Below are positions 1 through 64,000 of a stretch of DNA of 64,000 bases, piece by piece. Made by a program: the position numbers and the translations under genes. Each line of letters starts with the position of its first letter. Within the stretch, counting starts at the first letter, position 1. The notes under the pieces are model-generated. The model ran no database searches. It was not told where the DNA came from and saw nothing but the letters and a program-made list of their open reading frames with translations. Source of the DNA: Norana najaformis (taxonomy: Eukaryota; Annelida; Clitellata; Crassiclitellata; Hormogastridae); contig OZ029916.1 in NCBI GenBank assembly GCA_964023275.1, forward strand, positions 41,631,896-41,695,895, given 5' to 3'.

Positions 1-354
1 AACTTCACCGTCTGATCAGCTGACTCCTTCAACAAGACAAACACAAACTATGAGAAATACAAGCAGGACAAGATTTGTCCAAAAGCTGAATAAAACAAAA
101 GTGGAACTAAAACAGATCATGAAGCATGCTAGCTACAAAGCCTGTTACCTGCCCCTATTATAGAAAGTGGTAAAACCTATTACCTGTTATGGAAGTAGAA
201 ATACCATTACAAAAGGTAGGAGTGAGTGAGCAAATGACTTACAAACTGACTGACTGACTGACTGACTAAGTGAGAGAGTGGGTAAATGTGCATGCCAGTG
301 ACAGAGAGATCAAGCAATTAGAGGCAAATGACAAGGCATTAGGCCAACACTTAC

Positions 355-463
355 TTTAACTGCATCGAGAATTGCTTCGACAGCATCATGGACCTTGGAG
401 TGTATAGTTCCATGACGAAGCTCTTCATAGGCATAGATTCCCAGAGCACAAACACGGATGCAA
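355..463 (-). CDS. RALGAPA: RALGAPA exon 34 (last in window)
   Basis: 109 nt, [20 protein letters not shown] then [17 protein letters not shown], matching human [31 protein letters not shown]. It ends at a GTAAGT donor, so the gene continues past position 1 towards the missing Rap/Ran-GAP domain. Confidence 0.96.
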
Positions 464-3400
464 CTGGAAAAAAAGAAAAAGAGTTAAAGCTTTTGCGAGG
501 TTTCCAGAGGAAATACCTAAACTTAAAATACCTCTGCCAATCAAAGTAACCACTTAAGGTAACCACTAATTGCCAACAAGGCAAATGTAATTTAATGTAA
601 TGTAATGACAATAATTTACCTAGCACCCTTAGCCAGAACACAACTGCTTCTTATATAATTACAAGAACTGAATGAAGTCACTATTGAATTTTGTCTGATC
701 CCTCTTCTAAGCTAAATACACTGCAAACTCTTTATAACATGCTTCAATATAAGACAAATTCTGATATAACACAGTTATACCTGGACATGGATCTCACCAA
801 TGGTTCAGCTAGAGAAACTAAACTTGTTACAACCCGACTTCGTTAAAACGTGGTCCTTAAAACAGCTCCTAAAGACAGCACTACAACAAGTTTCCAGTGG
901 TTAGCCAAATTTAAGGAAGGAAAATAAACACAAATACCTTCACATTAAGCTCCAATGCATTAAAACTTATGAAATACCTTGTAAGCTGTGAAGTCTCTCT
1001 GCTGGCAGAGTTTGATAGTAGGACATTAATGATGCAGTCCTGAAAAGATAAGCTCCATGACATAAAGCCAAAAAAAACATAAACATATTTTTTCCTATTT
1101 AAACTTTCAACAATTTTCCAGCCAACTGTTATATTTCATTATTTAGCAGTGCATCAGCCTATCTGTTAAGACTTGACTTCAAAGCCTACAATCAGTCAGA
1201 GGAACAGCCAAAGTTCAGATGAGGTTAACTAATCATCTGTGAAGTCACTATCTATTTAATAATATTCAATATTCACTAATATTTAATAATATTAATAATA
1301 TTTAATAATAGTTACTATTTAATAATAGTAATAATTAGTAACAACAAACCAACATCTAGAGGTCACACAGTTTTGAGCCTAACTAACAGCCGCCTTTTAG
1401 AGGTTTATAAAAGGTGCTACAGACATACCTAGATAATACAGTCACAGCACAGAGTCTGAAGAACCTGACCTTAACATATACGTCGCTGACGGATGTCATA
1501 GTCACGTCTTCGATGTCGGGCGTCAGAACTGACATCTGGCCAAAGTGGTTGGGAAAGCAAATGAGCGAGCCCAGAAGAGACATCGCCTCAAAGGTCGGCG
1601 CCTTGACAGATTCAGTCAGTCATTTTTTATTTATTGTTCAAAACAACTACATCATAATCACAACACTCAAATGCATCTGAGACAAATAAATTTATGCATA
1701 AAGTTCACAATAAATCAGCAGAAATAAACAAATTAAGAAGTTTATTTAAGATGACGTCAAATCTTAAGAAAATCAGTAAGAAGCAGTTGATCAGAGTCCA
1801 CTTATTGATTAACTATGTAATGTGCTGTTGGTCGCTAGTCTTAAGCAGCACATTAGAAACGCAGTGTTGTATTGAATTGTATTGTATATGCCTGAACTAC
1901 AGCCTGTCATTGGGTTCCTTTTATATATATATTAACACTGTCCAAGTGGATGGAAAATCTGTTGGTTCATTTCTACATTTCTGCAACAGACTGCCAGTGG
2001 AGAACTTCTCCAGCTACAAGAGCATCATTCATAAACAGGCAAACTTACCCTTCTTTTAGAACCATAACATAAATTAGGCTAGCACAGACCACTTTCGTGA
2101 GGTATTTAGAAGGTGCTATGGAAATATAACAGTGGTATACAAATGAAATACAAGAGGCAATGAATTCTAACTTGATTCTGGCCGGCAGAAACTGTAATGA
2201 TTCCCGTAGCTGCGTGAATGAAATCCAGAAGAAGAATAGTAGCACCCTCGAGTGGCATAAGGAAGAACTGCGAGCCACAGTGTTTGATCAGCACATTAAC
2301 GATGTCCTGCACAGAACAATTCATGTACATTCAGAATAACAATTATAATACATCTTGCCAATTTCGTTTTTACTTAACTTCCCTGACATGAACCACGATT
2401 AACTGGCTAAGTTGTCACCAGGTGGCTGAATGAAAAGAGCTCAAGACAACAACATGAAATTTAAAATACAAAAATGCACACTGGACACTTACAGGCTTTC
2501 AGCATATGGACAGAGAGGAGGACGATGAAGATTTTATCAAATTACTTTACCCATTCTGATGTAATATAATGCAGTGTGAATGGACATTTATGTACAGCCA
2601 CTTTAGGAAAACTTCCAATGCAACCTCGTCAATCGACCACCAAACAAGATGGTTTTCAATGGCAAGAAACAATGACTCACGCTGTTTGAATGCACGAGAC
2701 CTCGATGGAGAACAAGATAGAAGCGGAGAAGGTGCTTCACTGGGATCTCAATGTATGGCTGCAACATCGTCAGGCAGAGCAACCTGTATGCCAACACTTT
2801 TCCCTTCAGGTATCGGTTGGGTAGAGTCAGTGCCTGAAACAAAGACAAGGTTCAGCATCCTGAAATAAGATAAAGATGTCTGCTAAACGAACATCTTGGA
2901 CGAAGATTTAACACCTAAATGACCCAAAAGTGATCATCAGAATAAGTCGTTTTATAATTCATTGCATGCTACAGATATATATACCAGTACATACAATCCA
3001 TTGCTTGTGTGTTGTTTGTATGCATGCATGTATGTATGTACTGCGAGTACTTTAGGACTCGTCAAAAGTGCTGAATGACTGCTTCATTGATTTATTGACA
3101 CTGATTGCTTGATTGTTTTGACTGAAGAATATTTAGAACCTGCAAGGATATAAAAAGGCACTTTTAAAATGTTCTGTTATCTCAAAGACCACCAGAAAAA
3201 ATAGGCAGTCTTGATTTACTCACCTAGATATATTTATAAGTGTAGCTGAGAAATCCATTGATTAATTGGTTTAGTACCTGAAACACCCAGGGGGCAATGA
3301 CCAAAACAGGTGGAGTCTTTTGATTTACTCGCTGCAGAGTCATGTTGCTGTGAACCTAAAAACAAAACAGGAAAATATATAATTCTTCCATCAACAGGGA

Positions 3401-6400
3401 TATCAGCCAGCTGAATGAATCAAATCTAAAAACCCTGGTACAGTTTTGAATGCATCAAGCAATCCACTGCATCACAGTCAGTTCAATGCATCACAACAGA
3501 ACCCAATGCTTCAATCTGTTTAGAATTCAGGCCAACAATGGACTCTGTGACACAAACAACAAAGAAGCAGCCTTCAATTGTCCTTGTTATAACAACATTT
3601 TTATAACACTACATTTCTACGCCGTGCAATTCATATGCTCTTGTCAGATGCAAAGGCTACTTACTCACTCAATAACTTACTTACTTACTTCAGAAGGCAC
3701 TCAATGATCAGCAGATTAATAGAACCTTAAGAAGCGTTTCAGTCATGATACGGAGGCAGTCAAAAACTGTCGCGTGTGACTCAGCATCTTCGATTGAATT
3801 GACGTCACCCAACAGACCGAGAACTCGTCGCCACATCAACTCAGCCACTTCTGGCGTCCATCCCACTGTGCCACGCTTCGGAGACAGACAAGCCACGCCA
3901 GCATCTGCACAAACATAAAGAACTAAACTTAACTAAAGATGCTTCATAGAATGGCAGTATTTTTAATTATGAACAATGAAGTACACCTCACAGTCGTAGG
4001 TGTCAAGAGAAAACCCAAAAGTGACATCAAAGGTCTGCTAACAGAGTTGCCCAGTACCAATGCATGAACAGTGTAGGCGATGAACAGAAGCATTATACAA
4101 CAGTTTATATACATGATAGTGTGTAATTGTAATCTGTAACTTCTTTCACGCTGGTAACTAATGGCATCAACCAATGCTGCAAGAAAGCCAAGCTGCAATC
4201 AGGCCAATATCCACAAGGTCAGTCCACTAAGACAGACAGGCAGCCTACAGTGGATAAGCCAACCAAAAAATGCCAACTGAAAGAGGTAAGTCTTAAGATG
4301 AGAACAAAGACACAAGCGACTGAAATGTTCTTAAGAAAGTTAAACTGTAGCAAAAATTCCTGAGAGACAATTTTAAAATTTCTAGTAATTTTTGAATCAT
4401 ACATTGTACATAGCATATTAGAAACAAAACCCCTTAGAAGCACTGAGGACCAGACAAAACAAAACCACGACTGAACAGAAGTTTCAAAGACCTGATGGAA
4501 AAAACAAAGGCCAAGAAAAATCAAAGAAGCAAGTCTAAATAACTATGCATATACTCAATTGTAAAGTAAATTCATAAAAGTACTACGAATAGACTGTAAT
4601 CAATGATAAACAACGGTGAAAACCTTCATTAGGATCATCCGCTTGAACTTCAGCTTCTGACTGGAAATAAAGAAACAAGGAAAACTCGATTTCAAAAGAA
4701 TCAATAATTCAACAACTACAAACACATTAAAATATATAGATTTAAATATGTATATATAAATATATATTTATTTCTTTAACCTAAATTTAATCCAGCTACA
4801 TTTATCTTGTTTAAGTGGCTCTGAGTTCAACAAATATGGTACAAATATTACAACTTGAAACACAGTTTTCAAGTGCCTCAAAAGAAACATCAAGCTGAAC
4901 AGCCCACCAATCTGCTGCTCACCACTTCTGGTATAAAAAAAATAAGCTTGTAAGATTGCTGTGATCAGGCCGGTGCCACAGTTAAAAGATCTTCGACCCG
5001 TAAATCGGGCTTCTGAAGGTTTTAACGTCATTCAGATCTTAAGCTAAGACTCATCACTTTCAACTTGCTTACCCACCATAGCCCGACTTCTGTTTTCTCT
5101 GACTAACTGGATTTCCACTAGACTTCTCCAATGAATTACAATATATGACCATGGCTTCACTTGAAGCAACCATATACTGCAGCTTAATGCGTTATTCTAG
5201 CGATGCTATAGAAGTCATTAAATTAGATTAAGTTTTACAAAGGTGTGCATCTGAACATTTACGTAGCACCTCAAAAGCATAACAAGTGTTGCTATTATTC
5301 TTTTAATCTTCACTGTAGACTGTTGAATTTGGTGTAATATAGAATTCTGGCCACTGCTCACCTCAAAGAAAACAGAAGACGAGTCTTCAGAGAATTGCAT
5401 TTCGCGACCTCCAGCCTTGTAAAGACTTGGACTTCCTCCTAGTAAAATGTCATATCCAGTAACAAAACACCAGAAGACAGAAAATACAATGAATTAAAAT
5501 TTAGCTCAAGTTGCACAAATTACTGGAAAGACATGAATCCAGTCTAACTGTATCAGCAGCCGAGTTCCACAAAAGCAATCTGAAAAAGATCTATTCTGAT
5601 CCGATATTATCTGGAAACTTCTACACTACCAATGTTGTAGGGCAAAAGGCATTAATTGATGGTCACTTCTAAATAAAACCCCAATCTGAAATCACAATCC
5701 TTTGGTCACATAAGCACATAAAAGTTGACAAATATCTAGAAGCAAAGTACCTGACACACTGGGTGAATCTGTGCTGGCACGAAGATTTTTGTCGGCACTT
5801 GAGCTGCTCATGGAAGGTGAATCGTACGCTGTGGCGCCAGCAATTGATGAATCTGGTGTCATCTCACTCGTTCCAGATGTATACCAGTCTGAGTTGAAAC
5901 TCTCTGTACTTGCCATGCTGACACCATCTTCGAGGATTGAAGACAGGCTGATCATGTTTGCAACAGGTTTCCGTGAATCTGAAAAGCATTGTACATACCT
6001 ATGTAGGTACCTGGATATTTAACCTAACCTAAAGACTTCTATAGCGCCGTTATCATAATGCCCAAGGCATCAGTCAATGGTCGCTTCAAGTGAAAACCAC
6101 AATCAAAATCAAATTCGAATTCTGATAAGTCAGAGAAACCAGAAGGCAGGTTAAATATTTGGATTAGCTTTTTTAACGGGACGTACCAAACACATTGAGA
6201 TTTTTTATTTCTGACTGTGAATTTTCTTGAAGCAACCACTGATCAATGCCGTGTGCACTAAGATAACAGAGCTTTAGAAGTCGTTAGATTAGATTAGATT
6301 AGATATATACAGTCTTCTAAGAACCTCTCTCCACAACCATTCTTTTACCTGAGCAGGGCTAGAAGCATTTATAGTAGAAATTTTCATGTTAACTAATTGA

Positions 6401-9400
6401 GTACTATAATTTGTGGCACCACTGATTGGTATTAAACTCTTATAAGTTGCGGCAACATGCTCCGTTACAAGTGGGGATTCGCAGGTAAATAGCTTATTCA
6501 CAGCAATTTGAGCACACAGGGCCTTCTGCATTGGCGCTTCCTATTGGAACAATCATCCTAGGAACAGATGCATTGCTTCATGTTATTCAGCTCAACATGT
6601 ATTCTCTGCGTTTATCCTAGACACCAGTAATTGTAATAGTATTCATGGTTGCACATTTATATATCACCATTTCAAGAAAACTACTCAGAAGTGATCCACA
6701 TATGTAGTGCTTTATGAAGGTTCTAATCTAATCTAATCTCCTAATCTCGTTACTTCTATAGTGCCATTTTCATAATGCAAAATGCATGAATCAATGGTTG
6801 CTTCAAGTGAACTCGTAGTAAAAAAATCCGTACAAAAAGCCCGGTCGCAATCCAGGGCAACCAGAAGTCAGGCTATGGCAGGAAAGGAAACTGATACAGA
6901 CAAGTCTTAGATTTGAAAGGCATTAGACCATGCAGGGAACTGAACAGATAATTTCTACTGTCTAGGTTCCATAAAGGAGCTAAATAAATGCTTTAATACA
7001 AATATGTACATTAGAAAAGTGAGCTATACCTAAGTCTGTTGTGTTCTGTGATGCAGGACAAATGCCATCTGTCCTTTTTCCATTCTGCCCAACTAAGGCA
7101 TCATTTGGCAACATACTGTCCTCTGACGTTGGAGATGAGGCATGAACAGGTGGTTGAAGGTGGTAAAGTGGCAAAGGGCTGTTATCACCAATGGAACTTT
7201 CGCTGATTCTCTCCAATGTGCTGGAACGCGACTGGACGTCGTCATCCACTGAGGAACCAACAGCTCTTGCACAGGAACCGTTCGGCGACTTTGTCAGACT
7301 GGCAGTTTCCTCCACGTGTCTAAGTGTCACGTTGCTGTCTGCAATTGTTGAATGCTGCTTCTTCAAAGTCCACACAGGATCTATGCTGATCTCATGGTCC
7401 GTGTCCAAAGACTCAAGGCTCTTCAGTCGGATCACTTGACCATCAGAAAGTGGTCGATCTGAAAATAATCATAATAATAATAATTGACTAAGAAATACAA
7501 TTCTGAATTGAATGCTGTCAATGAAACAGAAACTATTAATAAATATTGACAAAGTAGATGACAAGTTTCAATTTTATAAGAACTTAACAAACTTACAGCT
7601 AACAAAAGTTACCAAGATCATTTTATGGCTAACCTGAACTTAGATCCAACAAAAAAGACCAGTCTGAATTCTTGGAATTTTACAACAGACTTATCCAACT
7701 TAGAGCTACTGAAAATGACCAGCATAAATTCTGAAGAATTCAATGATGAAATCATTGCTAACGAAAATGATCAGCATGAATTTTAAGACAAATGTAACAA
7801 ACAAAGTACTAACAAAAATGATTAGTATCGAATTTATCACAAACTAAACAAACTTAGTGCTAATGAAAACGACCAACATCAGATTATATACGATAAGATT
7901 AGAATAAATCAGACCCTAAACCTTGCAAGACAAACCTATCGCAGTGCAAGCTGGTGAGCAGATGTTTGAATCGCTGGCCGATCGGATGAGAGTATGCTGA
8001 GATCCATCATGTGGAAAGACAGACGGGGAAGCACTGTGCGGTATTCGCACCATCAGCATACCAGGCAGATGATGATGATGCTGGAGAGGCTGATGCTCAG
8101 CTCCGGATGCCGACGCTTGTTGCCGGCGTTGCTGCAGAGAGGCAATTGACGAGTGATTACCTGCAACATACAACAGTTCTGACTGAACGTATGTATGTAT
8201 GTACAAAGGTATATATGAATGTATGTATGTATGTATGTATGCATTCATGTAAGTATGTATGAATGTATGTATGTATGTGATTGCAGCTTGGCTTTGGTTT
8301 GCCATCAACTGATGCCTTGCGCATTAGACACTGGCACGACAGAAATTAATATAATAAAAAAGTAAGCATGTGTATTTATAAACCACTTTTGAAGAACCTC
8401 TCAAAGGAACTGAAGTACAGAGCTAGAGTTGTGTACTAAGATAAAATGAAATCAATCTAATAAATCAGCAAAGAAAATAATCTCGCTTTAGCTAGAGACT
8501 TCTGAGGCAACAGTCAAATTTGATTCGTTATCCATAAAACACCAATTATGAAGTTATTGGATATTTCTTAGGCTTTGGATATGATGGCAGCTGGGTTGGT
8601 TACTGTGCTTAGGAAATATCTGTGATCTTACTACGAGGTGGAGGATGGCCATATCTGTTGGTTTCACCAATGACCACATCAAACTGGATTTTTGGGATAT
8701 CTTCTGCCGCATCTGAGAAAACAGAAAGACCAGAATCTCAAAGATCAATTACTGAGCTAAACACGAAAAGGAAAGCTAAACAGAATCAGAGATTAGATGA
8801 AAAACAGTTCACGCTCTCTTTTATCAAATCTATAAGTTAAGCTAACATTATCTTCCTCATTCAGTACATGCCTTTGGCTGAAGTGCAAATAAATGACAAC
8901 AGCAATCCTTACCTTACAAAGTACAACCCATGACAACCAGTTGTCAATTAGCCATAATGATCAAATATAATCTAATTACTTCTATGTTGCCATTATCGTA
9001 ATGCACAAGTCATCAGTTCATGGCCACCTCAAAGCAAAACCAACCAGCACACCTTATTGTAAACAGAGATGATTTTAGTGCATAAAATCCAACCTTGTGA
9101 GTGTTGCTTCTTTACAAAGCGCCTTTTCTGGTCCTTTGTCTGATCTGCCGATAAACTTTTCACATCTACACTGTAGACGATGTTTGCAAGTATTGTTGTA
9201 AGGACCTCCAAAGCATTCTGAAACAATTTGCCTCTTTGCATAAATAGAATTTCATTACAGACTGCCTACCAACCAACACAAAGTCAGAAATATCATAGTG
9301 ATTCCCAGTCAAGAAGAAATCCCATGAGCTGAAGAGACATCTGAGATATTGCAAATTTGTAAAATTCCTTTCACATTATATTACCTGCTATTCAAGCAAC

Positions 9401-12400
9401 GTTAACAAGCAGATGAACTAGTCATTCTTGTGAAACTATAACATCATTGCGGCAGGCAAGGAAAGCACCTTTAAGAGGTTCTTACAAGGCTCCATATGAA
9501 AGTCCACATAAAATATTCTATGAACGAAGCGAGAGCTGTGTTTACTTACGGCCCATTCCTGAATGACTTCCGGCCAATCAGTCAGAGATGAAAGAACGGA
9601 AAGCAACTGATTCCAAAGATCTTTTGAGACACTGAAGTTCAGATTTGCTCGGATCCAAGTAACAATCAGTGTCTGTTACAATTTACATAACACAAGCTAT
9701 TCTTTTTGACACAGTTGCCCATCTTAATAGTAAAAGGCTTAGATAAGATCATGGTTTGCGATACACGCAAATGGATCGACAGTCAAGCTGCCCTTAGGCA
9801 GACAATAAAAATCTCTAATCTAGAAACTTCTATAGTGCCGTTATCATGACGCAAAAGGCATCAATCAACAGTTGCTCGTAAGCAATATCACATTCTGAAA
9901 TCACAATCTACTGGACGAAACCAACTGAGATACACGAGTCCCCGAAGACTGGAAGACAGATTAGGCAGAAAAAGCAATCTGAAAAAGATGAGACTTCAGC
10001 CCAGAGGATAATATACCTGCAGAAGAGTAGATGCCAGTTCTCCAGCAAGCGACTTCGTCTTCTGCTTAGGCAGCGTGGAATCTAGGATGTGTGAGGTGAT
10101 CTGAAGCAAAGCCGTCAACAGATATGTCCTGTGCAGACAAAGCCAAAAACTGTTAAATGCAGTGTAAAATATCATCATCAGTAATGTTTGCATTATCTAT
10201 ATGTAGTTTCCCTTAAGTCTGCATAAGAAACATTATAACTGACCTCAAGTTGTGGCCGAAATTTTCTACTCAGCTCGATCTCTAATCCTTGACCGTGCTT
10301 CTGAGGACTAAAGTACACAGGGATTTTAATAAACGAGTGACTGTCTTAATTTTTATTAGAAATCTTTGTAATTTTAATGCAGAATTGTTTTCACACAAAA
10401 GATAAAGATAAGCCATGTGCAATATCAGTCAAACGATTTTGCCTTTACCCCATTTCTCTCTCTCTGTCCCCCCTTGTTTTGCTCTTTAAGTGATTCAATT
10501 CTTGTCTGTCACCTTATCAACCTTTCTCGGTTGCTCCTTAAATTACGCTTCCTACTTCCCAGTCTTTCATTTCTTGCCTAACCCATTTAATCTCCCTGCT
10601 TCCTTCCTACCTTGTCATCTTCCACCTATCGCTCCTTTTCAGTTTAAGCTTACACAGTTCCCCATTCCCACTTCTCACCTTCCCTGTCTCATTCTCCGAC
10701 TCCTGGTTTCTTTCTCTGTTTTGCCATCCCACCTAATTCTCTGCTTGCCCCTGTCATGGCTCCTCCCCTCTTGTCTTCTCCTCCCTGACTCACTCAGCCA
10801 GAACTATTCTTCCTGGCCACCCTTTTTCTGCATTATCCTTTGAAAGCAGATTCCCAGTTCACGTGCGGTGATACGTACCACGTCTGCCGTGTCATGTAGA
10901 CATTCATCGCGATGTAACGATAAATGCCAAGAGTCGCTTTACACAGATCAACCTACAAAAGAACAAAATCTCACATCATCAGAAAACCAACAAAAAAACT
11001 ACAGTGAAAGACGCACTTAGTTTCTTTTTCTGTTTTTTTCCTATTTGTGGATTTTGTTGTATTTTAAGAAGAGAAGTTCCTTAAGTTAACCTTGCAATAG
11101 GCAGTGCAGTGTTAGACTAGATTTCCTAGCTTCAGCATATGAGGGCAGATGGCCAGTCCTGTCCATTGCTGCTTAACCTGCCCACTGGCAGCATACGATT
11201 GATGTACTCATTTTATAGCAGTGTTCACTAGGGGCTACAAATCTTCAAATATCTGTCTGTCCTAACTGGTCTGAACCCTCAAAATCTGCGTTGACAGTCC
11301 AGCACACTCATCACTTTGAACATCCCACTTCTGAAACAAATTTACACTTTAAAAGTCCACAATTTGCCAAAAAATACATGAAAGCAATCAAGGATTGAAG
11401 TGGATACTAACCTCATGTTCAGCTTGGAATATCTGTTATCCCTGGCAGGGATTTGAAGCCCCGACCTGAAGACTGACAGACAGTCCAGCATGCCAGCCAC
11501 TAGACTATCACAACTATACATGAAGTAAATGCCTTTACTATACATAGAGTGAAGCAAACCTGTTCTGTGAGCAGCTGTAGTCCGGACGTTGACTCTCTCA
11601 ATTTCTGGTTGAGAATCTTCCAATCACGAACGAAGACAACCATCGACTGAGTCACAAACACCTGGAGCACCCTCTGCTGCCCAACGGCCACTTCCGTTCC
11701 CTAAACACCAACCGCACAGGCGTGACATAACACTATTTAAAGCCAGAAACAGCAATCAAAACATTTTCAGATTATCTTAAGTCGCATCTTTTGAGATCAG
11801 CTGTGATGGCCATTCGTAACTCTTGTGCTCAAGAGGTTCCTTAAAGGCATACACACAGGCATACATTACAAGTAATTACGTGTAGTGACAAATAATGCAG
11901 TGTAATGTGTAAGCAGTGTATTTGCTGCATATCATGCAAACTCCTTTGCCATTTTCACTCTGACACTTCAAGCAAGAATTACTAGAATTTGACAAAGAAT
12001 TTCTTTTCAATGGCTGTGATAACCAGTTTATTATTAACGAACTGGTAACTAATTAATCATTGCTACTTCTTACATGTATTACCAAATAACTGCTCAAAAA
12101 AATTAATTATCAATATAGTCAATCGATCTCAATCAATCAATCAATCAATCAGCCAGTCAATATATCAATGATAAATAAATCAATCAATCAAATCTGTCGT
12201 TAACACCAAAAATTAATAGTAAGAAAAATGATATAAAATCGTCAGCATAATGTCGATGCCAAGAAGTAAGAGCAGAATGAACTTCCATTACTAATTTACA
12301 TCACCTGGAGACAGGTGACGAGAGACAGCCTCACCTCAAAGGCTGATTGGCTTGACGAGGAGCTGCTGCCTTGTCTTTGGCATCCATTCAAAGAACGTGC

Positions 12401-15400
12401 CGGACAATTTCTGTCAGTCAGTGTCTTTGCAGTTCCAGGCTCACTCGGTTCATCCATGAAGGCCGGCTTTGTCCGACTCTGAAATTGAAAACAACGTTAA
12501 GTAATAAAAGTTAAGATAAAGTACAGTCAGGTAAGGTTATTATTATTTTAATGTTTTCTGTATTTATCACGCACCACCATCTAATGACTAGGCATCAATC
12601 AATGGCACTGAACAATCACTAGTGAAGGACTTGCTCTAAGTCTCCTCGTAGTAACTGTCCCATAAGGTAATGTCAGGTAATGTAAGGTTAGGTCAGGTAA
12701 TGGAAGGTAGGACAGAGTAAGGTAACAGCTTATTTATTACACACCCCAATCAAAATTAGTCCTCACAGGCTAGGCTCTACGTAGAAAGATTTTTTTAGCT
12801 AAAGCACAAACATGAAAGCAGCAATACAGAAATCATACAACCTTTCCTACAGGATAAATGCTTTGAAGATAAACAGTTTTCATGCTATACACCAGAAGTA
12901 AAACCTGCACCAACCTGGAACCAGTGTTTGTAGACAGATATCACTCGCTTAGCAATGCGACTATGATGAAGGGAAACCAGAAGCGCCTGTGATACAAGTC
13001 AAGAAACAATCTTAACACAAACATTCAATCATGATTATCATTATTAAATACTAATGGTAAAATATACCATATATCATATTCCATAGGATCATATACCATA
13101 GGTAAAAAATCATTTAGGAGTAAATGGAAATTAATAACAGCACTGAAATTAATAATAGTAAAATGTACAAAAATTAATAATATAATTAAATAGTAATAGT
13201 AATACCATATGGGTAGAAAACCAAATTCCTGACAAACCGAACAAATTTAAAGCTCACAACTACGATGAAACAGAATCACACCTGATGAAGGATTTCGAGG
13301 ACGATATTAACGTTTTCTTGAGACAGGTAAAACACCGTGCAGACCATCGCATACTCTTCCTCTGTGTACATCTTCTGGCCCTCTGGTGAAGACGTCTGAA
13401 AACATGCTCCAGAGAACAGGTCTGGCTTATCTTTCGGAACCTTCTCAGGAACAATGCCAAATGAAATCCTGAAAACACACACAACAAACAGAAACATTTG
13501 CAGAACTGGTGAAATGCATCCTCCAATCAGAACAAATTTAACTGAGTTCTGAGATCAGTCTGCTAATAGCACAGTTATTGTGTTCAGTTTTGTAAACCCC
13601 TGCAACAGAACTTTATCTCAACCTGGCTGTTGGATTAAATTCGATTAGATTACAATGACTAGATAAATTAGATTAAACCGATCATTCTAGATTTGAGAGA
13701 TTGCATTAAATTGATTAGATTAGATTAATCAGATTGACCACATTAGTTAAAACAGATTACATCAGAAAAGACAACAAATCAGATTACACTGATTATATTA
13801 GATTAAACCGATTCGATTAGATTATGTTAGATTTGATTACATTAGATTCTGGACCGATCTCCCACGTTTTTACCCACCTTTTTCTATCCGTTGGCCACGT
13901 TATCATAATTTGTTGCAAGCAAAAAGCAAAAGCAAAGCAAGATTGAAATAATCACCTGATAAAATGTAACAAATTACAAAGTCTGCGATGGACCTACTTT
14001 TCTGCCGGCATCCCACTGAGACTCGACTGCATGAACTCCGTGACCCATCGAATGATCACCTCCTGCAGAGAAAGATATGCATCACTGACCACTGACGTCT
14101 GACTTGTCACCTGATTTAGAGGCTGAGGTAGCATATCTAAAATAAGTCAGTAACGTCACACATCTAAGTATTTGTTTCATTTCAGTTGGCAGACAGTAAG
14201 CACTAAGCACCTGTGTGCCTCTGCAGAGAATAAAAGCATTTTTCTTAAGCCAACCCCGTGTTGCTTTTGTTGTACTCAAATGTAGTGCAGCTTAGAACAT
14301 ATGTTCTGCATGAGTACCTAAAATGCTCATTGATCAGAATAAACGTGCATGCAGTTCGGGTATAATACTTAGCCATGTCTTTTTCTGACCATGTTTGGAC
14401 AATAACTCGCATAAGGGATGTTCATAGAATCAGATCTCACATGAATCAAACCGTCTTGGTTTCTCTAGCAAATGCCCTAGTTTCTAGCTGAATGGACTAT
14501 TGTAACTCGCTTCCCACTGATATGACTTCCTTGCTCATCGGAGCCTGAGTTCTGGTTTTCATGACCTCTCGGACTTCGAAATACAATTTTTTGACTATGG
14601 TTCACTTGAAGTGCCCATCAACTGATGATACCTTGTGCAGTATATTTCCTCATCAAGACCATAAAGATACTAGTAACAGAGGCAGTGGTACAGTTGCTGA
14701 TAGTAGTAACATTAGTTGTAATAATAGTCGTGCTAGCATTAATAATAATAACAAAAAAATACAACTTTACCAACAGATGGACTGTAAAGGTCAGTGGCAT
14801 TGAAGTCTGGAAAAAATCGGAGGATATAATACTGGTAGAATTTCCTGAACAGGAATTCGAACGAAGCCTCTTGGTTGCTCCACATGACCTTTGCAGCCTA
14901 AAACAGAATGGAAATTCCCATAAGCCATTTATGCAAACATACACACATAAGCATACACACATACATTCCTGAGAACTGAAAACAAAGAAACGATTTTCTC
15001 CCTTAAAACATCAAATACAAGGCTTCCCTGTGAGTTATTGCAGTGTCTTGCAACTTTCCGGAAAGTCATCGCCTGTCTGCCCGCTCTGTCGTCCTTCTTA
15101 GACTACAGATGGCTAGCTACAGATAGATCACTCAGATCATTCAGAACAGCAAGCTCATGCATGAGCATGTAATGCTCAAATAACTAAAAGTCACCACTGG
15201 TGGGCTCTCGCAAACATGTAGAACCCAGCCAATCCTATCAAGGGATGACAGTTGATAGCTTGTTCAGATCCATTCTGATGTATGATATCTTGAAGAGGTT
15301 ATAATACGAATCAAGAAGCTGTTAACTAAGTTATTCCTGATGAACAAGACATGACTCTAGATGAGAGACGTGAAAATGAAATACCTCAGTGACCATGCAT

Positions 15401-18400
15401 TTGAGAATCCATTCAAGACATAAACAGAGGGAGCCACTGTTCTGCATCAGTTCAACTCCTAAGCAACAACAATCACAGTCTGCCTTATTCTCTCATTCAT
15501 TTGTTAATTAATTTATTCATTACTCAGTCATTGCTTTGACCTAACTGTCCACATTCTGAGTGCAACCATGTATCAATCTAATTCAATCTAATCCATCTGA
15601 TATAAAGTAGTCCAATCCATTCTGCCTGCTCTAATTCTGCTACATTTGCTCATTCATCTATTAATTAATTAATTCATTACTCAAACATTCATTGCTTAGA
15701 CCTACCTGCATTCTGAGTGCAGGTATATACCAATGTAATCCATCTGATCTAAACTATTCCAATCCATTTGTCGAATCTAATCATTCTAACCCAATCTAAT
15801 CTATCTTATCTGATCATACCAATACTAGTAATACTAGTAACTACCAAAGTTTATTTGAAGCTTGAACTACTTTTCTTCCTTCAAGAAAAAGTGGAAAACT
15901 CAGTATTTCTCATTGGCTTTCAAACATCTGGATATCTAACTGTCTTCATCTGGCGACTGACTAACCATGCCTCCGATTCATATTTCCATGTGACTCTGTG
16001 CATGTCAAAAATTTTCGTAATAATAATTACAATATCTATCTGATCTATTTAAACTATCTGATTTGATCTAATAGTAGGATTTAATTAGCATAAGGCATTT
16101 TTTATTGGTGTCTTCAAAGCGAAACCACAGACCACTATCACTGTCCACTAGGGAAGTCAAGTGCAGAGATACTTACCTCGTTCTGAAACTGGAATCAGGT
16201 TTTTGAAGATACGGTCACAGTTTTCGGTTGCATTGTCCATAAGAATAGAATACCAAGCAATGAAAAACTTCATACCATCCTAAAACAATGAAAACAATAG
16301 ATAAAGAATACCTTGGAGCACAACACAATACAGAACAATAGAAAACAATGCGATATAAATACAGCAGAATACGATACAGAACAAACCATCCTCCTTAACA
16401 GAACAGAGACTAGGAACCCTGAATAGCACGTTAACTGTCAAGCCTGAACGAGATGGGTGGGTTCTATGTGTGTGCAAGAGCCAACCAATGGTGACTTTTC
16501 CAGCTATTTAAGCCTTATTTGCTTACAGATGAACTTGTTATTCATAATGAACTTTAGAGCATCAGTTATGCTGGTGAACAGTGTCTCTGAAAGTACTTAA
16601 AACTATTCAGTTACACATATGCATACAAATATGAATGAAACGATGATGATGCTGATGACGATGATGATGACTTATACAGCACTGAAGCACAGCCGAGGTT
16701 GAAAAAGGGCACTGCATACGAGTTCAAAAATCAATGAGTCATATGATACTTTAAAAAAGATAGGTCTTGATTCATGACTTGAATGTGTCAAGCCATGGTG
16801 CATTCTTGACATTCTTCAGTGTGACCCCTTACAGTATACTTAAGCCCAGCAGTAAATCAACAACTGAACCTCAGCAAACCTGTATTTTGCTTCTAAATAT
16901 GAGCCTGAAGATATAAGAATTTTCAAACGGTGAGTTCCAATGAACTTTTGAAAGAACTTTCTTTGAAGCAAACCTCAAAAGATCTCTTGTATGTTATAAT
17001 AACAGTGCTATAGTAGAATAGAAATGAATACAATTGACAGCTTGTAGTTGAAATTTCATCTTTGATCTTTGGACAGCACCTACTCATTCTGAAAAGCTTT
17101 AAAGATCAAACACCTGCAAATAATCCTAAATTCTTACCTTCTGAAATGTGGAGCATCTCAGTAGCTTGTTCATTATCTGCCCTGAAAGTAAACAATGACA
17201 CAATCGTTAAATACAATCTACAAGTCTAACTGTGCTTAATTATAAAACAAATCATTTTTTCAGATTTTCAAATCCTTCATTTGCATCATGCCATTTCTTT
17301 GAACTTTGCAAAACTGGCAAATTTAAAAGTAAGAAATCTGAGTCAGTTACTCTTCTTGATTGGCCAGTCAGTCTTAGCCAGCCAGCCAACCAGACAACTC
17401 GCCAGTCAACCTGACTGCATGCCTGTATCTCTGCTTAAGATCGCTACCTCTCATCCTCAAATCCTAAATGAAATAAAATTCCTCTGAAAAGTTTTTGCAA
17501 ATGAAGACAACTCTTTCACTCTCTCATTTACTCACCCAAACTGTGACACTGCCAACGTCTGTTAATAAGTTCCGGCAAAACGCAGAGAATTTTCTACAAA
17601 TAAAACACCACAGGAAGCTCAGCAAATGCGATTTCCAGTTCAATTTACCAAAAACATGCCTCAAGACCAAAACCGCTAGCAACACACACAATACAAGCGT
17701 ACTTTCTTCACCGAATTATCTAATCTAATCATTATCATAATGCACACTGCTCCAATCGATGACTGCTTCTAAGCAAAACCACATTACACAATCACAATCC
17801 ATTCCACATAACCAGTCAAGATCCACAAGTTCCCACAGACTGGAGGACAGGCTGTAGAGGATAAGCAATTGGAAAAAGATGAATTGTAATCTCAGTAAAT
17901 TCCATAGCCCCACCATCAAACTACACAAGGCAACTTGACGGTTGTTTCCAAGTAAAAACCACAATCCACAGTCACAATCCTTTAGATAGAACCAGTATAG
18001 ACTACAACAATAGCCACACAAAACTGACTTCATGATAGGCAAAACCTTAACCTTGCAGACTGGACCCAAGACTTAAGCTGCCCTTTTAGCTGATAACATC
18101 CACGGCACTGCTCATCAAAACTTGGAACCTCACTCTTATACATAAACTTCTCAAACTTAACCACTGGTTTTGTCTTTAGAAATTATGCATAAAATACTTC
18201 ATTGCACTCAACAACATCATAATAAAAACCGCAGTCTTGAGACAAGACTTCTTACTTCGAGTGTGTAAAGAACAAAGTCCATGTCTTCCCTCTGAGGATT
18301 ACGAGAAGCTGAAAGCCAGAAGCAACAACTTATTCACAGTTACCAAAAAAAATAGAAGACATGCATAAATCTCAATGGAAATGAGGTAAACAATCGATTT

Positions 18401-21400
18401 AAACTGCCTAACAATCAATGCAAGAAACGTCTGAATTTCTCTGGAGACACAGTGAATGAACTGTTTAAAAACCTTTACAATCATTTCACTTGGCAAAAGC
18501 AGCATATCTACCATTAAACAGTCAAATGAAAAGGTATAAAAGAAATTATTACTTGACTGAGGATCTTCCCGCTTATCAGTTAATACTGTACTTGGGTGGT
18601 AGAAACAGGATGCTTTTCAATCGGATGACCAGCCATCAAGAACACCCGAGAGCTCAACACCTTTTTGGTGCGAGGCACAGCAGAAATCAAGGGCATGTAA
18701 TTTTGATCTGTTCATTAATTGCTTTTACACTGCACATGATGATGCTTGCACTGCATGCGGCTGCAGTCAGCGAATAACCTTACATGTACAGCACCCTTTT
18801 TTCTAGTGCTCTATAAATTGTCTCATAACTATTATTTAATCAAAGCATTCGTTGATTGAGTGCAGTATCTTTTGGTATGAGGGGCGAGCAGGAGCAGAGG
18901 TATGCTGATGTAAATGTGATACCTAAAGTTTGAACTACACATAAGGTCTGTAGAAGTGAACAGAAATGCTTTACATGACATAATATGACATGATATAACA
19001 CAACATGATATTTATTTACATCACGTTATATTAAATTACTCTAACTCAAGAGAATTTGTTTTGGCTCACCTTTTGTCGACAGGACCACCTCTGCTGCCGT
19101 GAAGCCTTCGTGAAACAAATAGTAGATGTATGAGAAGTTTTCATTATAGAACTGTTTCAGTTTGTTCACTTCATAATTTTCTGCAGTTGAAAAAAATTCA
19201 AAATACTTGAATACAAGTTAATCAAAACAACTAGGCACTAAGTAAATTTACATGTCTGATAAAATATTTTCTAACAACATTAACACTTGTGATAAGAGAT
19301 TTGAGGACGTAAATGAGTTAAGCAATATCACCAATTCAGAACGTTAATATTATTGTTAAACACATACTTGTATTGTGCTAATTAAAAAATTCACCCTGAA
19401 AGTGTGAGTAGCTGGAAACAACAAGTTTTCAGTTGTTTGTGAAACAAGATAAAAGAAAGAAAAGGATCCTGCGATGCCAGTGGCAGTGACTTCCATAGAA
19501 GTGGAGCAGTGTGCGTAAGTGCATGGAAACCATAATGTTTTGGAAGGATGGGATAAACAGCTGGCCAGTGATATTCAGTTTGAAATGGTAGGATTAACAG
19601 TTTATACAACTTTACATTACCATTATATTAAACACTGCATAATACTTTACTGTTAGCATTTCATCAAAAAATTCCACACCACATTACATTTACCAGTTTT
19701 TTACTACTTCTGTAAAACTTCTGCCTTCAAAGACAATCTGCCTTGAGCACAAAACAATCACTTCCTCCTTAACCTCTGATCACCTTTCCACCTTCCTCTC
19801 TGCTGCCAAATTCAATTGTTTGCCAAACCAAATGCAATAGCCTTCAGAAGATAATAGAAGTACATATTAAAACAGAAACAAAGACTGACAAATGACTATG
19901 ACAACGACACTTTATGTCAACTGAAGCTCACCAGAAATCAGTCGCAGATGTTTGAGTCGTGAGGAAATGTCTCGCTTTGCATCGAACAGTTTCAGATGTG
20001 ATTTGCTTGGATTCGTTGAAGTTTTACGGTTGAAAACATTTACCTGGAGATAAATAAATTAGTTTATATTAATCATTTTGTTCATTTGTTCTCTCATCAT
20101 TCCTTTTTCATTCATTCACTCAATCAGTCCTTTACTCCTTCATTCAAGCAATAAAACAGTAAATCAGCAAATAGTACAGGTGGGCATTCAATACATTTGA
20201 AACAGGATTACCTAAAAATATCAGTTATACATCATGTTACAATTTTCTAATCAAATTTAATTCCTCCATGTTTTCTGCAATTAACCGGATAATTAAACAT
20301 TTTAATCATGCAGTTAAAGTCTATGAAAACTTCTAATCGATAAAGGTAAAATTTTTAACCAGATAGGTATTGTCAGTCAGTGAGTCAGTCAGTCAGTCAA
20401 TTTATGAATAACTTTATTCAAATAGAGCTACAACAGGCAAACGAAGCAGATGAAATCAACTACTGTCAACTCAAAACAAGTTTCCCTAAATTTCTTGTAA
20501 ATGCACAGAATTAAGCTTGCAAATAACATTACCAGGTTAATACTGCACTTAACTGCATAGCAATGAAACTGTCTTAGTATATTTACAGCAATTTTGAGCT
20601 CATTAAGTAATTTATTTTTGCTACATTGCAGTCCTTTGTGGAACTTAACCTGTAAATTTATGCAAATATAAATTTATACAAGCAACCTCTACAAGATCTC
20701 TACTCAGAAGTGTTCCCAGCTCAGCCTCAGTGAAAGACAACAGTTTATAAGCACCAATGACAGGTGTACATAGGCAGAATACACAGAATCAGAGGAAGGC
20801 CATTCCAGATTATTCAGTTTATCAATCAATCAGTCAAGAAAGCGCATTTTACCGAGTAACAGGCAATAAGTTTTAAGATAACACAGACATAATGTTTAAG
20901 ATGAGAAACTGAAAATAAGAATGCAGACACTAGCAAGTGTTTACACTCCACCCAAAGTGGCGATCGATGATGAGAAGACCATCTTGACAGCCACTTCAAC
21001 AAGCGGTTGCCGTTTATCTTAACTAAAAATGCTCTCTTTAAACCACTTAGCCCAATCCAATACAACGTTAGTTCTTTCTTCTTCTATTTTATTTGTAGTA
21101 TTTCAGTACTATATTTGCGCTTGGTTACATGTCTCTCAAAGAATCCTTGAAAGCAAGTTGAGAAGATCCCATGGTCTAGGGTCATGGATGATGATTTGTT
21201 ATCTCAGAATTTCTGACTCCTCACAGCTTGGAGGACAGCCCTGGACAGATATGCATTGCATCACATTATGGACAGGCCTATGATCAGATGAATATACCTA
21301 ACCAAAATGCGACACAATTCGTTCTTAATTTGTGTCTAAATGCTTTTCTGTAGCCGTTCTTTAATTTCGGCTGCGTTAGCGCCCTGGACTGTCAGTCAGG

Positions 21401-22374
21401 TGACAACGGTTCAAGGCAAATATATTCTATCATCAAACTCTGTTTTTGTTAAAAGCGGTCGAGTATGGAAAGTAAAACAATGCCTGAAATGCGCTATAAA
21501 ATTCTTTCCTGAGTTTCGCCTGTCTTACATCCGCCTGTCTGCAGTCAATAACAAACCTGTGAAAACCTTGACATTATGACACAATAATCCTTTAACTCTA
21601 TTTTTAAAAAGTCCGATATATTTTATGACACAGTCAGCTGATTTTAACTGCTAATGATTCATTTTAAATGTCTATTTGTTTCTTTTTGTTTTTACGCCAC
21701 ACAGATTAGACACTGATTACTTTTACACGAATGATATATCATTCAGAGGTCCAACCTGCTACTCAAATACGTCATTTCACAGCATAACAAAAAATTAGTA
21801 TTACTATATTTTATTACTATAATGTAAAACTGATTTATTTAAAACCAATTGCTCAAATTAAATTCATGTTGGGGTATCTATACGGTAATAGTACTTGATT
21901 CGTTAGAGCACTCGGCTTGTAACTAGAAGAGTAGAGGTTCGGACTTCTCTGAGACGGTTACTATGTATGGAGCTTGAGCAAGTCTATTCATAATCTCTGA
22001 ACGCCATCGACTGATGCTTGGTCATTAGATAGTGGCGCTTAATAAATGCAGAAATAATAATAACGTAGATTAGAGAAGATAAATAAGTTACTCTAATTGA
22101 TAAAAAGTGACTTCCTTTTTGTCTTAACATCGCACCATGTGTAAAAATCCGGTTTATCTTCAGTTAAACCCATTGTATTTTTCTCAATCATGTTCGTGAT
22201 TAGACAGTCTCCGAAAATACAGCTGAGCGGCGTTTTACACGCATGTACTGAACTGAATCAATGATTACAGAACTTTTTAAATAATAATGGTTACTAGGAT
22301 TGTCGAAGACATGCCACCTAGCGAATGCACATGAATCTCATTCACGGAGCTTTACCACGCTCCAAATAATTTTG

Positions 22375-22471
<97 letters not shown>

Positions 22472-23436
22472 CACTTTCTTAGCCTCGACATATGAATGCT
22501 GCTGGCAAGTCCTCTTCCTCGCCGTCTGATCTTCCCACCGACAATGGGAGGGAGGGAGGAAGAGAAGGGAAGAAAGGAAGGAGGATTGAATGGATGGGTG
22601 GGTGAGTGGGTGAGTGGATGGATGGATGGCGGGATGGATGAAGGAAGGGAGGAAGGAAGGAAGGAAGGAAGGGAGGCAGAGACGGACGGATGGAGGGAAG
22701 GAGGAATGGAGAGAGTGAAGGAGGGTTAGAAGGACAGAGGGCTGGTAAGGTAAGGCAAGGTAAGGTAAGGTAAGGTAAGGTAAGGTAAGGTAAGGTAAGG
22801 TAAGGTAAGGTAAGGTACAGTACGGTATGGTATGGTATGGTATGGTAAGTCTAGGTGCTTGGGATGGTGGGCTAGGGGCTTCTCCTGTTTCCATACAAAG
22901 CGTCTTAACGCATGGCCAGTTCTGTGCACTTACACCCATGGCCTAGATTTTAGGCCATAGATCCAAAGTCTCTATCAAGTCTCCTCGCTGTCATTCAGTC
23001 TATCGATCTCAGCCGACACGTTTTTCACCGACAAAAACAAATTAACAGTTGACAGGTGCTATCCTGTTACGCACCGCAGCCTGGCTTCTGGATTATCTGA
23101 CCTGTTGGAATTCGACCCAGCTTCTCCAACGGATTATAATTTTGACTGCGAATTTGACTTGAAGCTAACATCGACTGATGCCTTGGGCATTATGATACCG
23201 GCGCCATAGAAGTCTTTAGCTTAGGTTAGATTAAGTTAGATTAGATTAGATATGCTACGTAGTTAGGCTAGCATAAGGTACAGCCCACTGAACGCACTGG
23301 TGAATGTACAGCGCCCTTTTTTCGACCTCGGTCGTGTTACGGCGCTATATAAATTGTCTTATTATTATTATTATTAGTAGTAGTAGTAGTAGTTGTAGTA
23401 GTAGTAGTAATAGTAGTAGTAGTAATGGTAGTAGTG

Positions 23437-23508
<72 letters not shown>

Positions 23509-26500
23509 ATAGTAGAAGAATAGGGTAGGATAGTGTAGGGTCGAAGGGAAGGCCAAGTAATGTTGGATAAGGTTGGGCATGGTCAGGTAAGGTCAGGCGA
23601 GATGTTAAGGTGATGGAAAATAAGGTAAGACAAGTCCAGGTAAGATTTTATTACCTCAGTCAACTATAACTCTTACTGAAGCATGCAGTCCTTTAGTTAA
23701 ATGATAAAGACAACCTAAAAATGATGTTTACTAAGAGAACGACAGTGTAGAGAGCGAAATGAATAACTTACGGCTATTTCCGCAAGAGTTGACCTTCGTC
23801 GCTTGTTATATGTCTGCATCGGGTCCACCCCCGCATTGTCAGCGCCTGGCCCAGCTGCTGAGTCAGATGTCGCCATCATCATCGGTTTTTCCTGTGCTTC
23901 TGACGACTCTTTCGGCAACACTGCCCGCCTTCCGGTTTCGAGTTTAACGATCCTCTTTTCATCGAGAAAGAGACCAACAACATCCGTTTCTTGTCTCGCT
24001 GCCTGCAAGTTGCGGATTTCTTCTTCGCTGGGATTGAGCAGATCTGGAAGCGACGACGATTTCCGCCGGGAATTAATTTCCGCCGGTATATGTTTCGAAC
24101 GAGCCCCTGCGGCTGCAGGTAAAGCAGCAGCAGAATCCAGAGCATCAGTAGTAACGTGAAGTTTCTTGGCATCAGGAATATTAACAAGGGCGTATGGTTG
24201 TCTTAAAACCGTGACGCTGTGAGCTCTGGGTCTGTACTGGGCACCTGTCTCGTCTTTATACGGCTGAGTCGATCGGCTTTCTCTGCTGAATCTGTGCTTG
24301 CCGGGTGGACTTTTCCTCGCGAGGTTGTTTCCTAGACTGGCAGATTCCTCGATGCTGACGCGGTGAAATCTGGGTAGGGCACCTGTTGGAACCGGCGTGA
24401 TTGCTTCTTCATCTTCGTCTTGAGCGCCGGTTGTTTGCGAATCCGTGTAGTTGATGTCAACAAGCACCTTGCTGTTGTCGTGACTAATTGACATGGATCG
24501 CACTCTTCCAATAAGAGATCGGAACACGTTCTTGTCCTTGGCTTTCGTAGAAGTCTCTTGTGATAAGACCTTCGTCAGGTTTGCCTTGACTGGAGCAGCC
24601 TCTCCTCCGACGGCCCTGCTATTCTGTCGCAACGATATCTCTCCAGGAATGGCGAACCTCTGCTTGTCCAGCCCGAAGGCCTGGTCTTGTCTCATAGTTT
24701 CAGCAAGGACCCAGTTATCGCTTGTGTCGATCACTGAAAATGATCCTCGCTTTTTCGAGAACGGGGCTGGCTTAGTGGGAGTGGATGGACGATCCTTCGA
24801 CGGGAAGGCAGAGGTCGTTTCAGGAAGCTGTCCGCCGCTGCCGTGTCGAAATCTCTGTCCCATGTTGTTGTTCCTGTGTTGCTGGCTCGTCGTCGAGTCC
24901 TTGTGAAGCCTGAGGAACGGCAATAGATGTCGTTGCTTAGGAGACGGATGTCCCGGTGGCACGGTCGATGACTCGTTCATTGAAGGGCCACTTCTGCTCT
25001 CTGATGAGGTCTTCCAGTCTTCGGCGTCCTCGCTGTCCTTCTCGAGTCGATCGTAGCTTCCTTCTGACAGCTTGGAATCGTAGCTGCTCACCGAAGTTTG
25101 ACGTTTCAGCAGCGATGCTCGCTTGGGATTGGCGCAAGCCGCCAGCTCATGCTGCGACATTTCTGCTTCTGATGTTGCTGGCGTTGCTTGTGATGCTAGA
25201 GACGAGATGTTCGTGTGTGGGATGTCGCGTGCAGCGTTTGTTTGGCGCCGGACGATGACGGGAGTAACTGAATGTTTCTTGGTCAAAGGGGGAGTGCCAA
25301 AGCTGAATTTTCTTGAAGTGCCGCTCTGAGATTCGGATCCTTTGACAATCGTTGAGCTGTCAAATTTTCGCTGTTGGATCAGCTTGTCGTGCAGAGAGGT
25401 AAAGATGTTTCGAAACCGCGGCTCGGAGATTCGGCGCTTTCCATCGGCTGAGCTCTTATCGTCGGAGATCGGCTGCGAGACCTGGATGCGAGAAATCCCC
25501 TGAAATTGACACCAAAGTCATTATTACTTTTACCAGAGGTCGAAAGGATCCTTTAGGAATTGAAATTATCCTTTGCACTGAAAGGGCCAATCCTCGCTGC
25601 TGTGAATGTTCCGCGAACAACGATTGCGTTAAAGCGGTGGATGGCCATGGGAATGAGCTGTCCGAAAAACGAAGCCTTCCTCTTGTGAAAAGTCGCTCGG
25701 GCCAGGTGTTAACCGAATCTGTTGCTGAAAGACATGCCATCTTGAATGATGGAATCAAGAGTTCAGAGGCCAAGGAAACAAAGCTGTAAGCTGGCAGGGT
25801 GGTGTCATTCTTCGGCACCTTTCTTTGGGCTGCAATCTCAGCAGCAGCAGCAGCCTGTTTAGCGGCTTTTGGCCGATATTAATCTGCGAAGGTGTCAACG
25901 ACTCTTGCAATTCAGGCATGGCATCTCCCGTCCTCCCAAGGAACAAGGGTCTCGCCATCGGGGCGCCTCCAAAAAGTCCAGCTGGCTCCTTAGATGACGG
26001 AAGTCAACTTTAATGAGGGTTTTGCAAATGATGTCATTAATAAGGTCATGTCTTGCCACCCGACCAGGGTCTAAGGGCCTGATAATCCGTGTGCGACATT
26101 TTCATCACTACATCCCCACAGGAACATTCATGAAGGCACACGGGTCAACTCCGAGTCGAAAACCAATTGTATTTCGAACAGCTTCAACACTGCCTTAGGC
26201 CGCAAACGCGACTGGCAAGGCCAGAAGCTAGTCGCCCGAGTGTTGCGAGTACATTGCCTTAACCACCAACTGATGATAATCTTATGTTATTGACGTTATT
26301 GTAAGTTTGGCAAAACTCTCTGAATCAAGGGGATCCCATGCAGACTGTTTGTGAGCCAGGGTTCCTTCTGGGTATGCTGTGCCTGATTCGGAAGACCAGA
26401 CTGTTAGGGAAGATACAAAGTGGAATCTGACTGCACATTACCCCCGAACAGGATGGTCGCTGTACTTGCGGCTGAGGCCAAAAAGGCAGGAAGTACCAGC

Positions 26501-27161
26501 GAGGATATTGGACGAATACCAAAGCCACCATCCCTGATTGGGAGAGAGGCTTGTTCCCAACTGCAGTCATTGAGTGCCAAGTTAAAGATATAATCAGCAG
26601 CAGCATCAACATCATTATCAGCATCATTATTTAGCAAACTTCTATAAAGTCGGTGCCAGTGCACAATGCATCAATCGATGGCGCACCAACACCAGTCTAA
26701 TCAGATCGATGACCAGAAGGTCAGTCCACCGATTATTATGGTTGTTGTTGTTGCTGTTGTGCCCAGAAGTCTGTCCACTGAGATCTGTGTGTTTAACTGG
26801 GTATCTGCATGTGGTCTCGCTTTAGATGAGGAGAGACTGCTTGGCCTCAGGTCTTTATAACGGAATATATGAGACATTTGGATTCCTGTCGCCGAACGAA
26901 TAACACCAAGGTCCCCCTACTGGGACGCGCTTCACTTGTTGGCATCGCTCAAGAATACATCGAGTATCTTTTGGTCCAGTCTCGAGCCAGCCGGATCAGC
27001 GATCTGCTGCCCCTGGGATACGCAGGTGCCGCGCTTTTGCATAAACATTGGGCGCACTTTGTTGGACCATAATCTTAGAACACCCTTTCAGTACATATGC
27101 AATAATAATGATAACGATAATGATAACAGTTATAATGATACTATATTCTTACTCTTATACA

Positions 27162-27248
<87 letters not shown>

Positions 27249-27805
27249 TGGTGAAATTACGTTTTGAACCTACCTTACATCGCACTTGTTTAGATCAGCT
27301 AGCCATGTGCAGAGCGCCTTTGCGACTTACTCCACGGTCGTTCTACGTAAATGTCTTCACAGACACGCAGACAATAGACGCTCAGCTGCAATTGACTGGT
27401 TAGAGAAACTCCCATAGCAGACTAAAACTCATGTAAAGCCTAAACAGTGACGTCTTCATTCACTTCGACTGTTGTGGAATCTGCCTTAGACTAAATGAAT
27501 GACATCCAACATGATGTAGATTCGAATGCATAACCTCCAGTATAAAGGATTACATAAAATGCACACTAATATGCATACATTCTTACTCTTTTACATACAT
27601 GTATATTTTATAGATGCACATATATACACACCTTAACTTCTATATATATATATACATATATATAAATGTTCCTTGTCTTATTTGGAGACTAGGTTTAAGA
27701 TAAGCACTATATCTGTAGGGCCACACTATATATAAGGTAGGTCCTACATAATTATGTACAGGGCCTACCTTACTGTATATTGTATATATACACAAGGCGT
27801 ATATT

Positions 27806-27886
<81 letters not shown>

Positions 27887-28016
27887 ACGATATTTCGTGA
27901 TCATCGTCTGCATGAATGTCATTTTTTATCTGGGAACTAGCGATGTCTTTGGGCTTCTCAGTGGCAAAAGTGACAAAATAACATATCAATATGCTGGACA
28001 GAAATCGACAGTCAAT

Positions 28017-28059
<43 letters not shown>

Positions 28060-30613
28060 TCATATATATCCATATATACATATATGTGCAACCAATATAT
28101 AAATATTTACTGGAATGTCCTGTATATCTATAACGCTTACGCTATGTTACGTCCTCAAACACCATTGCGTTGCACGCTGTGCATAGCACATAAACAAACG
28201 CTTGTGCATCCTTCTGCTATTCTTGTGTTCGTGAAACCACAGGAGGCAGCTTTTAGGCGGTAACACGATAATAGAAATGACAATACGCATAGGCCTATGG
28301 ATGTATTGTAAAGGCCTATACACGTGCGGTGAATGCCTTGAAAACTAGGTCTACGTGTGCATATAAAACGATTCAGTGCACTCCATGGGAGCATTCAACT
28401 GATTCACCATTTTCGCCAGATATATCCGCTGTGATGAGAGAAGCTAAAACACGCCATGCGTTAACACACAGACACGATGAGAAAAAGCTCGGCTCACCCA
28501 ACGCATTATGGAAAGCCATGCACATACTTACATGTACAACGAGAAAATGTATAATTATGATCACTATTACCAGTGTTGGGATAAATAGTCCGGGTGACTA
28601 GTTAAATAGAATAGTAAATACCTGTAGGAAACTATTTGAATAGTAATAGGTGGTTCTAATTTAACGGGACTTAGGTCCGTTTTGGGTCTACCATTTGTAT
28701 CCCAATAATCTACACACTGGTCAATGAATTTGTTCTTTTGGAATCAATAAAGTTTTCATTCGTTCATTCATTCATTCATTTAAAATAGTAAATAGCTGCG
28801 GACTACTGCAAATAGCACACAACTATTTAGAAACTATATGACTATTATCGGTTTCAGTTATAGATAATTGTTTAGAATGCTTTCAATTTTTTACTACATT
28901 AACATTCAGTTAGTAGTTCTGGTTGGCTTAAAGCAAAAGCAACTGTTCAAAAGTCTCATCGGATAAGCGATTCCTTTTCTTTTTGAGAATTAGTGCTGCA
29001 TTACTAAATAGTCTCTCTACTGCAGCACTGGATGGAATACTTGTGTTTAAACGCAGAAACACTATTACACTAGGGGGATTCAGAGGTTACCCGACCTTTC
29101 ACCCCTGTCCAATTTAATTTTGGAGGGCTACGCTATTTTGAGTTGTGCTGCACGGTGATCTGTTCGGCAGTGCGCCTGTTTTGTAATCCATCGACTACGA
29201 GTTCGAACCTGAGTGGACAACACGTAACGATCCCCGGCATATGTTCGTGTTCGTGTGCTTCTGTCATCAAGCAGTAGAATTTGGTACCGACATAAGCTAG
29301 GGCATTAACATGCTCTGGGCCCGTGCCCAGTATCTTGGGATTCGTCCACTACCAGCTCAGCGAAGGAGGGACAAATAAGACAACAGATTGGTACACATGT
29401 CCCGTATTCATGTTTCGTCCCTTCTGCACACATTTCTGTAGGTGCCTATGAATACTAACTACATGTATATATGTAAATATGTACGAAAGAATGGTTATGG
29501 GGCACGCTGGTTTTTCGGTAACGCGTTTGGTCAATGACCATACGTTTGCGGGTTCGATTCAGTGTAACGTCCCTGGGAAAGTTGCGCACACTGTGCCTCT
29601 GTCACCAAGCAGAATAAATTGGTACCGGCTTAAGCTGTGAAGTAAACGGGAAGTCATGCGATTCGCTGGCCCCGTGTCCAGGACCTTGGGAGTCGTCCAT
29701 TGTCGGCTCAAGGACCTTAAGAATAGGAAATGAGTGCCTCCCCTACGTCTCACTTGCGTGATATGGGATACTTTTGTTACGGCTGAACGAACGAACAAAC
29801 GAACGATTGATTGACCGAATGAATGAACGAATGGATGAATGAATGAGAGCATGCAATGTTTACCAGTTCAACCGATGGATCGAATAATCTCCGGCGGCTA
29901 ACTAACAAATCACAGTTTGATTGAAAGCAGCGTTGCATGCGGACAGTTCATCGAACAACGGCCTCCAATGCGCATAGCTGCGAGTTGACTGTGAAGGAGG
30001 CGATGCGGTCTAATTACATCCAAGTGTAATCATAATTAAGTTGTTGTTGTTGTTGTTGTGTGTGTTCTCCGGTCCTTTTACTTATGGATTGTGTTTTTGG
30101 TGGATCCTAAAAGGCGCTATATGATTATCTGGATACATCGGTCTAAAATCATTTGTATATTGCTGCTGAATTTGAACGCGCATTATGCAATGTGAGGAGT
30201 TTCAGAGTCGTATTATCCGTGATGTTGAAGACGATGATGACGACGACGACGATGACGAATATGCTGCTGCTTATGATGATGATGAAGACATCGATGGTAT
30301 TGATGATAATGTTGATGCTGTTCTTGTTATTGTTGTTGTTGCTGCTGCTGTTGATGATGATGATGGCGATGATGTCGACGACGACGACGATGACCAATAT
30401 GCTGTTGGTACATATGATGATGATGAAGACGTCAATGAAATCGATGATTATGATAATGTTTATGCTGTTCTTGTTGTTACTAATGCTGTTGCTGATGGTG
30501 GTGGTGGTGGTTATGATGATGATGAAGATGATGATGATGATAATGATGATGATGATAATGATGATGATGACGACGACGATGATCATGGTGGTGATGATGA
30601 TAATGATGATGAT

Positions 30614-30644
<31 letters not shown>

Positions 30645-31278
30645 ATGCTGATGATGATGATAATGATGGCGATGATGACGACAACGACGATGATCCACAC
30701 GACATGACGACGGCCAACACCGGAACAATTGCTTCCTGGTAATAATTGACAACTTATAATGTTTATAATCAATAAACTTACTAAAATACTAGAATATTTT
30801 TTAAAAAGATGGACGTGGGCCTAGGTCTAATGTAACAGCTAAACAAAACATTACATTGCAATTGCATTAACAATAACAAATAGGATTACAATTACGACTG
30901 CATTTACAATTACTATCACAATCACAATCTGAATTACAATTACAATTGCAATCACAATCACAATCGAATAGTCTTACAGTAGCATGCTCTTCTTTCAAAT
31001 GGAGATTCTTACCGGATAGCTGGTGGCCATGTGCATGTTGCCAGATGAGATGTTTTCAAACAGCGGTTCCGAATGATCCGATGAGAAACTGTTGCTGGCT
31101 GCTGCGGCAGATGACGGTGAAGAAGCCAATGGATGCTTCGTGGACGCCTGCTCCATGACCTGATTCATAAAGCGCGATCAGACATGCAAAACCTTTTCAA
31201 CGCCATCCACTACGCGAGTATACAGTATATGAAACATCGATCGACCCAACATCTATAGATACAATTACAATCGATATG

Positions 31279-31360
<82 letters not shown>

Positions 31361-34300
31361 GTTATAGAAAAAGAAATGCATTGAAATAATTTATATATAG
31401 GCCTACAGATGATATTTCTATGCACTATATATACATACTGCGTTGTAAATAAAGACCTGTCCAGGTGTGGACATAAAATAGATTTATATGGAAATAGCCA
31501 TTTTAAGCGTGACGACTATCACTTCGCCTCATTCTCCTCTTTCATCCTCTCCTCCTCCTTCTCCTCCTCCTCCTCAAAATGAACCAAATTGAATCAACTG
31601 AATCAGTTTGAGTAAACTTTAATCTAACTGAACCAAATAAATCCTACTGACATAGCACTTGGAGAATCAAATTTAGACCAGGTGAATCCAACCAATTAAG
31701 TCTCACTGAATCCAGTTGAATCAAACTGAATCATATCGAACGTACACTAACTGAATCCAACTTTATCAAGCTGAATCCAATTGAATCTAAACTGAAGCTA
31801 GTTTTATGTCATTTAACGCCATTATAAACATCTGGGGCACGGTAGTCAACTGGAGAGAGTGCTCGGCTTGTAACGCGGAGAGTACGGGTTCGAATTTCCC
31901 CTGAAACGGTCACTGTGTAGAGGCCTTGAGCAAGTCCTTAAATCACAATTGCTCGGCGCCATCGACTGATGCTAAGTCTTTAGACAGTGGCGCCTAATAA
32001 ATGCAGAAATAATGAACTGTTGCACTCAAGTGACGCGAACTTCCTCACGTGTCCTTTGTAATCGCATGGCATTCCAACAAGACCTCCAACAAGACCTCGC
32101 GCCTAATAAACACGACCTGTGAGCCCTCAGCAAGGATTTTAATAGAAAGGAGAACTTAATATCTGGCGATTGCGAATTGCCATGTCGCAAAGAGCTTTTT
32201 GAAAGGCGCTATACAAATATTCAGCTACACACGTGTGTGAATACAAAGAGCTTTGGCATCCAGTGCAATCGATGACCTATGCAAGGATCAGTAATAGACG
32301 GATGATGCAATTCAGTTTATGTGACTGTGGCGACATCTGCACGACTCCATAGTGCTGCGTTTCGATGTCATGTAACAGATTACATACACGTCTTACGATA
32401 CAAAATGAAGGCATCTGCTGTTGTAAACGCATGGAGCATGCAACGCATATATGTATATAAACATTACCTATATACATATCCGAATGCAAAATCGTAAGGA
32501 TCGATTCTCGTTAAAAAGGGTTTAATTTGAAAAAATGAGTTCAAATTGTTTGAAGTATATTTAGCAAAAATAACAGTAAGCGTTGATCCAAGAAGACTAT
32601 TCAGTAATATATTGCGTTATATCGTAATGTAGAGGACGCGGTGGTGTAGTGGTATGGTATGTGCCTCGTAATCGTAGGGTCGCGGCTTCGAATCTGCCTC
32701 AAGCCACTCCGTAGCGACCTTGGACAAGTTGCTCATCTACAATTGTCTGTAAAGAAGGCAACGGAAAACCATCTCACTCATCTTATCCCCCGGTGGCATA
32801 AAGCCAATGGACCTGCCTTCGGGCAGAGAACTCATCATCGTCGTCATCGTCGTCGTCGTCGCGTAATGTAATACAAGTGCGTATTTATCATAGAGCCATC
32901 CAATCAAGTGTCTATTAAAGGCGAATCTCATTAACCTAGATTATGCTCGAATAACTGGAAGATCCACCATATGGATCCGCCTGCATGACGAGCTCTCGCG
33001 CACACAGCACCCAACTAACGGAGTTCTTCTTGCGTTGAACTGTAGGCAATGTGTGGCTGATGCATTCATAGACCTTAGATGCATTTGATGTCTAGAACTC
33101 AATGACAGGCACGTGTTTCTATTTTTACTCGTAAAAGCCGTTAACTGTAAAGTGATCGTTAAGCCAAGCCTTCATTAGGCTTTCAAAGCGTTGGAATTTA
33201 CTGATTAAACCCAGGAAATGGAGGGTCGATTAAACACAAGCACCCGTGATAATGGCAAACATGTCGGAAGTGATACAGGGGCCTATAGTTTACACAAGAG
33301 AGTTCAGTTCTTTCTGACCGCCTTCTAATGACTAAATTGTGAATAAAATGTAACAATGTCAATTTCTGCTTCGGCCTTTCACTCTAAAAGCAAAACATTC
33401 CTCTTTCACACATCGTACCCTGACACCCCTTCTTCCTCTTATCTCTCTCTCCCCTCTCCTACCCCAAACACCATACCCCGTAGCTGCCACGCTGTCTCTC
33501 CGTCTGACCTTTGGATCTTGACCTGGAAGCGAACCCTTTTGCCTATCGATTTTGTTTTGACTGAGCGCCTGCGAATAAGCTGGTCCCCGCGACGTGGCTT
33601 TCGTTGAGCGCTGTAGAAATCTCGGAATTACAATTACGATTACGATCAAGAGATTTCAGTTCTTTCTTAGCGCCTTCCATTGACTAAATTGTGAATAAAA
33701 TGTAACAATGTCAGTGTTGTTCTAACAATAGCCTATGCCTAATTATTTACACTAACCTTTCAGCAGTCGAAGTATTATTTATTCAAAGTAATCGCATGTA
33801 TCGGATCAGCTTAACTGCGCAGTAGTCGGCCAAACGCAGGCCTAACTCTGCTGTATAGACATGCAGTGGTTTAATCCAAATAAAACGGTATAATAGGCCT
33901 ACAATATTTGTTTTTCGGCAGTCACTCCGCAAGTAACGAGCTCCTCAAACCGATCTCCTATGTATCCATTGAAAGCAAAGGCATGGGTCCTCGCTTAGAA
34001 GCGTTTTAAATGTAAAATTTGTTTAAATTATAAAAACGAATAATACACAGCAAAATTAAACGCGGATCCAACATAACAACAATATGATAGCACTCGGTTC
34101 AGGAATGCACATTACGAGCCTTTAACTTGGCCTAAGGGACCAGTGGAATACTGAAGCAGTGGTCTGAATTGTCGCCATATACAATAAAGGTGACATGCAA
34201 ATGTGGTTTACAAATAACTGACCTACAGACACAGGCTGCATAATAAATTTTACTTGACTGTCCAAAGCAGCCGTTACGGAAAGTAAATTCGCTCATAAGT

Positions 34301-36634
34301 TTCTTATGTTTACATATAAATATTAACTACAGCCATTATGCATGCATATATAGGCCTATGTAATTGCACATCGTTTAGACTGATGTGCAGTGAAGTCCAG
34401 TTATACTTTCAGCTGTAAAGTTGACAAGCGATAAAGTCCTAAAAATACCCCTTTATTTCTATACAAAAGCGTTTACACAAGTTTACACAAATAGGTATAA
34501 CAAGTTAGAGTCTGATAACGCACACCCCATGCATGCATCCATATATTTTTCAGCCTTAAGATACACTTGTGTAGATCAGCTAGACAGCCAAGTGTGCAAT
34601 GCTTTTGAGAGTTTCTTAAAGAAGCTATGTAGACACACATTCACACACACACACACACACACAGCCATACACACACAATAAATACTCTAGATAGGCTTAA
34701 CGTAATACTACTGTAATAGGCTTGATAGTAGGTTTACTAGATTGCTCGTATATATGTAATGTTTGGTGTGGAAACACGTTTACACTTATTGTCTACAAAA
34801 TGTGTATTTCACGAGAGTTTTGGCTACGTTAATGAGTGAGTTTACAGTTTTCCACAAATTACATTGCAGTTAATTGTACTTTGGCATGTAATGTCTAATT
34901 CAAAAGATTTTAGCCACACTAGTGTGTGCTGTTACCACACAGTAGCAGAACACTCGCGTGTCTGTTCAGAGAGAGTCGCATTACACGACGAAGGAATATA
35001 TTTAACAAAAAAGCTTCAATTCTCAGCTTTTTAGTTGATTGCTGGGACATATGGCCAGCGAATTCCAGGTCTGGGGGTCGACAGCTCAAGGCTCTGGAAT
35101 TCGCTGCTTCGGTCCGATCTGAAAGTCTATGATGTAATTTATGTTTGTGTTAGGGCTAAAGTCTTGTCCTTTTCGCACTGTTTATCCCCCGTAGCCTGCC
35201 TTTCAGTCTTGGGGCTTCATGGATCTGAGCTACTGGTTCTGCCTGTAGGACTGTGACTTCTGAAAGCGGTTTCACTTATTAAAGAGACCACTGAATAGAC
35301 AAGATGTGACAAGAATTGGAGTTTAATATATACTGATTTACATGTGTCATCCGTACTGTGTTACTCTCTCTGTCTCTGTCTATCTGTCTGTCTGTCTGTC
35401 CGTCCGTCTGTCTGTCTTTGTCTCTGTCTCTGTCTGTCTCTGTCTCTCTCTCTCTCTCTGTCTTTCCGTCTCTGTCTCTGTCAAGTGTCTGTCTGTCTGT
35501 CTCTATCTAACTCTCTCTCTCTGGCTGGAATTAATCCTTATTCCCTCATTCTTAAACTGAGCAGTTCCTTTACGTTAGTTGCAACCATTAAAGTATTTAG
35601 CAAGTCCTATAATCCAAAAACCATTAGCAGTCCAGTGGAATGCACGATTATTAGCCGGTTCAAATCGGTACAGAAAAGAGTGTTTGGCTTTTGCGGGAAA
35701 TACTGCCGACGTTTCGTGCACGTGATTTCTGAACGGATGTTCTGAAGAAGTAGGATGTCAATTCGAACAATGAAGCGCACAATTGACAAGGATATACACT
35801 GCCTACGAAGACACTCGCATTATATAATAGTGTCTTTACTACTGCGTCTGTCTGTCTGTCATGTCTCTGTCTGTCTGTCTATCTGTCTGTCTGGCAGGCT
35901 ATGGAGGATAAGCAATACGAAAAGGATCACCAGACGATAGATCTAATCTAGAATTTCTTACATTATTTCACTTACGTAAACCTGTTTAGCTGCGTAGCCG
36001 ACTGGTCTGAGCGCTCGCCTTTTAACTCGAAGTTTGGGGGCCTCAGGTACCTGAGACAGTTACTGCGTATTGTGATCTTGGGCATGCCCTTCACGCATAG
36101 CTGCTCATCGATTGATGTTTAGTCATTAGCTAGTGGCACTTAAAGACACCGAAATAATAATAAGTAAAGCTCGTCTATTTGAAAGTCAGAAGTAAAGTCA
36201 CAGGCCACAATACGTTCTAAACGAGGCGGCCTAATGTCTAGATCGATGTGTAGGGCTGCTCAACCGTAGCCTATATTAGACAAATGCATTGAGCCGCCTG
36301 TGCCTAACCAGACGTAACATAGACTTCTTTTAAACCAGCACGAATGCGCAACGAATGAATTCAGATTTTATTGACTAAATGCCATTTGTTTATACGATTT
36401 CTGAATTAACTTTAAACTCCGATTTGAAGCAGATTTTCTTTACTACAGGAAGATGGATCATCCTGTATACAACCCTCAGCCTTGATTTTACAGACTTTAC
36501 CTTCAGAAGTTATTGTCGACTTTACCGACATCAACATAATGATCATGCTTTAAACCTTCACCGTAAACCGCTGTTGGTTATAAATGTTTAGTTGGCTCTC
36601 AGATATAGTTTATATTAGTGTCTTTACTATTGCA

Positions 36635-36673
<39 letters not shown>

Positions 36674-37724
36674 GTCTGTCTGCCTGCCTGCCTGTCTGCC
36701 TGCCGGCCTGCATGTATGTATGTATGTACCAGGTATGTACTTTATGTATGTATGCATGTACGCGTGTGTGTATGTATGTATGTATGATTGTATGCATGTG
36801 TGCATGTATATATGTATGTATGTATGTATGCATGCGTGTATGTGTATGTATGTACGTATCTGGGCATCTAAGGACCTCTAAAAAGCGCCGTGTACATGAC
36901 TGTCTAAGACATTTAAACATATGCCTTATCATTCCTTATGTCTCACATGTCCGTCTGTCCCAACATATGTCCCAACATATGAAGAAATGTAACTTGAACT
37001 GAAGTAGAACGAACTGTAGGCCAACGTATGTTCACAGGAAGACTGTATATGTATGCGTCAAAGCATTTATAGTGCGCCTTTCAAGAGCTGACACTACATA
37101 GTCTGGTCAGAAAGTTGGCAGGCATCTGTCTGGAGCACATTCAAAGTCCCCTGTTACTAGACAGTTTTTATGTTAGAGCACTATATAAACCCACATTAGT
37201 ATCCGGCTGTAGACCACAGTGGTGATCGCGCTTTGTTATCAGACATTTGCTTTCCATGAGAGTTCTGAGCTGACATTAGTGTCTGCTGTTTCCATGCATT
37301 ACGTTTGCAAATGTCGACTGTTGCGTTAGGTATTATTATAGTGGCGCTAAAGAAGTTCTCCTACTTGATCAAGCGTGCACTAACTACTCACCTGAGCCGA
37401 ATGCAGGTAGTCATCATCACGGTTGACTGCTTCTGCCCGCGTTGTTGTTGTGATGTCATCGTCGATGCTGTCACTGTCCGTGACGTCATCGATGAACCTC
37501 ATCTCCTCATCAGCTGACTCTACTATGATCAGTCGGTTATTGTCGTGATGCAGGAGGATGCCGCTACGGTTGCTGAGGCTGCGTTCGGAGGCGGAAGAGG
37601 AGGCAGGACAGGTCATTTTGAAGACTGGCTGCAGATGATGCGTCCGATTCAACGGACTTCCTCCTCCTCCTCCTCCTCCTCCTCCTCTTTCGCCTCCTCC
37701 AGCGCTATCTGACGACGACGCCAT
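355..37724 (-). CDS. RALGAPA: Ral GTPase-activating protein subunit alpha (RALGAPA1/2 orthologue), 34 exons, C-terminus outside window
   Basis: RalGAP alpha pairs with RalGAP beta to switch off the small GTPases RalA/RalB. The catalytic Rap/Ran-GAP domain sits at the C-terminus, which lies past position 1 and is not seen here. Exons (minus strand, 5' to 3'): 37724-37392, 31159-31013, 25499-23772, 20043-19932, 19180-19070, 18308-18256, 17593-17536, 17181-17138, 16279-16177, 15458-15385, 14897-14771, 14136-14111, 14062-13998, 13468-13282, 12986-12915, 12478-12335, 11700-11560, 10952-10879, 10128-10017, 9672-9550, 9217-9094, 8712-8632, 8160-7936, 7458-7030, 5978-5751, 5438-5362, 4660-4624, 3904-3726, 3355-3278, 2833-2681, 2306-2172, 1601-1470, 1039-978, 463-355. 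They sum to 5883 nt = 1961 codons with every phase matching. Motifs shared with the human protein include [39 protein letters not shown] and [10 protein letters not shown]. Exons 4-34 are near certain; linkage of exons 1-3 is inferred from phase-0 junctions. Confidence 0.93.
978..1039 (-). CDS. RALGAPA: RALGAPA exon 33
   Basis: 62 nt, [20 protein letters not shown] then R, matching human [20 protein letters not shown]. Acceptor TTTCAG, donor GTATTT, ends phase 2. Confidence 0.92.
1470..1601 (-). CDS. RALGAPA: RALGAPA exon 32
   Basis: 132 nt, [20 protein letters not shown].. to ..SVSDVYVK, matching human [23 protein letters not shown]. Acceptor CAAG (weak), donor GTCAGG. Confidence 0.96.
2172..2306 (-). 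CDS. RALGAPA: RALGAPA exon 31
   Basis: 135 nt, [20 protein letters not shown].. to ..SAGQNQ, matching human [30 protein letters not shown]. Acceptor GTGCAG, donor GTTAGA. Confidence 0.97.
2681..2833 (-). CDS. RALGAPA: RALGAPA exon 30
   Basis: 153 nt, [20 protein letters not shown].. to ..[14 protein letters not shown], matching human KYKQGKLHAYKLICNTM..FYNIMHCGLLH. Acceptor TTTCAG, donor GTGAGT. Confidence 0.96.
3278..3355 (-). CDS. RALGAPA: RALGAPA exon 29
   Basis: 78 nt, [20 protein letters not shown] then APWVFQ, matching human PPVLIPPLRILTPWLFKA. Acceptor TTTAG, donor GTACTA, phase 0. Confidence 0.93.
3726..3904 (-). CDS. RALGAPA: RALGAPA exon 28
   Basis: 179 nt, [20 protein letters not shown] then [20 protein letters not shown].., matching human [28 protein letters not shown]. 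Starts the helical region that precedes the GAP domain. Acceptor GTGCAG, donor GTTCTA. Confidence 0.97.
4624..4660 (-). CDS. RALGAPA: RALGAPA exon 27 (37 nt)
   Basis: 37 nt, [12 protein letters not shown], acidic. Acceptor TTCCAG, donor GTTTTC; phase 0 in, phase 1 out, which is exactly what exons 26 and 28 need. Confidence 0.68.
5080..5235 (-). repeat. Repeat D copy (intronic short interspersed repeat, reverse)
   Basis: Carries the family hallmarks in reverse: a 'cttcacttgaagc' block, a 'gctatagaagt' end and a short TTAGATTA tail. The family recurs in introns of both genes in this window. Confidence 0.6.
5362..5438 (-). CDS. RALGAPA: RALGAPA exon 26
   Basis: 77 nt, [20 protein letters not shown] then SSVFFE. 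Acceptor ACTAG, donor GTGAGC, ends phase 0. Linker; supported by phase and splice sites. Confidence 0.78.
5560..5700 (+). repeat. Repeat D copy (forward)
   Basis: Forward copy: 'aaaggcattaattgatggtc' and a 'ctaaataaaacc' block followed by 'caatctgaaatcacaatcc'. Diverged from the other copies. Confidence 0.6.
5751..5978 (-). CDS. RALGAPA: RALGAPA exon 25
   Basis: 228 nt, [20 protein letters not shown].. to ..[10 protein letters not shown]. Ser/Thr-rich linker. Acceptor TTTCAG, donor GTACTT; phase 1 both ends. Confidence 0.85.
6025..6310. repeat. Repeat D inverted pair with (GATTA)n end
   Basis: A forward copy (about 6030-6160, 'atcataatgcccaaggcatc') is followed by a reverse copy (about 6205-6285) that ends in a TTAGATTAGATTAGATTAGA run at about 6286-6305. 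The head-to-head arrangement could fold into a hairpin in RNA. Confidence 0.6.
6718..6965 (+). repeat. Repeat D copy (forward)
   Basis: Begins with TCTAATCTAATCT, then 'cataatgcaaaatgcatgaa', 'ggttgcttcaagtga', 'aaccagaagtcaggc' and 'acagacaagtctta'. One of the longer copies. Confidence 0.65.
7030..7458 (-). CDS. RALGAPA: RALGAPA exon 24
   Basis: 429 nt, [20 protein letters not shown].. to ..[10 protein letters not shown]. Ser-rich disordered linker ([16 protein letters not shown]). Acceptor TTTCAG, donor GTATAG; phase 1 both ends. Sequence identity to vertebrates is low, but length and position fit the long central linker. Confidence 0.85.
7560..7905. repeat. Degenerate tandem repeat, unit about 60-70 bp
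   Basis: About five diverged units share 'aaatgaccagcat(a/g)aatt' and 'aacaaacttag..cta' blocks. Lies wholly in RALGAPA intron between exons 24 and 23. Confidence 0.6.
7936..8160 (-). CDS. RALGAPA: RALGAPA exon 23
   Basis: 225 nt, [20 protein letters not shown].. to ..[20 protein letters not shown]. Contains a His run (QHHHHLP) and a [11 protein letters not shown] motif like human RSSSTSDI, within the phospho-regulated linker. Acceptor TTGCAG, donor GTTTGT, phase 1. Confidence 0.85.
8189..8280. repeat. (TATG)n microsatellite
   Basis: Interrupted tetranucleotide tract immediately upstream (in gene orientation) of the exon 23 acceptor. Confidence 0.9.
8632..8712 (-). CDS. RALGAPA: RALGAPA exon 22
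   Basis: 81 nt, [20 protein letters not shown] then YGHPPPR, phase 1 at both ends, acceptor TCTCAG and donor GTAAGA. Weakly conserved linker; supported by splice sites and phase. Confidence 0.72.
8960..9050 (+). repeat. Repeat D fragment
   Basis: Short copy: 'acttctatgttgccattatc', 'gtaatgcacaagtcatca' and 'ggccacctcaaagcaaaacc'. Confidence 0.55.
9094..9217 (-). CDS. RALGAPA: RALGAPA exon 21
   Basis: 124 nt, [20 protein letters not shown].. then basic [14 protein letters not shown], matching human METLTKVLARNLYSLDL. Acceptor TTTCAG, donor GTTGGA, ends phase 1. Confidence 0.93.
9550..9672 (-). CDS. RALGAPA: RALGAPA exon 20
   Basis: 123 nt, [20 protein letters not shown].. to ..[13 protein letters not shown]; nearly the same as human TLIVAWIKANLN and [11 protein letters not shown]. 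One of the strongest identity blocks. Acceptor AACAG, donor GTAAGT, phase 0. Confidence 0.97.
9808..10010 (+). repeat. Repeat D copy (forward)
   Basis: 'acttctatagtgccgttatc', 'gcaaaaggcatcaatca', 'cagttgctcgtaagcaat', 'gagtccccgaagactggaag' and 'caatctgaaaaagatgagac' in order. Among the better preserved copies; abuts the exon 19 donor. Confidence 0.65.
10017..10128 (-). CDS. RALGAPA: RALGAPA exon 19
   Basis: 112 nt, [20 protein letters not shown].. to ..GELASTLLQ, matching human EQMLLVLLRVTESVLK..GRLAGPLFQ. Acceptor GCACAG, donor GTATAT. Confidence 0.95.
10440..10850. repeat. 400-bp pyrimidine-rich tract
   Basis: Strong C/T bias on the plus strand with CCTT/CTCC clusters; in the gene-sense strand it is purine-rich. 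It creates a long open frame that I do not take as coding. Confidence 0.6.
10879..10952 (-). CDS. RALGAPA: RALGAPA exon 18
   Basis: 74 nt, [20 protein letters not shown] then TRQTW, matching human [24 protein letters not shown]. Acceptor TTGTAG, donor GTACGT, ends phase 2. Confidence 0.95.
11150..11515 (-). mobile_element. tRNA-derived SINE remnants (two heads)
   Basis: On the minus strand, about 11515-11430 reads like a tRNA head: A-box-like TAGTCTAGTGGC, then a B-box-like GGGGCTTCAAATCCC. A second, more decayed head lies at about 11330-11240. No tRNA cloverleaf is intact. Confidence 0.5.
11560..11700 (-). CDS. RALGAPA: RALGAPA exon 17
   Basis: 141 nt, [20 protein letters not shown].. to ..[10 protein letters not shown], matching human [21 protein letters not shown]. 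Acceptor TTTAG, donor GTTTGC, phase 0. Confidence 0.93.
12120..12192. repeat. (AATC)n microsatellite
   Basis: CAATCAATCAATCAATCA runs with interruptions inside the intron between exons 17 and 16. Confidence 0.85.
12335..12478 (-). CDS. RALGAPA: RALGAPA exon 16
   Basis: 144 nt, [20 protein letters not shown].. to ..[11 protein letters not shown], a low-complexity linker at the place of the variable acidic/Ser linker in human. Acceptor TTTCAG, donor GTGAGG, phase 0 both ends. Confidence 0.85.
12915..12986 (-). CDS. RALGAPA: RALGAPA exon 15
   Basis: 72 nt, [20 protein letters not shown] then HWFQ, matching human [24 protein letters not shown]. Acceptor CACAG; donor GTTGGT is weak but keeps frame. 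Confidence 0.9.
13282..13468 (-). CDS. RALGAPA: RALGAPA exon 14
   Basis: 187 nt. Encodes [20 protein letters not shown].. to [16 protein letters not shown]; the end matches human [21 protein letters not shown]. Acceptor TTTCAG, donor GTGTGA, ends phase 0. Confidence 0.93.
13625..13860. repeat. Degenerate (GATTA)n tract
   Basis: Many ATTAGATT and GATTACAT blocks spread over about 230 bp. Looks like the decayed tail of repeat D without a recognisable body. Confidence 0.55.
13998..14062 (-). CDS. RALGAPA: RALGAPA exon 13
   Basis: 65 nt, [20 protein letters not shown] then EK, matching human ARVIVIRWLVSFWLEP. Acceptor CTGCAG, donor GTAGGT, ends phase 2. Confidence 0.92.
14111..14136 (-). CDS. 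RALGAPA: RALGAPA exon 12 (26-nt microexon)
   Basis: A 26-nt exon, (D)MLPQPLNQ, bounded by TTTTAG and GTGACA. It fits the phase gap between exons 11 (phase 1) and 13 (phase 0) exactly, and corresponds to human LDIPQMRPKP. The following human segment of about 25 residues has no counterpart here. Confidence 0.75.
14500..14650 (-). repeat. Repeat D copy (reverse)
   Basis: 'ttcacttgaagtgcccatca', 'actgatgatacc' and 'cggacttcgaaatacaattt' match the reverse family order. Confidence 0.5.
14771..14897 (-). CDS. RALGAPA: RALGAPA exon 11
   Basis: 127 nt, [20 protein letters not shown] then [22 protein letters not shown], matching human [28 protein letters not shown]. Acceptor TTTTAG, donor GTAAAG, ends phase 1. 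Confidence 0.93.
15385..15458 (-). CDS. RALGAPA: RALGAPA exon 10
   Basis: 74 nt, [20 protein letters not shown] then MVTE, matching the human segment FLEALLKYIVIQ. Acceptor GCTTAG, donor GTATTT, ends phase 0. Confidence 0.85.
15565..15810. repeat. Degenerate (TCTAATC)n and duplicated segment
   Basis: Two approximate copies (15490-15610 and 15650-15760) share 'ttaattaatttattcattac', 'ttctgagtgca' and 'aatccatctgat'. A diverged tandem duplication of about 160 bp with TCTAATC-rich ends. Confidence 0.6.
16060..16170 (+). repeat. Repeat D fragment
   Basis: 'aggcattttttattggtgtc', 'ttcaaagcgaaaccacaga' fit the family core. Confidence 0.5.
16177..16279 (-). CDS. RALGAPA: RALGAPA exon 9
   Basis: 103 nt, [20 protein letters not shown] then [15 protein letters not shown], matching human REGVRLFLLWLQALQNNC..SCLIPGF. 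Acceptor TTTTAG, donor GTAAGT, ends phase 1. Confidence 0.93.
17138..17181 (-). CDS. RALGAPA: RALGAPA exon 8
   Basis: 44 nt, (G)[14 protein letters not shown], matching human LILKKLLHTGNSLK. Acceptor CTTTCAG, donor GTAAGA; begins phase 1, ends phase 0. Confidence 0.92.
17536..17593 (-). CDS. RALGAPA: RALGAPA exon 7
   Basis: 58 nt, [20 protein letters not shown], closely matching human [20 protein letters not shown]. Acceptor TTTGTAG, donor GTGAGT; ends in phase 1. Too short to appear as a stand-alone open frame; it was found by looking for the segment missing between exons 6 and 8. Confidence 0.95.
17715..18060 (+). repeat. Two adjacent repeat D copies
   Basis: Copy one (17715-17890): 'ctaatctaatcattatcata', 'gcttctaagcaaaaccacat', 'ccacagactggaggacaggc', 'gataagcaattggaaaaaga'. 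Copy two (17895-18060) repeats the same blocks. Fills much of the intron upstream of exon 7. Confidence 0.65.
18256..18308 (-). CDS. RALGAPA: RALGAPA exon 6
   Basis: 53 nt, [18 protein letters not shown], matching human KSQREELDAILFIFE. Acceptor TTTCAG, donor GTAAGA; starts phase 1, ends phase 0. Confidence 0.93.
18779..18840 (+). repeat. Element E copy (60-bp hairpin unit)
   Basis: 'acatgtacagcaccctttt' then 'gctctataaattgtct'; same unit as at 23307 and 62195. Confidence 0.6.
19070..19180 (-). CDS. RALGAPA: RALGAPA exon 5
   Basis: Encodes [20 protein letters not shown] then [17 protein letters not shown], matching human [20 protein letters not shown]. Acceptor TGCAG, donor GTGAGC, phase 1 at both ends. 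Confidence 0.95.
19391..19610 (-). pseudogene. L2/CR1-like LINE ORF2 C-terminal remnant
   Basis: Minus-strand frame contains [20 protein letters not shown] and [11 protein letters not shown], the end of LINE ORF2 proteins (usual form: WN.LP then FK..LKT.LF). Short, no RT core, inside RALGAPA intron 4. Confidence 0.6.
19932..20043 (-). CDS. RALGAPA: RALGAPA exon 4 (conserved N-terminus begins)
   Basis: Encodes [20 protein letters not shown] then [17 protein letters not shown]. This aligns with the very start of human RalGAP alpha (..[22 protein letters not shown]). The human initiator Met would fall near VF here, but this exon has no Met there, so translation must begin upstream. Acceptor CCAG, donor GTGAGC, ends in phase 1. 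Confidence 0.93.
21886..22060 (+). mobile_element. SINE-A copy (tRNA-derived)
   Basis: tRNA-like head 'gagcactcggcttgtaac' with B-box-like 'gaggttcggacttctc', body 'gccatcgactgatgct' and 3' end 'cttaataaatgcagaaataa'. Two further copies lie at 31833 and 35985. Confidence 0.75.
22372..22472. repeat. (TTA)n microsatellite, about 33 units
   Basis: Nearly perfect TTA tract. It makes artificial poly-Leu/poly-Ile frames. Confidence 0.97.
22545..22735. repeat. GGAAG/GGAT purine-rich tract
   Basis: GGGAGG, GGAAGGAAGG and GGATGGATGG repeats on the plus strand. Confidence 0.9.
22744..22848. repeat. (GGTAA)n pentamer array
   Basis: About 18 pentamers, degrading to GGTAT at the right end. On the minus strand this is the same (CCTTA)n tail seen on SINE-B copies. 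Confidence 0.95.
23105..23258 (-). repeat. Repeat D copy (reverse)
   Basis: 'tttgacttgaagctaacatc', 'ccttgggcattatgatacc', 'gcgccatagaagtcttta' then TTAGATTAGATTAGA. Confidence 0.65.
23307..23376 (+). repeat. Element E copy (60-bp hairpin unit)
   Basis: 'gtacagcgcccttttttcga' followed by 'ggcgctatataaattgtc' and TTATTATTA. AGCGCC and GGCGCT can pair. Confidence 0.75.
23370..23516. repeat. (TAG)n microsatellite
   Basis: About 47 TAG units with a few TAA and TGG changes. It produces poly-Ser and poly-Tyr frames that are not genes. Confidence 0.95.
23772..25499 (-). CDS. RALGAPA: RALGAPA exon 3: 576-codon disordered, Ser/Arg-rich extension
   Basis: A long open exon between TTTCAG (25500-25501) and a GTAAGT donor, phase 0 at both ends. 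No folded domain is recognised; it is rich in Ser, Arg, Lys and Pro. Basophilic-kinase-like motifs stand out: KRRIS, GRVRSMS and YRPRAHS (both RxRxxS), RRKSSSLP, and NKRRRST near the exon end. Its last codons (TLAEIA) join in frame to exon 4. A 1.7 kb exon is unlike the 26-429 nt exons that follow. That an ORF this long has survived with strong splice sites supports it as real coding sequence. Membership in RALGAPA rather than a separate gene is an inference. Confidence 0.75.
25530..26664 (-). pseudogene. Decayed non-LTR retrotransposon: RT C-terminus plus RLE-like region
   Basis: Minus-strand fragments in the order expected for one element. At 26664-26440: [20 protein letters not shown] then [10 protein letters not shown]. 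At about 26100-26050: HGLSG. At about 25975-25900: [18 protein letters not shown], a TGA where Trp is usual, then ARVVDTFAD. At 25860-25530: [21 protein letters not shown]. The PD..VD pattern resembles the restriction-like endonuclease region of R2/NeSL-type LINEs. Stops and frameshifts show it is dead. Sequence up to about 27070 may be its 5' part. Confidence 0.7.
27164..27246. repeat. (ACT)n(AAT)n compound microsatellite
   Basis: About 15 ACT then 13 AAT units, both runs clean. Confidence 0.95.
27640..28055. repeat. (TA)n arrays flanking 150 bp of unique DNA
   Basis: TA runs at 27640-27665, 27810-27882 and 28020-28050. Confidence 0.95.
28571..29062 (-). pseudogene. hAT-family DNA transposon remnant (transposase C-terminus and terminal repeat)
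   Basis: The minus strand at 29062-28932 reads [20 protein letters not shown], then [23 protein letters not shown] and stop. This is the hAT C-terminal dimerisation domain ([10 protein letters not shown] is the signature). At 28571 the plus strand reads CAGTGTTGGGATAAATAGTC, the usual hAT terminal inverted repeat start, followed by AGTAAAT-like subterminal repeats. The subterminal part is split by a roughly 130-bp insert (about 28660-28785) that carries AATAAAG and a (CATT)n end. The N-terminal and catalytic parts are missing. Confidence 0.85.
29130..29350 (+). mobile_element. SINE-B copy (tRNA-derived), diverged
   Basis: Head 'gctgcacggtgatctgttcg', B-box-like 'gagttcgaacctg', body 'tggtaccgacataagct' and 'gggcccgtgcccagtatctt'. 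Confidence 0.7.
29498..29800 (+). mobile_element. SINE-B copy
   Basis: Head 'ggcacgctggtttttcggta', B box 'gcgggttcgattcagtgtaa', body 'ttggtaccggcttaagctgt', 'ggccccgtgtccaggacctt', 'gagtgcctcccctacg'. Ends in an ACGAACGAA run rather than (CCTTA)n. Confidence 0.78.
30217..30692. repeat. (GAT/GAC)n trinucleotide tract, 475 bp
   Basis: GAT and GAC units interrupted by GTTGCTGCT blocks; open over its length on both strands (poly-Asp, poly-Met, poly-Ile, poly-His). Two copies of a roughly 120-bp higher block (30260-30340 and 30395-30470) share 'tatgatgatgatgaagac' and 'tgctgttcttgtt'. Confidence 0.9.
30845..30968. repeat. (ACAATT)n degenerate hexamer tract
   Basis: ATTACAATTACAATTGCAAT-type repeats just downstream of exon 2 in gene orientation. 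Confidence 0.85.
31013..31159 (-). CDS. RALGAPA: RALGAPA exon 2 (N-terminal extension)
   Basis: An open block of 49 codons ([20 protein letters not shown].. to ..NMHMATSYP) between an AG acceptor at 31160-31161 and a GTAAGA donor. Both ends are phase 0, so it joins exons 1 and 3 without a shift. It is Ser/Ala-rich and probably disordered. The second codon is an ATG, so transcription starting just upstream could also use it as a start. Confidence 0.6.
31280..31362. repeat. (CA)n(TA)n microsatellite
   Basis: About 31 CA units followed by 9 TA units. Confidence 0.97.
31575..31800. repeat. Degenerate decamer array (AACTGAATCC-like)
   Basis: About twenty imperfect 10-11 bp units: AACTGAATCA, GTTGAATCAAA, GCTGAATCCAA and so on. 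Confidence 0.75.
31833..32012 (+). mobile_element. SINE-A copy (tRNA-derived)
   Basis: Head 'gggcacggtagtcaactgga', B box 'acgggttcgaatttcccc', body 'gcgccatcgactgatgcta', end 'cctaataaatgcagaaataa'. Best preserved of the three SINE-A copies. Confidence 0.82.
32632..32870 (+). mobile_element. tRNA-derived SINE with (TCG)n tail
   Basis: A box 'gtggtgtagtggtatggtat', B box 'gcggcttcgaatctgcc', body 'gaaggcaacggaaaaccatc' and tail CATCGTCGTCATCGTCGTCG. One copy only; different body from SINE-A and SINE-B. Confidence 0.72.
33355..33655 (+). mobile_element. L2/CR1-like LINE 3' end (copy 1)
   Basis: 3' UTR block 'cttttgcctatcgattttgt', 'aataagctggtccccgcgac', 'gagcgctgtagaaatctcgg' and tail ACAATTACGATTACGATC, with ORF2 end remnants before it. 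Same unit at 38925, 40815, 43255, 54825, 55985 and 58475. Confidence 0.8.
34630..34680. repeat. (CA)n microsatellite
   Basis: Short ACACAC tract. Confidence 0.9.
35358..35525. repeat. (CTGT)n/(CTCT)n microsatellite
   Basis: TCTGTCTGTCTGTCTGTC grading into CTCTCTCTCT. Confidence 0.95.
35845..35895. repeat. (CTGT)n microsatellite
   Basis: GTCTGTCTGTC runs. Confidence 0.92.
35985..36168 (+). mobile_element. SINE-A copy (diverged)
   Basis: 'gctgcgtagccgactggtct', 'gagcgctcgccttttaactc', 'gctgctcatcgattgatgtt', 'cgaaataataataag'. Confidence 0.7.
36635..36868. repeat. (CTGT)n then (TATG)n compound array
   Basis: GTCTGTCTGTCTGTCTGTC, CCTGCCTGCCTG, then TATGTATGTATG with CATG variants. Confidence 0.95.
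37392..37724 (-). CDS. RALGAPA: RALGAPA exon 1 (putative start codon, N-terminal extension)
   Basis: Proposed first coding exon, 111 codons. It opens with ATG ([15 protein letters not shown]), holds a run of nine glycines encoded by a (CCT)n tract on the plus strand, then an acidic stretch ([12 protein letters not shown]), and ends in phase 0 at a GTGAGT donor. No homologue is recognised. The start is chosen as the first ATG of the open frame; a (GACA)n microsatellite lies directly upstream, so the 5' UTR is repeat-bearing. It could instead belong to a separate upstream gene. Confidence 0.6.
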
Positions 37725-37735
37725 TCTGCTACAGT

Positions 37736-38032
37736 GACAGACAGACGTCTGCACTAGACACAGGCAGACAGATAGACAGACACACAGACAGACAGATAGA
37801 CTCACAGACAGACAGACACACAGACAGACAGACACACAGAGGCAAGCGAACAGACAGACAGACGAACAGAAAGTGACGGACGGACAGACATAAACGGACA
37901 GGATATAATGACATCAAGATATAGAAATGGACGGAGGGACGGACGGATAGACAGACGTACAGAGACGAACAGAGCGACAGACAGACAGACAGATGGACGG
38001 GCAAAGACAGACAGGCACATACACATAGGCAT
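37736..38032. repeat. (GACA)n array directly upstream of the RALGAPA start
   Basis: Roughly 300 bp of GACAGACA with GACG and CACA variants. It begins 12 bp upstream of the proposed ATG, so it would fall in the 5' UTR or core promoter. No TATA box or initiator was identified. Confidence 0.92.
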
Positions 38033-38206
38033 ACCTGCGCAGGTAGACAGAAAGATGGAAGACTGAAATTGGAGACCTTCACTCATGCTGACCGGTAAAC
38101 AATGTGCTTCCCTGCCTATATAGATCATGCTATAAAACTCTGTTATGCTATAGGCCTATAATACAACCAAGGCATGTCCAGTGCTACAGGCCTACTTAAT
38201 GCTACA

Positions 38207-38322
<116 letters not shown>

Positions 38323-38924
38323 CACGTTAAAGACCTATATAACGTTATGAGGCCATTGGCCCTTTGAAGTTGCCGCCTTTCATTTTCCATGGAGCAGTTG
38401 AGATACATTGCGAATAGGTATCATAAATTCAATGAGTTGCATCCAAATAGTTCTGCGTAGTGGAATCAGTAGAGAGGCATAACGAAAGCACGTCCCCTAA
38501 ATTCGACCTTCGAGGGGTTAATAGAAGGCGCTATATAAACGTCCAGATGCATTTATATTGCGCCTACCAACGTCGCATCAACAATACCAAGCAGAATCTG
38601 ATGGTGGCAAGGTTTCGTTGATAGGACGTTGAATGGAGCAGCGAAGTCAACAAGACAGCTGTCTGTGTCTGTCTGTCTGTCTCTGTATCTTTCTCTGTCT
38701 CTGTCTCTGGTCAACACAGGTCAATGTTCGGGCGCGTGACTGGAATACCAAGCCACCCGGCAACTAATGAGTCTTTCGTACTTTATTGGTCGGTATGATA
38801 ATTAGCATCGCAAGATGGGAGGTTAAAAGGACATCCTGTGTATCGCTGGATTGCTGCGGTATTGTCTGCGTCTCAGCCGATTGATCCTTCGAGCTCAGGA
38901 CAACGTTTAAACATCATCGTAATC

Positions 38925-39345
38925 GTAATCGTATTGTAATCGTAATCGTAATTCCGAGATTTCTACAGCGTCCCACGAAAGCCACGCCGCGGGGACCAGC
39001 TTATTCACAGGCGCTCAGTCAAAACAAAATCGATAGGCAAAAGGGTTCGGGTCCAGGTCAAGATCCAACAGTCAGACGGAGAGACAGCGTGGCAACTATG
39101 GGGTGGGGTGGTGTTTGGGGTTGGAGAGCAGAGAGAGACAAGAGGAAGAAAGCGTAATATGTTTTCAGCTTTGAGTGAAAGACCGATGCAGAAATTGCAA
39201 GCGGTGGAGCATCGATGAGTTTGTATGATGGGTCAGAAAACTGTCGCAGTTCTGGGGAGTTTATTCCAGAGTGGTGGGGCAGCTGTGGCTGAGGAGGGAT
39301 TACCGATTTCAAGGAGTTGAGGACAGCGCTGCTGAGGAGTTTCTT
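38925..39345 (-). mobile_element. L2/CR1-like LINE 3' end (copy 2) with ORF2 C-terminus
   Basis: Minus strand: HHSGINSPELRQFSDPSYKL, ISASVFHSKLKTYYAF, then the 3' block (aagccacgccgcggggacc, aaacaaaatcgataggcaaa) ending in (TACGAT)n at 38925-38955. Confidence 0.82.
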
Positions 39346-39614
39346 TAGAGGCGTGTAAACAACATGTGTTACTTTTTATATGCGCATGCGTCAGACTTAC
39401 GACTGCAAGTCCTGGACACGCCCACGGGTTAATTGACCTAATTGGTCACGTGCACAGAATCTGTTTTTTTTTCGGGGTCTGGCCTTCAGGAGCATAAGCC
39501 TACACAAGTCAAACAACAAGCAGGCTAACCACTGCATGGGCTCTAGGCCTGTGCGTGCCTAGGCTGCATACATTGGTCCAATTACACGCTATAGAATGTT
39601 GTACTTTTTACATC

Positions 39615-39900
39615 GGGTTCGCGTTGATCCAGTTGTTGTTATCTTGAAGAACTGTTGACCCAGAGGTCACGGGTTCAAATTCACGCCAGGACAGAATGGC
39701 AGTTCAAGATTCTGTTTCACTTGCGCCCCCAAATGAACTCGGTTATAAAATGAGTACACCGACCGTACACTGCCGGTTGGAAGATGAGACGGTGGGGAGC
39801 GGACAGGCCACCCAAGATCATATGCCAAGGTTAAGAAAATGAAGTCGCTTTATCACTTCATACCCATGGCTTCTTCTTGGGTTTAGTCTATAGGACTTCT
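39615..39900 (+). mobile_element. tRNA-derived SINE (single copy)
   Basis: B box 'gtcacgggttcaaattcacg', then 'aaatgaactcggttataaaa' and 'gacggtggggagcggacag'. Head partly decayed. Confidence 0.5.
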
Positions 39901-40124
39901 CTCTACTTCCTATCACACGCGTCATGACTATGTATGAATATTTTATGCATCTGTTTGGGGTGGTAGATGCGTAGTTTTTTCACCTCTGAGTCCGAGGTTC
40001 GAATCCAGGTGCGACACTTGTGAAATTGACAATTCGCTTTCAGGTAATGTAAAACCAGAAAGGATAGGTTGTCCCAGTTTTTTAATACTACAGGTAATAT
40101 ATTTGATTTTGGTAAGTAAACCAG

Positions 40125-40450
40125 CGCAGCACGGTGGTCTATCGGTAAAGCGTTTGATCAATGATCATACGTTTGCGGGTTCGACTCCGTGTAACGACCC
40201 TGGGTAAGTTGTTTGCGCACACCATGCCTCTGGTAGCGGGCATAAGCTGGGAAGTAAATGACAAGCCTTGCGATGCATTGGCCCCGTGTCTAGGATCTTG
40301 GGAATCGTCCATTGCCGGCTCAAGGGCCCAAGGAAAAGGAAATGAGCGCCTCCCCTACTTCTCACTTGTGGGATGTGGTATGCTTTACTTGAGTAAACCA
40401 CTGCCTTACCTTACCTTACCCTACATTTTCTACCTTACTCTACCCTACTC
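40125..40450 (+). mobile_element. SINE-B copy with (CCTTA)n tail
   Basis: A box 'agcacggtggtctatcggta', B box 'gcgggttcgactccgtgtaa', body 'ggccccgtgtctaggatctt', 'atgagcgcctcccctacttc', then CCTTACCTTACC. Full-length-looking reference copy. Confidence 0.85.
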
Positions 40451-40814
40451 CATCCTACACCACCTTACCGTATCATCACCTTTAGCTTGCCCCGCTCTCT
40501 GTTGAGCGTTGCTGTTTCCACAACATGCAGGCAACCTTCACTCTTCTGGGTGCGTCTTCAGGCCGTGTGTGGTCCGAAATTCTATGGGCGCAAGTCGGAC
40601 TCCAGGTTTGTCGAGGGCGTCTAGCTGGTCTCTTCCGAGCTACCGAGGGTCCAGATCTAATGACTTGTTGAGCTCTGGAATGATACTGTTCGATGTCTCA
40701 AAGAGCGATGTGTCCAAACAGCTAGAGCCTCCTTGTTTGGATCATCTCCGACACAAGGATGTGGGTCGTGTGTCGACAGACCTACGCGTTGGTGGCGTGT
40801 TTCGTACTGCGATA

Positions 40815-40985
40815 CGCAATCGCAATCGTAATTGTGAACTCCAGAGTTCTACAGTGCTCAAATCAAGTGAAATTGAGAGAACCAGCTTATGCACAGGGGC
40901 TCAGTTAAAACAAAATCGATAGGCAGGAAGGGTCAGATTCAGTTCCAGGTCAAGGTCCAAGTGTCAGACAGGCAGACAATCAGAC
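40815..40985 (-). mobile_element. L2/CR1-like LINE 3' end (copy 3)
   Basis: 'gcaatcgcaatcgtaatt', 'gaaccagcttatgcacaggg', 'aaaacaaaatcgataggcag'. Confidence 0.75.
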
Positions 40986-41200
40986 CCAAATAAACCGCCG
41001 CCAAGCTATCCAGAATGCTCTCGCTCGTGCGGTAACCAAAACTCATAAACACCATCACATCGCTTATGTTGTCAAATCACTTCACTGGCTTAAAATATCT
41101 GAACGAATAGATTACAAAATCCTACCACTTACCTAAAACACGCTTCAGTCCTCCCAACCCTCCTATCTTCGTCAGTTATCGTTATCTACAATCTAATCCC
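40985..41200 (+). pseudogene. L2/CR1-like LINE RT C-terminal fragment
   Basis: Plus strand: QAIQNALARAVTKTHKHHHI, then SLHWLKISERIDYKILPLTY. The usual family form is (R)VQNAAARLVT..SLHWLPV..RIDYKILLLTYK. Adjacent to, but in the opposite direction from, the 3' end at 40815. Confidence 0.8.
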
Positions 41201-41384
41201 TCCGTTGTGGATATTTATATTAAAAAGCGCCTGCAATCAGGAATTTATCGGGTGTGTAGTGGCAGCAGTGGAGAGGAGGGTGGCGAATTCTTTCCAGAAG
41301 ACAGACGGAGGACTTGAACATGAGGGGAGGTTGGAGGACGATATATGAAGAGATGAATGATTGGAATCTACTCAGCCTTTGCCT

Positions 41385-41640
41385 CTAAGTCCTTGATGAC
41401 GTCCAGACCTCGGCTCTGTACAGGAGGACAGGCAGTAGGTCTGTGTATACCTTGAAAAGGCAGGCTTTGGTGTTCAGCCGAATGCTGGTACTCCAGATTC
41501 CTCGTTGTAGATTGATCATGCATTCTCTGGCAATGGCCACGTGACGCCCAACCCAAAGTCCGCTGCTGCCATGGGTCCCAGCATGAGAACTGAGGTAAGG
41601 GAACCCATGAACTCTCTCCACAAGGTTTAATGCAACATAC
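41385..41640 (-). pseudogene. Non-LTR retrotransposon RT C-terminal fragment
   Basis: Minus strand: ARECMINLQRGIWSTSIRLN, then TKACLFKVYTDLLPVLLYRA EVWTSS. Typical of endonuclease-RT LINEs (..TK..L...Y.PVLLYG.ETW). Cut at 41640 by a (CATA)n(GACA)n tract. Confidence 0.78.
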
Positions 41641-41654
41641 ATACATACATACAT

Positions 41655-41691
<37 letters not shown>

Positions 41692-41692
41692 T
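41637..41692. repeat. (CATA)n(GACA)n microsatellite
   Basis: CATACATACATACATACA then GACAGACAGACAGACAGA. Confidence 0.95.
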
Positions 41693-41824
41693 GTGAACTT
41701 ACCTGTGGGGTGGTCAACGGCTTGCGTTGACCTCTTTTGGTAACTTGTTAGACCTTCAGGCCCAATAAAGTATTTGTTTATGCCAACTGTTAGGACTAAC
41801 AGGCCTAGCAAATATCCGCCCGTG

Positions 41825-41884
41825 TATCTATGTCTGTCCGTTTGTCTCTGTCTCTGTCTATGTTTCTGTCTGTCTGTCTGTAGC
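41825..41884. repeat. (TCTG)n microsatellite
   Basis: GTCTGTCTGTCTG-type tract. Confidence 0.85.
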
Positions 41885-43109
41885 CCTTGTCTAGCGTTCA
41901 GCGGCTGAGGTTAGCGTAGCTTGACGGGTCCAGTCGCCAACGGCCGCGGTGCAAGACCTACAACTGCCCTTCAACACTCAAACGTCGAGGTCAGAGGCCT
42001 AAACGCACGAGGCCTAGCTGCCAATTATGACGGACACCTGCTCCTTAATCCCGGTCAAACTAAGAGTAATTTTCTTTAGAAATGTCTTTCCTCGTGACAC
42101 AACAACTGCACTATTCATTCTTGCATGTACACTCATAGGGCCTAATAAATTCTTCTGTGCAAGCTCGCCGTAAGGCCGCATGACAGTGACAGAGGAAGAG
42201 AGGGAGAAAGAGGCAGACACAGACAGAGACAAAGACAGAAAGGCAAAATAGGAGATCGGCTTCTAAATGCATGGCCCAAAAGACTTAGGTAAACGGGCCT
42301 CCGTGGTTGGCTACAGGCTGTTGGCCAACAGGCCAGAAAGACACACGCCGGCCAAACGCAAAAGCTTTGTTTATATATGTATATATAAGCCACTGTTTAT
42401 ATATGCACTATATATATAGATTTATTCGTATATACATATACATTATATGTATACGACTTTAAATATATAAACGACTCTATCTGTAGGCCTGGCTAATACA
42501 GCCTAGTTCTAATATATACGCAATAAATCGAATTTGTTTTGACAACCCTAGGTGTGCATTGTTCAAAACTTTATAGGCTTTCGCTTACAAGTCTTTCGTT
42601 TGTAGGCCCTTTTGGCCGAATGATCAAATGAGACATCTGCTACTGTTTTGCACGATTTTATGCACACTTCGAAGCATAGATTTCAATTCCACAACACCCA
42701 AATAAAAACTTAGAAAACGATCTTCTGTACATCAACTGCTTAGCAAACGTCAGCAGTGCTTACTTGGGGTGATCTTAGACTTGACTTATCGCTAATGTAT
42801 GCGTATCTAGTACGGCTATATTGACCGAGTGCGGTATAACAGTATGTGACCCGCAAGGAGAAAAGGTACCAAAGGTGGGTTTTCCGGACTGAACAGGTTT
42901 GAAGTTTGTTGATGTTATTAGCGCATGTGTGCCAAAGTTTATCTGACTATGTCCCCAAACACCTCACGAACAGAAATTCCAAAGATATCAGCTAAAACCT
43001 GCACCTGCGTTTCTGCGAAACTCGATTTAGAAAATTGCAGATATTTAACAAACTACAGTCCAAAAGTTGTGCGCTGTTACGTTTAAACTTTGTACATAGA
43101 ATTTTAATG

Positions 43110-43262
43110 TCGGGCTATACGGTCCGTACGCTGGGACCTTAAATGGCGTGGGGCCCATTCAAACGGGCAGCGGTGGTGAAAGATCTCACCGGAAAAATTC
43201 ATTGAAAAACGAGCAGGGTTGAGGCCTTACGGTCGCTATATAAAACCGTGCCATTCTTGGTG
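43110..43262 (+). repeat. Repeat F copy 1
   Basis: 'gggcagcggtggtgaaagat', 'aaaaacgagcagggttgagg' and 'cggtcgctatataaa'. Matches 56600-56735 block for block. Confidence 0.7.
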
Positions 43263-43650
43263 CATCCCAGAATCATGTGTGAGATTGTTTCAAGCTTTTT
43301 TGCAGACTTCACAGTGGCCATTTTCTTCATTTTCATTCGCCATCATACAAACTCATCTATGCTCCACCGCTTGCAATTTCTGCATTGGCCTTTCACTCAA
43401 ATTTGAGAACATCCTCTTTCACAGATCCTACCCTGACTCCCCTTCTTTCTCTTATCTCTTGCCGCTCCAATCCCAAACATCACCCACTGTAGCTGCCACG
43501 CTGTCTCTCTGCCTGGCTTTTGGATCTTGACCTGCATGGAACCGAACCCTTTTGCTATCGATGTTGTTTTGACTGAGCACCTGTGAATAAGCTGGTCCCC
43601 GTGACGTGGCTTTCGTTGGGCGCTGTAGAAAACACGGGTTTACGATTAGC
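43262..43650 (+). mobile_element. L2/CR1-like LINE 3' end (copy 4)
   Basis: ORF2 remnant (HRSYPDSPSFSYLLPLQSQT) followed by 'cttttgctatcgatgttgt', 'aataagctggtccccgtgac' and 'gggcgctgtagaaaacacgg'. Lies directly downstream of repeat F. Confidence 0.78.
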
Positions 43651-44510
43651 CAGTTGTTCAGGGTCACTCATCACTCTGCATATACATTCAACTTGGTTTG
43701 CACTGTAAATAGTAGCCTAAATACACACCCTAGTTTTTGGTGCAGGCTGCCGCACACGTACACACACACACACGTACACACACATAATGAGTGTATTTAT
43801 ATAGTAATAGTGAAATATTATTTTTAGATATGGTCTTTGTTGTTTGGATGTTGTCATAATAAAATGCTTGTACTGGAATATGAAACCAAAATTGCAAAAT
43901 TAAAATGCATAATGCAACTAACTGATGCAATAATCTGCATGTAGGCCTACACTTACAAGTAATGTCTATGAAGTTTAGAGACTAGCGTGGTGGCGAGAGC
44001 TCTCGTAGATATAAACTGTCTAGTGTCAATTATCTTCTGCTGCCGGTTTTGTCCATAAACTTATTAAACAATGTCTGGCCATAGGACACAGTGACTGTGC
44101 TCCATTACTAGACGGTTTAAGCATAACCACGTTCTAGCCACATTAGTGTCTGCTGTTTTTCGGGCATGAGTTCGAGTGTAGACTGTGTTCGCGCCGTTGA
44201 TAATTATAATAATTATTATCCAGACCCTACAAGTGCTCTGTTTAAGTAATTTGTAAACCAATAAAGCTTAATTAAGCTTATATGTCATAGCGACTCCAAA
44301 AGGGGGCACTCTATGGGGTAATGAAACTCTCTTGATGCATACATATACATAATACATATACAGAGGTACTCAAATTCGAAGTTTCTGCATTTCTGCTCTC
44401 TCGCTAACTCAGTCATACAAAGTAATCAGATCGCTTAACCGACGGCGAAGCATACGTCACCAGAAATTTGTCTTTACACGAGGTCACTCGCTTTCTGTTC
44501 ACCCGATCCT

Positions 44511-44760
44511 ATGGCTGAACTGCAGCACACAGTTCCCGTTTCCTACAACATCCGTGTCAAGAAAGGGGTTCGACAGGGCTGCGTGATCTCACCATGTCTA
44601 TTCAACATCCTGGCAGAGATGGTCACGAGGGGAGCGCTGGACGGTTATGATGGAACTGAAATAGAAGGGAGAATATTTACAAACCTCCGATAAGCTGATG
44701 ACATTTTTCTGTTGATCAATGTGGACAAAACCACGACCATGGCTTTCTAGCATGCCCTCC
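44511..44760 (+). pseudogene. Non-LTR retrotransposon RT core fragment
   Basis: Plus strand: VKKGVRQGCVISPCLFNILA then the catalytic box, which reads NLR*ADD: a TAA stop has replaced the Phe of FADD. GVRQGC..SP.LFN is RT motif 4 and (F)ADD is the active-site box. Confidence 0.88.
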
Positions 44761-44797
44761 AACACGTATATACACATACGGCCAAGTTCAGTGTTAC

Positions 44798-44866
44798 CTC
44801 TCTCTCTCTGTCTCTCTCTGTCTCTCTCTGTCTCTCTCTGTCTCTCTCTGTCTCTCTCTGTCTCTC

Positions 44867-44940
<74 letters not shown>
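44798..44940. repeat. (TCTCTCTG)n / (TC)n / (TA)n array
   Basis: Regular TCTCTCTCTG units then a clean TC run and a short TA run. Confidence 0.97.
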
Positions 44941-45124
44941 GTTGGAGGAATGCTAGAATGCTACCTGTGGGTGCCACGAGAACAAATGTTGTAGAGTAGG
45001 ACTAAGGGGTGTCAGTTCACTGGCGGGAAGTCCAACCTTTAAAATAGGCGTGTGTGTGATGTTGAGTCGCACACACACATTATAAGTGCATACACGTGTG
45101 TCTATATTCGTAGCACTACTGTTT

Positions 45125-45400
45125 GGTTAACCGCCAGATGATCATACTGTAGCAGCTGATGTCGGGTCTGGCGATTAACTTGACCCGACATCATCTGCTA
45201 CAACCAGACACACCAGCTGCTACGCCATCTGGCGATTAACCTGACCTGCCATCCGCTGCTATAACCACACACGCACAACAGCTGCTACGCCATCTGGCGA
45301 TTAACCTGACCCGACATCAGCTGCTACAACCAGACACAACAGCTGCTACGCCATCTGGCGATTAACTTAACTTGATCGGACATCAGCTGTTACCATTTGG
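45125..45400. repeat. Tandem array, unit 61-65 bp, with an inverted first unit
   Basis: The block CTGGCGATTAAC starts at 45168, 45229, 45294 and 45355. Units share 'gacccgacatcagctgctac' and 'cagctgctacgccatctggc'. The left end (45126-45140) reads GGTTAACCGCCAGATG, close to the reverse complement of CATCTGGCGATTAACC, so the array starts with an inverted half-unit. Confidence 0.85.
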
Positions 45401-46014
45401 CAGAGGCAAAATGTATAAAACAAATGAACACTACTAGTAGCACTGCAACTACTACACTGCAACAACTACTGTACTACTATATAGCTACCAATATACTACT
45501 GTTACCACTACCACTACTATATTACTCATAATGTTGTTATCATTCTTAAACTCCGCCACTGCCGTACTCAGGTAGTACCAGTACCAAGCCTGGATAAAAG
45601 AGGAGGGTGACGAGTACTACTTATCATTCTTAAGATAGAAGACAGGAGAGGGTTGAAGACAGTGACAAATAAATAAATAATTTATTAATTTATGATATAA
45701 ACGGGTCTATGATAAATACTAATGAACATGATCATAAGCATGATCATCGCCATCATTATATTATAATCATCGTCATCATGGCTGGCAGTTGTAGTTGAGC
45801 CAGTCATCCAAGCCTGCAATGCTGAGCCCCTACGCTTTTATAGTTCTACTTACCTACATTCAATGGACAAATTTTTTCAGTCAAAGTAACAATCCACACT
45901 TTAATGAACAATTAAACAAACAAAAAACTTAACTACAAAAATTAAACTATGTCCATTTTGAGACATTGGTCACCACATTGGCAGCTCCAGGATGTGTAAA
46001 AGTAAAGGTCATGT

Positions 46015-46275
46015 AATCTGTTTATACACTCCTCTGTAGAAACTCCTCAGAAGTGTTAAGCGTTACATCTGTTTACACATCTCTAAAGAACCTCCTCAGA
46101 AGAATAAAGGTAAATGTAACACAACTGTTTCTATGCCTCTAAAGAAACTGGTCAGAAGCACAAAGGTGATTGAAGACAGTGCTACTGTTTGAATTCCGCT
46201 ATGGAACTCCTCATAAGCACAAAGCATGCTTGTTATTGTTTAGGCTCCACTATGGAAGCTCCTCAGAGAGCATGG
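46015..46275. repeat. Degenerate tandem repeat, unit about 50-65 bp, five units
   Basis: Each unit has 'ctgttt.....cctctaaaga', 'aactcctcagaagcacaaag'. Confidence 0.65.
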
Positions 46276-46417
46276 CCCTGAGGGTGAAGAAGGATTATGG
46301 GGCGGAGATATACCCATGAGTATAAAAATCCAACAACAGGACAATTCTTTTCTAACTCCTAATTTGTGCTGGTACTCATGTACTGAGCCCAGAGAGATGA
46401 CCAGCAGAGCTGGCCCA

Positions 46418-46458
46418 TATGTATGTACGTACGTATGTACGTACATACGTATGTATGA
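46418..46458. repeat. (GTAC)/(GTAT) palindromic tetramer tract
   Basis: TATGTACGTACGTATGTACGTACATACGTATGTATG, self-complementary over much of its length. Confidence 0.85.
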
Positions 46459-47474
46459 AAACGCTTACACTGCACCTTCTAAGTACCTCTCAAAATGCTG
46501 CACACATGGCATTTACATAACAGATCTCAACAAGTGCATTTTAACGCAGTTTGAAAAGTTGCTGAACAGAGTCAAATGAAACAGCACATACAAAACGGAA
46601 GACTGTTCCAAAAACATCATCCATGGATTACCAAGATGATGGCTTCATAAATCATGAAATAACTGTACGCAGCAAATTTAGAAGTGGACATCCACATTGG
46701 ACAAAACCATCGTCCCCTTGTCTGCATTTGGGGTTGGTCCCTCCCTCTTGTCTGTGGACGATGCCAAAGCTCCCTCTCATATTTACCAATCTGACTGCAT
46801 AGTTTAAAATACTCCACAAAAATATACATCTATAGGTATGTAGGTATCTGAGCATTTTCATAGGAACTCTCAGAGGCACGGACACAAGGATATCTCGTAT
46901 CACTTCAATGTCCTTCAGAATTGCACCTTCTCAGATCTCAGACACATGGTTCATGGCTTTGGGGGAACGTTTGCCTGAGGCACGAACGATCCAACGACAA
47001 GGCACATTTTCTAACAACAATCACGATGGACTCAAACAACCCCCACCCTCCTCGTTATTTGACTGATGCGCAACCAAATAAAACTGTCACTAAAAGACAC
47101 ATAAAAATCTAAATGCACTAGTTCATAAAGTAAAACTGCGTTTTGCAAATTGCAATGGCAGAAGAAAGACCAAAGTAAACGTTTAAATCTTAAAAGTAAA
47201 GCCAGGTATGACAATCACGTAATAACATGTCTCTTACAACAGTCCATGAAAGAACAATCCTACATTTAAGGATTATTTCGCCTTAAGCACAAACATGACA
47301 ACATGAGTCCAAACAACTGGACAACCATTCTTCACAGGTTACATAGTCCAACAACAAACTGACACACTGAAATTCAAACCCCAGGTGCAGAAATCTGTTG
47401 ACAGTAACTTCCAGTATCCACATTCAAACCAGAAAGATTAACACCTCTGACCAACAATTTGAAACAATCTAGAA

Positions 47475-47730
47475 TAGATCTCTAATAATCTAATCTAACC
47501 ACTTTTTACAGCACCATTATCATAATGCACAAGACATCAATCGTTACTTCAAATTAAAAAATCATAATCCACTGGAGAAGCTGGGACAAAATCTGCTAGA
47601 TCAGGAAAACCAGAAGTCAGGTTACGCTGTAAGCAACTTGAGACAGACTAGATGGATCTCCAGCTTAGGCCTGTCTGAATTTAAAGAACTGATAGAATGC
47701 ACAAAACTGGGCAGTGAATTACAAAGCTTT
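47475..47730 (+). repeat. Repeat D copy downstream of PLD
   Basis: 'tctctaataatctaatctaa', 'ttatcataatgcacaagaca', 'aaccagaagtcaggttacgc', 'agcaacttgagacagacta'. Falls where the PLD 3' UTR would be. Confidence 0.65.
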
Positions 47731-47789
47731 GGACCAGCCATTGAGAATGCCCAAGAGCCCAACACTAGCTAATAAAAGATATAAAACAC

Positions 47790-47983
47790 CTAGCCAGTGC
47801 TGCTCACCAGGGTCACGTCTGACTCAAGCGATTTGGCATAAGTCGAATTCCAATCCCTCTCAAATATTGAAACCAATTGCTGCTGAACTGTAATGGTATT
47901 TCCATCGCTTGACATTGTTTGGTTGATGATAAATCCTACACCACCTGTTGCTGTAAAATAGTCGCCAGACCAATTCGACGTAC
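47790..47983 (-). CDS. PLD3: PLD exon i (last, with stop)
   Basis: 194 nt, [20 protein letters not shown].. [16 protein letters not shown].. SSTG then TAG, matching human GTSNWSGNYFTETAG and IFLRDWDSPYSHDL. Acceptor TGTAG. No clear AATAAA was seen close downstream; a repeat D copy starts about 60 bp after the stop. Confidence 0.96.
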
Positions 47984-50900
47984 CTACAGATTGAATTCAC
48001 AGAAAATTCATGACCAAAATACACAGCTGCTAAAACTTTTTCCTACAGATAGTAAATATATGCTAGATTAAATGAAGAGCAGCGAGAAATTATATATGTC
48101 TTAAATAAAATAGAGGAACAGAAAGTACAGATGCCTAAAATAAACTGAGAGAAAGAAAAATTGATTTTAAGTAAATGAAGCAAGAAAAATTTTAAAAAAC
48201 TTTTATTAAAAGGAGGGAGAAAAGTTAAAAGTTGTCTTAAATTAACTGCAGACAAATTAAGTATCTTAAATTAAATGCAGGCAGAGAAAAAACATAAACC
48301 GTCTGAAATTAATTGGAGAGAGATAAAACAAGGGGAAGGTCAAATAATATTGGGCTTACTATTTATACAGCACCTTTTAAGAACCCCACAAATGCTCTGA
48401 AACATGGCTATCTAAAAAGCTTCAATGCCATCTTGTTAAATGATCCAGATCAAACATCTAAGGTTCCAGTAAGAACACTAACCCAAATGGGGCAATAATA
48501 CTTATTCGCCTGTACTGCGTTATTTTCTGCGTACCAATGTAAGCCGTGTTGTCAGTTACCATATACTTGTTGTGGTTGACTCTGGCATACGGTATCTTCT
48601 GTTGTGCCTCAGTGAAAGCAGGAACCACAAACAGCTTCTGAAGTAACAATTCAAGTTGTGTCTCATTTCACACGTGCAGTTTCTGAAACTGATGTCTTAC
48701 AAGCACGCTCAATCTCAGTGGTCAGTTATGTTTAAAATTTTTAGATATTACACTTGAATATCCTCCTTATAAAATGCTTCATTTGATACAGTGGTCTACT
48801 CAGTAGCGCAGCTGGTCTGTAAACCAACAATTGTTGGTTCGAGTCTACTGAGAGGATCAGGTTTAATTACCTTGGACAAGTAGTTTGCATTCATTTATCT
48901 CTGTCACCAAGCAGCAGAAATTGGTACAGGTTTAGGCCTGGAAGCAAAAAAAGCAAATACTACAAAGCACTGGCACCTTGTTCAGGATGTTGCGATTCTT
49001 CCACTTCTGGCTCAAAGGCCTAAGAATAAGGAATGCATGCCTTATCGTGTGTTACCTTACCATAACTTACAGCACCCTATGTTGCCCGTTATCTTATGTT
49101 ACCTTACCTTACCAGTAGGAAATGAGCAGCAAAATCAACCACTACTTTCGTCCTACTCTGAAGATGCACATACCACTTGGATGTCTGCCCTATTGGCGCC
49201 ATTCAATTCCTGAAGTGACTTCAAAAAGCGGATCATGTTGGAACTCGTGTGGTTCCATTTGCTTCCAAGGATCTTGACCTTGACCCCTCGATCAATGGCT
49301 GCTCTTCTCAGGGCATCATCTATGACTGGCCAAAACCTACAGACAACACAGCAACATAACAACTCATCATATGATCCACACATACCGTACATGCCATACT
49401 GTAATGTAATGATCAATCAAAACTGATATTTACACCTAATAAATTTTTCTTTGCCACTGTATCCTATAAAAATATAATAGATGAGTTAAAAATAACAAAT
49501 GAATAAACATTCTGAGGTGGTCGAGTCGCCAATGCATCTGCTTTCCACCTCTAGTTACATATTAGGCCAGTCATGCCACAGTATAGAACAGTGTGCAACC
49601 TCAGTTGCAATCACCTTCAAGACCAGTGGCCTATAGCCAGACATTATTGTGGCCTTTTGAAGTAGTTCTTCTTTCTCCAGGCCATTGGATTTCAATGGGA
49701 CTTCATCAATGGATTACATTTGATTACAGCTTCACTTGAAGCATCAACTGAAGTCTTGTGCATTATGATAACAACGCTATAGAAGTTAGTTTAGATTTGA
49801 GCAGTGGTTCTTAGGCTTTTTAAGCTCGGGACCAGCAATAACTTAATGTTGTTGTTCGTTGACTACTAAAGGCAGGTGCCGAATCGCAGGCTTAAGGATC
49901 CAACCACATGTAACTTATAGAGAACTCAATGGCTTTGATTTTAAACTGAAATGCATTCAAGGGCTTTGATTCTAAACTGAATTGCATTCAAGGGCTTTGA
50001 TTCTAAACCTAAATGCTCTTTACATTATCAAGACGTGATTCACACTATGTCTAAAGTACTGCTTCAAATGTTACTGAAATATTTCATTGTTTTTATTCTT
50101 TTTTATTTACTTATTTTTTATTTATTTATGCAAATAGCTCAAAAACCTATATATCATGATGTTAATTATTGCAAATCAGTTAAGGATAATTTTGTGGACC
50201 AGGTGCCGATTGGTGTTAGTCTGAGAAAACCACCACCTGAAGAAACACTCAGTCAGAGATTTATATCTGGAGAAAGTAGGTTTAAAATGATCCAATTTAC
50301 TTTTTATCTTTGACAAACACAATCATCGGAGTGTAGTCCATGACTGCAATGTGAATGAACTTCTGCGCCTTTTCAATAACATCCAGAATTGCTTTGATGT
50401 CGTCTGTTCGTCCTTTTGGACAAAACTCTGGAGGAGCGCTCTGAAACGAGTCAAACAAATGATCAAGGCATCAATCGAGTGAATACTGCAACGATAACAT
50501 GATCACATGCATCACTTAAATGATCATTCTGTAATTCAAATAAATCAAAATATCACCGTGTCAATCAAGTGAATATTGCATCAATAAAATGATTCCATGC
50601 ATCAATTAAATGATCACCCTTTAAATGAAATAAATCAAAATATCACTGCATCATTCACGATTCCTTCCTCAAGTCTATGGGCTCACTGCCCGTTGGTGTC
50701 AACTGCACGACTCCGCTGGTTTGACTGCCCGTAGTCCATCCTACATACGGTGTTATTCATGATTACAATCTATAATAATACACCAGAAACTCAGCATAAC
50801 ACTGTCTTTGGGAGCCTTACAAATGAGGTCATGTGATAAGGTCATGTTTTAACGAGTTTATTTTCTGTAGCTGACTATTCTATATCAGAACTTGTGTAAT

Positions 50901-53900
50901 AACAAAGCGTTTTATAAGTAGCCTCTTGTGTACTTATACTATTATAAGAAGCCAAACAACTGACGGAGAAGTAGACTTGTGCCGGAGTCCCATTGAGTTT
51001 CAGTTCCATTGGACAGTCCTTGTTGAACTTTGTGCTTAAGGCGTCTGGCCAAGACGGAGGCAGAGGTGTGTCTGGCTTCCCCAGATACCAGTAAACCTCA
51101 AAGATTTTTGAGACGTCCTCTGCCAGAGATGGACAGCTGCTCAGTATCACTCCAAGCTCCTTCACCTGCCAAATAAATTATTGTCGATTTTACAATTCTA
51201 CATTCCTGTAAACAGAAGTATATCAAAGTACATAAGATAAGTCAAATCTCCACCGCTGCAATAACTCTGAAACATTGGTATAAATTAGGCTTAGACCTGA
51301 TAATTATTAAGCCTACAAACCTAACTATAGGCCTGGCATAAAGAGCACTGTTTTGAGTGAATATAAGGACGTATGCCTTTCCCTGGAATTCAGTCATCAC
51401 CTGCACAGCTCTATCTATGTATGCATCAGTTACATGTTATCAACAGTTGAACCCAAGACTGGACTCTGTTTGTTGAGTTCTACCTGTGTGCAGGAGTTTG
51501 CCAGTAGTGGCTATATCCAGCTGGGTCGAACCATATTATTACTGTGCGCATGAGATAGCAGAGGCATGGTCCATATGTTGAACAAGCTTTCAACTGAAGC
51601 AATGATATAATGCAATATAGCGTATGCATCTGTATATTTATATAGCACCTTTTTAAAAAGCTCATAAAGGCACTGCCTCTAGCCTAAATAAGTTCAATAG
51701 TAATGAAAAGTTTGTATTTAAGAAACTAATACTCAGATAACTGGAAATTTATTTAGATATTTATATAGCACCTTTTAAACACCTCATAAAGATGCTATAT
51801 AAATAACAGTCCATAAATGAACCATTGTTATGATTGGAACTATTACCTGTGTCAATGACCTCCAATCCATGTTGGCACTTCCAACAAAAATTCGTTTCCT
51901 GTCAACAATCCAGAGTTTCGTGTGCAGAATTCCGCTTCCAAGAAGCTTGGAGAAGTTGATGCTTCTCACTTCTGCACCTGAACAGTTCCAACAAGGAATC
52001 CACTTAGAAACAAGGAACTAAACTGCATTACAAATACTGGATGCAAGGCATCAATGAATAGTCGCTTCAAAGCAAAACCATGTTCCAAAACCACACTCCA
52101 TCGGACACAACTCATGAACATGAGGCTCAAGAGACTGGAAGGCAGGCTACAGAGGATAAGCCAATCTTATCCTCTGTAAGAAGGTAAAAGTACCCCAAAA
52201 CTTTGTGGAAAAAGTATGATGTGGCTTACTTTGCCCCCAACTCTGAAACTGTGCCAAAGGCTTTACTTCTAGATGCATACATATATGCATGTATATGCAT
52301 CGATACAGACCTGCCTGAGCAAGTTCAATTGTGTCGTTGTCTGGATTGCTTTCCGACGGTTCGTTCATGACAATACGTAGCTTCACTTTACGATCCTTAA
52401 CAGCCGACTTGAGCTTCTTAAATGTTTCTTCACCCTTCAAAAGAACATGGAAAGTCATTGCCCAGTACAAGTATACTTGTTCATGTTGAGTTTTCATGAT
52501 TGATGATACTGAAGAAGAGTGAGGGGGAGAGCAAGAGAAGGTCGGCAGGTAAGTCCTTCCAGGAAGCAGTAGCAAAGCTGCAGCACTGAGCGGTGGCAGT
52601 TTGAGCTAAAGGGATGGCGAGATCACCCTGAACCGACGAACACAGTGGTCTGCGGCCATGAATGGAAGAAAGGAGGATGCAGAGCTCCCTTAGATAAAAC
52701 AGAGAACAGCCAACAAGACAGTTCCACACGAGGGACAAGATTTTTAAGAAAATACGCTCCAATATTGGGATCCAATGCAATTTTTCCAGCATAAATGCAG
52801 AGATGTGGCCAAACTTAGGAATGCCACCAATCAGGCAAGCCATAGCATTTAAGACAGACTGGAGTTGTGCAGTGTAGAAGGGTCCTAAGCCTACGAAGAC
52901 AGCCTAAGTGCAATAAATAAATAAATACAGCAGACGTCAAGATACGTTGATTACAATAATTAAGCACAAAAGAAGTATGAAACAGAGTTGATTAAGACCT
53001 GCCAGTCTGATGGATCTCTGACGACGTCTTGGCCAAGAAGTGTCCAGTAGAAAGATGCAATATCTATTGACTGAGTTGCGTTGTCTATGAGATCACTCCA
53101 GGCGGAAAATGTAGATGGAAAACTTGGAGAACCGGACGGATAGGTCAGGTTGTCTGGAATGCTTTCAAGAATCGAGATCCTGAAATTTCATCAGCAAAAC
53201 TCCAAACTCTGAACTACCTGTTTAGAGCTTTATAAATTCTAATTTGCCTAGTCCATCTTTCTCAAATAGGCTGCCTGACAACCTATGACATTAGCTTCCT
53301 GACCTTTCTTTACCTCATTTCTGTCCACACTTGTAAACAATTCTGTTCAATTTGTGGTTTATTGTTGTCAGTTCAGAAGTTGCCTCAGACGAGTTTCTCT
53401 TGCGCTAAACAAATTTGCAACTGCAATTACAAATAGTTACTCTAATCTGGAATAAAAGTTTACAACTCATTTCAAAAGCACTGGTACGAATAGATTATCA
53501 AGAAGTTAAACACAAAGCATCATCATCAGTCACCATGGGTTCAGCGCCCATAGGTGCTTGATGCGTGCTTCACTATCTCCGTCCAATTGTCTCTGTCCTG
53601 CGCCAGGAAAGCACTTAGGAATAAACACAGCACAAAAACCTCCCAACTGAAACCATCACAGTTGAAACAACTTGCTAATAATAAATAAAAAGCCTTAACT
53701 TGCTAGATTTCGACTTGGCTTCAGCAAACACGGTTTTAATCAAAACGACTGTCCGTTATGCCTTGTACATTATGATAATGGTGAAGTAGTTGATAAGATC
53801 AGATTATATTAGAAAATTCAACAGAATGAGGAACTTCCTCAGATCTGTACCAAGCAATCTTACCTGCAGTCATCACTAACAGGAATTGCCTTCTGCACAC

Positions 53901-54072
53901 TTGATTCCTCACTGCTTCCCCTTTCAGGAATGAGCATCATTGGCATGATGACAAAGATGACTGTCAAGGCAACTATCGCCGTGACAACAACGTAGGCGAC
54001 GATCTTGTACTCAAACATGACCGCATCGGCGAATCTTGTTTTGGCTTCGTTAAGAACATGGTGTTCTTTGAC
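47790..54072 (-). CDS. PLD3: PLD3/PLD4-type 5' exonuclease (phospholipase D family), nine exons, 5' end incomplete
   Basis: PLD3/PLD4 are type II membrane proteins of the endolysosome that act as 5' exonucleases on single-stranded DNA/RNA. Exons: 54072-53864, 53179-52999, 52434-52311, 51977-51847, 51165-50965, 50440-50301, 49336-49174, 48637-48535, 47983-47790. They sum to 1446 nt (481 aa plus TAG); phases all match. Order: short cytosolic part, one membrane segment ([20 protein letters not shown]), then the lumenal domain with HKD1 [15 protein letters not shown] and HKD2 [16 protein letters not shown]-glycosylation sequons: NLT, NAT, NHT, NQT, NST. Human PLD3 is 490 aa. No initiator exon was found; if MFEYK in the first exon is the start the protein is 463 aa. 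PLD3 versus PLD4 cannot be decided. Confidence 0.96.
48535..48637 (-). CDS. PLD3: PLD exon h (HKD motif 2)
   Basis: 103 nt, [20 protein letters not shown] then [14 protein letters not shown]: second HKD box with a canonical Asp, where human PLD3 has Glu (HNKYMVTE). Acceptor TTCAG, donor GTACGC. Confidence 0.97.
48785..49115 (+). mobile_element. SINE-B copy in PLD intron
   Basis: 'ctgtaaaccaacaattgttg', B box 'ttggttcgagtctactgaga', 'aagcagcagaaattggtaca', then CTTACCTTACC tail. Confidence 0.75.
49174..49336 (-). CDS. PLD3: PLD exon g
   Basis: 163 nt, [20 protein letters not shown].. RADIQV, matching human [23 protein letters not shown]. Acceptor TGTAG, donor GTATGT. Confidence 0.97.
49690..49792 (-). 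repeat. Repeat D copy (reverse)
   Basis: 'cttcacttgaagcatcaact', 'cttgtgcattatgataacaa', 'cgctatagaagttag'. Confidence 0.65.
49922..50018. repeat. Tandem repeat, unit about 39 bp, 2.4 units
   Basis: 'ggctttgattctaaactgaa' and 'tgcattcaagggctttgatt' repeated. Confidence 0.85.
50301..50440 (-). CDS. PLD3: PLD exon f
   Basis: 140 nt, [20 protein letters not shown].. [19 protein letters not shown], matching human SAPPPLCPSGRTPDLKALL..FIYVAVMNYLP. Acceptor TTTCAG, donor GTAAAT. Confidence 0.96.
50460..50655. repeat. Tandem duplication, unit about 100 bp, two units
   Basis: Both units share 'atgcatca.ttaaatgatca' and 'aaataaatcaaaatatcac'. Confidence 0.82.
50965..51165 (-). CDS. PLD3: PLD exon e
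   Basis: 201 nt, [20 protein letters not shown].. [19 protein letters not shown], matching human [29 protein letters not shown]. Acceptor GGCAG, donor GTCAGT. Confidence 0.97.
51620..51805. repeat. Two short interspersed units with 'tttatatagcacctttt'
   Basis: Copies at about 51630-51670 and 51750-51805; related ends occur at 46450, 48360 and 9460. Confidence 0.55.
51847..51977 (-). CDS. PLD3: PLD exon d (HKD motif 1)
   Basis: 131 nt, [25 protein letters not shown] then [14 protein letters not shown]: complete HxKxxxxD catalytic motif. Acceptor TTCAG, donor GTAATA. Confidence 0.97.
52020..52172 (+). repeat. Repeat D copy in PLD intron
   Basis: 'gcaaggcatcaatgaatagt', 'cgcttcaaagcaaaaccatg', 'gagactggaaggcaggctac', 'agaggataagccaatc'. 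Confidence 0.65.
52311..52434 (-). CDS. PLD3: PLD exon c
   Basis: 124 nt, [20 protein letters not shown].. IELAQAG, matching human GEEVLRQLQ..KGVNVRIAVSKPS. Acceptor TGAAG (weak), donor GTCTGT; phase 1 out. Confidence 0.93.
52480..52850 (-). pseudogene. L2-like LINE RT C-terminal fragment in PLD intron
   Basis: Minus strand: [46 protein letters not shown] and [17 protein letters not shown]. These are consecutive blocks of L2-type ORF2 ends. Open for 120 codons, then shifted; no catalytic core. Confidence 0.88.
52999..53179 (-). CDS. PLD3: PLD exon b
   Basis: 181 nt, [20 protein letters not shown].. [14 protein letters not shown].., matching human LVESIPEGLDFPN and [10 protein letters not shown]. 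Acceptor TTTCAG, donor GTCTTA. Confidence 0.97.
53518..53620 (-). mobile_element. 3' end fragment of the LINE at 55498
   Basis: CATCATCATCAGTCACC then 'gggttcagcgcccataggtg' and 'tctccgtccaattgtctctg', the same order as 55498-55600. A weaker match lies at 50655-50720. Confidence 0.62.
53864..54072 (-). CDS. PLD3: PLD exon a (membrane anchor)
   Basis: 209 nt, [20 protein letters not shown].. then the hydrophobic anchor and ..[12 protein letters not shown]. Acceptor TAG gives an in-frame stop just before the exon, so either an upstream exon is spliced on or the Met in MFEYK is the start. Donor GTAAGA, phase 2. Confidence 0.9.
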
Positions 54073-54825
54073 CTAGAGTATGCACAAAAATCAACACTGA
54101 ATCATTACTGAATCGCTGATTCACCCCACTCCATAAAATTTTGCTGGGGCTTGTAATGACAACAAAGCAGACAACATCTTCTTTGACTTGGTGCGTAAGT
54201 ATGTCTATCAGCAAAATCATCACTGATTTACTGATTCACCCTGGTGCATCTGCTGTTTTGTTAAGTTGCTCTTGTAATGTAAAGATGCATAAACAAATTA
54301 ATACTTCTTTGAGATGTTCTTGAAAGGCGCTATACAAATGATTACATAGGCCTACATAAAACCTTAACTGCCGATGCCTCAAAATGCTATCCAGATAGGG
54401 CAGCCAACCGTCCCGGATTCGACTGGACAGACCCGGATTCGGCCTTGTGTGTCCTGTGTCCCGGATTGATCCCAAACTGTCCTGGAACTTGGTGTAAATA
54501 TCCACTTCATCAAAAGTTGTTCTTTTCGCACATATGAACTTCGCTCGTACTAGGCCCTGAAGCCTGGTAGGCTACTGGAATTTAATATACGTTTTGCTCC
54601 TGAAGTTGATTCAAATTTTATATATAGGCCACTTGTCTCTTGATGATTTGAGTCAAATCATTTGACTGTAATGTTAACGACTATTTGCAGCAGATCCTAC
54701 ATTTGGCTGACGCAACATTCGTTACATACAGTGATGTGGACAGGGTAAATTGGTACTGGCATATCGAGTGACTATGCGGGCGTCCCGGATTGGCAGAATC
54801 AAAACTTGGCAGCCCTATATCCAGA
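54073..54825. other. Upstream flank of PLD exon a
   Basis: No initiator exon identified. Contains a short GCGCTATACAAAT end at about 54326. Otherwise unremarkable. Confidence 0.5.
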
Positions 54826-55065
54826 TTCGTAATCGAAATCGTAATTCCGAGATTTCTACAGAGCCCAACGAAAGCCACGCCGCGGGGACTAGCTTATTCA
54901 CAGGCTCTCAGTCAAAACAAAATCGATAGGCAAAAGGGTTCCGTTCCAGGTCAAGATCCAAAAGTCAGACGGAAAGACAGCGTGGCAGCTATGGGTGGGG
55001 TGGTGTTTGGGGTTGGAAAGGAGAGAGAGATAAGAGGAAGAAGGGGTGTCAGGATAGGCTAAGTA
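54825..55065 (-). mobile_element. L2/CR1-like LINE 3' end (copy 5)
   Basis: 'gtaatcgaaatcgtaattcc', 'aaagccacgccgcggggact', 'aaacaaaatcgataggcaaa'. Confidence 0.82.
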
Positions 55066-55497
55066 CTGAAAATTCGGATGCTTACGTTATCGGAACTTGG
55101 TGCATAATAGCTTTTCCACGACACCATCTTTCTATTTTCTAAGCCCGAAAGAAATTTTCTAAATTAGTCAAACAAATTTCCAACACAAAAAAAAATTATA
55201 AAGTCCCGCAAAGCTTTGTCCATAATTGAAGGCTCGGGCTTTGTCAGCACAGACCCGGAACCTACGAAAGCTCAAAGGAGCTTTGACAGGAATTCAGCTG
55301 AAGTTCATGAGCAGAGGATTGAATTTAGCGACTTTTTTCTTGCCTCGGCATATGACGGCGGATGGCCAGGCCTCACCCTCGCTTCCTGTTCTGCCCAACG
55401 AGAATGTACTGTATGCTACATACACATTTTACAGCAGAGTTCGCAAGATGACTCCCAGTGCAACATTTTGAGAGAGCCGCTGGCCTGGTTAGCTCAT

Positions 55498-55983
55498 TCA
55501 TCATCATCAATAACCGTGGGCTCAATGCCCGTAGGTGTCCGAAGCCCGTTTCACAATGTGTCTCCACTCGATTCTGTTTTGAGCCGCATGTCCCAGTCTC
55601 TGCAAGTCCGCGCCACACCACTCCTCAATGTCATCCACCCACTCTCGATGTGGTCTGCCTCTTTTGTTCGTACCTTCCATAATTCCAAACATCAGAGTCT
55701 TAATATTTCTGTCATCCTTCATTCTACAGATATGTCCAAACAATCCAAATTTTCGCTGAATAACCTTCTGCAGTAGATTCTCGGTTATAGCCACTCTTTC
55801 GTAAACCTCTTCATTCCTAATCTTCTGAGTCCATCCGATCCTTACGATTTTTCTGTAACATTTTCTCTCAAATGCCAAGACTCTCCGTCGTGAGTCTTTT
55901 GTCAGGACCCATGTCTCACATCCATACATCATGGTGCTAAATACACATGTCTTTAATACCTCCAGTTTTGTTTTCATGCTCAT
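55498..55983 (-). pseudogene. Non-LTR retrotransposon ORF2 C-terminus, open over 150 codons
   Basis: Minus strand: KLEVLKTCVFSTMMYGCETW, VLAFERKCYRKIVRIGWTQK, LFGHICRM, RGRPHREWVDDIEEWCGADL. The YGCETW and RRGRP..W.DDI blocks are classic LINE ORF2 ends. The frame is intact to its stop (WRHIVKRASDTYGH), followed by a 3' UTR 'gggcattgagcccacg' hairpin and (ATG)n. The best preserved LINE piece here, but the RT core is absent. Confidence 0.9.
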
Positions 55984-56505
55984 TGGTTACCTATAACACA
56001 CTTCAATTCTCTCAACCCTCCTGTCTTCGTCAGTTATTTACAAACCAACCACTCCGTTCAACCAGCTCCTCTTCTGCCCTTCACTTCTTCGCCCTCCCGT
56101 CACTTCATCCTTAAAATTTTGAAATCGCTCCATAGCCATAGCTGCTTCACTTCTCTGGAATAAACTCCCACCCGGATTACGACAATTATCTGATCCATCA
56201 TACGAACTCACCAATACTTCACCTCTTGCAATTTCTGCACAGATCTTTCACTCAAAAGTCAAAACTGAAAACATTACTTTTCCAAAAATCTTATCCTGAT
56301 TCTTCCCCTTATCTCTGTTCTTGTTCCAATTGCAAACACCATCCACCATAGCCGTCCGACTGTCTGCCTACTTGACTCCTGGATCTTGACCTGGAACCGA
56401 AACCTTTTGCCTATCGATTTTTTTCTGAGCGCCTCTGAATAAGCGACTTAACTTACGTTGGGCGCTTTAGAACTCTCGAGATTACGATTACGACTGGTTA
56501 AAGCG
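55984..56505 (+). mobile_element. L2/CR1-like LINE 3' end (copy 6, longest)
   Basis: ORF2 end in shifted frames (HRSFTQKSKLKTLLF, PSCLRQLFTNQ), then 'cttttgcctatcgatttttt', 'gggcgctttagaactctcga' and ATTACGATTACGA. Starts exactly where the opposite-strand LINE at 55983 begins. Confidence 0.82.
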
Positions 56506-56599
56506 TAGGCCTACATCAAGGCTCATCTATGCGCGAGGATGCCGGTTCGCTTACCGATAGTGGCTATATTTCATATATTAAAATCTCGGATTAGCACGG

Positions 56600-56738
56600 T
56601 CCCTAGACGGGGACCATAAATGACGTGGCGCCAATTGAAACAGGCAACGGTGGTGAAGGATATCCCCCGACTAATTTATTGCAAAATGAGCAGGGTCGGG
56701 GTAATACGGTCGCTATATAAACAGTGTACATTGTGCAT
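56600..56738 (+). repeat. Repeat F copy 2
   Basis: 'caggcaacggtggtgaagga', 'aaaatgagcagggtcggggt', 'cggtcgctatataaacagtg'. Confidence 0.7.
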
Positions 56739-57084
56739 GTTCATTGGGCCCGTAGCTTATCACACAAGGTCGAAAACGAGACTTTTCAGGCTCTCCTACT
56801 CTGCTTCTGCTCTTGCACCACCCTAAGACCACCATCGCCAACGATTTGTAGTATCGTGTTGCCTCCTTGGGCTGACCTCAGAAATCTGACCTGCCACCAA
56901 AACCGACCAAACAACCTGGTTCTTGCGGACTTGATCTGATATAGTGTTTAAACTGGCTTCCATTGTTTGCTTTGTGTAGCCTAAATGTAAATGAACATGT
57001 TTTTTAGAGCCAATTGTCGGATTTGCCAGTGCTGACAATTTAGATTAATTATTAAAATTGCTGTGAACATATCAACTTCCTCTA

Positions 57085-57130
57085 GACAGGCTTTAAATTC
57101 CCAAGACGCTAACCGCTAGACTATTAATTA
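57085..57130 (-). mobile_element. tRNA-like head remnant
   Basis: Minus strand: TAATAGTCTAGCGGTTAGCG then TTTAAAGCC; A-box-like only. Confidence 0.4.
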
Positions 57131-57529
57131 CGTATTAAGAAGTTTTATTAGTAAATAATATTCAAATTGAATATTTACTTCCATTCGCCAGGGGTCCACG
57201 ATAGTTGTCGATCGATCGCCTATGGTAGAGCAGAGAATGGAAGGACAGACTCGGGATGTGCGTTGTTCATGTTTATGTTTACATTCAAGAGCGAGTTTGT
57301 TTTTGCCAGCTATTTAGAATTAGATGGAGAGGGAGAAGGGGAGGGACAGGCAGACATGCAAACAGACAGATACAGAGGTAGAGACAGAGACGGGGCAGGC
57401 AGGAGACAGGCGCACAGATGGATTTAATTGTATGGGAAACCGCTTGTGTCTCAAATGCATAATATGTTCAATAACAATTCTGTCCTGGAAACTTCCCATG
57501 CAACGATCCGCCCTGTGTCTCTCCCACAC

Positions 57530-57765
57530 ACTCTCTGTCTGTCTGCTCTGCTCTGTGTTTGTCTTACTCTGTTTCCACGTGTCTGTTTCAGCCTTTCTTT
57601 AATGTGTATTTGCAAGTATGTGTATATGTGTATCTAATTATGTGCTTCTGTGTCCTCATGTGTCTATCTGTGTGCCTGTCGGCACGTGTATTTGGGTGTG
57701 ACTGTGTGTCTGTGAGTTCGTTCGTCTGTCTGTCTGTGTGTCCGTCTGTACGTCCGTGGTGGCCT
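57530..57765. repeat. TGTC/TGTG-rich tract
   Basis: Interrupted GTCTGTCTGTCTG and GTGTATATGTGT runs. Confidence 0.85.
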
Positions 57766-57779
57766 TTCATATCATGAGA

Positions 57780-58265
57780 GCTCAATGGCCTATCGTGTGC
57801 TAAGCGACCGATTGACACAGACCGACCAACGGCTACATGGGGCGCAGCAGCTGTTAACAGCCTCTGCAGCAACTAACAGCGGCTGAGGCCCAGCTGCTGT
57901 TGATGTTGGCCGAGAGCTGCTGCACTGTCAACTTGCGGTCTCGTTGGCTGGCCTTGCTGCCGCTGATGTTGTACAACAGAAAAACATGAAGGAAGGAAGG
58001 GCGTACGGAAGGAAGGAGGCTGAATGCTACTTCGAGTAGGCCGAACATGTGTATGCTTTTGCATTTGTGTGCGTGGACGGTGTGACGCGACATGTGATGT
58101 TTACTATATCAGCATCGGTAGCCAGCGGCAGCGGCTGCAGCAGCTGCAGGGTCGGTGCTAATGACGGTTGGGTTCTCCTTGTCCTGCTTCGTTGCCATCT
58201 CCCTTGAGGCGTCAATCGGAAGAAGATGTCATGGCGGCCGCGTTGCGAAGAGCCTAGACTACGTA
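57780..58265. promoter_or_regulatory. GC-rich CpG-containing patch, possible promoter of PLD or an unknown gene
   Basis: Stands out from the AT-rich surroundings: CAGCGGCAGCGGCTGCAGCA, GGCGGCCGCG and several CGs. On the minus strand a short frame MATKQDKENPTVISTDPAAA runs to a stop after 26 codons without a usable donor. It lies 3.7 kb upstream of the first PLD exon, a plausible place for a 5' UTR exon. No TATA box or Inr is proven. Confidence 0.3.
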
Positions 58266-58474
58266 CATACCTACTAATCGATTGACAACGCAAAACGCTT
58301 TTGGTCATTTTAACCATTACGAGCAATTTTTAATAAGGTCAGCGATTGACTTAACTTTACTAAAATTAAAGATGATTTAGTTGTTGGCTTCATCATCGTT
58401 ATCGTTGTCGTCATCATCAGCTTTAATTTTGATTAAATAGATTGATTTTTTGGGAATTCCATTGCATTCTCTGG

Positions 58475-58630
58475 TCAGCGACTGTAATCGTAATCGTAAT
58501 CGCAAGATTTCTACAGCGCATAAAGAAAGCTCAGTCGCATGAACCAGCTTATGCACAGGGCTCAGTCAAAACAAAATCGATAGGCATGAAAGGTCAGAAT
58601 CGGTACCACGTAGCGATTGTGCGACAGAAA
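58475..58630 (-). mobile_element. L2/CR1-like LINE 3' end (copy 7)
   Basis: 'gtaatcgtaatcgtaatcgc', 'gaaccagcttatgcacaggg', 'aaaacaaaatcgataggcat'. Confidence 0.8.
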
Positions 58631-58654
58631 AGATGATTATGTAATTATTAAGAC

Positions 58655-58945
58655 CAAGTCAGAATACGAAAAGAGCAAAGATATCTTATGTATAGGTCAA
58701 GGTTGTGTCTTAAATGAGGACAAGTCAAGGATGTTTTAGGAGAGGTTGAGGATACAGGTCAAGGGTGTGTCTTCAGGTAAAGGATGTGTTTAAATTAGAA
58801 CAGGTCAAGGATGTGTTTTAAATGAGAAGTCGATCAAGGGTGTACCTTAATGATAATGAGTCAAGGTTTAATCTTAAATGAGGTCAGGTCAAGTGGGTGT
58901 GTCTTTAATGGGACAGGTCAGACTTGTGTCTATTATGGAATGTTG
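58655..58945. repeat. Degenerate tandem repeat, unit about 35-40 bp, about eight units
   Basis: 'caggtcaaggatgtgtttta', 'aatgaggacaagtcaaggat' and variants. Confidence 0.85.
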
Positions 58946-58967
58946 GCAGGTCAAGGCAAATAACTGT

Positions 58968-59140
58968 ACATTATTATTATTATTTATTATTTATTTATTT
59001 GTTGTTATTATTAATTATTATTATTTATTAATAATAATAATAATAGTTATTATTATTATTATTATTGTTATTTAATTTTAATATTAATTATTGTTATTAT
59101 TTATTATTATTATAATAATTATTATTGTTATTATTAAAGA
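58968..59140. repeat. (TTA)/(ATT) AT-rich array
   Basis: TTATTATTATT with TTTA interruptions. Confidence 0.92.
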
Positions 59141-59429
59141 CTGTGCAGACATTCTTAGGCAGGGTAAGCAACTGCTCAGTACATTTGTATGAGTTGGAAA
59201 TTTGGCTAATTGAGGAAATCTCGGCCAAGGATTTTTATGGCTTTGTCAGTCGCAACAAAGCATTAATCATCTTTCAGAAAGTAAATTCAAGAGCATTGTC
59301 TTAAAACAACAGATGCTGTCATGGACTTTTATTATCTAGTCATTGAGGCCTGTATCCAGACAGTAATGTGGGTTCATCGGCTTGCCTATCCCTCTCTAGG
59401 GTGGCAAAGTTGCAGATTGCAGGTTGATA

Positions 59430-59590
59430 ATGAATTGCCTTTCACCTCTGCATTTGAGTTCAAATCCTGGTCCATCTTGTAAAATTCACAACTTTGAGCA
59501 CTGTCAAGTCTTGTAAACCAAATGGAGAGGTTCCCAGGTGTTGGCATGCGGTTGTCATGTCTGTGCTTTAGCTAAACAATCCTTAAACCA
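59430..59590 (+). mobile_element. SINE head remnant left of the minisatellite
   Basis: B-box-like 'gagttcaaatcctggtc' then 'ttcacaactttgagca'. Could be the 5' part of a SINE-B copy. Confidence 0.5.
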
Positions 59591-60005
59591 CCAGGACCAT
59601 GGCTCTGAGGACCATGCCTCTGAGGACCCTGCCTCCGAGAACCCTGCCTCTGAGGACCATGCCTCTCAGGAGGACCTTGCCTCGGAGGACCATGAATCTG
59701 AGGACCCTGCCTCTGAGGACCATGCCTCTCAGGAGGACCTTGCCTCGGAGGACCATGCCTCTGAGGACCATGCCTCTGAGGACCATGCCTCTCAGGAGGA
59801 CCTTGCCTCGGAGGACCATGCCTCTGAGGACCATGCCTCTGAGGACCATGCCTCTCAGGAGGACCTTGCCTCGGAGGACCATGCCTCTGAGGACCATGCC
59901 TCTGAGGACCATGCCTCTGAGGACCATGCCTCTCAGGAGGACCTTGCCTCGGAGGACCTTGCCTCGGAGGACCATGCCTCTGAGGACCATGCCTCTGAGG
60001 ACCTT
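59590..60005. repeat. Minisatellite with 15-bp unit and 63-bp higher-order unit
   Basis: Unit GAGGACCATGCCTCT (15 bp), with an 18-bp variant CAGGAGGACCTTGCCTCG. One 18-mer plus three 15-mers makes a 63-bp block repeated about three times in full. All lengths are multiples of three, so the plus strand reads EDHASEDHASEDHASQEDLA and the minus strand MVLRGMVLRGKVLLRG without stops. I do not consider it a gene. Confidence 0.93.
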
Positions 60006-60021
60006 ATTAAAAGAGTGATAT

Positions 60022-60250
60022 AATAAATTAACTTACTTTGCCTTACCTTATATTATATTACCCTGCATTGCATTACCTTACATTGCCTTATCCTACCTTA
60101 TATAACCTTATCTTACCTTTCTTTTCCATACCTTACCTTACCTTCTGTTACCTAACCTTACATTACGTTACCTTACTATGCCTTAATCTGTGTTAATCTA
60201 TGATATATAATGTTACCTTACCTTATCTTGTCTGACCTTACCAAAATGTT
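60022..60250. repeat. (CCTTA)n degenerate pentamer tract
   Basis: CCTTACCTTA and CATTACCTTA units over 230 bp, the SINE-B tail type. Confidence 0.88.
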
Positions 60251-60990
60251 GAAGTTCCCTTATGGTATGTTAACATAAGATGGTTTTTTAGAAGCTGGCT
60301 TTACTTAAGTCAGTTGTTTAACATAGCTTCCATATGGATGTTATCAGACCATAGTTAAACTCCACAGTTGTTCACTGGAAATGTTTTGTTTGTGGATCAA
60401 AGTTCAGTCTTCTTTAATTGGACCCAATTTATTCGGGTTTCTGAGACTATGTTTTCTTGGGATCTGCCGTTTGAGTAGAGGCCTCTTCTGAAATTCGTAG
60501 AGTCTTATGACCATTTTATTGGGCTCTTTATTCCCAAAGAGGGCATGAACTCTTCTAAAATTAAATCAGAAGAGGATTCAAGAAGAGGGTGTGGCTTAAA
60601 TTTGTGGCTTAACATTTTATATAAGCAAGATTTCAAAAGACCATTATAAGTCTCACAAGAAAAAATGTGCTACAGCAATTCTTGAAGATAGCAGTTAAAG
60701 ATAAAGTGATGATCAAGACGACCTTATTAAACAGGCAGTTGCTGTGATCTGTGTTGCGTACTTGTCAATGTCAGACCTACAAGTGGCGCTATACAAATTT
60801 TAAATTACAATTACAATTACAATTACATATGTACTACGCTCGAACCACAGTTTCTGTTTGGTGAAACTTGTCTTAACTCTTCTGGTCGCTTTGTTGGAAC
60901 AAAGTCTTCTAAATCTAGACTATCTGCAACAATGCAAACAGTGAAGACAATAGGTAGTTTTGAGCTGAAATTATCAAGGAATGTAAAACA
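60251..60990. other. Unassigned intergenic sequence
   Basis: No gene or repeat body recognised, except a GCGCTATACAAAT end with (ACAATT)n at about 60785-60825. Confidence 0.6.
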
Positions 60991-61784
60991 GTTTTTATTA
61001 CTATGTTAGAAGCCGGCAGAAATGGAAGGAAAGGGTAGGCCCACTGAAAAAGGAAGAGAGACGTGGAGAAGTCATCGTAGATGATGTGGAAGAAGATGAA
61101 GTGTTCAATAAATATTTCAGCTGTGTGTTTGCTCTGGAAGGACTGGGAAACATTCCTGAGACTAACCGAACATTTGTAGGCAGTATTGGGAGGGATTGTC
61201 ATGGATACTGTTTACCAAGGAAATGTGGTGGAACAGCTGAAAGGTTAAAAGTTGACAAGAGTCCAGGGATAGGTGAATTACATCCTAAAGTTTACATTAA
61301 GTGAGAGATGAAATCGGAGAGGCATTAGCACAGATCTTCAATGCTTTACTGGAGAAGTACAGTGGGAATGGAGAGATGCACTCATAGTGCCATTGCTTAA
61401 AAAGGGAAATAGAGGTGAACCATGTAACTGTAGCCATGTCAGTTTAGCTAGAGTTCTGTGCAAGGTCATGGAAAGAATTATTAAGGATAACACAGTGGAG
61501 TGTTTGAAGGAGTATGACGTAATAAAAGACAGTCAACGTGGATTTACAAGAGGTCGTTCATGTTGGGAAATCTGTTGGAGTTCTGTGAGGAGGTTATGAA
61601 AGGATAGATGAGGGGGAACCTGTGCATGTACTTTACCTAGATTTTGCAGAAGCATTTGACAAAGTACCTCATTTGAGGTTGACCAATGGTTGCAAGCGTG
61701 TCGGATTAAAGGGTTGGTACTAACATGGATTCAGAGCTGGTTATCAGGCATAAGGCAAATGTTGGGTGCAGGAGAAAAGACGCT

Positions 61785-62045
61785 GAATCTCTGTTTCCTT
61801 GTGGCTGGAATTAATCCCTCCTAGAGAAGGGGTCAGCGACATGGATCCTTCTTTGACATTTGTTTCTATCTCCAGTATCTTCTTTCTTCAGTCTGAGGAG
61901 CTTTTTAGGTCTTGCTGAATCATTTCTTCCCATCTCTTCTTTTGTCATCCACGACTGCGGCGTCCATAAACTTCTGCTGTCATAATTCTTTTAATGCGGC
62001 TTTCCTCCTCTCTCCTCATCACGTGACCATACCATCTCAACCTGG
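61785..62045 (-). mobile_element. Foreign LINE 3' fragment nested in the 61015-62530 element
   Basis: The minus strand reads RLRWYGHVMRREESRIKRIM then TAEVYGRRSRG, KKRWEEMIQQDL, typical C-terminal blocks of another endonuclease-RT LINE, opposite in direction to the host element. Confidence 0.82.
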
Positions 62046-62194
62046 CTTATCATACCTTGTCAGATATACAAGACACTGTATCCAGGTATGGAATCCATAT
62101 CTGGAACATGACATAGAACAACTAGAGAAAGTACATAGGAGAGCTACTGAAGTGATTTGGAGTTACTTATGACTGTAGTTGATTTTTGTTTTTA

Positions 62195-62272
62195 ACCCAT
62201 GTACAGCGCCCTTTTCTTCGGCCTCGGCAGTGCTATGGCGTTATATAAATTGTCTTATTATTATTACACAGT
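62195..62272 (+). repeat. Element E copy inside the LINE remnant
   Basis: 'atgtacagcgcccttttctt' then 'tatggcgttatataaattgt' and CTTATTATTATTA. Splits the C-terminal RATEVIW and RRVEKLW blocks of the LINE. Confidence 0.75.
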
Positions 62273-62539
62273 ACTGAGCTAGGAAGAAGGGTTGAAAAGT
62301 TGTGGGCTAGCAACTTTGGAGAGGAGGGGTAGAGGAGACGCAATTGAAGCTGATAAGATCATTGCTGGAAAGGAGGCAGTCAAGTGGGAGAGGTTCTTCG
62401 AATCAGCACCAAGCAAGGACATAGGTATAAATTATTTAAGAAACCAAATGGAACGTTAAGGGCAGAGATTTTTTACAGCAGGAGTTGTAGACTTGTGGAA
62501 GAGTTTGGATGATAATGTTGTCTCGGTATAGACACTATA

Positions 62540-63835
62540 ACAGCCTTTAACATAACATAACATAATAAGGGTTTTTAGTGGATAAGAAGACATGTAATCT
62601 AACCACTGAACCACATTAATAAGAAGCTAAGAAGGATTGGCTGGCTATAAAGTAAGCATTCCCAGTTTATTTGCAGCGTATGTCTTCTCAGAGGCCGGGA
62701 CCAGGGAGGTCTTGGAGTTCGGACCCTCTTTGAACCCAAGACCATCAGCCTTGGGATTGTGTAAGTCCGATGAGGTTTTTAGGTGTACCCACCCCTCTCG
62801 CTCGGTGACTGGTGGCTTTACTTTTTAATGGATAGGAGTATCATACAATAAGTATTTTCCAAGCTGCTTTCACGTATTTGAGTTCTGGTGTGATTTATTC
62901 TGTGCTAGAACCACTGAACCACTGATTTATTCCAGCAGAATGTATTTGCTTTCTGGGGCTCTGCCCTGGACCCCGCTGTGGAGCATGTGATGCTCCTATT
63001 CATCAGGGGCTTCACACCTTCTGCATCTGCTATTTCATACACCCTCAATTCTCATCCAGGTAGCCGACCCCCAGCCTAAATTAGTCACGTACGTATTGTG
63101 TTTTCTGAAACACTTAAGACCCTGATTATGTTGTGCTTTGTTAGGAAAAATCCCTTCTGGATACGGAAGAGACCTACAAAGCTTCGTCTTACAGTCAGTA
63201 CACAGCTAAATGGAGTAGTTGACAGAAACATCATATGCCTTTGTTTTTAAGTAAATCTGGCAGTTCAGATACCCTTTATTCAGATACCCTTTCTTACTAC
63301 AAATGAAGGAACAGTTATTTTGAAGTTATATTTAGCCAGAAGTAAGACTTATTTTATAATCTATGGGTGAAATGGAGCTGACAGGTTGGATTTCCGAGAT
63401 TAGCATGTCAATCCGGAAGGAAGGGAGTGTCTGGCGAACAGCTGGATTCGTTTAGTTTGCTTTGCGTAGTTTGGACAGCTGGCAGAAACGTGATAAGTCA
63501 ATGCAAAAAGCCTGCATGTATACAATACATGCTGCTGAGCATATCTGTAGGTGATTGTAAGACTCTTTGCATAGATATTGATATTTCACATGTATACACA
63601 TGGTTTGCACTAGTAGGTTATGTTTATTTGCAGCAGAGGGTCAGTCAAACCAATGCACTAGTATCAGCATACAGCTGCACGCATTTCTTCCCAAGTTATG
63701 GTTTGGCGGCCAAGACTATGGTTCAGCTCCACAAAACTATGTTGGGGGCATAGCCTGATTGCCCTAGATCCGCCCTCGTGATTATATATATGTGCTCGAG
63801 TAGATATGGGTACAACAAAAGCTTTTTGTAACTAC
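62540..63835. other. Unassigned sequence
   Basis: No gene, RNA or repeat body recognised on either strand. A 108-codon open frame at 63427-63753 has no recognisable motif and I do not accept it. Confidence 0.6.
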
Positions 63836-63839
63836 TGTG

Positions 63840-64000
63840 TGTTCTGTTTGGTAGCCCATTGGGTCTGTAATCCAACAACTGGGGGTTCAGTCCTCCTGAG
63901 TGAACTCTGTGTATTAACCGTGGGCAAGTTGTTTACGCACACTTGCGTCGAACCTCAGATTCAGATTTACTGGCGTTGTGTGCTTTTTAAGTGCTATAGA
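63840..64000 (+). mobile_element. SINE-B copy, cut by the window end
   Basis: 'ggtctgtaatccaacaactg', B-box-like 'gggggttcagtcctcc', 'gggcaagttgtttacgcaca'. Confidence 0.68.

Follow-up and report, generated by a model that had tools for sequence, protein, structure and literature searches.

Where does the alpha subunit of RalGAP, a brake on Ral signalling, begin in this genome? In the window (the whole stretch of 64,000 nucleotides that was analysed), the exon at which homology to known RalGAP alpha proteins starts, exon 4 below, has no initial methionine, and three open blocks lie upstream of it on the same strand. The first-pass annotation had taken these blocks, of 111, 49 and 576 codons, for phase-0 exons joined in frame to exon 4, which would place a long disordered arm before the known N-terminus. 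It had also named a separate upstream gene and alternative promoters as other possibilities. Coordinates and translation confirm the blocks, their phases and their frame (Table 1): exons 1-3 and exon 4 have canonical splice dinucleotides, every junction is in phase 0, and exons 1-3 joined read 736 residues without a stop. We favour, with a probability of about 0.4, the reading that exons 1-3 form a distal coding unit with its own promoter, from which a minor long isoform of RalGAP alpha would be made, and that ordinary RalGAP alpha comes from a proximal promoter. An alternative distal 5' end of this kind and a separate upstream gene are nearly tied.

Table 1. Features of the locus, in order along the minus strand. 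Percentiles of splice sites are among all AG (acceptors) or all GT (donors).
Feature	Position	Strand	Description
Exon 1	37392..37724	minus	111 codons from ATG; donor CAG/gtgagt (percentile 100); possible first exon of distal unit
Exon 2	31013..31159	minus	49 codons; acceptor weakest of exons 2-4 (percentile 89.3); donor CCG/gtaaga (percentile 99.2)
Exon 3	23772..25499	minus	576 codons; Ser/Thr- and Arg/Lys-rich, probably disordered; acceptor percentile 95.2; donor GCC/gtaagt (percentile 93.8)
Read-through tail of exon 3	23715..23771	minus	18 codons, then stop (23717-23715); codon score -0.10 per codon
AATAAA	23647..23652	minus	63 nt beyond the stop of the read-through tail; might serve a separate gene as polyA signal
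Second candidate proximal start	22934..22939	minus	MG/gtaagt, context GCCATGG
Third candidate proximal start	22136-22138	minus	lone Met codon
Candidate proximal first-exon end	21557..21574	minus	MSRFSQ/gtttgt, in phase with exon 4; donor score 1.1 (percentile 94.6)
CpG-depletion boundary	20950..21450		best position 21300, 2 lnL interval; CpG o/e 0.46-0.47 below, ~0.9 above
Exon 4	19932..20043	minus	start of RalGAP alpha homology; acceptor percentile 99.6; Val codon where Met is expected
Later RalGAP alpha exons	355..19180	minus	rough model, 25 pieces

By its N-terminal homology to RALGAPA1/2, the downstream gene is RalGAP alpha. Exon 4, together with the exon after it, matches the human RALGAPA2 chains of PDB entries 9qu1 and 9qwp (E 2.7e-12 for 9qu1 chain A), and tblastn places the exons of six RalGAP alpha proteins in collinear order along the minus strand as far as the left end of the window. 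The alpha-solenoid region PF20412 was recovered above the cut-off in the exon at 9439-9675 (E 3.6e-08); the Rap-GAP domain PF02145 would lie outside the window, since the gene continues past its left end. Our rough model of the gene has 26 exons, some of them uncertain. Among the RalGAP alpha matches listed, the lowest E-values belong to nemertean, gastropod and brachiopod proteins, at similar distances. In two trees (FastTree and IQ-TREE fast) the window's RalGAP alpha forms a long branch that falls outside the bilaterians sampled, and we draw no placement from them.

The observation that exon 4 aligns with the start of RalGAP alpha and lacks its methionine holds up. In tblastn, three relatives align from residue 1 to window position 20037, which pairs their initial Met with a Val codon (20037-20035); the exon contains no in-frame ATG, and the MF[S/T/G]KK start of RalGAP alpha was not found in it. 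We compared the locus with 124 RalGAP alpha proteins, many of them isoforms or from close species, made up of 120 listed of 207 matches and of four from a separate search (which gave six, two of them shared). MF is the beginning of 98 of the 124 (in Strigamia, one of the 98, at an upstream Met). Most of the remaining 26 are molluscs, which start 4-7 residues earlier and in which the old Met has often been lost (I in Babylonia, L in Aplysia, K in Mercenaria). The mollusc proteins (MSxxLxMFRK start) are like the one proposed here in that the start codon has shifted upstream and the old Met is free to change, but the shift is of only 4-7 residues, not 736, and the window's sequence does not group with the molluscs in the two trees.

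Exon 4 does contain an ATG out of the conserved frame (20039-20037), and ATG-TTT-TC can be read from 20039, where so many relatives begin with MF, an overlap whose chance we estimate ourselves at a few per cent. The missing start could then be a local frame change, real or due to an assembly error, with RalGAP alpha starting at this ATG, as elsewhere among animals, downstream of an intron in the 5' UTR or of a trans-splice acceptor, and with exons 1-3 unrelated to it. We consider this very improbable: the conserved frame reads through at the right length with Val at the Met position, and the losses of the old Met in molluscs are precedents for losing this one.

Exon 3 is very likely coding. 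It lies within a stop-to-stop frame of 600 codons, and the longest frames that arose by chance had 355 codons in 500 Markov-1 sequences of exon 3 composition and 208 codons in 40 Markov-1 windows of 64 kb; the frame is thus far above chance. Its own frame has an in-frame codon score of 0.137 per codon; none of the other five exceeds 0.046. Exons 1 and 2 are likely coding. As evidence for these two, codon scores were dropped, leaving exon 3 alone supported by them, because they do not discriminate: exon 1 scores 0.155 against 0.167 for one antisense frame, and exon 2 gives 0.154, 0.123 and 0.092 across frames. Searching the 64 kb for exons of the same classes, we found a single initial exon of the exon 1 class (donor score at least 3.8, at least 200 nt), on the minus strand; loosening the donor threshold to 0.9 brought the number to six, still without any on the plus strand. 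Internal phase-0 exons of the exon 2 class, likewise confined to the minus strand, numbered two under the strict setting (one within 25.5-37.4 kb) and 16 at donor 0.9 (four within 25.5-37.4 kb). The plus strand is a fair control, since it has comparable numbers of sites above the thresholds (374 acceptors and 193 donors, where the minus strand has 454 and 248) and also contains 10 open internal exons, all phases counted, to the other strand's 72.

The splice sites had been called good; their strengths are unequal, with acceptors and donors ranking from the 89th percentile to the very top (Table 1). The phase-0 junctions are weak evidence, each having a chance probability of 1/3. The 5' end given for exon 1 is provisional, because the reading frame stays open as far as 37913 and possible acceptors lie just 5' of the ATG. 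Composition of the joined 736 residues fits disorder, with 58% A/R/G/Q/S/P/E/K and 19% W/C/F/I/Y/V/L. A Pfam search with these residues returned no family at E of at most 10, and neither they nor exon 3 by itself had a match in PDB or Pfam.

Known RalGAP alpha proteins (RALGAPA1, RALGAPA2 and Drosophila CG5521) are homologous to the window's gene from exon 4 onward; they start at the exon 4 Met or at most 44 residues before it, whereas here there is a Val and a possible 736-residue arm. Inspection of the N-termini of the relatives did not bear out the arm: neither sequence length nor phmmer at E 10 reveals it in any of the 124 proteins, of which the longest has 2565 aa, and their longest upstream parts are of 44 residues (Ptychodera) and 27 residues (Strigamia). 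The 736 residues gave four blastp matches to the 124 proteins, all at chance level (E 4.8-6.8), all internal and none N-terminal. Long RalGAP alpha forms could have surfaced, because the 207-match search covered proteins of ~1450-4600 aa. That the arm is missing in distant phyla is compatible with a lineage-specific arm and does not exclude one. Homologs of joined exons 1-3 were not found at E of at most 1 among 7984 candidates, proteins of ~916-2915 aa, a range above the size expected for the product of a separate gene; this absence is weak evidence, because low-complexity stretches may dilute the 100 query words. A literature search restricted to open-licence articles returned no paper on a long RalGAP alpha N-terminus.

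The sequence between exons 3 and 4 bears on all readings. In 20060-23771 no donor, whatever its phase, scores at least 2.5. Any proximal first exon would thus have to use a weak one, and we regard this as the main point favouring exons 1-3. Weak donors are nevertheless frequent in this gene, with 17 of the 26 in our rough model below 2.5, and a proximal start is possible. Three in-phase ATG exons that might supply it, exon 3 aside, appear between 20044 and 23771 at a donor threshold of 0.9, the one ending in MSRFSQ lying ~260 bp from the CpG boundary. Their density, about one per kb, equals that of control stretches (12 in 25600-37391 and 6 in 38000-46000), and none of the three is therefore significant.

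The link between exon 3 and exon 4 is favoured by the strong acceptor of exon 4 and its lack of an in-frame Met, by the in-phase GTAAGT at the exon 3 donor with non-coding-like codons beyond it, and by the lack of a credible alternative 3' exon: the sole acceptor at or above the 97th percentile in 20050-23700 enters a simple-repeat peptide and was rejected. It is disfavoured by the rank of the exon 3 donor, no higher than the 93.8 percentile, and by the resemblance of the 1.7-kb block, with its nearby stop and AATAAA, to a terminal exon. Such a terminal exon is what one would expect if exons 1-3 were a separate gene on the same strand, encoding a lineage-specific disordered protein and ending either in exon 3, at the stop 57 nt past the donor and with its own polyA signal 63 nt further, or in a 3' exon that escaped recognition. 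The start of RalGAP alpha would then be independent, near 21-22.5 kb. The longest coding exons are usually terminal, which we count in favour of a separate gene, as we do the absence of the arm from the 124 relatives. On the other side, a separate gene requires that a GTAAGT in phase should by chance stand close to where the frame ends, the 18 read-through codons score as non-coding-like (a small sample), AATAAA occurs six times on the minus strand in 19.9-23.8 kb, and no homologous separate protein was found among those of ~916-2915 aa. With the CpG pattern described below, which divides the two units, we hold a separate gene to be a strong contender, though short of even odds.

CpG o/e falls into domains of 0.46 (1-21300), 0.88 (21301-45400), 0.45 (45401-54400), 0.89 (54401-58700) and 0.35 (58701-64000). 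The gain from a boundary at 21300 was reached by none of 2000 bin shuffles. This boundary falls in the interval separating exon 4 from exon 3, at a distance of 2.5 kb from the latter. Exons 1-3 are not in the CpG-depleted domain of RalGAP alpha; they are on the CpG-normal side, which extends to 45.4 kb, with o/e values (0.95, 0.78 and 1.05 for exons 1, 2 and 3) that go with that of the sequence upstream (0.75 in 37725-45500), a shared state that also fits a separate gene. TpG/CpA is raised in RalGAP intron sequence, consistent with CpG depletion by deamination of methylated CpG, and is mostly ~1.0-1.2 in the sequence immediately beyond the boundary, with high values returning in some bins of simple repeats around 30-31 kb. 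We infer that the depletion is the scar of gene-body methylation. Methylation climbs sharply past the start site in oyster (PMC4378273), and in sea squirt it drops sharply at the ends of transcription units, with a transgene showing an unmethylated zone to ~1 kb downstream of its start site (PMC3827831). Over 1-64000, CpG o/e is sharply bimodal (0.35-0.46 against 0.88-0.89), as mosaic gene-body methylation predicts; no gene was identified in the depleted domain at 58701-64000.

As an internal control, the boundary of the neighbouring PLD-like gene is at 53950 (53400-54500), at a predicted coding exon (53863-54072) that we read as its first; this one gene is the only internal control of the CpG reading, in which methylation is inferred from composition. 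Just upstream of exon 4, CpG o/e is 0.30 (20044-21299), so this segment is probably transcribed as an intron of the main RalGAP alpha transcript, and exon 4 would thus be spliced to something upstream. Since the depletion ends at 21.3 kb, the main RalGAP alpha promoter is probably near 21-22.5 kb.

These results weigh on the main reading of the first-pass annotation, in which RalGAP alpha always begins with exons 1-3 and carries the arm constitutively. Exon 4, with its strong acceptor and no in-frame Met, the in-phase joins and the want of a good donor between exons 3 and 4 all speak for it, but CpG depletion would then be expected from near 37 kb and is seen from 21.3 kb, and none of the 124 relatives has the arm; we think it unlikely. 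What stands of the proposed arm is that its exons look coding, that their composition is of the disordered type and that an in-frame splice is possible; what falls is the arm as the standard N-terminus, given the 0/124, the lack of any relative of exons 1-3 among proteins of ~916-2915 aa and the end of the CpG domain at 21.3 kb. By the CpG boundary and the 0/124, the two possibilities named beside it, a separate upstream gene and alternative promoters, are a better fit than a constitutive arm.

In the reading that we favour, the distal promoter would make exons 1-3 a coding unit of its own, and a short first exon at the proximal promoter (~21-22.5 kb) would supply the start codon of a RalGAP alpha of normal length. 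Splicing of exon 3 to exon 4 would add ~736, mostly disordered, residues in a minor or tissue-restricted isoform. A study of the complex describes kappaB-Ras as binding the N-terminal domain of RG-alpha, at the tips of an extended hexamer and far from the catalytic site (PMC12314375). That would put the arm next to the domain that binds kappaB-Ras, at the outermost part of the RalGAP complex, and phosphorylation of the arm or partners bound to it might affect localisation rather than catalysis. RalGAP alpha is regulated by AKT and 14-3-3, and the arm was examined, in four motif classes, for basic-directed Ser/Thr sites that might bring a long isoform under the same control. The motif [RK][RK]xS occurs 8 times, against 1.7 in shuffles (0/2000 reach 8); the AKT-type RxRxx[ST] is marginal (3 against 0.87, P 0.049), and neither Rxx[ST] (16 against 11.5, P 0.09) nor RxxSxP (1 against 0.38, P 0.31) is enriched. 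The simplest role for such an arm, disordered and enriched in [RK][RK]xS, would be that of a docking segment controlled by phosphorylation. Our tentative proposal, which we put a little under even odds, is that this lineage has a RalGAP alpha arm of its own: 736 disordered residues at the kappaB-Ras end, with clusters of basic-directed phosphorylation sites, acting as a regulated recruitment platform that is absent from the other RalGAPs examined. It may have originated by exonisation or by capture of an upstream gene, which would have freed the old start codon to mutate.

A precedent in the same pathway is exon 1b of C. elegans ral-1, an upstream first exon reported to encode a nematode-specific N-terminal extension, with at most 13% of expression (PMC12407918). 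As in the long isoform proposed here, a protein of the Ral pathway gains a lineage-specific N-terminal stretch from a first exon further upstream, with a minor share of expression. Exon 1b differs in belonging to the GTPase, not to the GAP, and in lying a few hundred bp upstream; it is also backed by transcripts, whereas the arm is predicted from genomic sequence. If the long isoform exists, the arm would extend the kappaB-Ras-binding domain of the alpha subunit, offering a natural test of the placement and regulation of the complex and an example of a gene capturing its upstream neighbour. If exons 1-3 are instead a separate gene, the locus is a warning that gene models may go astray where exons happen to agree in phase and a start codon has been lost; it is also an example of how, without RNA data, transcription-unit ends can be marked by a boundary of CpG depletion.

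The neighbour upstream of exons 1-3 is a PLD3/PLD4-like gene of the phospholipase D family on the same strand (47793-54072, minus), with PF00614 at 51787-52017 and PF13918 at 50878-51177 and 49156-49416. Beyond it, a 154-codon frame (55525-55986, minus) resembles by eye the end of a retroelement reverse-transcriptase protein, with no Pfam match at E 0.1. A weak reverse-transcriptase-like frame is at 61312-61599 on the plus strand (PF00078, E 0.051, below the cut-off). Also on the plus strand, a tandem-repeat open frame of 168 codons (59517-60023) reads (A)SEDHASEDHASQEDL.
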